DNA of 42,482 nucleotides from Lysobacterales bacterium 63-13 (GTDB taxonomy: Bacteria > Pseudomonadota > Gammaproteobacteria > Xanthomonadales > Rhodanobacteraceae), in assembly GCA_001899855.1 (NCBI GenBank), contig MKWR01000033.1, positions 1 to 42,482 of the forward strand, in the 5' to 3' direction. How positions within the stretch are numbered: the first letter of the stretch is position 1; every line of letters starts with the position of its first letter. A program made the translations under genes and the position numbers. This document shows, piece after piece, positions 1 through 42,482 of this stretch. The notes under the pieces are model-generated. The model searched no databases. It worked only from the letters and a program-made list of their open reading frames with translations, and had not been told where the DNA came from.

Positions 1-185
1 TAAGCCAATGATTATTTTAGGAATATTCGAGGCTATGGGGCATTTTTACACGTATCTCGGCTGAACCCCAAGTAGGTTGTTGCCATGGGTTGCTCGTGTC
101 CCGGATGCGTGCGCGGCTATGGTCGCTGGTTGCAGATGGACGGGGCAACCAGGTTGCCGACTGACTTGCGAAGATCCAACGCGCA
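1..185. other. Window edge with no supported gene
   Basis: This stretch lies downstream of the sbcB stop codon. The short reading frames that cross it overlap the sbcB end or lack any recognisable protein. I see no tRNA, clear terminator hairpin or repeat here. Confidence 0.5.
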
Positions 186-1625
186 TTACTCGATCTGCCT
201 TTGCTGCTCGCGCCCCCAGTCCTCCAGCGCATCGAGCAGGGGCAGCCTGGTCGGATCAACTTCGCTGCGTTTCTGCGCGATCAAGGCAAAGTATTGCTCG
301 AGGGTGAGCGTGGTCAGCGCGGTTTCCGTGGTCAGGCGGCGTTGACGGAAGGCTTGCCATCGAAGTGCCTCCGCATGGCTCAAGGAATGCGGCCAGTTGC
401 GCGCGCGGTAGCGGAACAGCAGTTCGGCATAACGCGGGTCGGTGAAAACCAGCGATGGTGATCCGAGCAATTCACTCGGGGTCCGACGCACCTCGCGCAA
501 GCGGTTTTTGTCGGCATCGGGCAGGAATCCGGAATACAGCGCCAACTCGGGATCGGCGGGCGGCTCGCGCGAAACTTGCGCCGCAAACACCGCCTGCATC
601 TTCGCCGCCAGGCCTTCCGCGCCGTTGAGCATGTCGAGATGACGCAATGCACGCCCAAGATCGAGGCCGATGCGTGCGTGGTCGATATCCTTGAGCACGC
701 TCAACGGTGCCAGCGCCGGCGAGCGGTTCGAATGCACGAGCTTGAGCGGGATGCGCTCGACATCCTCGGGCAGGTCGGCGCGGGCGACAAAGACGCGATC
801 GGCAATCTCATCGGCATCGAGTTCAAGCAGCGCAGTCGGATCGACATCGAGGTCATAGACGATCACGCCATTCGCCTGCTGCGGGTGGATCGCCAGCGGC
901 ACGACAATGGCCAGGCAGCCACGGCTGGCGGGATAGCGCGAGGACACATGCACGACTGGCGTGCGGTGCGCGACATCGAGCAACTGGAATGCGCGCTGCT
1001 TGCGGCGCAGGTCGAAATGGAAATCGAACAGGCGCGGCTGCTGCGTGCGGATCAAGCGGGCAAGGCCGATCAAGGCCTCGACATCCGACAGCGCATCGTG
1101 CGCGCGATCCTGCATGAGGCGGTTGGCCGCGGCGAGGTGCTCCAGGCGAAAACTCGGCGTGCCATCGTCGCGCAGCGGCCACTCGATGCCCTGCGGGCGC
1201 AAGGCGTAACACATGCGCGCGAGGTCGATCAGGTCCCAGCGCGAGTTGCCGGCTTTCCATTCGCGCTCATACGGATCATGGAAATTGCGATACAGCAGAT
1301 GCCGCGTGAACTCGTCATCGAAACGCAAGGAGTTGTAGCCGACGCCGCAGGTTCCCGGCGCGGCGAGTTCCTCATGCACGATCGCCGCAAACTCGGCCTC
1401 GATGCGGCCCTCGCGTTCGGCAAGCTGGGGCGTGATGCCGGTGATCAGGCAGGCCTCGGGATGCGGCAGGACATCGGGTGCGGGCTTGCAATAAAGCATG
1501 ACTGGATCGCCGATGACCTCCAGATCGAGGTTTGTGCGGATTCCGGCGAATTGCGCGGGCCGGTCGCGGCGCGGATCGGCACCGGTGGTCTCGTAGTCGT
1601 GCCAGAAAAACGTCGTTGCGGCCAT
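186..1625 (-). CDS. sbcB: Exodeoxyribonuclease I
   Basis: Exonuclease I degrades single-stranded DNA in the 3' to 5' direction and serves in mismatch repair and recombination in the cytoplasm. The 479-residue length matches the family (about 475 in E. coli). The N-terminus carries the DEDDh exonuclease signature: HDYETTG at residues 9-15 supplies the first Asp and Glu, NSLRFDDEF gives the second Asp, and AHDALSDVEA gives the His and last Asp. The C-terminal half has the family's SH3-like and helical extension, with a conserved-looking segment reading ALYSGFLPDADKNRLREVR. It is transcribed divergently from the oligoribonuclease gene with about 110 bases between them, so the two DEDDh nucleases sit head to head. 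Identification is secure; regulation is not visible. Confidence 0.95.
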   Translation of the reverse strand: MAATTFFWHDYETTGADPRRDRPAQFAGIRTNLDLEVIGDPVMLYCKPAPDVLPHPEACLITGITPQLAEREGRIEAEFAAIVHEELAAPGTCGVGYNSLRFDDEFTRHLLYRNFHDPYEREWKAGNSRWDLIDLARMCYALRPQGIEWPLRDDGTPSFRLEHLAAANRLMQDRAHDALSDVEALIGLARLIRTQQPRLFDFHFDLRRKQRAFQLLDVAHRTPVVHVSSRYPASRGCLAIVVPLAIHPQQANGVIVYDLDVDPTALLELDADEIADRVFVARADLPEDVERIPLKLVHSNRSPALAPLSVLKDIDHARIGLDLGRALRHLDMLNGAEGLAAKMQAVFAAQVSREPPADPELALYSGFLPDADKNRLREVRRTPSELLGSPSLVFTDPRYAELLFRYRARNWPHSLSHAEALRWQAFRQRRLTTETALTTLTLEQYFALIAQKRSEVDPTRLPLLDALEDWGREQQRQIE

Positions 1626-1734
1626 GGCGATCGTGCAGGGCAGGGGTGCGCCATGCTAACGCCGATGCGCGAAAACTTGGCCTGCGCCGCGCAACGCGGC
1701 AATAATCACTTCATTCATTCACGCGGAGAGCACC

Positions 1735-2310
1735 ATGGCGTCGATTCACGAGGACAACCTGATCTGGATCGATCTGGAAATGACCGGGCTCGATACCGAT
1801 CACGATTCCATCCTCGAAATCGCCACGGCGGTCACCGACAAGGATCTGAACCTGCTTGCCGAAGGCCCGGCGTTTGCCATCCGCCATGACGAGGCAACCC
1901 TGCTCGCCATGGATGACTGGAACCGCAACCAGCATGGCAAGTCCGGACTCTGGCAGCGCGTCCTCGATTCGGAGATCGACATGGCGCTTGCCGAAGTGCG
2001 CACGGTCGAATTCCTCCTGCAATGGGTGCCGGCAGGCAAGTCGCCGATGTGCGGCAATTCGATCTGCCAGGATCGTCGCTTCATGCATCGGCTGATGCCG
2101 CGCCTGGAACGGTTCTTCCACTACCGCAACCTCGATATCTCCACGGTCAAGGAACTCGTCCGGCGCTGGGCACCCGAGGTCGGCAAGGGTTTCAACAAGG
2201 AAGCCGCGCATACCGCACTCAGCGATGTGCATGATTCCATTGCCGAGCTGGCGTATTACCGGCCTTTGCTCGGGCGCCTGGCCGAGTCGACGCCGGCTCC
2301 CCGGGGCTGA
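1735..2310 (+). CDS. orn: Oligoribonuclease
   Basis: Oligoribonuclease degrades RNA dinucleotides and very short oligoribonucleotides to mononucleotides, the last step of mRNA decay and of cyclic-di-GMP turnover via pGpG. The 191-residue protein is slightly longer than the E. coli enzyme (181). The DEDDh residues are visible: [10 protein letters not shown] near residue 11 (Asp and Glu), NSICQDRRF in the middle, and [10 protein letters not shown] near the C-terminus. The ATG is preceded by a GGAGAG ribosome-binding site. It is a typical single-copy housekeeping gene, divergent from sbcB. The stop codon is followed by a 10-bp palindrome at 2318-2327 that may be a weak hairpin. Confidence 0.95.
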
Positions 2311-2401
2311 ATCGCCGATCCCGGGATACGCGAGGCGACGGCAACCCGGATCAAGCCATGCGTGCGATCATGCGCGGCTGATTGTTCCTGAATGCCGTGC
2401 C

Positions 2402-3976
2402 GTGACCACTGAAAATCCGAAAACCGCCGCTGCCGACGAAGCGTCGGATCTGCTCGAACGCCTGCGTGCGGCGACTGCCGCGCTGCTGGAAGTTGCCGAG
2501 GACTGGAGCCTGCTCGACCGCTTGCCCGATGCCGACCGCAAGCTGCTGCACCAGGCGGTTGCCCGCGTCTACCATCCGGACCCGGTTTCACGCCGCCAGC
2601 GCATGAAGGCTGCCGAGCGTGCGCGCATCAATACGAAACTCAGCCAGGACGATGCCCTGCTCAACGCAACCGGCATCCGCCAGTTGCGCAACAAGCCGGT
2701 ATTCACCACGCAGAACTATTTCCCGCCGCAGAGCGATGCAGTCGTCGATACCGATGACGAAAGCGTGGCCCGGCGTGAATCGATCGAGCTGCAGCATTGT
2801 TATGTGTGCAAGCAGAAATACACGCTGATCCATCATTTCTACGATCAGTTGTGCCCGGCCTGTGCCGCTTTCAATTTCGCCAAGCGCACCGAGTTGGCGG
2901 ATTTGCGCGGGCGCGTCGCCCTGCTCACTGGCGGGCGCGTGAAGATCGGCTATCAAGCAGGATTGAAACTGCTGCGTGCGGGTGCAGGATTGATCGTGAC
3001 GACGCGATTCCCGCGCGATTCGGCAGCGCGTTATGCGGCAGAAGCGGATTTCGCCGATTGGGGGCACCGTCTGGAGATCTTCGGGCTCGACCTGCGCCAC
3101 ACGCCGAGCGTCGAGGCGTTCTGCGACGAGCTGCTGAAGACCCGCCCGCGCCTTGATTTCATCATCAACAACGCCTGCCAGACCGTACGCCGCCCGCCCG
3201 AGTTCTATGCGCACATGATGCAAGGCGAGGCGGCCGCGCTCGATGACTTGCCCGAGCACGTGCGCCACCTGCTTGGCCGCTACGAAGGCCTGCGCAGCGC
3301 CGACATGCTGGCCGGCGGCAGCGGGCCGAACATGCTTGCCGCGGAACCGGCGGCGGGCGCGCTGCCGGGTCTGACCCGCGCCGCCGAGCTGTCGCAACTG
3401 AAACTGCTGCCGGACGAACTGCTCGCCCAGCAGCATCTCTTTCCGGAAGGCAAGCTCGACCAGGACCTGCAGCAGGTCGACCTGCGCGGGCGCAATTCCT
3501 GGCGCCTGCTGATGGCCGAGGTGCCCTCGGTCGAGTTGCTCGAAGTGCAACTGGTCAATGCCATTGCGCCGTTCATCATCAATGCGCGCCTGAAGCCGCT
3601 GATGCTGCGCACGGCGGAGCGCGACAAGCACATCGTCAATGTCTCCGCCGTGGAAGGCCAGTTCTACCGCAACTTCAAGACCACCAAGCATCCGCACACG
3701 AACATGGCCAAGGCCGCGCTCAACATGATGACGCGCACCTCGGCGACCGATTACCACAACGACGGCATCCACATGAACAGCGTCGACACCGGTTGGGTGA
3801 CCGACGAGGATCCCGTCGAGATTGCCGCGCGCAAGGTGGTCGAGGAGCGCTTCCATCCGCCGCTGGACATCGTCGACGGTGCTGCCCGCATCGTCGATCC
3901 GATCATGCATGGCATCAATACCGGCGAACACGTCTGGGGCCAGTTCCTCAAGGACTACAAGCCGACCGATTGGTAA
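2402..3976 (+). CDS. Zinc-ribbon SDR-family protein with altered catalytic Tyr
   Basis: This is a short-chain dehydrogenase/reductase-like protein of about 524 residues, roughly twice the length of a classical SDR. The N-terminal 110 residues are helical and unrecognised. Next comes a two-CxxC zinc ribbon (CYVCKQ then LCPACA), and then the Rossmann SDR domain with a nucleotide loop reading LTGGRVKIG, a NNAC motif in place of NNAG, and an NVSAVEG serine strand. Where a classical SDR has YxxxK, I read HTNMAKAAL, so the catalytic Tyr appears to be Thr while Lys is kept. I chose the GTG at 2402 because an upstream reading would overlap orn by 86 bases. No strong ribosome-binding site decides the start. 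The substrate is unknown. It is convergent with the copper receptor gene. Confidence 0.75.
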   Translation: MTTENPKTAAADEASDLLERLRAATAALLEVAEDWSLLDRLPDADRKLLHQAVARVYHPDPVSRRQRMKAAERARINTKLSQDDALLNATGIRQLRNKPVFTTQNYFPPQSDAVVDTDDESVARRESIELQHCYVCKQKYTLIHHFYDQLCPACAAFNFAKRTELADLRGRVALLTGGRVKIGYQAGLKLLRAGAGLIVTTRFPRDSAARYAAEADFADWGHRLEIFGLDLRHTPSVEAFCDELLKTRPRLDFIINNACQTVRRPPEFYAHMMQGEAAALDDLPEHVRHLLGRYEGLRSADMLAGGSGPNMLAAEPAAGALPGLTRAAELSQLKLLPDELLAQQHLFPEGKLDQDLQQVDLRGRNSWRLLMAEVPSVELLEVQLVNAIAPFIINARLKPLMLRTAERDKHIVNVSAVEGQFYRNFKTTKHPHTNMAKAALNMMTRTSATDYHNDGIHMNSVDTGWVTDEDPVEIAARKVVEERFHPPLDIVDGAARIVDPIMHGINTGEHVWGQFLKDYKPTDW

Positions 3977-4000
3977 AGACAGCGCGGTCGGCCTGTCGCG

Positions 4001-6064
4001 CTAGAAAGTGACGTTGAGCTTGCTCCAGAAAGTGCGGCCCGGTTCGTTGATGCGCACCGGGTCGGCCGGATAGCCGAACGCGGCATTGCCACCGAGGTTC
4101 AAGTGCTCGGCAAAGGCGCGATCCAGCAGGTTGTCGACGCCGGCGCTCAACTGCAGCGACTCGCTCCAGCGATAACCGCCATTCACGGCCAGCGTGCCGA
4201 AACCCTTGCTCGGTCCGAGATCGCGGCCGACCACGTTGCCTTCGTTGGGCGACACGCGATCCTGGCGTGCCACCAGTCGCCAGAGCCCACCAAACGACCA
4301 GGAGCGGTTGTCGTAATTGATGCCCAGGCGCGCTTCAAGCGGCGGCATCTGCGGCAACGCCCGTGAATTGCTGGTGTTCTCGCCCCAGGCATAAGCCAGC
4401 GAGGCATCCGCATTCCAGTGCTCGGCGAAGCGCCATTGCGTACCGAGCTCACCGCCGCGCGTGCGCGCACTGATGTTCAAGGCCTGCGAGCTCGGACCCA
4501 TCATGCCGCCGCTGCTGTAGCGGAAGAGGATGAAATCATCGACCTTGCCGGCATACAGCGAAACCCAACTGCGCACGCGCTCGCCGTTGTACTGCGCGCC
4601 GAAGTCGAGCTGGGTGGTGCGCTCGGGTTTCACCGACGAGAATGCATTGATCGAGCCCATCGGGGCCGAGGACGCCGAGAACAGTTCCCAGAAATCGGGG
4701 AAGCGCTCGACATGGCCGAGTCCCGCATACAGCGTGGTCGGCGAACCGGCCAGATCACGCTCGTAGCGGACGAAGCCGGAATCCAGCGTATCGCGACGGC
4801 TGACGCCGGCGGTTGGATTCGGCATCGGCATCATGCCGCCGGTTTTCAGTCGCTTGTCCTTGGCCGTGGCACGATCGATGCGCGCACCGGCAATCAGGCG
4901 ATCACGCGCGGCCAGTTTCCAGGTCAACTCGGCGAACGCGCCGGCTGTGGAAAAGCGTGCGTCGGCGACCCAGGGTTTGCCCTTGTAGGCGTCGCGGCCC
5001 GTCGCGCTGCGTGCGCGATGCGTATTCGCCTGCTGATCGAGGCCGGTGACCAGGCTGAAGGAATCACCCCAGCGCCAGGTGGTCGCGACTCGGCCGCCGG
5101 TCGTGCGCCGATCGACGTTCGAGGCCATCGGCATCGGCATCGAGCCATTCGGATCAGGATCGCGCAAGGAGTAGTTGTCCATGACATGGTCAGCGTAGTT
5201 GCTGAAAGCACTGGCCTCGATGGCATCGAGCACGCCGCCCATGCGGACTTTCTCGAAGCGCAGCAGGCCGCTTTCGCGCTTGAATTGCGAACCATCCATG
5301 CCGCGTCCGGCATAGCGCGCCTCGCCGTCGCCGGCACCGATCGTCGCCAGCAGGCGCGTGTCGGCATCGGGCGTCCAGCCGGCCTCGACATCGGCATTCC
5401 ATTTCATCCACCGCGAAGGCACGCGACGGCCATCGCCATCCTCGTAGTCTTCCTGGGCGGAGCGATTCGCGGTCATGCGCACATGGCCCTCCGGCGCGCC
5501 TGCAGCGACATCGACAACCTGGTCATTGCGTCCCCAGGAACCGCCGAGCAAACCCGCATAGCTGCGCCAGCCGGCTTCCTCAAAACGTTCGGCATCGCGT
5601 TCGAAGCGCACCGTGCCAGCCGATGAGCCGGGGCCCCAGATGACCGTCTGCGGGCCCTTGATGACGATGAGCTTGTCGTAGGTTTCCGGCGAAACATAGG
5701 ACATCGGGTTGTCCATGCGCATCGGACAGGCGCCGAGCATCTCGCTGTCATTGGTCAGCAACTTGAGGCGCGAGCCGAACATGCCACGCAAGACCGGATC
5801 GCCATTGGTGCCGCCATTGCGGATCGCGCTGAATCCCGGGATCGTCTTCAGGTAATCCGCGCCGTCACTGGCCGGGACCGGCTGGCGCGGCGTCTTCGGA
5901 TCAATCTCGAAAGTCAGCGGCGAAGTCTGCGCGGCCGAAGTGACGACAACGGTGTCAAAACGCGTGTCGACATCGGCATCCGGCACCGGCGCGGGCAGAG
6001 TGGCACATACGGGGGCACTGGCAAGCATCGAGGCCAGGCCAAGACTGAGGGCATTGCGCTTCAA
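4001..6064 (-). CDS. oprC: TonB-dependent copper receptor (OprC type)
   Basis: An outer-membrane TonB-dependent receptor of the OprC/copper family of about 687 residues, expected to bind or take up copper. After a signal peptide (KRNALSLGLASMLASAPVCA) come the plug domain, with ACPMRMDNPM and VIKGPQTVIWGPG, and the barrel, which ends in an aromatic NVTF. Extracellular-loop-like Met clusters (GSMPMPMAS, TGGMMPMPN, SGGMMG) fit copper binding. I place the start at a TTG at 6064, because a GGGAG ribosome-binding site lies 8 bases upstream and the signal peptide starts there. A TTG ten codons earlier is possible. It lies downstream of, and on the same strand as, the cus efflux operon, separated by a strong hairpin, so it probably has its own promoter. 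The presence of an uptake receptor next to efflux genes suggests copper scavenging or cell-envelope binding. Confidence 0.88.
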   Translation of the reverse strand: MKRNALSLGLASMLASAPVCATLPAPVPDADVDTRFDTVVVTSAAQTSPLTFEIDPKTPRQPVPASDGADYLKTIPGFSAIRNGGTNGDPVLRGMFGSRLKLLTNDSEMLGACPMRMDNPMSYVSPETYDKLIVIKGPQTVIWGPGSSAGTVRFERDAERFEEAGWRSYAGLLGGSWGRNDQVVDVAAGAPEGHVRMTANRSAQEDYEDGDGRRVPSRWMKWNADVEAGWTPDADTRLLATIGAGDGEARYAGRGMDGSQFKRESGLLRFEKVRMGGVLDAIEASAFSNYADHVMDNYSLRDPDPNGSMPMPMASNVDRRTTGGRVATTWRWGDSFSLVTGLDQQANTHRARSATGRDAYKGKPWVADARFSTAGAFAELTWKLAARDRLIAGARIDRATAKDKRLKTGGMMPMPNPTAGVSRRDTLDSGFVRYERDLAGSPTTLYAGLGHVERFPDFWELFSASSAPMGSINAFSSVKPERTTQLDFGAQYNGERVRSWVSLYAGKVDDFILFRYSSGGMMGPSSQALNISARTRGGELGTQWRFAEHWNADASLAYAWGENTSNSRALPQMPPLEARLGINYDNRSWSFGGLWRLVARQDRVSPNEGNVVGRDLGPSKGFGTLAVNGGYRWSESLQLSAGVDNLLDRAFAEHLNLGGNAAFGYPADPVRINEPGRTFWSKLNVTF

Positions 6065-6162
6065 AACGGGATCTCCCTGGATCAAAGCGTGCAATTGACC
6101 ATGCGCGGAACCGCTGCGGATGTGACCGACGGTCGCAGTGCGACGCCGTGTCCGCTTGCATG

Positions 6163-6187
6163 GCCCACCCGGCAGCGCCGGGTGGGC
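6163..6187 (-). terminator. Hairpin after the cus operon
   Basis: A perfect inverted repeat with 11-base GC-rich arms (GCCCACCCGGC and its complement) and a 3-base loop lies 13 bases beyond the cusA stop codon. There is no run of T after it on the minus strand, so it is at best an imperfect intrinsic terminator or an mRNA-stabilising hairpin separating cusA from the receptor gene. Confidence 0.6.
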
Positions 6188-6200
6188 GAGGGCGCAGCGC

Positions 6201-9200
6201 TCAGGCGTCCACGACGCGGGCGTGCGGGGCAGCGTGCAGGAGTTGCCGGCGCTTGATCAGCGCGTACAGGGCCGGGATGACCGCCAGCGTCAGCACCGTC
6301 GAGGACACCATGCCACCGACCATCGGCGCGGCGATGCGGCGCATCACTTCCGAGCCGGTGCCGGTGCTCCACATGATCGGCAGCAGTCCGGCCATGATCG
6401 CCACCACGGTCATCATCTTTGGCCGCACGCGTTCCACCGCGCCTTCGATGATCGCCTCGCGCAGGTCGCGATCGCTGAGGACGCCGCCCTCGGCCTGGCG
6501 TCGCGCCGCGCGTGCCTCCAGCGCGTGGTCGAGATAGATCAGCATGACCACGCCCGTCTCCGCGGCCACGCCGGCAAGGGCGATGAAGCCGACCGCCACC
6601 GCAACGCTCAGGTTGTAGTCGAGCAGCCACATCAGCCAGACGCCGCCGACCAGTGCGAACGGCACCGAGAGCATGACGATCAGCGATTCGGTGACACGCC
6701 GGAAGTTGAGATACAGCAGCATGAAGATGATCGCCAGGGTCACCGGGATGACCACCCGCATCTTTGCCGCGGCCCGCTGCATGTACTCGAACTGGCCGCT
6801 CCACGTGGCGTAGTAGCCCGGCGGGAAACCGACTTCCCGCACCACCGCTGCCTGCGCCTGCTCCACGAAGTGGCCGATGTCGCTCTCGCGCGTATCGACG
6901 TAGATGTAGGCGGCGAGCATCGCGTGTTCGGTACGGATGCTGGGTGCGCCCATGCGTACCTGCACACCCGCCACTTCGCCCAGCGGCACCTGGGCACCGT
7001 CCGCGGTGGGAACCAGTACCTGTGTGGCGATCCGCTGCGGATCGTCGCGCAGGTCACGCGGATAGCGCACGATGACGCCGAAGCGTTCACGCCCGTCGAG
7101 CAGGGTGGTGATGCGCTCGCCTCCCAGCGCCATCGACACCACGTCCTGCACCTCGCCGACCGTGAGGCCGTACTGGGCAAGCCGGTCCAGGTCCGGGTCG
7201 ATGTCCAGGTAGTAGCCGCCCGTCAGGCGCTCGGCGAAGGCGCTGGTGGTGCCCGGCACCTTGCGCACCGCAGCCTCGATTTCCAGCGCGACCTTCTCCA
7301 GCTCGGCGAGATTGTTGCCGAAGACCTTGACGCCGATCGGGGTGCGGATGCCGGTGGCGAGCATGTCGGTGCGCGCCTTGATCGGCATGGTCCAGGAGTT
7401 GGCGATACCTGGGAATTTCAACGCCACATCCATCTCGGCGATCAGCCTGTCGGTGGTCATGCCCTCGCGCCACTGCTCCTCCGGCTTGAGGTTGATCACC
7501 GTCTCGAACATCTCCAGCGGTGCCGGATCAGTCGCGGTCAGCGCACGCCCGGCCTTGCCGAACACCGATGCCACCTCGGGGAAGCTCTTGATGATGCGGT
7601 CCTGCTGCTGCAACAGTTCGGCGGCCTTGGTCACCGACATGCCGGGCAGGGAGGCTGGCATGTACAAGAGGGTGCCCTCGTTGAGCGTGGGCATGAATTC
7701 GCTGCCCAGCCGCGACGCCGGCCAGGCGCTGGCCAGCAGCACGACCACGGCGATCACCAGCGTTGGCCACTTGTGGCGCAGCACCACGTCGATGATCGGC
7801 CGGTAGCCGGCGATCAGTAGCCGGTTCACCGGGTTCCTGTGTTCGGGCACGATGCGACCGCGCACGAACAGCAGCATCAGCACCGGCACCAGGGTGATCG
7901 AAAGCAGCGCCGCGCCGGCCATGGCAAAGGTCTTGGTGAAGGCCAGCGGATGGAACATGCGTCCCTCCTGTGCCTCCAGCGAGAACACCGGCAGGAACGA
8001 GACGGTGATGATCATCAGGCTGAAGAACAGTGCCGGGCCGACTTCGCGGCAGGCGTCGATGATCAGTTGTGCGCGACTGCGCGAGCCGTCATCGCGCTCG
8101 ATGTGCTTGTGCGCGTTCTCGATCATCACGATCGCCGCGTCGACCATTGCGCCAATCGCGATGGCGATGCCGCCCAGGCTCATGATGTTGGAGTTCATTC
8201 CCAGCACGCGCATGGCGATGATGGCGATCAGCACGCCGACCGGCAGCATGACGATCGCCACCAGCGCGCTGCGGGCATGGAACAGGAAGATCAGGCACAC
8301 CAGCGCCACGATGATGCTTTCCTCAAGCAGTGTGTTGCGCAGGGTCTTGATGGCGCGCTCGATCAGCTCCGAGCGATCGTAGACAGCCTCGATGCTGACG
8401 CCTTCGGGCAGGCCATGGCTGATTTCGGAAATCTTGCTCTTCAGTCCTTCGATGACGGCCAATGCATTCTCGCCATAACGGGCCACCGCGATGCCGGCGA
8501 CCACGTCGCCCTCGCCATCCAGGTCGGCAATGCCGCGCCGCTCATCGGGCACGAGTTCGACGCGACCGACATCGCCGATACGGACCGGGGCTCCGCCTTC
8601 GGCGCGCAGCACCAGGTTCTCGAGGTCACCAGTGCCCCGCAGGTAGCCGCGCCCGCGCACCATGTACTCGGTCTCGGCCATCTCGATGACGCGGCCGCCA
8701 ACGTCGCGATTGCTTTCGGCGATGACCTGGGAAATCCGCGAGAGCGGGATGCCGAACTCGCGCAAGCGCAGCGGATCCACGGTGACCGAATACTGGCGGA
8801 CGAAGCCACCGACGCTGGCGACTTCGGCCACGCCAGGCGCCGTCGTCAGCTGGAAGCGGACATACCAGTCCTGGATCGCGCGCAGCTCGTCGAGCGTATG
8901 CCGGGCACTCTTGATCACGTACTGGTACACCCAGCCCACGCCGGTCGCATCAGGCCCGAGCGTGGGCGTGATCCCGGCCGGCAGGTCCCTGGATGCAACA
9001 TTGAGGCTTTCCAGCACGCGCGAGCGCGCCCAGTAGATATCCGTTCCATCTTCGAAAATGACGTAGACGAAGGAGGCACCGAAGAACGAAAACCCGCGCA
9101 CCACGGTGGACTTGGGCACCGTCAGCAGCGCACTGGTCAGCGGGTAGGTGACCTGGTCCTCGACCACCTGCGGAGCCTGCCCGGGCACGTCGGTGAAAAC

Positions 9201-9344
9201 GATGACCTGCACGTCCGACAAGTCCGGCTGCGCATCCAGCGGGGTATGCGCCACGGCGTAAATGCCGCCCGCCACCACCGCTGTCGTCATGACCAGCACG
9301 AGGAAGATGTTGCGGACCGACCATTCGATGATGCGACCGAGCAT
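6201..9344 (-). CDS. cusA: Heavy-metal RND efflux pump, Cu/Ag (CusA) type
   Basis: The inner-membrane, proton-driven trimeric pump of a CusCBA system, 1047 residues, which moves Cu(I)/Ag(I) out through CusB and CusC. It starts with MLGRIIEWSVRNIF, the usual first membrane helix, and shows FTDVPGQAPQVVEDQVTYPL in the porter domain. The fourth-helix motif AIGAMVDAAIVMIENAH around residues 396-411 is the one typical of the monovalent-cation (HME4) class, with Ala where CzcA has its extra Asp. The ATG at 9344 lies one base past the cusB stop and follows an AGGGGG ribosome-binding site. A longer reading from 9389 would overlap cusB and is unlikely. It is the last gene of the operon. Confidence 0.93.
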   Translation of the reverse strand: MLGRIIEWSVRNIFLVLVMTTAVVAGGIYAVAHTPLDAQPDLSDVQVIVFTDVPGQAPQVVEDQVTYPLTSALLTVPKSTVVRGFSFFGASFVYVIFEDGTDIYWARSRVLESLNVASRDLPAGITPTLGPDATGVGWVYQYVIKSARHTLDELRAIQDWYVRFQLTTAPGVAEVASVGGFVRQYSVTVDPLRLREFGIPLSRISQVIAESNRDVGGRVIEMAETEYMVRGRGYLRGTGDLENLVLRAEGGAPVRIGDVGRVELVPDERRGIADLDGEGDVVAGIAVARYGENALAVIEGLKSKISEISHGLPEGVSIEAVYDRSELIERAIKTLRNTLLEESIIVALVCLIFLFHARSALVAIVMLPVGVLIAIIAMRVLGMNSNIMSLGGIAIAIGAMVDAAIVMIENAHKHIERDDGSRSRAQLIIDACREVGPALFFSLMIITVSFLPVFSLEAQEGRMFHPLAFTKTFAMAGAALLSITLVPVLMLLFVRGRIVPEHRNPVNRLLIAGYRPIIDVVLRHKWPTLVIAVVVLLASAWPASRLGSEFMPTLNEGTLLYMPASLPGMSVTKAAELLQQQDRIIKSFPEVASVFGKAGRALTATDPAPLEMFETVINLKPEEQWREGMTTDRLIAEMDVALKFPGIANSWTMPIKARTDMLATGIRTPIGVKVFGNNLAELEKVALEIEAAVRKVPGTTSAFAERLTGGYYLDIDPDLDRLAQYGLTVGEVQDVVSMALGGERITTLLDGRERFGVIVRYPRDLRDDPQRIATQVLVPTADGAQVPLGEVAGVQVRMGAPSIRTEHAMLAAYIYVDTRESDIGHFVEQAQAAVVREVGFPPGYYATWSGQFEYMQRAAAKMRVVIPVTLAIIFMLLYLNFRRVTESLIVMLSVPFALVGGVWLMWLLDYNLSVAVAVGFIALAGVAAETGVVMLIYLDHALEARAARRQAEGGVLSDRDLREAIIEGAVERVRPKMMTVVAIMAGLLPIMWSTGTGSEVMRRIAAPMVGGMVSSTVLTLAVIPALYALIKRRQLLHAAPHARVVDA

Positions 9345-9345
9345 G

Positions 9346-10911
9346 TCAGTGCCCCCTGTGCGGATCTTCCGCCGGCACTTGCGGACCACCTTGACCGGTC
9401 GGCATCACGTGTCCCGCGTGCGGATCGTCCATCGGCATCTGGTGACCCGCATGCGGATCCTCGGCCGGGATTGCGGAACCGGCACGCGGTTTCTCCGCCG
9501 GCATTTGATGACCGGCGTGCGGGTCCGCTGCCGGCGTCTGGCCGGTGGTGGGTGGAGCCTGTGTCTGCATCTGATGACCCGCATGCGGGTCCTCGGTCGG
9601 CATCTGGTGACCGGCGTGGGGATCTTCCGCGGGCGTCGCATGGCCTTCGTGCGTAGTCTCGGCCGCCGCTCCGAGACCTTCCAGCGCCGCCTTGAGGTTG
9701 CTCTCGGCATCGATCAGGAAGTTCGCGGAAACCACCACCTCCTCGCCCTGGGTCAGTCCATCGAGGATCTCCACGCGATCGCCGGCACGGCGTCCGATGG
9801 TCACCTCGCGCGGGGCAAAGCGGCCGGGAGCGATCTGCACCAGCACGGTCTGGCTGCTGCCACCGAAGAGCACGGCCGAACGCGGGACGCTCAACACCGG
9901 CTGATTCGAGGGCTGTTCAAGCAACACCGTGCCGAACAGACCGGGGCGCAGTTCGCCATCCGCATTGGGCAGGGCGATGCGCACGTCGACGGTTCGCGAC
10001 GCGGCATCCACCACCGGTTGCACGAAGGCGACATCACCGGCGAAGCTTCGGCCGGGCAGGGTGGCGCTCTCGAAGCGGGCGGGCTGGCCGACGGCAATGT
10101 CCGTCGCCTGCATCACCGGCACCTTGGCCATGATCCAGACCGTTGACAGGTCCGCCAGGCGCAGGATGGTTTCACCCGGCTGGAAACGGGCACCCTGCAC
10201 GATCGACTTCTCGATGACCACGGCATTGGCAGGGGAGGTCAGGATCATGCTGTCCTTGCCGCCGCGGTCCGCCAGGCGCGCGTCGCCGATCTCCCAGTTG
10301 CGCAGCCGAGTGCGTGCGGCATCGCGCAGGCGTTGCATCGATGCCGCACTGGCCGGATCGGACTTGGCAAGCCGGTGCGCCGCCTCATCGGCCAATTGGT
10401 ACTCCTGCCGCGCCGCCGCGAGTTGCGGGCTGTAAACCGACATCAAGGGCTGGCCGGCATGTACCTGCATCCCGGTCTGGTTGACATACAGGCGCTCGAC
10501 CCAACCCTCGAAGCGCGGTGCGACGACGTATTGCCGGGTTTCGTCGATTTCGACCGTGCCGCTGGCGCGGACGAGGCTGGCCAAAGCCGTGCTGCGCACT
10601 GCTTCGGTGCGCACGCCGAGGGTCTGCATCCGGCCCGGCGAAACCGTGACCGTGCCGACATCACCTGCCGGCTCGTCACCGGCATGGACGGGGATGTAAT
10701 CCATCCCCATCGAATCCTTCTTCGGCACCGGCGAGGTATCCGCCAGCCCCATCGGATTGCGGTAGTAGAGGATCTTCGGCTCACCGTTCGTCGCCGGGGT
10801 TTCGGACACGGCAGGCGTGTCGTGAGGACGCGTCGTCCAGCCGCCGATCCAGCCGAGCGCCAGTGCGCCGAGCAGGGCGATGACCAGGAACAAGGTCTTG
10901 TGCATCTTCAT
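9346..10911 (-). CDS. cusB: CusB-type RND adaptor with His/Met-rich C-terminal tail
   Basis: The periplasmic membrane-fusion protein of the Cus pump, 521 residues. It has an N-terminal membrane anchor (residues 7-25), then a heavy-metal-binding segment YYRNPMGLADTSPVPKKDSM ending in GMDYIPV, where the classical Cys positions are absent, as in other CusB proteins. Barrel-sandwich, lipoyl and helical hairpin regions follow. The last 100 or so residues are unusual: about seven copies of a DPHAGHQMP-like unit, one degenerate and the last ending PHRGH, give a dense His/Met metal-binding tail. The start overlaps the cusC stop by 4 bases, indicating translational coupling. Neighbours fix the function as Cu/Ag efflux; the role of the tail is inferred. 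Confidence 0.93.
   Translation of the reverse strand: MKMHKTLFLVIALLGALALGWIGGWTTRPHDTPAVSETPATNGEPKILYYRNPMGLADTSPVPKKDSMGMDYIPVHAGDEPAGDVGTVTVSPGRMQTLGVRTEAVRSTALASLVRASGTVEIDETRQYVVAPRFEGWVERLYVNQTGMQVHAGQPLMSVYSPQLAAARQEYQLADEAAHRLAKSDPASAASMQRLRDAARTRLRNWEIGDARLADRGGKDSMILTSPANAVVIEKSIVQGARFQPGETILRLADLSTVWIMAKVPVMQATDIAVGQPARFESATLPGRSFAGDVAFVQPVVDAASRTVDVRIALPNADGELRPGLFGTVLLEQPSNQPVLSVPRSAVLFGGSSQTVLVQIAPGRFAPREVTIGRRAGDRVEILDGLTQGEEVVVSANFLIDAESNLKAALEGLGAAAETTHEGHATPAEDPHAGHQMPTEDPHAGHQMQTQAPPTTGQTPAADPHAGHQMPAEKPRAGSAIPAEDPHAGHQMPMDDPHAGHVMPTGQGGPQVPAEDPHRGH
9355..9645 (-). repeat. Tandem DPHAGHQMP-coding repeats in cusB
   Basis: The 3' end of cusB encodes roughly seven irregularly spaced copies of a unit close to EDPHAGHQMP. 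Most are 10-12 residues apart, one is separated by a TQAPPTTGQTP spacer, and one is degenerate (EKPRAGSAIP). The repeats are in frame and conserve His and Met, so they are likely selected for metal binding and are not random slippage. Confidence 0.8.
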
Positions 10912-12260
10912 GGCAGGTTTCCTTCGATGGCGCGCACATCCGCAGCGCTCAAGAGTTCGTCGCGCAAGGTGTCCAGACGCGCCAGGTCGGTGCCTTGCCA
11001 GGCCTGCAATGCGGCAAGCAAGGTCGCGAAATCGACTTCACCGACTTGATAGCTGGCCAGCGCCGATTTGAAGTTCGCGTCCGACTGCGGCAGCAAGGTG
11101 TTCTCGATGAGTTGACGCTGCTCGCGGGCGCTGCTCCAGCGCACCCATGCCGTGCCGAGACGCCCTTGCAGTTCGATACGCGATGCCTCGGCGCGCGCAA
11201 GCGCCGCATCTTCAAGCAGGCGTGAGCGTCGTTCGCGCTCGCGGCGGGCATGCTGCTGAAAGGGAATCTCCACTTCCAGCATGACTTCGTAGCTGTCCAG
11301 CGCCGTGCCGCGCTGCATGGCACCGAGTCCCAGCGAGATGTCCGGAAATCGATTGCGCGATTCCAGTTCAACATTGCTGCGCGCGGCACCAGCCAGTGCC
11401 TGGTCCGCACGCAACAGCGGGTGATCGCCGTGTTCAAGATTGCGCAAGGCTTCGGCCAGCGAGGCTTGCCTGATCGCGAGGACCGGCTGCATCGCCGGCT
11501 CGGTCAACGGCGCGTCGGCCGAACGCCCGAGCACGGCGTTCAAGGATGCGGTTTCCTGCTGCTGCAGGGACAGGCGCTCGATGCGCTCGCGTTGCGTCGT
11601 GGTGCGCTCGACCTGGGCGCGGATGGAATCCTGCTGGGCAGCCACGCCAAGGCCATAGCGGACACTGGCAATGTCTTCGACCTGTTCAAGCAAGGTGATG
11701 ATGCGATCGACCACCTTGACCGATTCACCGGCGTGCCAATAGCGCACGTAGGATCGTTCTGCCTGCGACAGCAGGTCGAGCGCAACGGCATCGCGTTCAA
11801 AATCAATGGCCTGCACTTCCTGCTGCGCTGCCTCACGGGCAAGCCTGCGCTTGCCCCAGAGCGGGAAACTCTGGCGCACTTGATAGACCGTCGATCCCAC
11901 GTTCCCGGGCAACAGTGATGGATGGTCGCGATCAATGCCGAGCAGGGAGACCGAGGCAACGGGGTCAGGCAATGCACCAGCGGGATAGACACCCGCTTGC
12001 GCGGCATCGGTCTGCAACTGCATGGCCTGGAGTTGCGGGTTGTTGGCGATCAACCAGTCACGCAGCGATTCGACTGTCGCGCCGGGAATCGGCTCAAGCG
12101 GCGCTGCAAGCGCGTGCGTGACTGGCGCGATCGCCAGCATTGCGCCAAGCACACTTGCCATAAGTACATTTTTATTGGAGGGCGAACGCTGCTGCCCGGG
12201 ATGGCACGCGATCGCTTGCCTTCGCGCCCGGCGCGAAGTCTTGCGGGAAAACAGGATCAT
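10908..12260 (-). CDS. cusC: TolC-family outer-membrane channel, CusC type
   Basis: The outer-membrane channel partner of CusBA, 450 residues from the ATG at 12260. A signal-peptide-like stretch MASVLGAMLAIAPVTHALA begins only at residue 34, so translation may truly start at the ATG at 12161; neither has a strong ribosome-binding site. The body shows paired helical repeats of outer-membrane efflux proteins (for example VYQVRQSFPLWGKRRLAREA and the matching VMLEVEIPFQQHARRE). The stop overlaps the cusB start. No lipobox cysteine is visible, unlike E. coli CusC. It is the second gene of the operon after a small Cys/His protein. Confidence 0.88.
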   Translation of the reverse strand: MILFSRKTSRRARRQAIACHPGQQRSPSNKNVLMASVLGAMLAIAPVTHALAAPLEPIPGATVESLRDWLIANNPQLQAMQLQTDAAQAGVYPAGALPDPVASVSLLGIDRDHPSLLPGNVGSTVYQVRQSFPLWGKRRLAREAAQQEVQAIDFERDAVALDLLSQAERSYVRYWHAGESVKVVDRIITLLEQVEDIASVRYGLGVAAQQDSIRAQVERTTTQRERIERLSLQQQETASLNAVLGRSADAPLTEPAMQPVLAIRQASLAEALRNLEHGDHPLLRADQALAGAARSNVELESRNRFPDISLGLGAMQRGTALDSYEVMLEVEIPFQQHARRERERRSRLLEDAALARAEASRIELQGRLGTAWVRWSSAREQRQLIENTLLPQSDANFKSALASYQVGEVDFATLLAALQAWQGTDLARLDTLRDELLSAADVRAIEGNLP

Positions 12261-12394
12261 GATCTTTGCCTTGCGACACCACGTGGCCGGAGCCAGGTGA
12301 GAGGGGCGAGGGCAACGTGCCGCCAGGAGACAGCCGTGCCGGTGGATTTCCGGTCCGACGCGCCAATGGCGCCGGACCAGGCATCAACCGGGTA

Positions 12395-12790
12395 TCAGAT
12401 CAACAGGAGACTGGCAGGATGGCGTGTGGGTCGATGCCAGGAAACAGGAACGCGTGCGTCCGGCCGTACAGCCCGAATGATGACATCGGTGGTCGTGAAG
12501 GACGTCGACAAGGCCGCCACAGGGAGGCAAGGCAGGTCAGGAACGTGCCCGACCACGTCACTTTGGCCCCCTTGGCTGCAGTGCACCTTGCAGACCGGGG
12601 ACTGCTCGATGGGTGCTTGCTCGCCGCACGCATCATGCAAGGTCGCAATCGACTGGACCGCCGCCGACTCGGCTGGATTCTCCATCGCCGACATCGGGTG
12701 AACCGCGAGCACGAACTGCGACCACAGCAAGACCACCGTCGCCAGAATGGCGAGGCGAAACTGCAGGCGGTGGCGTCGGAAAGGTTTCAT
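12395..12790 (-). CDS. Small secreted Cys/His protein leading the cus operon
   Basis: A 131-residue protein with a signal peptide or membrane anchor (residues 11-30) and a short periplasmic part with Cys at about 55, 67, 71 and 82 and several His. I chose the ATG at 12790 because the signal sequence follows directly; an ATG 15 codons upstream is possible. I do not recognise a named family. Its position as first gene of the efflux operon, its export signal and its Cys pattern parallel the CopL gene at 34223 and the CzcI-like gene at 25025. An accessory metal-binding or sensing role is inferred from this parallel only. It is divergent from the small gene at 12944. Confidence 0.65.
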   Translation of the reverse strand: MKPFRRHRLQFRLAILATVVLLWSQFVLAVHPMSAMENPAESAAVQSIATLHDACGEQAPIEQSPVCKVHCSQGGQSDVVGHVPDLPCLPVAALSTSFTTTDVIIRAVRPDARVPVSWHRPTRHPASLLLI

Positions 12791-12943
12791 TTGAGTCTGA
12801 AAGCCCGCAGGACAGCGGCCTTGATCCGGATCCATCTCATCACAAGTCGCTGATCATACGCAACTTTGAGGATCGGGAATGTCCGATACTCATCCTCCGC
12901 CATTGATGGGTAGACTCGACGGCAGCAAAACAGGGGAGCCGAA

Positions 12944-13213
12944 ATGGCAAGCGTTGAAAGCAAGATTGCCAGTGCGATTACAGGCGTGGCAGCCGCCATC
13001 GTTTTCGCATTTGTTGTAGTTCCGGAAATCAAGGAGCGTCGCGCTGCTGCAGCAATGAACAAGGCGATGACGGAATTCCAGGCCGAAATGGAACGAGAAA
13101 CTGCGCGCCTAAGCCGTCAACAGGAAGAAGCCATGCGCCAGGCGCAGCGGGCACGGGCTGCTCACGAAGCGTCGATGCAGTTGCGCCCCGGCGAGAAGTG
13201 CCTTGGCGGATAG
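12944..13213 (+). CDS. Small membrane-anchored coiled-coil protein, unknown
   Basis: An 89-residue protein with one N-terminal membrane helix (about residues 10-28), then a charged helical stretch rich in Glu, Arg, Gln and Ala (about 32-76), likely a coiled coil, and a short tail reading RPGEKCLGG. A GGGGAG ribosome-binding site sits 6 bases before the ATG. No family is recognised. It is the last gene before the accessory island and points away from the cus operon. It may be a host gene at the insertion boundary. Confidence 0.6.
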   Translation: MASVESKIASAITGVAAAIVFAFVVVPEIKERRAAAAMNKAMTEFQAEMERETARLSRQQEEAMRQAQRARAAHEASMQLRPGEKCLGG

Positions 13214-13475
13214 TCCTTCGAAGTGAAAAGGTAATTTTGTCAGTTGCATTTGTCTCGTGTTTTTGGGGCTCCTGATCGGGATCCCTTAGCAAAGTGACAT
13301 CGTCTCGGGAACCAAATGTGTCATGCGTGTAGCTACACGAAGTGAAATTGTCAGGCGAGGAACGGTTCAGAATACTCGCGAATCAATTTTGTCAGCCAGG
13401 GTGCTGGTCGGTTAAATAGCCTGTCCGAAAAATCGGGGGTGATCCAGCGGCCAAATTGGCGCGGTGGAGCGCTAT
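13214..13475. repeat. Cluster of degenerate TGTCAG-containing repeats, candidate transposon end
   Basis: This AT-richer non-coding stretch holds four related motifs in one orientation: AAGTGA followed by AATTTTGTCAG (13221-13243), AAAGTGACATCGTC (13291-13304), CGAAGTGAAATTGTCAGG (13338-13355) and CGAATCAATTTTGTCAG (13379-13395). A perfect 14-bp palindrome CGTGTAGCTACACG (13326-13339) lies among them. Multiple degenerate binding sites of about 20 bp near a TGT terminus are how Tn7 and Tn5053 relatives mark their ends for TnsB/TniA, so this is a candidate end of the island. I could not identify a matching inverted terminus or target duplication on the other side. Confidence 0.4.
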
Positions 13476-14492
13476 TTAAACCATGTATTTGAGCACCCTT
13501 GCTCCGATGCCAATATGAAGTGCATAGCTTGGGTCCTCTTGCGCACCCCTTGACTGGCGATGTACTGCAATCGCAATAGTGCTATCTATGCTGTCTGGAG
13601 CAAGGGGATTGGTCTGAAGTGGCTTCAGATAGCGCACCCCGGATGTATCACGTGTCGGCGCTCCCTTGAGGGTGGCCAAGAGAATCGACGCAACTGCAGT
13701 CGTAAAGTCACACATAAGTGGGTTGGGCACTTCAATAGGCTGATAGAGCGCTTTGCGATCGAGCACCGGAAGACCCAACGAGACGCTACGCAAGAGGCGC
13801 GCGAAGGCATACACCCGCTGAATCAGGCTGTTGGCTGAAAAAGGAGCCACAATTCCAAGCCGGTCAAAAGACGTACCGTACCGAATTGCATGCTCCTCAC
13901 TAGGCAAATATTGCTCGACAATCCAACACCAAAGCTGTTCAGCATTTTCTTTAAGCGGCGGAATATCCTCAATACATTCAAGCAGTGCGAGCGCAACATA
14001 CCAGCCTTGTTCGAGCGAATCGGCGAACGGGGCGCTATTGACTAGCCGCCTAAGGGTAACTACCTCTAGTACGAAGAGGCTCAAATGATCGCAAGCGGCT
14101 TGTGACCTGAAGACTCCACGATCAAAGATGAGATCCTTCTTCTTTGCTTGTTCTACAATGATGTGCGGGAAACTCAGTTTACCCAATGCTTGGGCAAACG
14201 GTTCGCGGAGCGCCTGGAGTGGAACTTGGGGATTCAGAACGTGTATCCACTCCTCAAAGATTCGAATTGCTCGAGGACTTACTTGCCGGATGCCCGAGAG
14301 TACGCGTCGGGATTGAGGCACGGTCTGCCGGTCCATGGATTGCTTGATTTCACCAGGGTGCGGTCGGTCGTAGAAGAGCACTGCAAGATCTGTCAGGGAC
14401 AAATCTTTCTGCCGCGCAACATCAAGGCTAAGAACCTGGTGTGCGGTTCTAGCTAGTTCGCGCAATGGTAGCGGCAGCTTGCGTCGGCTCAT
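13476..14492 (-). CDS. Unknown 338-residue protein at the edge of the Tn7-like island
   Basis: A full-length reading frame of 338 residues that I do not recognise. It appears mostly helical and soluble, with no signal peptide or membrane segment and no nucleotide-binding loop. Segments such as LSLTDLAVLFYDRPHPGEIKQ suggest a helix-turn-helix-like N-terminus, but that is a guess. Base composition is lower in GC than the flanking metal genes and similar to the transposition genes. It lies between the repeat cluster at 13.2 kb and the transposition module, divergent from the TnsA-like gene, which is where Tn7-like elements often carry passenger or accessory genes. There is no strong ribosome-binding site before the ATG. 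Confidence 0.6.
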   Translation of the reverse strand: MSRRKLPLPLRELARTAHQVLSLDVARQKDLSLTDLAVLFYDRPHPGEIKQSMDRQTVPQSRRVLSGIRQVSPRAIRIFEEWIHVLNPQVPLQALREPFAQALGKLSFPHIIVEQAKKKDLIFDRGVFRSQAACDHLSLFVLEVVTLRRLVNSAPFADSLEQGWYVALALLECIEDIPPLKENAEQLWCWIVEQYLPSEEHAIRYGTSFDRLGIVAPFSANSLIQRVYAFARLLRSVSLGLPVLDRKALYQPIEVPNPLMCDFTTAVASILLATLKGAPTRDTSGVRYLKPLQTNPLAPDSIDSTIAIAVHRQSRGAQEDPSYALHIGIGARVLKYMV

Positions 14493-14841
14493 CGTTATCT
14501 GAATGAGCGAAATAAACTACTTGAAGTCTACTACGTATTTGCCCTATTCGTGAAAGTCGGAAATCCGGCGAATAGGCTCCTTGACAGGAGGAAAGCCGGA
14601 TTGTTGCCGCACTAGCAAGCTAGCTGTGCGGCTCACGTGACGGAGGCAAAAGCGACGTAGCCCAGAAACGACGAAGGCCACCCGATGCTGCGAGCGGCCT
14701 ATCAGTATGTTAAATAAAAGTGTTTATAGGTTAACGCATTAGTACACTTGATGGCCGCTGTCAATAGCAAAGGTGGTCCATTGATTTTCCGTTTCAACGG
14801 CTGCGTTCACCCTTGCCTCCGAGTTCCCGGAGGACAACATC
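14493..14841. promoter_or_regulatory. Structured divergent intergenic region before the TnsA-like gene
   Basis: The 349-base gap between the divergent 338-residue gene and the TnsA-like gene is full of dyads. They are CCTATTCG/CGAATAGG (14543-14550 and 14569-14576) enclosing CGGA/TCCG; CTCCT/AGGAG (14577-14590); GCCGCAC/GTGCGGC with inner TAGC/GCTA (14606-14632); and AGGCC/GGCCT (14675-14700). Closer to the gene, AAGTGT (14718-14723) and ACACTT (14744-14749) form an inverted repeat that could be an operator or TnsB site. A GGAGG ribosome-binding site at 14829-14833 serves the gene. The region must contain at least one promoter; the hairpin series could also be a small RNA. Confidence 0.5.
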
Positions 14842-15540
14842 ATGGCTAAAGCAACTACCAAGAAGTCACCGATGGCCAAGCTTCGCCGCAATTTGTTTGT
14901 TGCGTGCAGGCAGCGAGAACAGAATGCCCACAACATTTGGTTGGTCTATAGCGCTCGAACCAAACGCGAGTGGGTCTTGCGCAGCGACCTTCAGTACCTA
15001 CACTTTCTAGATATCGAGTTCGCGCCGGACGTGCGGCAGTTTGACCTGGCTCCCATCCCCCAGAAGACGACGCTCCTCGGTACCACTGAAACCATTGAGT
15101 TTGACGCGATTGTCGAATTCCGGGACGGGCATACCGAATGCCGCGAAGTCTCGGGCCGCAATGCGGAAGATGAGAACGAAGACAGCGTCCGCATCGGCCG
15201 CCTGCACGCCGCAGCTGAAACGCTCCATGCGAGCTACGTTCGCATTACTGCGGAGACGCTCGAGGCGAACCGACAGCGCATCCAAAACTCGCTGCGCATG
15301 TTGCGCTTCTTGAGCGCTGCTCGATGCTCATCCCTGACGGAGGCGCGCAACGCGGTGCTCACGTGTCTTTCGACGCAACGATACGGCTTGGCATTGCACG
15401 AACTTTCTGCGCGGATTAGCGAAGTGCCGGAAGCGCTTGTTTGCGCGGCTGCCTTTCAACTCCTTCAGCACGGACGCGTGGCAATGGACGTCAATGAATC
15501 GCCGCTGACCGGCATGACAAGCGTGAGTCGTGTGTCGTGA
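14842..15540 (+). CDS. TnsA-like protein, nuclease site apparently degenerate
   Basis: A 232-residue protein in the tnsA position. In Tn7, TnsA is the restriction-like nuclease that cuts the 5' ends of the transposon, allowing cut-and-paste movement. The fold is suggested by SDLQYLHFLDIEFAPDVRQF (residues 48-67), matching the SxLExxFLxxLEFDPxV region of TnsA N-terminal domains, then EFDAIVEFRDGHTECREVSG (86-105), matching the DFxV...EVK core. By this eye alignment the first catalytic Glu is Gln51 and the ExK lysine is Ser104, while Asp88 is kept. A GGAGG ribosome-binding site precedes the ATG. Its stop overlaps the next start. Family assignment rests partly on gene order. Confidence 0.65.
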   Translation: MAKATTKKSPMAKLRRNLFVACRQREQNAHNIWLVYSARTKREWVLRSDLQYLHFLDIEFAPDVRQFDLAPIPQKTTLLGTTETIEFDAIVEFRDGHTECREVSGRNAEDENEDSVRIGRLHAAAETLHASYVRITAETLEANRQRIQNSLRMLRFLSAARCSSLTEARNAVLTCLSTQRYGLALHELSARISEVPEALVCAAAFQLLQHGRVAMDVNESPLTGMTSVSRVS

Positions 15541-17492
15541 CAATGAACCCTCCACTTACCCGTAAAAGCGCACCAAGTGGACTCTTGGACACGTCGATCT
15601 GGCCGACAATTTCAACCGAAGGGCTGGCTGACAAATTGAGCAACACTATCGGTCAGTGGCACAACGTGATATCGGCCTACACTCGCGGCACTCCTGTCGC
15701 TTCGCTGCTCGAGGAGTACGGCTACTCGCATCGCGAGCTCCTGCGCAAGTTCAACAAGTGCATCCAGGTTGCCGATGACGGCAGACTAGCCGGTTGGCGG
15801 GGCATCTTACCAAACGCAATGCGTAAACCCTATGTGCGCCAAACTGAAGTCACTGGAAGCGGTAATGGCGCAGGCGCCTTGCACCAACTCTTCAAGCGAT
15901 TTGACGGTCTGGAGAAGTACCTCCAAGCACTCGTCACGAAGACGCCGATTCCCGGACACATACATGAGCCGCGCATTTCGAACAAAGCGCTACACGCGGC
16001 TTTCCTCGAGAAATGCAGTGAGCTTGGCGTCGAAGCCACTCAGTGGCCATTCAATGCTCGCTGGAAAGGTCGGCGCACAATCGATTCGTTTGTTGCAAAT
16101 ACAATTGCCACGCACGGCCCCCGCGCAGTCGCGGCGCGATATGGCGAGCTTGTTGCGTCGAAGATGTGCACAGGCACTGGAAAAGATCGCATTTTGCTGG
16201 CCATGGCGCCGCTGGACGTTGCGGAGATGGATGCGCACCGAATTGACCTTATTGGTGTAATCGGCTTGCCTACACCAGAAGGTGTCGCGTGGATTCCGAT
16301 TGAACGATTGATGATTCTACTCATTTGCGACGGAAGGGAAGGTACTGTTCTTGGATACTACGTGGTTGTGCGTCGCGAGTGCAGTAGTGACGACATCTTG
16401 GCAGCGGCAATGCCGCTGGTGAAGCCATGGAAGCAGCGGGAACTCGTGAAGGGAATGGAGTACGCCGCTGGTAGCGGCCTACCGCTGGGCGCTATTGATG
16501 GATTCTGTCCGTATGGTTTTTGTGCCCTTCTCGTCGACAACGCGTTAATCAACTACTCGTGGGCCGTCACTGATCGCCTGGTGAGGCGCATCGGCTGCGC
16601 CGTCAACTGGGGCCCAGTCAGGAAGTGGATGCGCCGCCCGCTAGTCGAGCGCATTTTTGGAGCACTTGAGCAAGCGGGGTTTCAACGTGTTGTCTCAAGC
16701 ACCGGTTCCCATCCAAAGGATTCTCGTCGCTCTGATCCCGTTGCTGCGGCTGTAAAGCATCGTGTGCACTTGAACCTTGTGCTTGATCTCATTGACTTAG
16801 TGATCGCGGGGTACAACGCGAAATCTTCCGAGGGTCGCTTCGGCATGTCGCCACTCGACACCATGAGGGATCTCATCGATCCACGAAACGGGCGAACACT
16901 ATTTCCGGTGTTACCACCCGTGACTCCACTCGCCCCGGAACTCGACACCCATGTGTTCTACGCGCACATCCGGGGTTCGTCGGCAACGGGGAGGCGACCT
17001 CGAATTAAGTTTCAACGCGCGAACTACACGAACCCGACTATCGCGCAAAATCCGAAGCTATCGGGTGAGGAGGTTCTCCTTCACGTGCGGCCGGACGACA
17101 TCCGTACCATCGATGTATTTGCAAAGTCCAGTGGCGCCTCGCTCGGCACGGCAACGGCCCAGGGCAAATGGCGCCACCATGCGCATAGCCTTGAGATGCG
17201 CCGTCAAATCAACCGATATATCGATGACGGTCGACTGGTTCTCGACGGTTCCACCGACCCTGTTACAGCGATGCATCAGGTTCTGCACAAGGAGGCAACC
17301 CAACGTAAGAAGAAAGGGTCACGCCAAACAGTTTCCAAGGCCGCGACGCAGTTAGCACGGGAGGCGCAAGTCACGGGTGTTGCCGCTGGATCGCTCGCCA
17401 AAAAGAATCCACATGCACCACCGGATCACAGCGTCGTATCACGGCGAGCGCCGCCCTTGGTGCATCGTGTAGGAGGAAACCGTCGTGTTTGA
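15537..17492 (+). CDS. TnsB/TniA-type DDE transposase
   Basis: A 651-residue DDE transposase that binds the transposon ends and performs 3' strand cleavage and joining. The retroviral-integrase-like core reads AEMDAHRIDLIGV (Asp232), LLVDNALINY (Asp334) and PLVERIFGALEQAGF (Glu371), so the catalytic triad is complete. A helix-turn-helix N-terminus and a C-terminal Mu-type beta barrel region fit the family. I give the GTG at 15537, which overlaps the TnsA-like stop in a GTGA; an ATG at 15543 is equally possible. The lack of its own strong ribosome-binding site suggests coupling. Length is close to Tn7 TnsB (702) and Tn5053 TniA (about 560). Confidence 0.9.
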   Translation: MTMNPPLTRKSAPSGLLDTSIWPTISTEGLADKLSNTIGQWHNVISAYTRGTPVASLLEEYGYSHRELLRKFNKCIQVADDGRLAGWRGILPNAMRKPYVRQTEVTGSGNGAGALHQLFKRFDGLEKYLQALVTKTPIPGHIHEPRISNKALHAAFLEKCSELGVEATQWPFNARWKGRRTIDSFVANTIATHGPRAVAARYGELVASKMCTGTGKDRILLAMAPLDVAEMDAHRIDLIGVIGLPTPEGVAWIPIERLMILLICDGREGTVLGYYVVVRRECSSDDILAAAMPLVKPWKQRELVKGMEYAAGSGLPLGAIDGFCPYGFCALLVDNALINYSWAVTDRLVRRIGCAVNWGPVRKWMRRPLVERIFGALEQAGFQRVVSSTGSHPKDSRRSDPVAAAVKHRVHLNLVLDLIDLVIAGYNAKSSEGRFGMSPLDTMRDLIDPRNGRTLFPVLPPVTPLAPELDTHVFYAHIRGSSATGRRPRIKFQRANYTNPTIAQNPKLSGEEVLLHVRPDDIRTIDVFAKSSGASLGTATAQGKWRHHAHSLEMRRQINRYIDDGRLVLDGSTDPVTAMHQVLHKEATQRKKKGSRQTVSKAATQLAREAQVTGVAAGSLAKKNPHAPPDHSVVSRRAPPLVHRVGGNRRV

Positions 17493-18513
17493 ACCTCGCC
17501 AAGAAATTTCCTTTTCTGAAGCCTTGCTTGCCCCCGACAGTCTTGATGCGTTTATCGCGTGGCGCGAAGAGATATGGGATTTGCACCCAGTCGTCGTTTG
17601 GGATCGGTCGTTCCTTTTGCCTACGCCGGTGATTACGGAGAGCGGGAAACTCGTGAGCAGCGATGTATACAACAAACGGACGGGTACTGGGTTCGTGAGC
17701 CCACCGCGAATGGGCAAAACCAGCTGCCTCTTGAGCATGGTTGAGAGCATCCGAGAGGCCTTCCCGGCGACTGCCGTCCTGTTCATGGAAGCGTATTTGA
17801 GCAGCAACCCAACCGAGAATGCGTTCTATGCGGATATGTTAAAGGGCGCTAAATTTCCTTTGCGACACGGACGGACGGGTGCGGAACGACGTGAGCAAGC
17901 GAAGGACTTGTACCTCGCGCTCGGGAAGGATGGAGACAACCGTCGAGTAGTTCTCTTCGTCGATGAGGCCCAGAACTGGGGTGAGTGCGAATGGACATGG
18001 CTCAAGGCTGTCCAAACGCATCTGTGGAGAAATGGCATCGCTCTCGTGGTCATTTCATTTGGGCAGCCGCAACTCATCGAACGCCGCAACTCGCTCATCC
18101 AAACGGGCCGTAGAGATTTAACGGATCGATTCCTGCGTCGCCTACGGGCATTTCGCGCCATCCGAACTCTCAGTGACGCCGAAGCGATCTTCAAACTGTT
18201 TGATGAAACGCGCTTCCCGGAATCTACCGGGGTTTCGTACAGCGAGTTCTTTTTCCCTCAGGCGTTTCGCGCAGGGTGGCGGTTCAAACACGAAAGCAAA
18301 CTCGCACTCCAGGCCTTCATCGGTAACGGTCCGAAAGAGAAGATCAATATTGGCATGGAGTGGATGGCGCTCGCGATCAAACATTTCTTAACAGAATTCA
18401 CAGACTGCGACAGCGCCGGCTGGAAAGGAACAGTCGAGCAATGGCAGGAAGCAGTCGCTTCGAGCGACTGGTTTGATAATGACGATATCGACGATGAAAA
18501 AGACCTTCTTTGA
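17485..18513 (+). CDS. TnsC/TniB-type AAA+ transposition regulator
   Basis: A 342-residue AAA+ ATPase that links target selection by TniQ to the transposase and likely forms filaments on DNA. The Walker A loop reads SPPRMGKTS (residues 72-80, with Ser at the usual Gly/Ala position) and Walker B reads VVLFVDEAQNWG with Asp160 and Glu161. The GTG start at 17485 has a near-perfect AGGAGG 8 bases upstream and overlaps the transposase stop by 8 bases. Such a strong site before an overlapping gene suggests that this ATPase is made in excess, as expected for a filament former. The tail is acidic (DNDDIDDEKD). Confidence 0.88.
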   Translation: MFEPRQEISFSEALLAPDSLDAFIAWREEIWDLHPVVVWDRSFLLPTPVITESGKLVSSDVYNKRTGTGFVSPPRMGKTSCLLSMVESIREAFPATAVLFMEAYLSSNPTENAFYADMLKGAKFPLRHGRTGAERREQAKDLYLALGKDGDNRRVVLFVDEAQNWGECEWTWLKAVQTHLWRNGIALVVISFGQPQLIERRNSLIQTGRRDLTDRFLRRLRAFRAIRTLSDAEAIFKLFDETRFPESTGVSYSEFFFPQAFRAGWRFKHESKLALQAFIGNGPKEKINIGMEWMALAIKHFLTEFTDCDSAGWKGTVEQWQEAVASSDWFDNDDIDDEKDLL

Positions 18514-19996
18514 GCGACATGAAACGTGGAATCGCCTCGTAACGGCACGCGGCCACATCGGATGGTCCCGCCACTACGTGAGTCCATTCATGTCCGCGTG
18601 GTGCATTCACCAGCAGTACTGCCATGTTAATCAAGTGAGCGGCGCGGAGCTTCTAGAGCCCTTCGACATGCAGGATGTCTCGTCGCGAATGAAAAATCCT
18701 CGGCTCACGAAAAGTTTCCTCGCAACAGATACTTGGATGCCGCAGATGAGCGCCCTCGGGCAGGCCGAAGGATCGGCATTCGGCGAGTTGTTGAAGGCCA
18801 TTCACGGAGCCTCGTTGAAATGCAGGGTCGGCGCCTGGCTTCGGCAGGTGGCGGACGATAGCCAGATACGGTTGTGCTCTATGTGCCGTGAAAAGGGGTA
18901 TCAGTCGATTTTCGATCAGGTGCTCGGCTTAGATCGTTGTCCAATACATGGGGAACGCTACCTGACAGAATGCTTGCACTGTGGCAGTGCATTGCCATCG
19001 TATAGTTTCGAACGGACGCGCGATGGCCTTGCATGCGGACAGTGCAAAGCGTATCTGATGCCTTTTTCCGACCGTGCTCTTGTGAACATATCGGCTTCTG
19101 ATCGTGCGGATCAGGAAAGAGCATGGGCACCCTTTGCGGCCTGGTGCCGGCGCGTCTCGCAGCTTACCTCTAACTCGAGCATTCCAGGCTTTCCGTATCG
19201 GACGGAAGAAACGGAGTCCGTCCCGCCACCCGTGCGGTTTCTATGGGTGCTGGATGCGATTGAGCCGCTGCCAAAGGAGATTCATAAATGTGTTACACCG
19301 CGAATCACATCATTGCGGCACGTTCGCATTTCAATGCGAGCTCATGGTGCAGAAGACAGCGCTTCCCACCACCTCCCGCTAGATGATGAGGCCGCACGCG
19401 AACGCAGAGCTGTCTTCAAGTCTATCGCTCGCCATCTCCGTCGCCGGTACCTAGTTGGGCACGGCGAATGTTTGCTGCGAATGGAGCGAGACTTTTTTGT
19501 TATGAACTTCGGCGATGGCAAATTCGCGTCAAGACTCGTGGACGGATGTCATGTGGCTCAAGCGTATCTCTACTGGTGCTACTCGCTCTGTCGCAACCAC
19601 GCACCGAGGGGCCACAGGCCAATTCTGGAGATGTTCTTGCCATCGGCGATGGGTAGTGACATTCGAGTGTGGGCTCATCAAATATTGAGCGCATTCTGCG
19701 AACGATTCGCGGCTATGCGCATCGCTTACCGGATGGAGGCTGACGCGAGCAGCAAATGCCTGTTCGCCGGACAGGAGGGTGTGCGGGATGTCATTGAACG
19801 CCTAGAACTTTCTGACGCGCAACTGCGACTAGGCAGCATAGTCATCGAGACTCCTTCGGCAGACGTGGTCGTTGTTGGACGTGGACCACTGCCCGATCTG
19901 ATAGCGCCCAGTTGTTCGACTTGCTGCACACCGAAGGCACTTCGCTCGGCAGTGAGACCTCTATCGCCCCGTACCTCAGTGGACACAGGCTCATGA
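18494..19996 (+). CDS. TniQ/TnsD-family target-selection protein
   Basis: A roughly 500-residue TniQ-family protein, which chooses the insertion site and recruits the TnsC-like ATPase. The N-terminus shows the TniQ-like stretch GWSRHYVSPFMSAWC, and the zinc-finger block lies at about residues 128-184: CSMC, CPIH, CLHC and CGQC, giving eight ligand positions. The size is between minimal TniQ (about 400) and Tn7 TnsD (508), so it could be a TnsD-type protein with a DNA-binding C-terminus recognising a fixed site. The ATG at 18494 overlaps the ATPase gene by 20 bases; an in-frame ATG at 18473 is possible. It is the last gene of the tnsABC-tniQ operon. Confidence 0.85.
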   Translation: MKKTFFERHETWNRLVTARGHIGWSRHYVSPFMSAWCIHQQYCHVNQVSGAELLEPFDMQDVSSRMKNPRLTKSFLATDTWMPQMSALGQAEGSAFGELLKAIHGASLKCRVGAWLRQVADDSQIRLCSMCREKGYQSIFDQVLGLDRCPIHGERYLTECLHCGSALPSYSFERTRDGLACGQCKAYLMPFSDRALVNISASDRADQERAWAPFAAWCRRVSQLTSNSSIPGFPYRTEETESVPPPVRFLWVLDAIEPLPKEIHKCVTPRITSLRHVRISMRAHGAEDSASHHLPLDDEAARERRAVFKSIARHLRRRYLVGHGECLLRMERDFFVMNFGDGKFASRLVDGCHVAQAYLYWCYSLCRNHAPRGHRPILEMFLPSAMGSDIRVWAHQILSAFCERFAAMRIAYRMEADASSKCLFAGQEGVRDVIERLELSDAQLRLGSIVIETPSADVVVVGRGPLPDLIAPSCSTCCTPKALRSAVRPLSPRTSVDTGS

Positions 19997-20100
19997 TGAG
20001 CATCGAGTCCCGACGATTGGCTGAAGCACGACGTAGCCATAGCTTGGGGAAATTCCCGGAATAATCATTTCGACGGCTGGGCCCGATCAACCAGTGAGGA

Positions 20101-20391
20101 CTAGCTGAGTTCCTTTTTACTTCTGGTTTGAGATTTTGGGATGGCCTTCTTGCTGCGCTTGGACAAGTAGGTCCGCATCATGTCCACGGGGTCCGCGCCG
20201 AAGGCGTCGCAGATTTCCACGAACTCGACGACGTCGATTCTGCGCTCACCGCGTTCACATTTTGAAACAAAGGTTTGACTATTGCCCAGCCTGTCACCCA
20301 ATTGCTCCTGAGTGATGCCGGCGCGCAGCCGAGTGCGGCGCAGCAGCGACAATAAGCACTGATAGTTCTCGTTGTGTGTTGAGCTTGCCAT
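20101..20391 (-). CDS. XRE-family helix-turn-helix regulator
   Basis: A 96-residue DNA-binding protein with a Cro/CI-type helix-turn-helix at about residues 14-70 (LRAGITQEQLGDRLGNSQT is the core, with FVSKCERGER following), then a basic tail. The ATG at 20391 is chosen since the domain begins shortly after. It is divergent from the 289-residue gene, and the 88 bases between them contain an inverted repeat likely to be its operator, so it probably represses itself and its neighbour. Such regulators often control excision or transposition in mobile elements. Confidence 0.85.
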   Translation of the reverse strand: MASSTHNENYQCLLSLLRRTRLRAGITQEQLGDRLGNSQTFVSKCERGERRIDVVEFVEICDAFGADPVDMMRTYLSKRSKKAIPKSQTRSKKELS

Positions 20392-20422
20392 CAATCTTGC
20401 CGGTGACCAGCTCACACGCAAA

Positions 20423-20455
20423 AGTCGATTTTCGAATAGTCCAAAATCGACTATT
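20423..20455. promoter_or_regulatory. Inverted-repeat operator between divergent genes
   Basis: A perfect inverted repeat with 10-bp arms, AGTCGATTTT (20423-20432) and AAAATCGACT (20443-20452), has a 10-base spacer. A second overlapping dyad pairs AATAGTC (20435-20441) with GACTATT (20449-20455). It sits midway between the starts at 20391 (minus) and 20480 (plus). This is the geometry of a shared operator for the XRE regulator. Confidence 0.75.
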
Positions 20456-20479
20456 TTTGAAGTCTTGGGCAAGGCCAAT

Positions 20480-21349
20480 ATGGCCGCTTCTGGGCGGCCC
20501 AACTACGAGGTGATTCCCGTGCTCTCCAGCCCGGAAGAATTGGGACTGTTTGGTGCCATGGCCCTTCAGGCCGTCATTCTGGCTGGGTCAGACCCTGGAT
20601 ACCGCTCTCTGCGCACGCATCCAGGATTCGGATCTCGCCTTGCCCCCCATCGTGCACTGCGCCATCGCGTTCTGATGTCGCTCCTCGATGCCGGCGTTCT
20701 GGCCCCGGTTGGCTCGAAAAGACGACTGGATGACGCTCTGAGTGAGGCTTCGTGGGAGGATTCCAGTCTTGAGGACTCGAACTGGACTGTTGTTTGGAAT
20801 GACGTTACACGGGGAAGCCTGGGGGAACGACTGGCGGCCTATTTAGATGCATTCGAGAGTACCCCTGGAACCAGAGCGGTGTTGTTGGATACTTGGCAGG
20901 CTTTAGGAGTAGGAGAGTGCATCTCATTTGGCGAGTACGCGCTCTCTGTGCACAACCTAAATCCCGCACTCGCTCGCACGGCTGCTCCCTCGCTTAGACC
21001 CTTGCTGGGTCAGCATTCAATTGGACAGGGTTGTGCCCTGATGTGGACGGGAGCAAAAAGTGTTGCTTCCTGGTTTCTTCGTAATGGGGGTGGGGCGAGT
21101 GGTTTGGCTGACCGAGAACTCGTCAGGTCGATTCATGGCTACGCTGATCGTGCACGCCAAAACGGCCAATCTGTCACGCAATTCTCCCGTCATTTGGCAG
21201 TTCCGTTTAGCACTCTCGCGGGAAGCTTTCTCTTGGCCAGTCGATTAGGAGAAAGCTATTGGACCACTCCCATTTCAGAGACCGCTCTAGATCGGGCGCG
21301 TCCGGTAGACGTTGCGGGTGACTCGGAACTGACTGAAGCCGGGGCATGA
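20480..21349 (+). CDS. Unknown 289-residue protein within the Tn7-like island
   Basis: I do not recognise this protein. It has 289 residues from the ATG at 20480, no signal peptide, no obvious membrane segment and no nucleotide-binding loop. It begins with NYEVIPVLSSPEELGLFGAM and looks helical throughout. A longer reading starting at 20372 would run through the operator and is rejected. It is divergently paired with the XRE regulator and lies between TniQ and the tyrosine recombinase, so it is probably an element gene under that regulator. It could be an accessory transposition factor or cargo. Base composition is like that of the transposition genes. Confidence 0.65.
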   Translation: MAASGRPNYEVIPVLSSPEELGLFGAMALQAVILAGSDPGYRSLRTHPGFGSRLAPHRALRHRVLMSLLDAGVLAPVGSKRRLDDALSEASWEDSSLEDSNWTVVWNDVTRGSLGERLAAYLDAFESTPGTRAVLLDTWQALGVGECISFGEYALSVHNLNPALARTAAPSLRPLLGQHSIGQGCALMWTGAKSVASWFLRNGGGASGLADRELVRSIHGYADRARQNGQSVTQFSRHLAVPFSTLAGSFLLASRLGESYWTTPISETALDRARPVDVAGDSELTEAGA

Positions 21350-21482
21350 AAGGAAGGTCGCTTGAGGTGACGGAAGCTGACGCTATTAAGCATGAGCGCA
21401 TGTTGCCTTCTCACTGCAACGAAGGCGGACTATAGAAAATGTCTCCAAACCGCATCTTCTGACAGGCATGCACCTGCTCGCA

Positions 21483-22724
21483 TCAACTTTGGCCACTGCC
21501 TGGCTTTGAACCATCAAGCAGAGTCTTGAGCGCCTCAGAACGATTTTTGCCAGAGCGCCTGACCAATACCCTCTCGGCGTAACGGGCCGGCATCCTAGGG
21601 GATTTCCAACGACCTGTTTGCATAATAGTGTGTAATTCCATGTCAACGCGTGTCATGTCCTGTGCACCTCCGACCCTGGCTGAGTGACCAGACAAATGCT
21701 TCGTTGTGCCAGACCGTCTTGCGATTCGCTCGAAAGTTCTCGAAACCTCGCGAATCGATAGGGCTTTCGTCTTGCTTCCCACTTGGCTTGCATGGCGTGG
21801 CAGGGCATGGAATACAAAGGGGTTTCCGGGAACGGCATGCTGCTGCCACGCGCGCAGTCGATTGGCCGTTTCCGGCGTTAGGTAGAGATCAACGCCATCG
21901 CCAGTCACGTCCGATTTGGAGCGTAGCAATTTGACGTTGGCGCCGCCCTCGGCGTCAGCTTCGAATGTGATGGTCTCCCAACGCATCGCGACTAACTCGG
22001 AAGCGCGGGCCATGGCATCGTAGGCCACCGCAGCGAAGGCCAGATCACGCAGAGCCCGGGGATCGTCGTCGGGCGTGGATGCTGCGAGTGCCTCTAAGTC
22101 TTCCACGTTTAGAGGGGGCGCCTGATACTGCGACTTCACGAGCTCTTCGCGGCTCACCCGTTTCCAGTAACTGCGAAATACCAGAGATTCTATGGGGCAG
22201 GGACACCCCCAAACCTCACAGGCGATTTTGAGAGTGAACAACAGGTGCTCCAAGCTGGCGCGTTTATAGCCTGCCGCGATCAGTGCATCGAGAAAATCCT
22301 TTAGATCAGCCAAATTGACCGGCATAACAACCCGGTCCTCTACGATGCAATACGCCAGCCAATGACTCCAATCAGTGCGCATCGATTTGCGGCTGTTGTG
22401 AGCGTAGGCGATGGTGCCGACCTTCCGGACTTCAATTAGATTATTGTTGGCATTTTTGACATGCTCAGCCGTCAGCTCTGTCCGCACGGAGGGCAAGTTG
22501 ATTGGGAAATCAGTCAGATCGAGCGCACCATGAAACTTGTCTGACACGAGAGGCGGAGCGTCGAAAACCATGTGCAGCGGTGAGGTCTCCGGGAGATCCT
22601 TGCGCTGCATTTCAGTAAGCAGAAACGGAGATTGCGCACGCTCGCGGTGCGGCACCTTGGACTTGCGAATCTTCCTTGGCCGGCCGCGGGGCAAAAGGTC
22701 TTCTGGGCGCTTCTTTTTGGTCAT
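21483..22724 (-). CDS. Tyrosine recombinase
   Basis: A 413-residue tyrosine recombinase with a full active-site set by eye: Arg240 (MARASELVAMRW), Lys270 (LLRSKSDV), His347 and Arg350 (GHSARVGG), Trp373 (GRWKS) and nucleophile Tyr382 (ARYAERV). The N-terminal 25 residues are basic and include an AT-hook-like RGRPRK at 13-18, followed by a core-binding domain at about 90-190. It is convergent with the 289-residue gene. The 180 bases upstream hold palindromes, including a candidate core site at 22902-22922. It may be the integrase of a separate element or the resolvase of the Tn7-like element. Confidence 0.9.
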   Translation of the reverse strand: MTKKKRPEDLLPRGRPRKIRKSKVPHRERAQSPFLLTEMQRKDLPETSPLHMVFDAPPLVSDKFHGALDLTDFPINLPSVRTELTAEHVKNANNNLIEVRKVGTIAYAHNSRKSMRTDWSHWLAYCIVEDRVVMPVNLADLKDFLDALIAAGYKRASLEHLLFTLKIACEVWGCPCPIESLVFRSYWKRVSREELVKSQYQAPPLNVEDLEALAASTPDDDPRALRDLAFAAVAYDAMARASELVAMRWETITFEADAEGGANVKLLRSKSDVTGDGVDLYLTPETANRLRAWQQHAVPGNPFVFHALPRHASQVGSKTKALSIREVSRTFERIARRSGTTKHLSGHSARVGGAQDMTRVDMELHTIMQTGRWKSPRMPARYAERVLVRRSGKNRSEALKTLLDGSKPGSGQS

Positions 22725-22901
22725 CGGAAGGATCCCTTCAATACGACCATATGCAAAAGGATGCCATACAAGGCGCTAAGTTTAGCTCTCAATCACACGA
22801 TTTGAAAAGGAAACTATCGCGACGCTCCATCTATCACACGGCGCTTGGTCGCCTCCATCCGCGGATGCGATTGTGTGTGATGTAAGCCGAGTGAATGACA
22901 G

Positions 22902-22922
22902 GGTTTCGAATATATCGAAACC
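22902..22922. repeat. 21-bp palindrome, candidate tyrosine-recombinase core site
   Basis: Arms GGTTTCGA (22902-22909) and TCGAAACC (22915-22922) are perfectly complementary around an ATATA spacer of 5 bases. Two recombinase-binding arms around a short AT-rich crossover region is the general form of tyrosine-recombinase core sites. It lies about 180 bases upstream of the recombinase gene. Use as a recombination or resolution site is inferred; it could also be a regulatory operator. Confidence 0.5.
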
Positions 22923-23828
22923 TCAATGAATCTGTGCCTGAACGCACTGAGATGCGCGCTGGAGTGGGTCTCCTCGCGCCTTCTCTTGGCACGATGACTC
23001 ACGAGGAGGGAATCTGCAGCTATCGATGGTCTGTAGGGCAGATCATGCGTCGCCGCGATGTTTGGCACTTTGATCGTCTTTGAAGTGAGACTGAAAAGAT
23101 GGGCCGATTGAGCCGGACCCGACTTTCGATTAGATAACTTTATCGTGGGTGAATTTTGCCAGCTTGCTGACCAACCATTGCCAGCAGAATTGACCAGGAT
23201 AGGCAACTGACTTGCCCGGCATCGGCAACTGGCATACCAGCTGGGCGACGGTTAATTGTCGTGCCGTTGTTGTTATTGAAAATGCCCGCAATCTGAATGC
23301 GATTCACCGGCGCGTATGAGCAGTCTCGCAACAACCTCGCAGAACCTCCTACAGAGTCACCGGCTGAAGGCTGTGCGTGCTACTTCGAATTTGAGCCAAG
23401 GTGCTTCTGCAGATTCACTTGTCTTGTCGGTTAGCGCCTATGGAATGCCAGCTATGAACGTGGCGCGCGGGAAATGCCTGTCGCTTCGTTCCGCGCGCTA
23501 TACGTGGTTCACGGCATTGAGCCGGTCTGGATGCCGGGTGGCCCTGGCGAGCAGCCGGTGAAAGCGGCTATGCACACCATCTATCTGGTGCTAGCCGATC
23601 GCGTCGGCATTGGGCTCGATACCGACCCAGCCTCAATGGGTAGGACGCTCAGCCAAGCGGAGCGCCTGCGCGTGCTCAAAGCCGCCTTTGCACTGAGTGC
23701 CGAGAGGGGGGGCGGCTGGACATCGTGGGGATAAAGCAATAACTGGAGATCGTGCTGCGACGGTAGCAAGATCCTTGCAGGAATCGGCCGACTAAACCGG
23801 AACGGTAAGGTTCTGATGCGTGTTCTTG

Positions 23829-23845
23829 TACGGCAATATGCCGTA
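23829..23845. promoter_or_regulatory. Palindromic operator of the toxin-antitoxin operon
   Basis: The inverted repeat TACGGCA (23829-23835) and TGCCGTA (23839-23845) with a 3-base ATA spacer lies 24 bases before the antitoxin ATG. DUF1778 antitoxins carry a ribbon-helix-helix domain and repress their own operons through such sites. Confidence 0.75.
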
Positions 23846-23869
23846 TGCTTGCGTCAGGAGGACAAGACC

Positions 23870-24151
23870 ATGCCCACATCCATTTCTACCGCCCGTCTCG
23901 AAGCCCGGATCAGTACCGATCTGCATTCGATGCTCAAACGTGCCGCCGAGCTTCAAGGCCGGACCATGACGGATTTCGTGATCGATGCCGTGCAGGTTGC
24001 TGCGCAACGTGCCATCGAGCGAGCCGAAGTCGTCCGCTTGTCGCTGACTGATCAGCAGTGCTTTGCACAGGCGTTGTTGTCACCACCCCGGCCGTCCCCG
24101 GCTCTGAAACGTGCTTTTGCTCGTCGCAAAAAACTTTTGCGCGTTGAATGA
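23870..24151 (+). CDS. DUF1778 (TacA-like) antitoxin
   Basis: A 93-residue ribbon-helix-helix antitoxin that neutralises the GNAT toxin encoded next and represses the operon. The DNA-binding N-terminus reads ARLEARISTDLHSMLKRAAE, then ELQGRTMTDFVIDAVQ, and the C-terminal toxin-binding part includes LSLTDQQCFAQALL and a basic end. The ATG at 23870 has an AGGAGG 8 bases upstream and a palindromic operator in front. The stop overlaps the toxin start as ATGA. Confidence 0.9.
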   Translation: MPTSISTARLEARISTDLHSMLKRAAELQGRTMTDFVIDAVQVAAQRAIERAEVVRLSLTDQQCFAQALLSPPRPSPALKRAFARRKKLLRVE

Positions 24152-24669
24152 ACGACCCGCCGTTCCTGCTTGTGCCGCTCGATCAAGCGCATGACCGAAC
24201 CCGGTTCAATAGCGGCTCGGAAGCGCTCGATCGCTACTTTCGAGAGCAGGTCACCCAGGATATGCGTCGTCGCGTCGCTGCCTGTTTTGTGGCGCTGGAT
24301 GGAAAGCAGCAGATAGCGGGCTACTACACCTTGGCATCAGCCAGCATTCTGCTGGCCGATCTTCCGGCCAGCAGCGGCAAGAAGCTGCCGCGCTATCCGA
24401 CCGTGCCTGCGGTTCGCATGGGTCGCTTGGCTGTCGATCAGGCATTCAAGGATCGGGGTTTGGGCGGTGCCTTGCTGGCCGATGCGCTCAACCGCGCCAC
24501 CCACTCCGAGATCGCCGCCCACGCCTTGATGGTGTATGCCAAGGACGCTTCAGCAGCTGCCTTCTACGTGCATCACGGTTTCATTGTTCTGCCCAACTCC
24601 CCATTGACACTCTTCATGCCGTTGGCGACGGTGCTCGCGCTTCGGAAAGCCGAAAAAACACCACGATAG
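24148..24669 (+). CDS. GNAT-family toxin (TacT-like tRNA acetyltransferase)
   Basis: A 173-residue GNAT acetyltransferase toxin. Related toxins acetylate the amino acid on charged tRNA and block translation. The acetyl-CoA site reads RLAVDQAFKDRGLGGALLAD (residues 93-112), and the C-terminal AFYVHHGF places Tyr140 at the catalytic position known from TacT. It is translationally coupled to the antitoxin by an ATGA overlap. The pair probably stabilises the surrounding island. Confidence 0.9.
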   Translation: MNDPPFLLVPLDQAHDRTRFNSGSEALDRYFREQVTQDMRRRVAACFVALDGKQQIAGYYTLASASILLADLPASSGKKLPRYPTVPAVRMGRLAVDQAFKDRGLGGALLADALNRATHSEIAAHALMVYAKDASAAAFYVHHGFIVLPNSPLTLFMPLATVLALRKAEKTPR

Positions 24670-25024
24670 GTGCCGACTAGCGAATCTAGCCGGGACCGCT
24701 TGCGATGGTGGTCAGGTTTGATGCCAGGAATGAGCGAGGCATGGGCAACGTGGTCGCCGGCTGTAGTCAGTTCCGCCGGCGAAGATAGTCAGTTGCTGTG
24801 GCGAAGGTGAGCAGGTCGACGGCGTTTTGCAATCACCTTGGCAAGGATGACCAGCGCGGTCTTGGTCGCTTTATTGCGGATGCTTGTGTTGTAGGACCTG
24901 TGTCTGCGAGGCCCTCTTCGTTTGATACACATTGAAGAAATGCGCACTTTCGTGTGCGCATAGGTCCTGTCCGGACGTTGAAACGAAATTTTGTAACACC
25001 GCAAGTCCCCTGTATCGTTACCCG
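24670..25024. promoter_or_regulatory. Upstream region of the czc-type operon with repeats and a dyad
   Basis: Near 24758-24802 two copies of a unit of about 21 bp close to TAGTCAGTTSCnnnGGCGAA follow each other and a third partial copy comes after, a pattern seen at ends of some insertion sequences. Closer to the operon is a perfect dyad, ATGCGCAC (24940-24947) and GTGCGCAT (24954-24961), with a 6-base spacer, followed by the small palindrome GTCCGGAC. The dyad is a candidate operator for the efflux operon starting at 25025. A reverse-strand reading of about 40 residues ending at 24789 looks vaguely like a transposase tail but is too short to call. Confidence 0.45.
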
Positions 25025-25402
25025 ATGCGACTCCGCTCCTCACCCGCCATACTGACAACATTGCGCCAATCCTCGCGATTGCCGGTGCTGCTGTTGCTGG
25101 TGTTTGCGCTGAAGCTGATGGGGTTTGTCGCCTGCACGGCGCATGACATGTTGGATCTTGCCCAAGGCGCTGGAGCGTCCATCGACGGAGTCACTCTTGT
25201 CGCAGAGTCCAGTGAGCCCACAGGTGAGAACCCGTTTGATCTGAACGGTGCCTGCGAGCATTGCGGCTGTCACCAGGCGGCTGCCGTGTTACCCGTGCAA
25301 CCGATCATGCCGTCCATCGTTGCTTGCTCTGGACCGGAACGGGTCACCAGTACGAGCAGCAATATTCCTCTCGCCAGAGAGCTGCGCCCACCGATCGTCT
25401 GA
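25025..25402 (+). CDS. CzcI-like small exported Cys/His protein
   Basis: A 125-residue protein with an N-terminal signal or membrane segment (about residues 18-37) and a Cys cluster GACEHCGCHQAA near residue 80. It is first in the second RND operon, 64 bases before the czcC-type gene. CzcI proteins occupy the same position in other czc operons and modulate their expression; sequence similarity is limited to size, export signal and the Cys/His cluster, so the name is by analogy. The ATG at 25025 is chosen because the signal sequence follows; a longer reading would run back through the promoter dyad. Confidence 0.65.
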   Translation: MRLRSSPAILTTLRQSSRLPVLLLLVFALKLMGFVACTAHDMLDLAQGAGASIDGVTLVAESSEPTGENPFDLNGACEHCGCHQAAAVLPVQPIMPSIVACSGPERVTSTSSNIPLARELRPPIV

Positions 25403-25466
25403 ACAAGTCACTGCTTCCTTTTGGCGGTATTCGCCGAAAGCTGACTTGTATTCAGAGGATTGTTTC

Positions 25467-26747
25467 ATGCCTTCATTTCGTTCAACGCGACAGTGCACGG
25501 TCGCGTGTCTGGCGGTCGCCATTTGTTTCTCAAATGTTGCACAGGGCGCTTCGTCATCGGCGGAGCGCGACGGCTCCTTGGCCCCGCTCGCACTCCGTAG
25601 CGCCCTTCAAGCGGCCTGGCAGCAGCATCCCCGCTTTCGCGTCACGGAGGCCGAGTTGTCTGCGGCCAATGCGCGTCGAGATGCCGCCGGTCAACCGCTC
25701 TACAACCCCGAGCTTGAGTTCAATTCCAACAAGGAAGGTCCGGATCGCACCAGCACGGCTGGCGTCAGCCTAACTCTGGACCTGAGCGGCAAGCGCAGGG
25801 CTCGCAGCGAAGCAGCAGAATCCCGGGTCGATCAGGCCGTCGCCGAGGCCCGGGTGCGGCGTCGCGAGTTCGCTCGTCAATGGTTCAATGGCTGGGCGGA
25901 CCTTCTCACCGCCACTCAGCGCGTCGGGATTGGCGAGCGCCGAATGGCGCTGGTCACGCGCTTTGCAACCTTGGCTGACAAGCAATATTCCGCCGATGAC
26001 ATTTCAGGTCTGGAACGCGACCTCGCCGCACTGGCGCGTGATGAGGCGCAAGTTCAGCAGTCCCAACTGGAGTCCGAGCGGTCCGACGCCGAGGCGCGCT
26101 TCCGCGCGGTGGGCGGAGCCGGAGATACGGTGACAGCCACCGTACTTCCGACCGATACCCTTCCCGAACCAACGGCAACGGCCGCTGATATTGAGCAACT
26201 ACCGGATTGGCAGGTGGCGCATGCTGCCGCATCGGCGGCTGAGCGCGAAGTCGTCGTCGCCCGACGCAACCGGATCGCCGATCCCACGCTCGGCGTCAAC
26301 GGTGGACGCATCGACTATGGCAGTTTCAGCGACAACGTCATCGGCGTCACGCTGCGCGTACCGCTCTTTGTGCGCAACTCCTACGGCGCCGAGGTGATCG
26401 CGGCGCAGGCCGAGGCGGATGCGGCCGAGGCCGAATCCGAGCGCGTAACGCTGGAACTCAGTACCGAAAACCGTCGCGTCATCGAAAGCTACGCCATCTC
26501 GCGGACCGCCTGGGATCGCTGGCAATCCAGCCGCGGCACCGATGTGGACCGACGTGCCGACCTGCTCGAACGCCTGTGGCGCGAGGGGGAGTTATCGACC
26601 GCCGACTATCTTTTGCAGCTTAAGCAGACCCTCGACACGGCCCTGGCCGGTGCCGAACTCGAAGCACGCGTCTGGCGCAATTACACCGACTATCTCGCCG
26701 CCATCGGTCAGCTCGAACGCTGGTCCGGACTGGAGGCCACGCCATGA
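25467..26747 (+). CDS. czcC: TolC-family outer-membrane channel, CzcC type
   Basis: The outer-membrane channel of the second RND efflux system, 426 residues. It has a signal peptide ending near AQGASSS and the long helices of outer-membrane efflux proteins, with YNPELEFNSNKEGPDR and LTLDLSGKRRARSEAAESR in the first half and VTLRVPLFVRNSYGAEVIAA in the second. The ATG at 25467 follows AGAGGA with 7 bases spacing; an earlier in-frame start would overlap the CzcI-like gene. The stop overlaps the next start (ATGA). Confidence 0.88.
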   Translation: MPSFRSTRQCTVACLAVAICFSNVAQGASSSAERDGSLAPLALRSALQAAWQQHPRFRVTEAELSAANARRDAAGQPLYNPELEFNSNKEGPDRTSTAGVSLTLDLSGKRRARSEAAESRVDQAVAEARVRRREFARQWFNGWADLLTATQRVGIGERRMALVTRFATLADKQYSADDISGLERDLAALARDEAQVQQSQLESERSDAEARFRAVGGAGDTVTATVLPTDTLPEPTATAADIEQLPDWQVAHAAASAAEREVVVARRNRIADPTLGVNGGRIDYGSFSDNVIGVTLRVPLFVRNSYGAEVIAAQAEADAAEAESERVTLELSTENRRVIESYAISRTAWDRWQSSRGTDVDRRADLLERLWREGELSTADYLLQLKQTLDTALAGAELEARVWRNYTDYLAAIGQLERWSGLEATP

Positions 26748-27961
26748 GCACTATTCCCATGAAAGTTTGCACACTGTTCTGCCCGCTACTGTTGTCGACT
26801 CTAGTGCTTTCTCTGTCCGCCTGCTCAAAGTCAGCCGATGAATCGGGTCCGGCCGGCCCGGCCGAGCACGCGCAAGTCAAACTGGATAAGTCCGCAACAT
26901 CCGGACATCAAGGTGAGGAAGGCAAGCATGCGGAGGAAGAAGCCTCCGAATCCGGCATACGCATGGACGAGGCAGCATTGGCCGCCGCCGGTGTCCAATC
27001 GCAGACCCTCCGACCCAGTTTGCTGACCGAGGAGCTGCGCGCCCCTGGCGAAGTGATCGACAACGCCTATGGCACCACACTGATCACGCCTCGCGTCGAA
27101 GCGCTCGTTGTCCGTCGCCATGCGCGGATCGGTGATGAAGTTGAAGCCGGCGCCGCGCTTGTGACCTTGTCCAGTGTTGAAGTTGCCAATGCCCAGGCCG
27201 ATTTGCGCATTGCCGAAGAGGAGTGGCGTCGGGTGTCGGCCTTGGGCCGCGAGGCCGTCTCGGGTCGCCGTATCAAGGAGGCCCAGGTGGCTGTAGACCG
27301 AGCGCGGGCTGCGGCACGCGCCTATGGCCTGCCCGGGGCTGCTGCGGGACGCAGCAACGGTGAATTCACATTGACTGCACCGCACGCCGGACGCCTGACG
27401 GAAGATGATTTTGTCGTCGGTCAGCGCATCGAACCCGGCAAGCCGCTGTTTCGTCTCGTTGATGAATCGACCGTCTGGGTTGACGCCAAGCTGCCTTCGG
27501 ACGCGGTGTCTCGCGTGCAGGCGGGAGCGCCGGCAACCGTTATCGCCGGTGGCCAACGCATGCCCGGGACGGTCATGCACAGCGCGCACCGGACCTCCGA
27601 AGCCACACGCAATGCATCTGTTCGTGTGGAGGTGCCAAACCCGGACGATCGACTGCATGGAGGTGATTACGTCGATGTGTATTTCGAGGCCGGCAGATTG
27701 GCTTCCGCGCAATCGCAAACGTCAGACTCGCTGTCGGTTCCGAACGGTGCGTTGGTGCAGATTGAAGGGGAGACGGTCGTCTTTCGCCGTGATGAACACG
27801 GCGCATTTGCCCCTGTGCCGGTTCGCGTCGGCGATGTCATCGGTGACCACACGGTCATCCGCGAGGGATTGAAAACGGGCGACACCGTCGTCGTGACCGG
27901 CGCATTCACCTTGAAATCCCAGATTCTCAAAGCGCAAATGGGAGAAGGACATGGTCACTGA
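26744..27961 (+). CDS. czcB: RND adaptor lipoprotein, CzcB type
   Basis: The periplasmic membrane-fusion protein of the second RND pump, 405 residues. The N-terminus is a lipoprotein signal (LSLSACSKS, lipidated Cys27), followed by a His/Glu-rich stretch GHQGEEGKHAEEEASESG that may bind metal. Lipoyl and hairpin regions then lead to a membrane-proximal domain with LKTGDTVVVTGAFTLKSQIL. It ends GEGHGH. Translation is coupled to czcC by ATGA. A 30-base gap with a GGAGG site leads into the pump gene. Confidence 0.9.
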   Translation: MSTIPMKVCTLFCPLLLSTLVLSLSACSKSADESGPAGPAEHAQVKLDKSATSGHQGEEGKHAEEEASESGIRMDEAALAAAGVQSQTLRPSLLTEELRAPGEVIDNAYGTTLITPRVEALVVRRHARIGDEVEAGAALVTLSSVEVANAQADLRIAEEEWRRVSALGREAVSGRRIKEAQVAVDRARAAARAYGLPGAAAGRSNGEFTLTAPHAGRLTEDDFVVGQRIEPGKPLFRLVDESTVWVDAKLPSDAVSRVQAGAPATVIAGGQRMPGTVMHSAHRTSEATRNASVRVEVPNPDDRLHGGDYVDVYFEAGRLASAQSQTSDSLSVPNGALVQIEGETVVFRRDEHGAFAPVPVRVGDVIGDHTVIREGLKTGDTVVVTGAFTLKSQILKAQMGEGHGH

Positions 27962-27991
27962 TTCCTTCCCGTCACTGGGCGGAGGTCCGTC

Positions 27992-30900
27992 ATGTTGAAC
28001 GGTCTGGTTGAATTTTCCCTGCGCTACAAATTTCTGATCATCATCGTCTTTGCCGTGGTCGCCTTTCTCGGTTTGCGCGCCGTGCACGACGTGCCGATTG
28101 ATGCGTTCCCGGACGTCACCCCGGCACAAGTTAATGTGTACACGGAGTCGCCCGGCTTGGCCGCTGAGGACGTCGAACTGCTTTTGACAACGCCGATCGA
28201 GTCCGCATTGGCCGGCTTGCCGAAGGTGCAGGAGATCCGCTCGGTTAGCCTGTTCGGACTGTCTTATGTCTCGGTCTATTTCGAAGATGACATGGACATT
28301 TATTTCGCACGCCAACTGGTCAACGAACGCCTGCAGGAAATCGGTGATCGTTTGCCGCCCGGCTACGGAAAACCCGGCATGGGTCCAAACACCTCGGGCC
28401 TCGGTCAGGTGTTCTGGTACACGGTCGAGCGCGCGCCCGGTGTCGACCCGGCGCAGGTCAGTGATATGGATCTGCGTACCTGGCAGGAGTGGATGGTGCG
28501 ACTCGTCCTGCGCACCGCGCCGGGCGTCGACGATGTCTCGTCCTGGGGCGGAGGCGAGCGTGAATATCAGATTCTGGTCGATCCGCAACGCCTCTATGCG
28601 CGTGGGCTTGGATTCAGCGATGTGATCAATGCGATCCCGGCCAACAACGGTCAGGTCGGTGGCAACGTCATGGATGTCGGACGTGAGCAGTTCCTCGTGC
28701 GCGGCCTGGGTCTGCTCATATCGACCGCCGATATCGGCGGGATCGTGCTCAAGGCCGAGGATGGCGTGCCGGTGTACCTGCGTGACGTCGCCACCGTGGT
28801 GGAAGCCCCCGCGCCGCGATTCGGTGCGGTGACGCGCGATGGCCAGGAAGTCGTCCTCGGCATGGCCCTGGCCCGTATTGGCGAAAATGCGAAAGCGGTG
28901 GTCGAGGCGGTCAAGGGCAAACTCGACGTCGTACGCGACGCCCTGCCCAAAACCATGGTGCTCAAGCCGATCTACGAGCGCACCGATCTCGTCAACAAGG
29001 CGGTAGGAACCGCTGTGCGCGCGCTGATCGAGGGCTCCATCCTGGTCGCAATTATCCTGTTCCTGTTTCTGGGCGAACTACGCTCGGCCTTGGTCGTGAT
29101 CGTCACCTTGCCACTGGCCATGCTGATCGCCTTCATCGGCATGGGCCAAGCCGGGCTCTCCGCCAACTTGATGTCGCTGGCGGGGCTCGCGATCGGTATT
29201 GGCATGATGGTCGACGGTGCTGTGGTCATGGTCGAGAATGCTTTTCGGGTCATGGCCGAACGTCTTGAACATGGCGAAAAGGTCAATCGCACGGCTGCCG
29301 TTCTGACCGCGGCCCGCGAGGTCGCCAATCCGATTGCCTTCGCGATCATCATCATCATCGTTGTGTTCCTGCCCTTGTTCGCACTGGAAGGACTGGAAGG
29401 CAAGATGTTCAAACCGATGGCCTTCAACATCGCCTTCGCCATGGCAGGCTCGCTGGTCCTGAGTCTGACCCTGATCCCCGTGCTCGCTTCCTTGATCCTC
29501 AAGCCGAAGCCGGAGCGCGATACCTGGCTGGTGGCACGAATCAAGCGGGGCTACCGGCCCCTGCTCGACAAGGCGCTCGCCAGCAAACGGATCGTCGTCG
29601 TCAGTGCGGTGTTGGCGCTGCTGGTCAGCCTTGCCTTGTTCCCGTTTCTCGGCAAGGAATTCATGCCGCAGTTGCAGGAGGGTTCAATCATGTGGCGCGT
29701 GACCGGCATCCCATCCACTTCGCTCAACGAATCCATCGCCACCAGCAACACGATCTCGGAGGCGTTCAAGAAGTTTCCTGAAGTGGAAACCACGCTGGCG
29801 ATGATCGGTCGCGCGGAAAAGGGCGAGACGGCCGACGTCAACTACATGGAAATCTATACCGCACTGAAACCGGAGGACGAGTGGATCAGCGGGCGCGACA
29901 TCAAGCAGTTGGAAGAAGCCATGCAGGAAACGCTCGAGGAAGTGGTGCCCAACGTTGTGCCCGGTTACACCCAGCCGATCCAAATGCGCGTCGAGGAACT
30001 GATCTCAGGTGTGCGGGCAACGCTGGCCCTCAAGCTCTATGGTGAGGATCTGCAGCAACTCGACCGTATCAGTGCCCAGTTGAAAGATGTACTCGCGAAC
30101 GTCGAGGGTGTTGCCGATCTCTCGCTGGAGGCGAATGTCGGCAAGCCGCAGATCCGCATCCAGGTCGATCGCGACGAGCTCGCCCGCCACGGGATGAACG
30201 CTGATGACGTTTTGACCATCGTGCGCAACGGTCTCGGTGGCGAACCGGTCAGCGTGCTGCTCGATGGCGTTCGGCGCTTCGATATCGCGGTGCGTCTGAG
30301 TGAGGCAACCCGCGACAGCGTCGAGGCCTTGCGCCGAATTCCATTGCGCTCGGCCACCGGCGCCCTGGTGGCGTTGTCAGAAGTCGCCGACATCAGTGTG
30401 GCCGAAGGCTATTCCTTCGTACGTCGCGAGCAACTGCAGCGTTATGCCGTCATCCAGATGGATGTGCGTGGCCGCGACGTCGACAGCTTCGTCAAGGATG
30501 CCGAAGCGGCGATCGGCCAGCAGGTGACCTTGCCGTCCGGTTACTGGATCGAATGGGGTGGCGCGTTCGAGAATCAGCAGCGTGCCTTGGCCCGACTCGC
30601 CTTGATCGTGCCGATCACGATCTTCTTCATCTTTGTCCTGCTCTACACCGCCTTCAATTCGGTGAAATACGCGGTGCTCATCCTAGCCAATGTGCCATTC
30701 GCCACCATTGGCGGGCTGCTCGCCTTGTTCGTCACCGGGCAGTACCTCTCTGTGCCCTCGGCGATCGGATTCATCGCGGTGTTCGGCGTGGCCATGCTTA
30801 ATGGCATCGTGCTGGTGAGCTTTCTCAATGAACTGCGCGACAAAGGGCTCGCGGTGCGCGAGGCGGTTCTCCAAGGCACAGCCCTTCGCCTGCGCCCGGT

Positions 30901-31120
30901 GCTGATGACAGCAAGCGTGGCGATTCTTGGCCTGGTTCCGATGCTGCTGTCGCGCGGTGTCGGCGCAGAAACCCAGCGGCCGCTGGCGACAGTCGTGGTC
31001 GGCGGTTTGATCACTTCGACCCTGCTTACCCTCGTGCTGCTACCGGTTCTCTACGAATGGTTGGAGAACCGCGCAGAACAGCGATCACTCAAGGCAAGAA
31101 CCGAGGAGGAAACGCCATGA
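27992..31120 (+). CDS. czcA: Heavy-metal RND pump, CzcA/CusA family
   Basis: The inner-membrane proton-antiport pump of the operon, 1042 residues. Family markers are IDAFPDVTPAQVNVYTESPG near residue 33, and the fourth-helix motif IGIGMMVDGAVVMVENAF with Asp408 and Glu415 at the CzcA numbering. Residue 402, an Asp in classical Zn/Co/Cd CzcA (DFGxxVD), is Gly here, so the true substrate is open despite the czc-like operon order. The stop overlaps the PII-like gene start (ATGA). The gene symbol follows operon arrangement. Confidence 0.88.
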   Translation: MLNGLVEFSLRYKFLIIIVFAVVAFLGLRAVHDVPIDAFPDVTPAQVNVYTESPGLAAEDVELLLTTPIESALAGLPKVQEIRSVSLFGLSYVSVYFEDDMDIYFARQLVNERLQEIGDRLPPGYGKPGMGPNTSGLGQVFWYTVERAPGVDPAQVSDMDLRTWQEWMVRLVLRTAPGVDDVSSWGGGEREYQILVDPQRLYARGLGFSDVINAIPANNGQVGGNVMDVGREQFLVRGLGLLISTADIGGIVLKAEDGVPVYLRDVATVVEAPAPRFGAVTRDGQEVVLGMALARIGENAKAVVEAVKGKLDVVRDALPKTMVLKPIYERTDLVNKAVGTAVRALIEGSILVAIILFLFLGELRSALVVIVTLPLAMLIAFIGMGQAGLSANLMSLAGLAIGIGMMVDGAVVMVENAFRVMAERLEHGEKVNRTAAVLTAAREVANPIAFAIIIIIVVFLPLFALEGLEGKMFKPMAFNIAFAMAGSLVLSLTLIPVLASLILKPKPERDTWLVARIKRGYRPLLDKALASKRIVVVSAVLALLVSLALFPFLGKEFMPQLQEGSIMWRVTGIPSTSLNESIATSNTISEAFKKFPEVETTLAMIGRAEKGETADVNYMEIYTALKPEDEWISGRDIKQLEEAMQETLEEVVPNVVPGYTQPIQMRVEELISGVRATLALKLYGEDLQQLDRISAQLKDVLANVEGVADLSLEANVGKPQIRIQVDRDELARHGMNADDVLTIVRNGLGGEPVSVLLDGVRRFDIAVRLSEATRDSVEALRRIPLRSATGALVALSEVADISVAEGYSFVRREQLQRYAVIQMDVRGRDVDSFVKDAEAAIGQQVTLPSGYWIEWGGAFENQQRALARLALIVPITIFFIFVLLYTAFNSVKYAVLILANVPFATIGGLLALFVTGQYLSVPSAIGFIAVFGVAMLNGIVLVSFLNELRDKGLAVREAVLQGTALRLRPVLMTASVAILGLVPMLLSRGVGAETQRPLATVVVGGLITSTLLTLVLLPVLYEWLENRAEQRSLKARTEEETP

Positions 31121-31446
31121 AGCAGATCAAGGCATTCGTGCATCGCAACCGGGCGTCGGATCTGGTCCGCGCCCTGGAGGATGCGGGCTTTCGGAAATTG
31201 AGCCTTTTCGACGTCAAAGGATTACTCCGCGCACTACGTGCGCGGGAACAGGAGTACTCGGTGGACTTCGGTGATCGTGTCATCAGCGAAATGCAGATGG
31301 AGCTGTTCTGCGAGGACGAGGAAGTCAGTCGCGCGGTGGAGATCTTCCTCCGTGTCGGTCGGACCGGACAGGCCGCTGCCGGCTGGGTCTATGTCGCCGC
31401 CGTGGAGCAGGCCTTTGCCATTGGTGCGACCGAACCGCCGAGCTGA
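31117..31446 (+). CDS. PII-like protein linked to the RND pump
   Basis: A 109-residue protein with a PII/GlnB-like layout: MKQIKAFVHRNRASDLVRAL resembles the start of GlnB, a short T-loop region spans about residues 35-60, and GRTGQAAAGWVYV (81-93) matches the B-loop TGxxGxGxIxV pattern. PII-like proteins lacking nitrogen-control features are known beside heavy-metal efflux genes. It overlaps the czcA stop by ATGA, so it is probably made in step with the pump and may sense a nucleotide or metal and adjust pump activity, which is inference. Confidence 0.8.
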   Translation: MKQIKAFVHRNRASDLVRALEDAGFRKLSLFDVKGLLRALRAREQEYSVDFGDRVISEMQMELFCEDEEVSRAVEIFLRVGRTGQAAAGWVYVAAVEQAFAIGATEPPS

Positions 31447-31534
31447 AGGATTCTGCGAACCGCTGCTCAACCGGCGACGCGGGGTACGCGGACGCCTCTG
31501 GACAAATCACACAACTCGTTCCGAGGAGACCCAC

Positions 31535-32440
31535 ATGGGTGCAGGACATGATCATGGCGTAACAGAATCCAGTCACGAGCGCCCGTTGTGGTGGGCGCTC
31601 GGCCTGACGGCGATTTTTCTCGTGGCGGAAATCGTCGGCGGTCTGCTTACCAACAGTCTCGCGCTGCTCTCTGACGCGGCCCATATGGGCACGGACGTCC
31701 TCGCACTGGGCATATCCCTGTTCGCAGTGCGATTGAGCCGCCGTCCCGCCGACGCCAAACGCACCTATGGCTATGCGCGCATGGAAGCGCTCGGAGCGAT
31801 GGTCAATGGCGGACTCCTGTTCGTGGTCGCCGGCTACATTCTCTGGGAGGCGGTGGGGCGGTTTCGCGATCCGCCCGAGGTGGCTTCCATGGGAATGCTC
31901 GTGGTGGCCGTCGTCGGTCTGATCGTCAACCTGATCTCAATGCGATTGCTCAAGGCGGGAAGTGGCGAGAGCCTGAATGTCAAAGGCGCGTATCTGGAGG
32001 TTTGGGCGGACATGCTCGGATCGGTCGGTGTCATCGTCGGCGCGATCGTCATCCAGTTCACTGGATTCGCGATGGTCGATCCCATCGTCGCGGTGTTGAT
32101 CGGACTATGGGTATTGCCCAGAAGCGCATCCTTGATGCGAGATGCCGGGCATATCTTGATGCAAGGCGTGCCAAAGGGCATCGATCTCGACAAAGTTCGT
32201 TCGGCGATTGGATCGATTCCCGGCGTTCGTTCGATTCATGATTTGCATGTCTGGGCACTTGGCTCCACCGTGCCCGTTCTTACGGTGCATATCGTCTACG
32301 GGCCCGACGGCGGAACGGCCGAAGCCATGCGCGAATCAATTGCCAGTCGATTGAACGAGCGATTCGGAATTCGCAAGGCCACGCTTCAGCTTGAAGCATC
32401 CTCGTGCGAGCAAACGGTGACTCATGACGCGCCGCCTTGA
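31535..32440 (+). CDS. czcD: Cation diffusion facilitator, CzcD type
   Basis: A 301-residue inner-membrane cation/proton antiporter exporting Zn(II) and related ions from cytoplasm to periplasm, where the RND system can take over. Helix 2 has SDAAHMGTD (His50, Asp54). The matching site in helix 5 reads LEVWADMLGSVG (Glu155, Asp159), with Glu where CzcD and YiiP have His, which may change selectivity. The C-terminal cytoplasmic domain includes IPGVRSIHDLHVWALGST. A GAGGAGA site precedes the ATG at 31535; a longer in-frame reading would begin inside the PII-like gene. Confidence 0.9.
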   Translation: MGAGHDHGVTESSHERPLWWALGLTAIFLVAEIVGGLLTNSLALLSDAAHMGTDVLALGISLFAVRLSRRPADAKRTYGYARMEALGAMVNGGLLFVVAGYILWEAVGRFRDPPEVASMGMLVVAVVGLIVNLISMRLLKAGSGESLNVKGAYLEVWADMLGSVGVIVGAIVIQFTGFAMVDPIVAVLIGLWVLPRSASLMRDAGHILMQGVPKGIDLDKVRSAIGSIPGVRSIHDLHVWALGSTVPVLTVHIVYGPDGGTAEAMRESIASRLNERFGIRKATLQLEASSCEQTVTHDAPP

Positions 32441-32664
32441 CTCGGCGCAGCATCGAGGACCCGAGATCGAATCAGACCGATAAATCTGTTTTGGAATCCG
32501 AACCCAGATACCCGGAAATCGAGATTGAGAAGTCCTCACTTGGTCCATTCAATCGTTGATTCAGAGCATGAGTTTCAGGCGTCGTGCCGTTGAAGGGGTT
32601 TCCGAGTGTTTCGACAACACGCAGAGCGCGTCGTGCCATGCCACTTCTATGCAGCACGGACTTG

Positions 32665-33078
32665 TCACGTGGGGACGTCGACGTGTTTCAGAAAATCGAG
32701 CGTGGGACAGCAATCTCCCTCGCCGACCTGTGCGCATTCAGCGACCAGATCGACCAGATCGTTCTCCAGTGTGCGGAGCTCCACCAGGCGTCGCCGAACA
32801 TCGACTAATTTGAGTTCGGTCAATTGGCGAGTTTGTTCGCACGCTCGCTGGCCTGTGACTGCCAATAGCCCGGAAATTTCTTCCAGGCTAAAGCCCATCG
32901 CTTGAGCACGTCGAATGAATAGCAACTGTGTTAGGTCTTGCTGTCCGTAGCGGCGGATACCGCCGATCGGGCGACGGGGTTCTTTCATCAGTCCGCGGCG
33001 TTGGTAGTAGCGCACCGTTTCGACATGGACATCCGCAGTGGCAGCCAAACGACTGATGGTGAGCGAAACATCGGACAT
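32665..33078 (-). CDS. merR: MerR, mercury-responsive regulator
   Basis: A 137-residue MerR-family activator-repressor. The N-terminal winged helix reads TISRLAATADVHVETVRYYQ. The Hg(II) ligands are present with exact MerR spacing: Cys80 (RACEQTR), Cys115 (AECAQ) and Cys124 (GDCCPTL), 35 and 9 residues apart, matching Cys82, 117 and 126 of Tn501 MerR. An additional Cys123 precedes the last. The ATG at 33078 is 41 bases from the divergent merT and the mer promoter lies in between. Mercury specificity is therefore well supported. Confidence 0.92.
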   Translation of the reverse strand: MSDVSLTISRLAATADVHVETVRYYQRRGLMKEPRRPIGGIRRYGQQDLTQLLFIRRAQAMGFSLEEISGLLAVTGQRACEQTRQLTELKLVDVRRRLVELRTLENDLVDLVAECAQVGEGDCCPTLDFLKHVDVPT

Positions 33079-33081
33079 GGG

Positions 33082-33112
33082 TTGACTCCGTACCTTGGTA
33101 CGGAGGTTAGTA
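33082..33112 (+). promoter_or_regulatory. mer operator-promoter with 19-bp spacer
   Basis: The -35 element TTGACT (33082-33087) and a -10-like TTAGTA (33107-33112) are separated by 19 bases that contain the MerR dyad CCGTACC-TTG-GTACGG, the same arrangement as the Tn21/Tn501 merT promoter. The overlong spacer is what MerR twists to activate transcription. The expected transcript start falls at about 33118-33120, on or next to the merT ATG. Confidence 0.9.
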
Positions 33113-33119
33113 TGCGCGC

Positions 33120-33476
33120 ATGACCAGCCCAAACGCCAAATCACCGATCCCCGCCTTGTGGGTGGCGGCGCTGGCTGCCATCGGTGCTTCGGTATGTTGC
33201 GTCGTGCCGCTAGTTTTGGTTGTTCTTGGTATCAGTGGTGCCTGGATCGCCAACCTGACGGCACTCGACGCCTGGCGGCCCTGGTTCAGCGGGGCCACAG
33301 TGATGTGTTTGGCATATGCGTTCTGGGCGCTGTATGGACCAACTTCGGCTTGCCGCACAGCCGGTGCGTGTGTGGAACCGAAAGTTGTGCGCCGCCGGCG
33401 GCGGTGGCTGTGGCTTGCTACGGTACTGATCGCAGTATTGCTTTCCTTTCCTTATTACGTTGTCTGGTTTTTCTAG
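33120..33476 (+). CDS. merT: MerT mercuric ion transporter
   Basis: A 118-residue inner-membrane protein that takes Hg(II) from MerP into the cytoplasm. It has three membrane helices, a vicinal Cys pair in helix 1 (Cys26-Cys27 in ASVCCVVP) and a cytoplasmic pair (Cys78 and Cys84, SACRTAGACVEP), as in Tn21 MerT. The start gives the expected family length (116-118). No ribosome-binding site can be present on the transcript if the mer promoter is used in the usual way, because the start codon lies at the predicted transcript start. It is followed closely by merP. Confidence 0.93.
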   Translation: MTSPNAKSPIPALWVAALAAIGASVCCVVPLVLVVLGISGAWIANLTALDAWRPWFSGATVMCLAYAFWALYGPTSACRTAGACVEPKVVRRRRRWLWLATVLIAVLLSFPYYVVWFF

Positions 33477-33486
33477 GAGTCGATCG

Positions 33487-33774
33487 ATGCGCAAATTTAT
33501 TCTGGCTTTAGTGGCCCTCGCGGCGACGGGACTAGCGGCTGCGGCCAGTCCCCAAAACGTCGTGCTCGACGTCCAGAACATGACGTGCCCCGCATGCACC
33601 CTTACCATTGAAAAAGCGCTGGAAAAAATACCCGGCGTAACGACTCGTCGAGTTGATGCCAAGGCCGCAACCGTAACGGTGGATTTCGACTCGGAACGCG
33701 CAAGCATAGGGGACATAGCCCGTGTGATAACCGAGGCAGGATTCCCTGCCAAAGCGAGGCCGAGCGGTGGTTGA
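33487..33774 (+). CDS. merP: MerP periplasmic mercury-binding protein
   Basis: A 95-residue periplasmic Hg(II) scavenger handing the ion to MerT. The signal peptide spans about residues 1-20 (MRKFILALVALAATGLAAAA). The heavy-metal-associated domain has DVQNMTCPACTLTIEKAL with Cys34 and Cys37. A TAGGAG ribosome-binding site lies 7 bases upstream. The next gene starts with a GTG overlapping its stop region. Confidence 0.94.
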   Translation: MRKFILALVALAATGLAAAASPQNVVLDVQNMTCPACTLTIEKALEKIPGVTTRRVDAKAATVTVDFDSERASIGDIARVITEAGFPAKARPSGG

Positions 33775-33979
33775 GCCTCAGTTGCAAAGCACTTTGACGT
33801 GTCCGTGCTGCGGGCATCAAAGCACGGAGACGATGCCGACCAACGCCTGCCAGTTCTTTTATGACTGCGCAGGCTGCGGGGAACTGTTACGCCCCAAACA
33901 AGGTGATTGCTGTGTGTTCTGCTCTTACGGCACGGTCGCTTGTCCGCCCATTCAGCAACAGAAATCCTGCTGCGGTTAG
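33767..33979 (+). CDS. Small GDCCVFCSYG-type Cys-rich protein
   Basis: A 70-residue protein with at least ten Cys, with a TCPCCGH ribbon-like start, a DCAGCGELL middle, and the hallmark GDCCVFCSYGTVACPPIQ of a small conserved family found in metal-resistance and mobile clusters. The family function is not established as far as I know. The GTG start at 33767 overlaps the merP stop, so it is translated as part of the mer transcript. A zinc- or mercury-binding cytoplasmic role is likely from the Cys spacing (no signal peptide). Confidence 0.85.
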   Translation: MVEPQLQSTLTCPCCGHQSTETMPTNACQFFYDCAGCGELLRPKQGDCCVFCSYGTVACPPIQQQKSCCG

Positions 33980-34222
33980 GGGGTCCCATTCCTCACCTCC
34001 ATGAAACGCAATTCTTCCAAGAGTTCGCGCCGTGTAAGTGCGACGGGCTCTTACCCCACCACACGATGATTTATTCGCGGTTGTGACGCCTTATCTCTCG
34101 ACGAAGAACTTTTGATGAGATCCAAGGTCGATTGCTCTACGCATGCGACCGCGACGAGAGGCGAATAGCGCGCCCGTCTGTCAGCGGGGCGCAACGTGAC
34201 ACTATGGGTGTATTCTAAGGAA
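33980..34222. other. Intergenic region between mer and cop clusters
   Basis: These 243 bases contain no merA or other gene. The cop transcript must start here or at the mer promoter. I see no strong -10/-35 pair or MerR-type dyad. A ribosome-binding site TAAGGA lies just before the copL ATG. Confidence 0.5.
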
Positions 34223-34651
34223 ATGGGATTTCGATCGACATTGCTGCGGGTCGTTTTAGGTCTTGGCGTGATCCTCAACGGATCGCCTTTTGCCATGGCC
34301 GCACCATCATTTGGCATGCACGACCACTCGCAAACGCAAACGCTCGCGCAGGAAGCTGAGGGCGATCACTTGGCGTTGCCTTCATGCCACGAAACCGCGG
34401 CATCGAATTCAAGCAAGGCCAACGGTCACTCTCCTCTGGGCAAGGGTGCGGCGCTTTCGAAGTCCTCCGCACCAAGTCCCGACTGTTGCAAGTCCGGGCG
34501 CTGCAGCTGCGCCTGCGTTCATGCAGCTGCCACTTTGCCGTCTTTTCTGTGGGTCGTGGTCGCCGAAATCCATGGGTCGGTTATATCCCCCATCGAAGCC
34601 GGGCTTCCTGCGCCGATCCTCCCGCACCTGAGGCGCCCTCCTATCGCTTGA
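34223..34651 (+). CDS. copL: CopL-like metal-binding regulatory protein
   Basis: A 142-residue exported protein with a signal peptide (VVLGLGVILNGSPFAMA) and a Cys block SPDCCKSGRCSCACVHAA near residue 90, plus His-rich patches (MHDHSQTQ). This matches CopL, the small protein immediately upstream of copAB in Xanthomonas, needed there for copper-induced expression of copAB. The ATG at 34223 follows TAAGGA; a GTG at 34196 is less likely. It is first in the periplasmic copper block, 117 bases before copA. Confidence 0.85.
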   Translation: MGFRSTLLRVVLGLGVILNGSPFAMAAPSFGMHDHSQTQTLAQEAEGDHLALPSCHETAASNSSKANGHSPLGKGAALSKSSAPSPDCCKSGRCSCACVHAAATLPSFLWVVVAEIHGSVISPIEAGLPAPILPHLRRPPIA

Positions 34652-34768
34652 GTGTCTGATGGTGCCTTCGGGCACCCCGTCTGCATTCGCTTCGCGTACG
34701 CGCGAGGTAAACCGCAGTCTTCGCCTGCGCGTGGTGCGCAGTCGAACCATCAACACTCCATGGTGATA

Positions 34769-36577
34769 ATGATGAATTCCCGTTTTTCCGATTCCCATGT
34801 TGTCGCGCCGATGACGGCCTCCCGACGACGATTTCTGCAAGGCCTTCTGGCCGGTGGCGCGGTCGCCACATTGGGGCATAGACAATCATTGGCTTGGGCG
34901 CTCGATCCGTCCACCACGGCCCAGTCTCTATCCGGCAAACAATTCGATCTGAGCATCGGTGAAACGCCTTCCGGCATCACCGGCGCTCATCGTTCTGCCA
35001 CGACCGTCAACGGGTCGATTCCGGCCCCAACCTTGCGTTGGCGCGAAGGCGACACGGTCACCTTGCGCGTGACCAATCGGTTGCGCGTGCCGACCTCGAT
35101 CCATTGGCACGGCATCTTGTTGCCCACCGGCATGGACGGCGTGCCCGGCCTGAGTTTTGACGGTATCGCTCCGGGCGAAACATTCCAGTATCAGTTCGCT
35201 GTCAATCAGACAGGAACCTACTGGTATCACAGCCACTCGCGTTTTCAGGAACAGACCGGAATCTACGGCCCCATCGTGATCACGCCCAAGGAAGGCGAGC
35301 GGTTTCCTACCCAGCAGGACCATGTGGTGATGCTGTCGGACTGGACCGATGAGGATCCGGAAGTTCTTTTCGCCAATCTCAAGAAGATGAGCGACTACTA
35401 CAACTTCAATGAACCGACGGCGGTCGACTTTGCCAACGATGCATTGAAGATGGGCTTTCGCCAGGCCCTGGCCAAACGCAAGATGTGGAATCAGATGCGC
35501 ATGAGCCCCACCGATCTCGGTGATGTGACCGCGCATACCTATACCTACCTGATGAATGGCGCCACTGCGGCTGACAACTGGACCGGGCTGTTCAAGCGAG
35601 GCGAGAAAGTACGCTTGCGCTTCATCAACGGCTCGGCCATGAGTATTTTCGACGTCCGCATTCCGGGCCTGAAGATGACCGTGGTTGCCGCTGACGGCCA
35701 GGATGTCGAGCCGGTCAGCGTGGACGAGTTCCGCATCGCCGTCGCGGAGACCTATGACGTGATCGTCGAGCCGAGCGAAGAGCAGGCGTACACGCTGTTT
35801 GCGCAGTCGATTGATCGCACCGGCTACGTACGGGGCACGCTTGCTCCGCGAGCGGGCATGCAGGCCGAGGTGCCTGCGGTTGATCCCCCGCAATGGCTGA
35901 GCATGACAGACATGATGGGCGCCATGGCCATGGGTAGTGGCATGCAGCATGGAAGCGGCGGCATGGCGGACATGCAGGGAATGAACCACATGGATGGCAT
36001 GCAAGGCATGGCGGGCATGCAGCACGGATCTGCCGAGGGCGGCATGGCAGGGATGGCGACGGCCCATCATGCCCGAACCGAGTACGGACCCGGTGTCGAC
36101 ATGCGTGTCGACATGCCAAGGACCAATCTCGATGATCCCGGCATTGGTCTTCGCAACAACGGTCGCAAGGTCCTGACTTACTCCGATCTGCACACGATTG
36201 GAGGTTCCATTGACCCTCGCGAACCCGGCAGGGACATCGAACTGCATCTGACCGGCAATATGGAACGCTACATGTGGTCGTTCGACGGTGAAAAATTCAG
36301 CGATGCCAAGCCGCTGCATTTCCGCTACGGCGAGCACCTGCGCATCATCCTGGTCAACGACACGATGATGCCGCATCCGATCCATCTGCACGGCATGTGG
36401 AGCGAGCTCGAAAGTGCCGAGGGCGAATTCCAGGTTCGCAAGCACACGATCATGGTGCAGCCCGCGCAACGCATCAGCTATCGGGTCAGCGCGGATGCGC
36501 CGGGAAGGTGGGCCTACCACTGCCATCTGCTCTACCACATGGAAGCGGGCATGTTCCGCCAGGTGGTGGTGTCATGA
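34769..36577 (+). CDS. copA: CopA multicopper oxidase, Tat-exported
   Basis: A periplasmic copper oxidase of about 602 residues that oxidises Cu(I) and binds copper. A Tat signal SRRRFLQG lies at residues 18-25. Copper-site motifs are SIHWHG (His112, His114), TYWYHSHSRFQEQ, HPIHLHG (from His536) and the Cys-containing YHCHLLYHMEAGMF (His584-Cys585-His586). A Met-rich segment (MQHGSGGMADMQGMNHMDG and neighbours) precedes the third domain, as in other CopA proteins. In-frame ATGs occur at 34760, 34769 and 34772, so the exact start is open. It overlaps copB by ATGA. Confidence 0.93.
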   Translation: MMNSRFSDSHVVAPMTASRRRFLQGLLAGGAVATLGHRQSLAWALDPSTTAQSLSGKQFDLSIGETPSGITGAHRSATTVNGSIPAPTLRWREGDTVTLRVTNRLRVPTSIHWHGILLPTGMDGVPGLSFDGIAPGETFQYQFAVNQTGTYWYHSHSRFQEQTGIYGPIVITPKEGERFPTQQDHVVMLSDWTDEDPEVLFANLKKMSDYYNFNEPTAVDFANDALKMGFRQALAKRKMWNQMRMSPTDLGDVTAHTYTYLMNGATAADNWTGLFKRGEKVRLRFINGSAMSIFDVRIPGLKMTVVAADGQDVEPVSVDEFRIAVAETYDVIVEPSEEQAYTLFAQSIDRTGYVRGTLAPRAGMQAEVPAVDPPQWLSMTDMMGAMAMGSGMQHGSGGMADMQGMNHMDGMQGMAGMQHGSAEGGMAGMATAHHARTEYGPGVDMRVDMPRTNLDDPGIGLRNNGRKVLTYSDLHTIGGSIDPREPGRDIELHLTGNMERYMWSFDGEKFSDAKPLHFRYGEHLRIILVNDTMMPHPIHLHGMWSELESAEGEFQVRKHTIMVQPAQRISYRVSADAPGRWAYHCHLLYHMEAGMFRQVVVS

Positions 36578-37908
36578 AGATCACCATGCAAAATCGATCG
36601 AAACGGACCTCACGCGCGGGGGCTTGTCACACCCTGCGGATAGGCATCGCCGTACTTCTTGTTTCGCCGTTCGCAAGCTGGGCACAAGCGCAAACGCCAA
36701 CCGGAGAAGACAGGAAAGAGTCGAGCACTCACCAAGCACACGCCGCAACCAAGGCACACCACGACACCAGGGCTGCCGAAGCCAAGCGCGAGGCAAAATA
36801 CGCTGACGCGAAGAAGGACAGCTCAAAGGCCATGGATCCGATGCAGGGTATGGACCATAGCAAGATGGAAGGTATGGATCACAGCCAGATGGAAGGTATG
36901 GATCACAGCCAGATGCAGGGTATGGACCATAGCAAGATGGAGGGCATGGATCACGGCCAGATGCAGGGCATGGATCACAGCAAGATGGATGGCATGGACC
37001 ATAGCCAGATGCAGGGCAACGATCCCAGCAAGATGGAAGGTATGGATCACAGCCAGATGCAGGGCATGGACCCCAGCAAGATGGAAGGTATGGATCACAG
37101 CCAGATGCAGGGCATGGACCACAGCAAGATGGATGGCATGGATCCCAGCAAGAAACCGGCCATGGATATGGGCTCCATGAACATGCAGGGTGGGTCCGCA
37201 CCGCCCGATGCGCGGGACCCTGACTATTCCGATGGCGTGGACGCCGGAGCGATGTCCGGCATGGGTGGAATGCATGGTCATTCGTTGCTCGGAAGCGTCA
37301 TCGTCGACCGTCTGGAGCAATTCCACGGCGATGACGCAAACGGTCAGGCCATTGATGCCCAGGCCTGGTACGGCTCGGACCTCAACAAGCTGTGGTTCAA
37401 ACTCGATGGCGAGCGCAGCGATGGACGTCTCGGTGCAACGCGCAGCGAATTGCTGTGGAATCGAGCATTCGCAACCTACTGGGGATGGCAGGCTGGCGCG
37501 CGACACGATTTCGGCGAAGGCCCCGGTAGAAACTGGGCAGCATTCGGATTGCAGGGATTGGCGCCGTATTGGTTTGACGTCCAGGCCACGGCCTATATCG
37601 GCGAGGCAGGTCGAACGGCGTTGCGTGTTGAGGCCGAGTACGAGCTGCTGTTGACGCAACGACTGATTTTGCAGCCCGATGTCGAAGTGAATGTCTACGG
37701 AAAGAACGATGCTGCTCGCGGCATCGGCTCGGGCTTTTCCGATATCGATGTCGGCTTGCGCTTGCGCTACGAAATCACCCGGAAGTTCGCGCCGTATGTC
37801 GGCGTCGTCTGGTCGCGCAAGTTCGGCAAGACCGCCGACTTCGCGCGAGCCGATTTTGGTCAGGTCGAGGACACCCAGCTTGTCGCTGGCGTGCGCCTGT
37901 GGTTCTAA
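36574..37908 (+). CDS. copB: CopB outer-membrane copper protein with Met/His repeats
   Basis: A 444-residue outer-membrane protein of the CopB family. After a signal peptide (about residues 19-40) and a His/Lys-rich linker comes a block of 13 octapeptides of the form GMDHSKME (about residues 92-195). The CopB beta-barrel domain then starts near LGSVIVDRLEQFHGDD and ends in GVRLWF, a typical aromatic outer-membrane terminus. The repeats supply about two Met and one His each, able to bind many copper ions. Translation is coupled to copA. The next gene is 15 bases downstream. Confidence 0.93.
   Translation: MKITMQNRSKRTSRAGACHTLRIGIAVLLVSPFASWAQAQTPTGEDRKESSTHQAHAATKAHHDTRAAEAKREAKYADAKKDSSKAMDPMQGMDHSKMEGMDHSQMEGMDHSQMQGMDHSKMEGMDHGQMQGMDHSKMDGMDHSQMQGNDPSKMEGMDHSQMQGMDPSKMEGMDHSQMQGMDHSKMDGMDPSKKPAMDMGSMNMQGGSAPPDARDPDYSDGVDAGAMSGMGGMHGHSLLGSVIVDRLEQFHGDDANGQAIDAQAWYGSDLNKLWFKLDGERSDGRLGATRSELLWNRAFATYWGWQAGARHDFGEGPGRNWAAFGLQGLAPYWFDVQATAYIGEAGRTALRVEAEYELLLTQRLILQPDVEVNVYGKNDAARGIGSGFSDIDVGLRLRYEITRKFAPYVGVVWSRKFGKTADFARADFGQVEDTQLVAGVRLWF
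36847..37158 (+). repeat. 13 tandem 24-bp repeats coding GMDHS[KQ]M[EQD]
   Basis: Thirteen in-frame units of exactly 24 bases follow each other without gaps. The most common forms are GMDHSKME and GMDHSQMQ. Variants replace His with Pro (GMDPSKME) or one Met with Asn (GNDPSKME); the last is GMDPSKKP. Synonymous differences between units (ggtatg or ggcatg, gaccat or gatcac) show the array is not freshly duplicated overall, although alternating two-unit blocks look recently copied. Confidence 0.95.
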
Positions 37909-37923
37909 CTCAAGGAACAACTC

Positions 37924-38778
37924 ATGAAGTCCCACACACGAAAATTTATCGGCGTCATCGTCGGTCTCTCCGTCCTGGCGTTGGCCGCTGGCGTGTTTGT
38001 TTGGTCGGGCCTCTACAACATCGGCGCCGATGATCCGCACTTCCGCCCCACCTACGCGATCCTCGAAACCTTGCGCGATCGCTCGATCGAGACGCGTGCC
38101 GCCAAGCTGGAAATACCCGACCTTTCCGACCCGGCAAAAATCACCCAAGGCGCCGGTAACTACAACGCCATGTGCATCGGCTGCCATCTCTCGCCCGGCA
38201 TGGCGGATTCGGAATTGAGCAAGGGCTTGTATCCGGCGCCGCCCAATCTGTCCACGGAAGTGGTCAAACCGGAACATGCGTTCTGGGTCATCAAGCACGG
38301 CATCAAGGCCTCCGGCATGCCGGCCTGGGGCAAGAGCATGGGTGATGACTACATCTGGAACATGGCGGCATTTCTTCAGAAGCTGCCGTCACTGGATGCC
38401 GCTGAGTACAAGGCGATGATCGCGCAGAGTAGCGGTCACTCACACGGCGGTGGTGAAACCGGAGCGCATGAACACTCCCATTCGGAAGGTGAGGCACAAC
38501 ACGACGACGATGGGCAAGACGGCGGCCATGCTGGGTCAGGATTGGATGAGCATGCCGACAAACACGAAATGCATCCGCAATCCGATGAGGGAAAGTCGTC
38601 AGGGGACACTGATGCAATGCCTTCAGCTCCGGAGGCCCACGAGCAATCGGAGGTGGCGGCCAGTGAATCCGATAAAACGGGCGAAGAGCTAATGACCAAG
38701 CATCGGCACGCGGACGGTACGTTGGAGAGTCATCCGGTCAAGCCGACCGACCCGGCCAATGACGGTCACAAGCACTAA
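37924..38778 (+). CDS. Cytochrome c with His-rich C-terminal tail
   Basis: A 284-residue exported or membrane-anchored c-type cytochrome. The N-terminal helix (about residues 9-28) is followed by one haem site NAMCIGCHLSPG (Cys84, Cys87, His88) and an axial-Met candidate KASGMPAWGKS (Met132). From about residue 170 the sequence becomes low-complexity, rich in His, Asp, Glu and Gly (HSHGGGETGAHEHSHSEG and similar) to the end NDGHKH. It sits right after copB with an AAGGAA ribosome-binding site. It may pass electrons to or from the CopA oxidase while the tail binds metal; this role is inferred. Confidence 0.85.
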   Translation: MKSHTRKFIGVIVGLSVLALAAGVFVWSGLYNIGADDPHFRPTYAILETLRDRSIETRAAKLEIPDLSDPAKITQGAGNYNAMCIGCHLSPGMADSELSKGLYPAPPNLSTEVVKPEHAFWVIKHGIKASGMPAWGKSMGDDYIWNMAAFLQKLPSLDAAEYKAMIAQSSGHSHGGGETGAHEHSHSEGEAQHDDDGQDGGHAGSGLDEHADKHEMHPQSDEGKSSGDTDAMPSAPEAHEQSEVAASESDKTGEELMTKHRHADGTLESHPVKPTDPANDGHKH

Positions 38779-38801
38779 AGATTGAAACAGGGAAACCGAC
38801 A

Positions 38802-39323
38802 ATGAGTACAAGATATTTGATCATTTCGCCAATTCTCGTGGTCCTGCTTTTTGCGGCCACACTTGCCAGCGCACAAGGGACGCCCAAGCTGCCATCGCAC
38901 GCGCACGCCGCCGCAGACACCGCCGCATCACAGAATGTGCCAGTCGAAGCACAGGCGGCCGCAACGGTTGTTGATCAGTTTGGCACTGCGCTCCAGGCTG
39001 GTGACTTGAAAGCCGTCGAGCTGCTGCTCGATCCCGAAGTCCTGATCCTTGAAAGTGGTGGTGCCGAGCGCAGTAGGCAGGAATATTTGTCTCATCACGC
39101 AGTCGGCGACGCCAAGTTTCTGAAGGAAGCGCATGTCCAACTTCTACGTCGAACAGCCGGGCGCAGCGGCGATCTGGTCTGGGTCGGCAGTGAAAGCGAA
39201 ATCCATTTCCAGAAAGAAGGTAAGCCCATCACCTTGCTCAGCACGGAGACCATGGTTCTCAAGAACGTCAGCAGGAGTTGGAGGATCGTCCATATCCACT
39301 GGTCGTCTCGACCTCAAAAGTGA
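38802..39323 (+). CDS. Exported NTF2-like (DUF4440/SnoaL-type) protein
   Basis: A 173-residue protein with a signal peptide (SPILVVLLFAATLASAQG), a His/Ala linker, and an NTF2-like domain from about residue 50: VVDQFGTALQAGDLKAVELL, VLILESGGAERSRQEYLSH and a C-terminal VSRSWRIVHIHWSSR. This domain is common in small enzymes and binding proteins, and homologues occur in copper clusters. The specific function is not known. It lies between the cytochrome and the P-type ATPase on the same strand. Confidence 0.8.
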   Translation: MSTRYLIISPILVVLLFAATLASAQGTPKLPSHAHAAADTAASQNVPVEAQAAATVVDQFGTALQAGDLKAVELLLDPEVLILESGGAERSRQEYLSHHAVGDAKFLKEAHVQLLRRTAGRSGDLVWVGSESEIHFQKEGKPITLLSTETMVLKNVSRSWRIVHIHWSSRPQK

Positions 39324-39384
39324 CTGCGCGTGTTGACGCGGCTTGACTCTGGACTCGCATCCAGGGTTGAGACTTTGTGGAAGC

Positions 39385-39404
39385 CCGGGAGCGATGGCTC
39401 CCGG
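39385..39404 (+). other. Hairpin in the leader of the copper ATPase
   Basis: Perfect 8-bp arms CCGGGAGC and GCTCCCGG with a GATG loop end 21 bases before the ATPase ATG, preceded by a smaller CTGGA/TCCAG dyad near 39351-39366. No T-run follows, so it is more likely an mRNA structure between coding regions than a terminator. Confidence 0.55.
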
Positions 39405-39425
39405 CGCAGTCGTCAAGGACATCTC

Positions 39426-41804
39426 ATGAGCCAAGAAAAGCATTCTCATCCTTCGCCAACGTCGAACGCATCCAATCCAGCGTGTTGCGCGATCAAGAAT
39501 TCCGGAGCCGCCAATTCCCGCATCGATCCGGTGTGCCGCATGACGGTGGATCCGGCGACCGCTTCTCACCACCTGGAACATGCTCGCGAGGACCACTATT
39601 TCTGCTCGGCGCGCTGTCTTGAGAAATTCACCGCGGACCCGGACAAGTATCTGCATACAGGGACGACCTTGGTTGAAGTGGACGCATCCGTTGATGCCAT
39701 CTACACCTGCCCGATGCATCCCGAGATTCGCCAGACCGGTCCCGGTTCCTGCCCCATTTGCGGTATGGCGCTGGAGCCGGAAATGCCCCGCCTGGACGAA
39801 GAAGAGAATCCGGAACTTCGCGATTTTTCGCGCCGCTTCTGGTGGACGCTGCCGCTCAGTGTGAGCGTCCTGGTTCTGGCCATGTTCGGGCACTACCTAC
39901 TGTGGATGTCCACCACGACAAGGACATGGCTCGAATTGATTCTGAGCACGCCGGTCGTGTTATGGGCTGGATGGCCCTTTTTTGAGCGCTGGCTGCAATC
40001 GATCGGCAATCGCAGTCCGAACATGTGGACCCTGATCGGCACCGGCGTCATCGCGGCGTTTGGCTACAGTCTGGTGGCGACGCTGGCACCCGGTCTGTTT
40101 CCCGCCTCGTTCGAGGAGCACGGACGCATCGGCGTCTACTTCGAAGCCGCCGCCGTGATCGTCTCCTTGACCCTCGTGGGTCAGTTGCTTGAACTCAAAG
40201 CGCGCAGCAAGACCTCCGCTGCGATCAAGGCCTTGCTCAATCTGGCGCCCAAGACCGCGCGGCGAATCGACGACTCAGGCAACGACGATGATGTTCCGCT
40301 CGAAGAGATCAAGGCAGGTGATCGCCTGCGCGTGCGACCGGGCGAGAAAGTGCCAGTCGATGGAATCGTTCTGGAAGGACGCAGCAGCATCGACGAATCG
40401 ATGCTGACCGGCGAACCCATCCCGGTTGAAAAGGAAGTTGACGACAAAGTCATCGGTGCCACCCAGAACGGCAGCGGAAGTCTCGTTATCAGCGCCGAGA
40501 AGGTGGGTTCGGACTCGATGCTCGCGCAGATTGTGCAACTCGTGGCGCAGGCGCAGCGCTCGCGTGCACCAATGCAGAAGATGGCGGACAAAGTGGCATT
40601 CTGGTTCGTCTTGGCCGTGATCGGTACAGCGGTTGCTACGTTCCTGTTCTGGGGATTGTTCGGTCCCGATCCAGCGTGGACATTCGCAGTTCTCAACGCG
40701 GTGTCGGTTCTCATCATTGCCTGTCCGTGCGCGCTGGGATTGGCAACACCGATGTCAATCATGGTGGCCACAGGTCGCGCTGCTCAGGCCGGTGTTCTGT
40801 TTCGTGATGCCGAAGCGATCGAGCACCTGCGCAAGATCGATACGTTGATCGTCGACAAGACCGGGACGCTGACTGAGGGGAGGCCATCATTCAGAGAAGC
40901 TTGGGTCGCGAAAGGGTTTTCGGCTGACGAGATCGTGGGATTCGCCGCCAGTCTGGAGCGAGGTAGCGAACATCCACTCGCAGCAGCGATTCTCGCCGAA
41001 GCCAAGACACGTGGGCTTACGCTCGCTGAGGCGAAGGATTTTGAATCACACGCCGGCAAGGGCGTGACCGGACGCGTTGGCGATCAGCGAATCGCCTTGG
41101 GCAACCAAGCGCTGATGGCCGAGTACGATATCGACATCGCCATTGCGACGTCCCAAGTGGCGGCCTTCAGAGCCAACGGCGGCAGTGTCATGTATCTGGA
41201 AGTTGACGGCCGTCTCGCCGGCGCGATCGCGGTGGCGGACGCGATCAAGGCCTCGACGCAGCCCGCACTCGATGCGCTACGTGAAGCGGGCGTCCACGTG
41301 ATCATGGCCTCGGGTGACGCGCAACGCACGGCCGACGCGGTGGGACGTACCTTGGGCATACAAGATGTCCGCGGCGATGTCCGTCCGAAAGACAAGGCCG
41401 ATCTGGTGACGTCGCTGCAGAAGAAGGGGCACCTCGTTGCGATGGCGGGCGATGGCGTCAACGACGCGCCGGCTTTGGCTGCGGCCAATATCGGTATTGC
41501 TATGGGAACCGGCACCGATGTCGCCATGTCGAGTGCGCAGGTAACCCTGGTCAAGGGTGATCTCGGCGCGATCCTTCGCGCTCGCACGATTTCTGACGCG
41601 ACGGTTCGCAACATGAAACAGAACCTCGGCTTTGCGTTCCTCTACAACGCACTCGGCGTGCCCATTGCGGCTGGCGTGCTGTATCCGGTTTTTGGTCTGC
41701 TGCTGAGTCCGATGATTGCTGCCGTGGCCATGAGCCTGAGTTCGGTGTCGGTAGTCACCAGCGCGCTTCGTTTGTCGAAGTCCCGAGAACAAAGCGAAAG
41801 CTGA
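39426..41804 (+). CDS. copA: Copper-exporting P1B-type ATPase with YHS and HMBD N-terminus
   Basis: A 792-residue P1B-type ATPase that pumps Cu(I) out of the cytoplasm. The N-terminus lacks a classical HMA ferredoxin-like domain. Instead it has a YHS-type domain ([11 protein letters not shown] to CSARCLEKF, residues 33-67), then a heavy-metal-binding segment YTCPMHPE...[10 protein letters not shown] (93-118). The core has TGE ([10 protein letters not shown]), membrane motif CPC at 433-435, DKTGT with phosphorylated Asp477, SEHPLA, and GDGVNDAP from Gly675. The ATG at 39426 is preceded by AAGGACATCTC. The symbol is shared with the multicopper oxidase by convention (also copF/actP). Confidence 0.93.
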
Positions 41805-41806
41805 GC

Positions 41807-41855
41807 GTCTAATAGTTCAATGCTAAATGAACAACAAGCGCTTTGAGCGTTAGGC
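41807..41855. other. attC-like imperfect palindrome (tentative)
   Basis: GTCTAAT (41807-41813) and GTTAGGC (41849-41855) resemble the inverse core (RYYYAAC, one mismatch) and perfect core (GTTRRRY) sites of integron attC elements. Inside them GTTCAATGC (41815-41823) can pair with GCTTTGAGC (41840-41848) at seven of nine positions. The length, 49 bp, is a little short for attC, and no integron integrase is present. Confidence 0.3.
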
Positions 41856-41965
41856 TCATGGCTCAGTCATATGCCACCGGCATAATGGAAAGCAGTGAGT
41901 GAATTGAACAACACTGCGGCACGAGTGGGTATAGCCGCGGTAAGGCCTCTGGGAGGAATCTTGCC

Positions 41966-42421
41966 ATGTCAAAGTATCTGAAATTCGGTTCCATGATTGC
42001 CACCTCGACCGTTGTGATGTTCGGTCTGATGTATCTGAATACCTACGCGTTCGATCACATCTTCTTCAGCGAGACGCGAGCCTACATGGCGCTGGTCATG
42101 GGCGCGACGATGGCCGTTGTCATGCTGCTCTTCATGCTCGGCATGTACGACAACAAGAAGCTCAATGTGGGCATCTTGCTGGGCAGTGTCATCGTTTTCG
42201 CCGGCTCGCTCTGGCTGGTTCGCAGCCAGGAAACGGTGGATGATGTTTCCTACATGAGGGCGATGATTCCACATCATTCGATCGCCATCCTGACCAGCAA
42301 GCGTGCGCATATCTCGGATCCTCGCGTGCGCGAATTGGCTGACGGCATTATTGAGGCTCAGGTTCGCGAAATCGATGAAATGAAGACGTTGATAAAGGAC
42401 ATTGAGGGCAGTGGACAATAG
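41966..42421 (+). CDS. DUF305-family membrane protein
   Basis: A 151-residue protein with three membrane helices (about residues 8-29, 40-60 and 68-86) followed by a C-terminal DUF305-type helical domain with the hallmark YMRAMIPHHSIAILTSKRA and VRELADGIIEAQVREIDEM. The paired His in MIPHH is typical and may bind metal. Such genes are common in copper-resistance clusters, though the molecular role is not established to my knowledge. A GGGAGGA ribosome-binding site precedes the ATG. It follows the ATPase by 161 bases with a possible attC-like element between. Confidence 0.85.
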   Translation: MSKYLKFGSMIATSTVVMFGLMYLNTYAFDHIFFSETRAYMALVMGATMAVVMLLFMLGMYDNKKLNVGILLGSVIVFAGSLWLVRSQETVDDVSYMRAMIPHHSIAILTSKRAHISDPRVRELADGIIEAQVREIDEMKTLIKDIEGSGQ

Positions 42422-42482
42422 ACGCTCTGACCTGCCCCCAAGTTTCAGTACCAGCCTGATCTAAGTAGAGTCCGTTTTCTAG

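Follow-up and report, generated by a model that had tools for sequence, protein, structure and literature searches.

What is a tyrosine recombinase doing beside a Tn7-like transposition core whose TnsA homologue seems to have lost its active site? The question is raised by a contig of Lysobacterales bacterium 63-13 (MKWR01000033.1); the window, as we use the term, is the whole stretch of 42,482 nucleotides that was analysed. An earlier note on this DNA had proposed a particular gene order, and the open reading frames in the window bear it out. Genes for a TnsA-like protein (14842–15540), a TnsB-like DDE transposase (15537–17492), a TnsC-like AAA+ ATPase (17485–18513) and a TniQ/TnsD-like protein of 507 aa with a Cys-rich motif (18473–19996), all on the plus strand, are followed by an HTH regulator on the minus strand (20101–20502; Pfam HTH_31), a 289-residue gene on the plus strand (20480–21349; alignment of nine) and, on the minus strand, a tyrosine recombinase (21483–22724). 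The HTH and 289-residue genes are recurring companions of one another; the latter, which is 325 aa as an ORF (20372–21349) and 289 aa when counted from the ATG at 20480, has no PDB match at E ≤ 0.001.

The core itself has the make-up of a Tn7-like element. Residues D232, D334 and E371 of TnsB are unchanged in all 12 aligned sequences, and we read them as the probable DDE triad. The TnsB profile matches PseTnsAB in the PDB (E 2e-9) and, in R751, the position of TniA (39.4 bits); since the window protein scores the PseTnsAB and R751 transposases about equally, we assign it to no clade of Benler et al. 2021. TnsC is recognized by Pfam AAA_22 (32.2 bits) and by the PDB profile match to ShTnsC (E 0.0034). 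TniQ is identified by its position after tnsC and by homology to the fourth gene of related loci: the 507 aa protein has no Pfam match of its own, and the TniQ-like proteins of relatives match PF06527 with scores short of the cut-off (E 0.00067 at best). Judged by sequence, a DDE TnsB, an AAA+ TnsC and a TniQ – this last by position and homology, with Pfam scores below cut-off – place the core among Tn7-like elements. A search of plasmids for distant matches, with window positions 12600–20400 as query, returned none.

The AlphaFold2 model of the TnsA-like protein (pLDDT 89) finds Tn7 TnsA as its best three Foldseek matches (1t0f, E 2e-8, TM 0.45). At the catalytic columns, which were placed by motif, E63 is replaced by Q, D114 is kept, Q130 is replaced by E and K132 by S, the last three bearing what we take to be their TnsA numbers; the suspected loss of catalytic residues is thereby upheld. 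Only two of 37 TnsA-like rows retain all four residues and 35 are incomplete, and the loss appears, from these alignments, to be lineage-wide and not specific to the window. The catalytically complete TnsA of cut-and-paste Tn7-like elements is lacking here; what has been retained after loss of the active site is an apparent pseudo-nuclease.

In the recombinase, the R-K-H-R-W-Y residues noted previously are indeed intact when the protein is aligned to Cre and to its relatives (alignment of 19). Its best PDB match is Cre (profile E 1.7e-20), and the catalytic set, combined with similarity over most of the length of Cre, identifies it by homology as a Cre-type enzyme. Cre resolves P1 dimers. The window enzyme shares the catalytic set of Cre and of plasmid recombinases, but it lies beside a transposon core, carries an N-terminal extension relative to Cre, and has a candidate palindrome in place of a demonstrated lox site.

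The best explanation, which we hold with a little less than even confidence, is the putative resolution of cointegrates by the adjoining Cre-type recombinase. TnsB would join the 3′ ends of the element to target DNA, and its TnsA-like partner would no longer cut the 5′ strands; with these left uncut, transposition is expected to be replicative, yielding donor–target cointegrates. The recombinase, perhaps recruited from plasmid-type recombinases, would then recombine DNA at one lox/res-like site close to the gene encoding it – possibly the palindrome at 22902 – and the cointegrate would be resolved into two replicons, each keeping a copy of the element.

The palindrome, GGTTTCGA-N5-TCGAAACC, lies upstream of the recombinase at 22902–22922. 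It had been singled out earlier as a potential site, and its perfect 8-base arms are as described, but it is unremarkable against shuffled sequence: its score of 16 equals the shuffle median of 16 for the 850 bases around the recombinase gene start. The window as a whole contains 13 inverted repeats of this kind (8-base perfect arms, spacer of 4–8, overlapping ones included) against a mean of 4.2 in 20 shuffles. In its own genome the palindrome occurs at a single place at ≤ 1 mismatch, and we regard it as a weak candidate recombination site.

The ends that had been suggested for the element, 13214 and 23165, found no support: no inverted-end pair with target duplication stood out convincingly in the contig. 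Membership of the recombinase in the element is accordingly putative. The search (direct and inverted repeats, k-mer pairing, motif scans and flush duplications) gave a clear result for one related locus only, G022, the element of which spans 61,082 bp, with inverted ends (11/14) and a flush 11-base repeat. An array of five AATTTTGTCAG-like repeats detected by motif scans (13231–13398, plus strand) was considered as an end of the window core and dropped: its polarity agrees with that seen in G022 and G152/G207 at the right end, as expected if the element that it terminates lay to its left, so the array may not belong to the window core. Its repeat number is ordinary by k-mer test, and its tight TTGTCAG pair is unique in the genome.

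Comparison with related loci shows that the association is a repeated one. At 14 of 38 loci a recombinase-family protein (broad profile, proteins > 200 aa) is encoded no more than 12 kb from the core, 17 of the 38 having less than 12 kb of flank on one side or more. Seven of the 14, read from alignments, are catalytically intact (the window, G118, G124, G166, G225, Xeuv and Azonexus), six are degenerate, two of these being fused to TniQ, and one – a 528 aa ORF in G047 with a PF00589 score of 40.5 bits – we graded unclear because its HxxR motif is, by our reading, altered. Two narrower profiles give 10 of 38, missing G047, the two TniQ fusions and Azonexus, the recombinase of which is annotated in the record. 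Short recombinase fragments in G100, G166 and G493 were not counted, nor was a G049 recombinase 21 kb off and adjoining a Tn3 transposase; a 79-residue fragment in G186 was likewise set aside, tblastn having given it no support. On the TnsB tree, with 14 loci labelled, recombinase presence requires at least 11 changes, which together with the count of 14 in 38 indicates that recombinases have been recruited repeatedly and are not fixed. Against the resolvase reading, 21 of the 35 TnsA-incomplete rows have no recombinase-family protein within 12 kb in the flanks available. A motif scan for serine recombinases in the relatives gave one candidate (G048).

In a somewhat unlikely reading, the recombinase is independent of the core and lies beside it by chance, as a passenger or neighbour within a metal-resistance island; it would be a plasmid-type resolvase of dimers, or a remnant. 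Its nearest relative in a tree of 18 rows (the 247 aa ORF of G225 and the 528 aa ORF of G047 being left out) is a Xanthomonas plasmid enzyme with 48% identity, in a neighbourhood with no Tn7 genes in the stretch examined, and similar plasmids are alike in this; at E ≤ 1e-5, tblastn matches 1309 plasmid records for the recombinase versus 67 for the window TnsB. G186, the core of which is sister to that of G118, is without a recombinase, and no core is present within some 10 kb of the two close homologues of the enzyme that G148 and G091 encode; by our reading, a Tn3-type transposase is some 5.5 kb away from the one in G148. Two observations named beforehand as damaging to a resolvase partnership were made in part: this type of recombinase is also encountered at a distance from tns genes, on plasmids, and related modules without a recombinase exist (G186), although clear ends to them are absent. 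Set against a chance neighbour are frequency and spacing. Of 233 family genomes, 13 have a recombinase of the window's type (E ≤ 1e-30), and three of these encode it no more than 12 kb from a TnsB match, which exceeds what chance would give (about 0.04 on our own rough estimate); moreover, the distance past TniQ, about 1.5 kb in the window, is similar in G118 and G124. The window's own genome holds one protein of this kind at E ≤ 0.001. A count weighing the other way, against resolution, covers 29 loci of 28 genomes: six non-degenerate cases scoring with PF00589 lie within 12 kb (the window, G047, G118, G124, G166 and G225) versus about two expected, by a rough estimate of our own from 262 PF00589 matches. 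The excess is modest, and islands tend to bring mobile genes together in any case.

The six degenerate proteins among the 14 cannot serve as resolvases. In G152 and G207 a dead recombinase-family ORF overlaps the end of tniQ, and beyond the dead gene lies an array of end-like repeats, directly after which a long block of homology breaks off; in G229 a catalytically dead gene directly follows tniQ, and in G202 one stands just upstream of tnsA. The TniQ proteins of G082 and Rugamonas, 951–984 aa in length, end in a degenerate recombinase-like domain. As the broad profile had been iterated, these fusions were rechecked with a non-iterated recombinase profile that had not included them, which matched at E 5e-10 and 3e-12, the TniQ profile matching at E 2e-90 and 1e-89. 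No significant match emerged when their C-termini were compared with 19 recombinases by blastp. Such arrangements speak for a role in which the recombinase is a DNA-binding, TnsF-like target selector for TniQ, which in the window would be still catalytically active or in both jobs. Faure et al. 2023 (PMC10293859) describe TnsF of Tn6022 as an inactivated tyrosine recombinase that is encoded in an operon with tniQ and serves as target selector, the target being comM; they also describe one TniQ–TnsF fusion and the Tsy transposon, which has an active TnsF homologue and no Tn7 genes. The window resembles these systems in linking a tyrosine recombinase protein to a TniQ transposon, but its recombinase keeps the catalytic residues and is encoded on the strand opposite tniQ, with two genes lying between them, and no comM was found among 29 window ORFs scanned with family libraries. 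For the window we consider target selection quite improbable.

The TniQ fusions nonetheless move weight away from a passenger, both toward a target selector and toward a broader, rather unlikely reading: a Tn7-like lineage in which TnsA is a structural pseudo-nuclease, transposition is replicative, recombinases are recruited recurrently, and active resolvases in some cases become dead partners of TniQ. Were this so, Cre-type and TnpS-type enzymes would have been drawn from plasmids and Tn3 elements, the dead partners – adjoining or fused to TniQ – would bind the target, and the window would stand near the start, with its enzyme still active, of a path similar to the one that elsewhere gave TnsF. 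Among the related cores, active, dead and TniQ-fused recombinase domains share one neighbourhood, which would make a resolvase origin of TnsF-like selectors directly testable.

To the right of the recombinase is a metal-resistance block (23127–39837), 99.7% identical to cargo that another, different Tn7-like element carries in a congener; the block meets the recombinase side at its left edge. The recombinase could be the integrase of this block, joining it to different cores. In G022 the same block begins at the identical base beside unrelated sequence, and an 11-base string is found near the junction in both. However, G022 has the block and yet no homologue of the window recombinase at E ≤ 1e-30, and the palindrome, as noted above, has no second copy in its genome; we think this role very unlikely. 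Separately, possible IS21-like remnants are seen around 23.15–24.83 kb.

Resolution of cointegrates by the Cre-type enzyme, the reading we prefer, would have precedents, and the suggestion that the pairing was undescribed must be withdrawn: both tnsR resolvases and TnsF precede it. According to Benler et al. 2021 (PMC8649781), Tn7-like branches without tnsA have resolvases (tnsR) of the tyrosine or serine type; the authors propose cointegrates, and place the replicative branches in TnsB clade 2 or 3. The window has in common with them a Tn7-like core, a tyrosine recombinase and the cointegrate-and-resolve idea, but where tnsA is absent from those branches the window keeps a TnsA homologue with lost catalytic residues. 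What is new is thus the keeping of TnsA as an apparent pseudo-nuclease together with a Cre-type enzyme, the pairing of a Tn7-like core with a tyrosine recombinase being itself known. The locus offers a testable case of a TnsA homologue retained after active-site loss, and puts forward Cre-type enzymes as natural partners of cointegrate-forming Tn7-like elements. A comparable solution is seen in the Tn402/Tn5053 family (TniA, TniB, TniQ and the serine resolvase TniR), which likewise joins a TnsB-type transposase and its own recombinase with no working 5′ nuclease. R751, in which no TnsA is annotated or matched, lists a 'recombinase family protein' that is presumably of the serine type; the window, in contrast, has a TnsA-like gene and a tyrosine recombinase, and no serine recombinase was named among the 29 window ORFs given to the family libraries.

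Other relatives carry a recombinase of another kind. In G022, and in favour of a resolvase role, a recombinase that we label TnpS-type, an assignment of our own, lies about 1.3 kb inside the far end and is paired with a divergent KfrA-like gene. The window enzyme differs in being Cre-type and without a divergent helper; the KfrA-like gene has no match in the window contig. TnpS/TnpT resolution modules of Tn3 transposons of the Tn4651 type are described in PMC7157771, and it is these that G022, G124, G426 and Xeuv resemble, each having a divergent recombinase and KfrA-like gene with a conserved palindrome between them.

Alignment upholds two proposals of the earlier note: that the TnsA-like protein (14842-15540, forward strand) is without catalytic residues, and that the tyrosine recombinase beside the core (21483-22724, reverse strand) has an intact R-K-H-R-W-Y set. 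Pfam gives no match for the TnsA-like protein; a Klebsiella relative matches Tn7_TnsA-like_N (46.8 bits). The AlphaFold2 model of the window protein (pLDDT 89) finds Tn7 TnsA chains as its top three matches in the PDB, with a TnsABCD complex chain in fourth place (E 2e-8 to 7e-7, TM about 0.45). With Tn7 TnsA aligned to the profile, E63 is the residue after S-D-L, where the window has Q; at the columns of D114, Q130 and K132 – set by motif, and numbered by what we take to be the Tn7 TnsA scheme – it has D, E and S. The complete four-residue site occurs in 2 of 37 rows, window counted (Klebsiella and Noviherbaspirillum), on a reading that took in a K shifted by the alignment in Azonexus and Noviherbaspirillum and whose column assignment is uncertain in the most distant rows. 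Because all four residues are intact in so few rows, the loss, as judged from the alignment, marks a lineage and not the recombinase-bearing elements.

TnsB (15537-17492, forward) yields nothing above cut-off in a Pfam scan, and its D232, D334 and E371 are invariant in 12/12 aligned relatives; the TnsB profile matches PseTnsAB in the PDB (E 2e-9) and, in R751, the transposase that occupies the TniA position (39.4 bits). TnsC (17485-18513, forward) is an AAA+ ATPase. The fourth core gene (18473-19996, forward) is probably TniQ, given its position, its homology to the relatives' fourth gene and a Cys-rich motif; Pfam support for TniQ in the relatives lies below cut-off (best E 0.00067).

Residues 75-383 of the recombinase align with Cre (E 1.7e-20), the S-G-H-S-A-R-V-G motif included. 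In an 18-row tree the recombinase pairs with an enzyme encoded on a Xanthomonas plasmid (48% identity, support 100/99), and three further Xanthomonas plasmids have one shared neighbourhood around the enzyme, related to that of the first. The stretches shown of these plasmids contain no tns genes, which makes the recombinase type an independent, recruitable module. At E<=1e-30 the type is present in 13 of 233 family genomes: in three a TnsB match lies no more than 12 kb away, in another three the two share a contig but are 69 to 96 kb apart, and the remaining seven have no TnsB match at E<=0.001.

Window TnsB itself has matches in 27/233 family genomes at E<=0.001 and in 8/398 genomes of the order sample at E<=1e-40, own genome counted in both. 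We annotated 38 loci, 17 with a flank under 12 kb on at least one side. By a broad recombinase profile, 14 of the 38 have a recombinase match over 200 aa within 12 kb of the core. Seven are catalytically intact by alignment reading (window, G118, G124, G166, G225, Xeuv, Azonexus) and six degenerate (G152, G207, G202, G229 and the TniQ C-terminal domains of G082 and Rugamonas); G047 was placed with neither. Two more loci carry a TnpS-type enzyme farther from the core (G426, 24.5 kb; G022, 53 kb). Mapped on the TnsB tree, presence and absence imply a minimum of 11 changes when 14 rows are labelled and of 12 when 16 are. As a control, 28 genomes contain 262 PF00589 matches, about 9 per genome; a rough estimate of chance expectation is about 2 of 29 loci with a match within 12 kb, against 6 of 29 in the locus annotation (window, G047, G118, G124, G166, G225), an excess to be read in light of the gathering of mobile genes in islands.

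When TnsB carries out strand transfer without 5′ cleavage, a Shapiro intermediate forms, which replication turns into a cointegrate (reviewed in PMC11406308). In the window's element the same steps would produce a cointegrate, which the recombinase, acting at one site per element copy, would resolve. This is the explanation that we favour, tentatively, because we infer both the recombinase's place inside the element and its site, and each is putative. That the pairing of a Tn7-like core with a tyrosine recombinase might be undescribed, as the earlier note suggested, is not supported: Benler 2021 (PMC8649781) reports branches that lost tnsA and gained tyrosine or serine resolvases, predicts replicative transposition, and states that TnsA active-site mutations permit it. 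Whereas tnsA is lost in those elements, the window lineage retains a degenerate TnsA. The portions of the literature searched contained neither a degenerate TnsA kept across a lineage nor a Cre-type partner whose relatives include dead and TniQ-fused forms. Replicative Tn7-like elements bearing resolvases have already been proposed; a degenerate retained TnsA with a Cre-type partner would be new.

The best indirect support for recombinases acting in resolution in these elements comes, by analogy, from recombinase/KfrA-like pairs. Window 23127-39837 is found again in the congener G022, at 99.7% identity, inside a different Tn7-like element (G022:C1:235829-296909, 61,082 bp; loci L048, L049, L092, L093) bounded by TGTCTGACAACC and TGTCTGACGACC; four inward repeats mark each end, and the element is flanked by a flush direct repeat of 11 bases. 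Near its far end a tyrosine recombinase gene and a KfrA-like gene lie in divergent orientation, and such a pair is also present in G124, G426 and Xeuv, accompanied by the palindrome TACCCGCGATAATCATCACTTATCGCGAGTA or a variant of it. The arrangement resembles that of Tn3 elements, in which TnpS/TnpT resolve cointegrates by acting at a site that separates divergent genes (PMC7157771). A tblastn search with two Tn3 transposases found one near the G022 element but outside it; the stretches examined of G124, G426 and Xeuv gave no match, those of G426 and Xeuv breaking off inside the KfrA-like gene or shortly after it. The shared metal-resistance block is placed differently: on the tnsA side in G022, on the recombinase side in the window. 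Homology with G022 (L049) breaks off at window 39837, within the copper ATPase gene, where the sequence resembles an IS21-type end. The 11-base repeat exceeds the usual Tn7 target duplication of 5 bases. KfrA-like genes recur less than 4 kb from the core on the TniQ side (G048, G049, G054, G118, G124, G166), both with and without a recombinase.

Dead relatives of the recombinase take several forms. In G152 and G207 an open frame overlapping the tniQ end encodes a 313-residue Cre-like protein without catalytic residues (L091:8176-9117; G207:C1:3974446-3975387); five TTTCTTGGCA-type repeats lie past it, after which the long homology block between the genomes ends. With this end-like array, the proteins are candidate TnsF analogues. 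Candidate TniQ-recombinase fusions are seen in open frames of G082 (984 residues; L037:3775-6729) and Rugamonas (951; L061:12949-15804): the TniQ profile covers 87-421 and 42-376, respectively, and a recombinase profile built without either protein matches 594-810 (E 5e-10) and 544-768 (E 3e-12). Pfam gave only a weak integrase SAM-like match in one of the two (E 0.028). Both arrangements resemble the tniQ-tnsF order and the one TniQ-TnsF fusion mentioned by Faure 2023 (PMC10293859). In G202 (G202:C22:730617-731885; L039, L056) a dead Cre-like recombinase, its HxxR changed, is encoded immediately upstream of tnsA, on the other strand.

The window covers contig G000:C33 (42,482 bases) in full; the genome assembly comprises 36 contigs and 3.75 Mb. 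Exonuclease I and copper/metal efflux genes are found in the left part of the window, and more metal-resistance genes in the right. GC is 52-58% at 13-25 kb, compared with 62-67% on the left side and 56-64% on the right. Among the named relatives of the core are Dyella, Rhodanobacter, Luteibacter and Lysobacter, which makes a host in the order Lysobacterales probable. A search that included flush duplications located no convincing pair of ends within the contig, and the ends formerly proposed at 13214 and 23165 are accordingly not supported. Because the repeat array at 13231-13398 has the same polarity as the right ends in G022 and G152, it may belong to an element on its left rather than to the core. 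The element may continue past the contig end at 42,482. A 338 aa ORF upstream of tnsA (13476-14492) has no family matches, and none of the other 37 loci gave a match to it. The same genome has a second, distant Tn7-like core (G000:C7:1950-6911; L047); the 20 kb examined there contain no recombinase-family match over 200 aa. The HTH gene (20101-20502, reverse) and the divergent 289-residue gene (20480-21349, forward), whose product has no PDB match at E<=0.001, recur as a pair in L044, L082 and G225:C21:122984-124184, and in L080 and L088 without a core in the stretch; they are possibly a regulatory or toxin-antitoxin unit. A toxin-antitoxin-like DUF1778-GNAT pair (23816-24669) is surrounded by GGCAACTGAC-like repeats, near 23201 and inverted at 24764-24806, the whole being perhaps a decayed small mobile unit.
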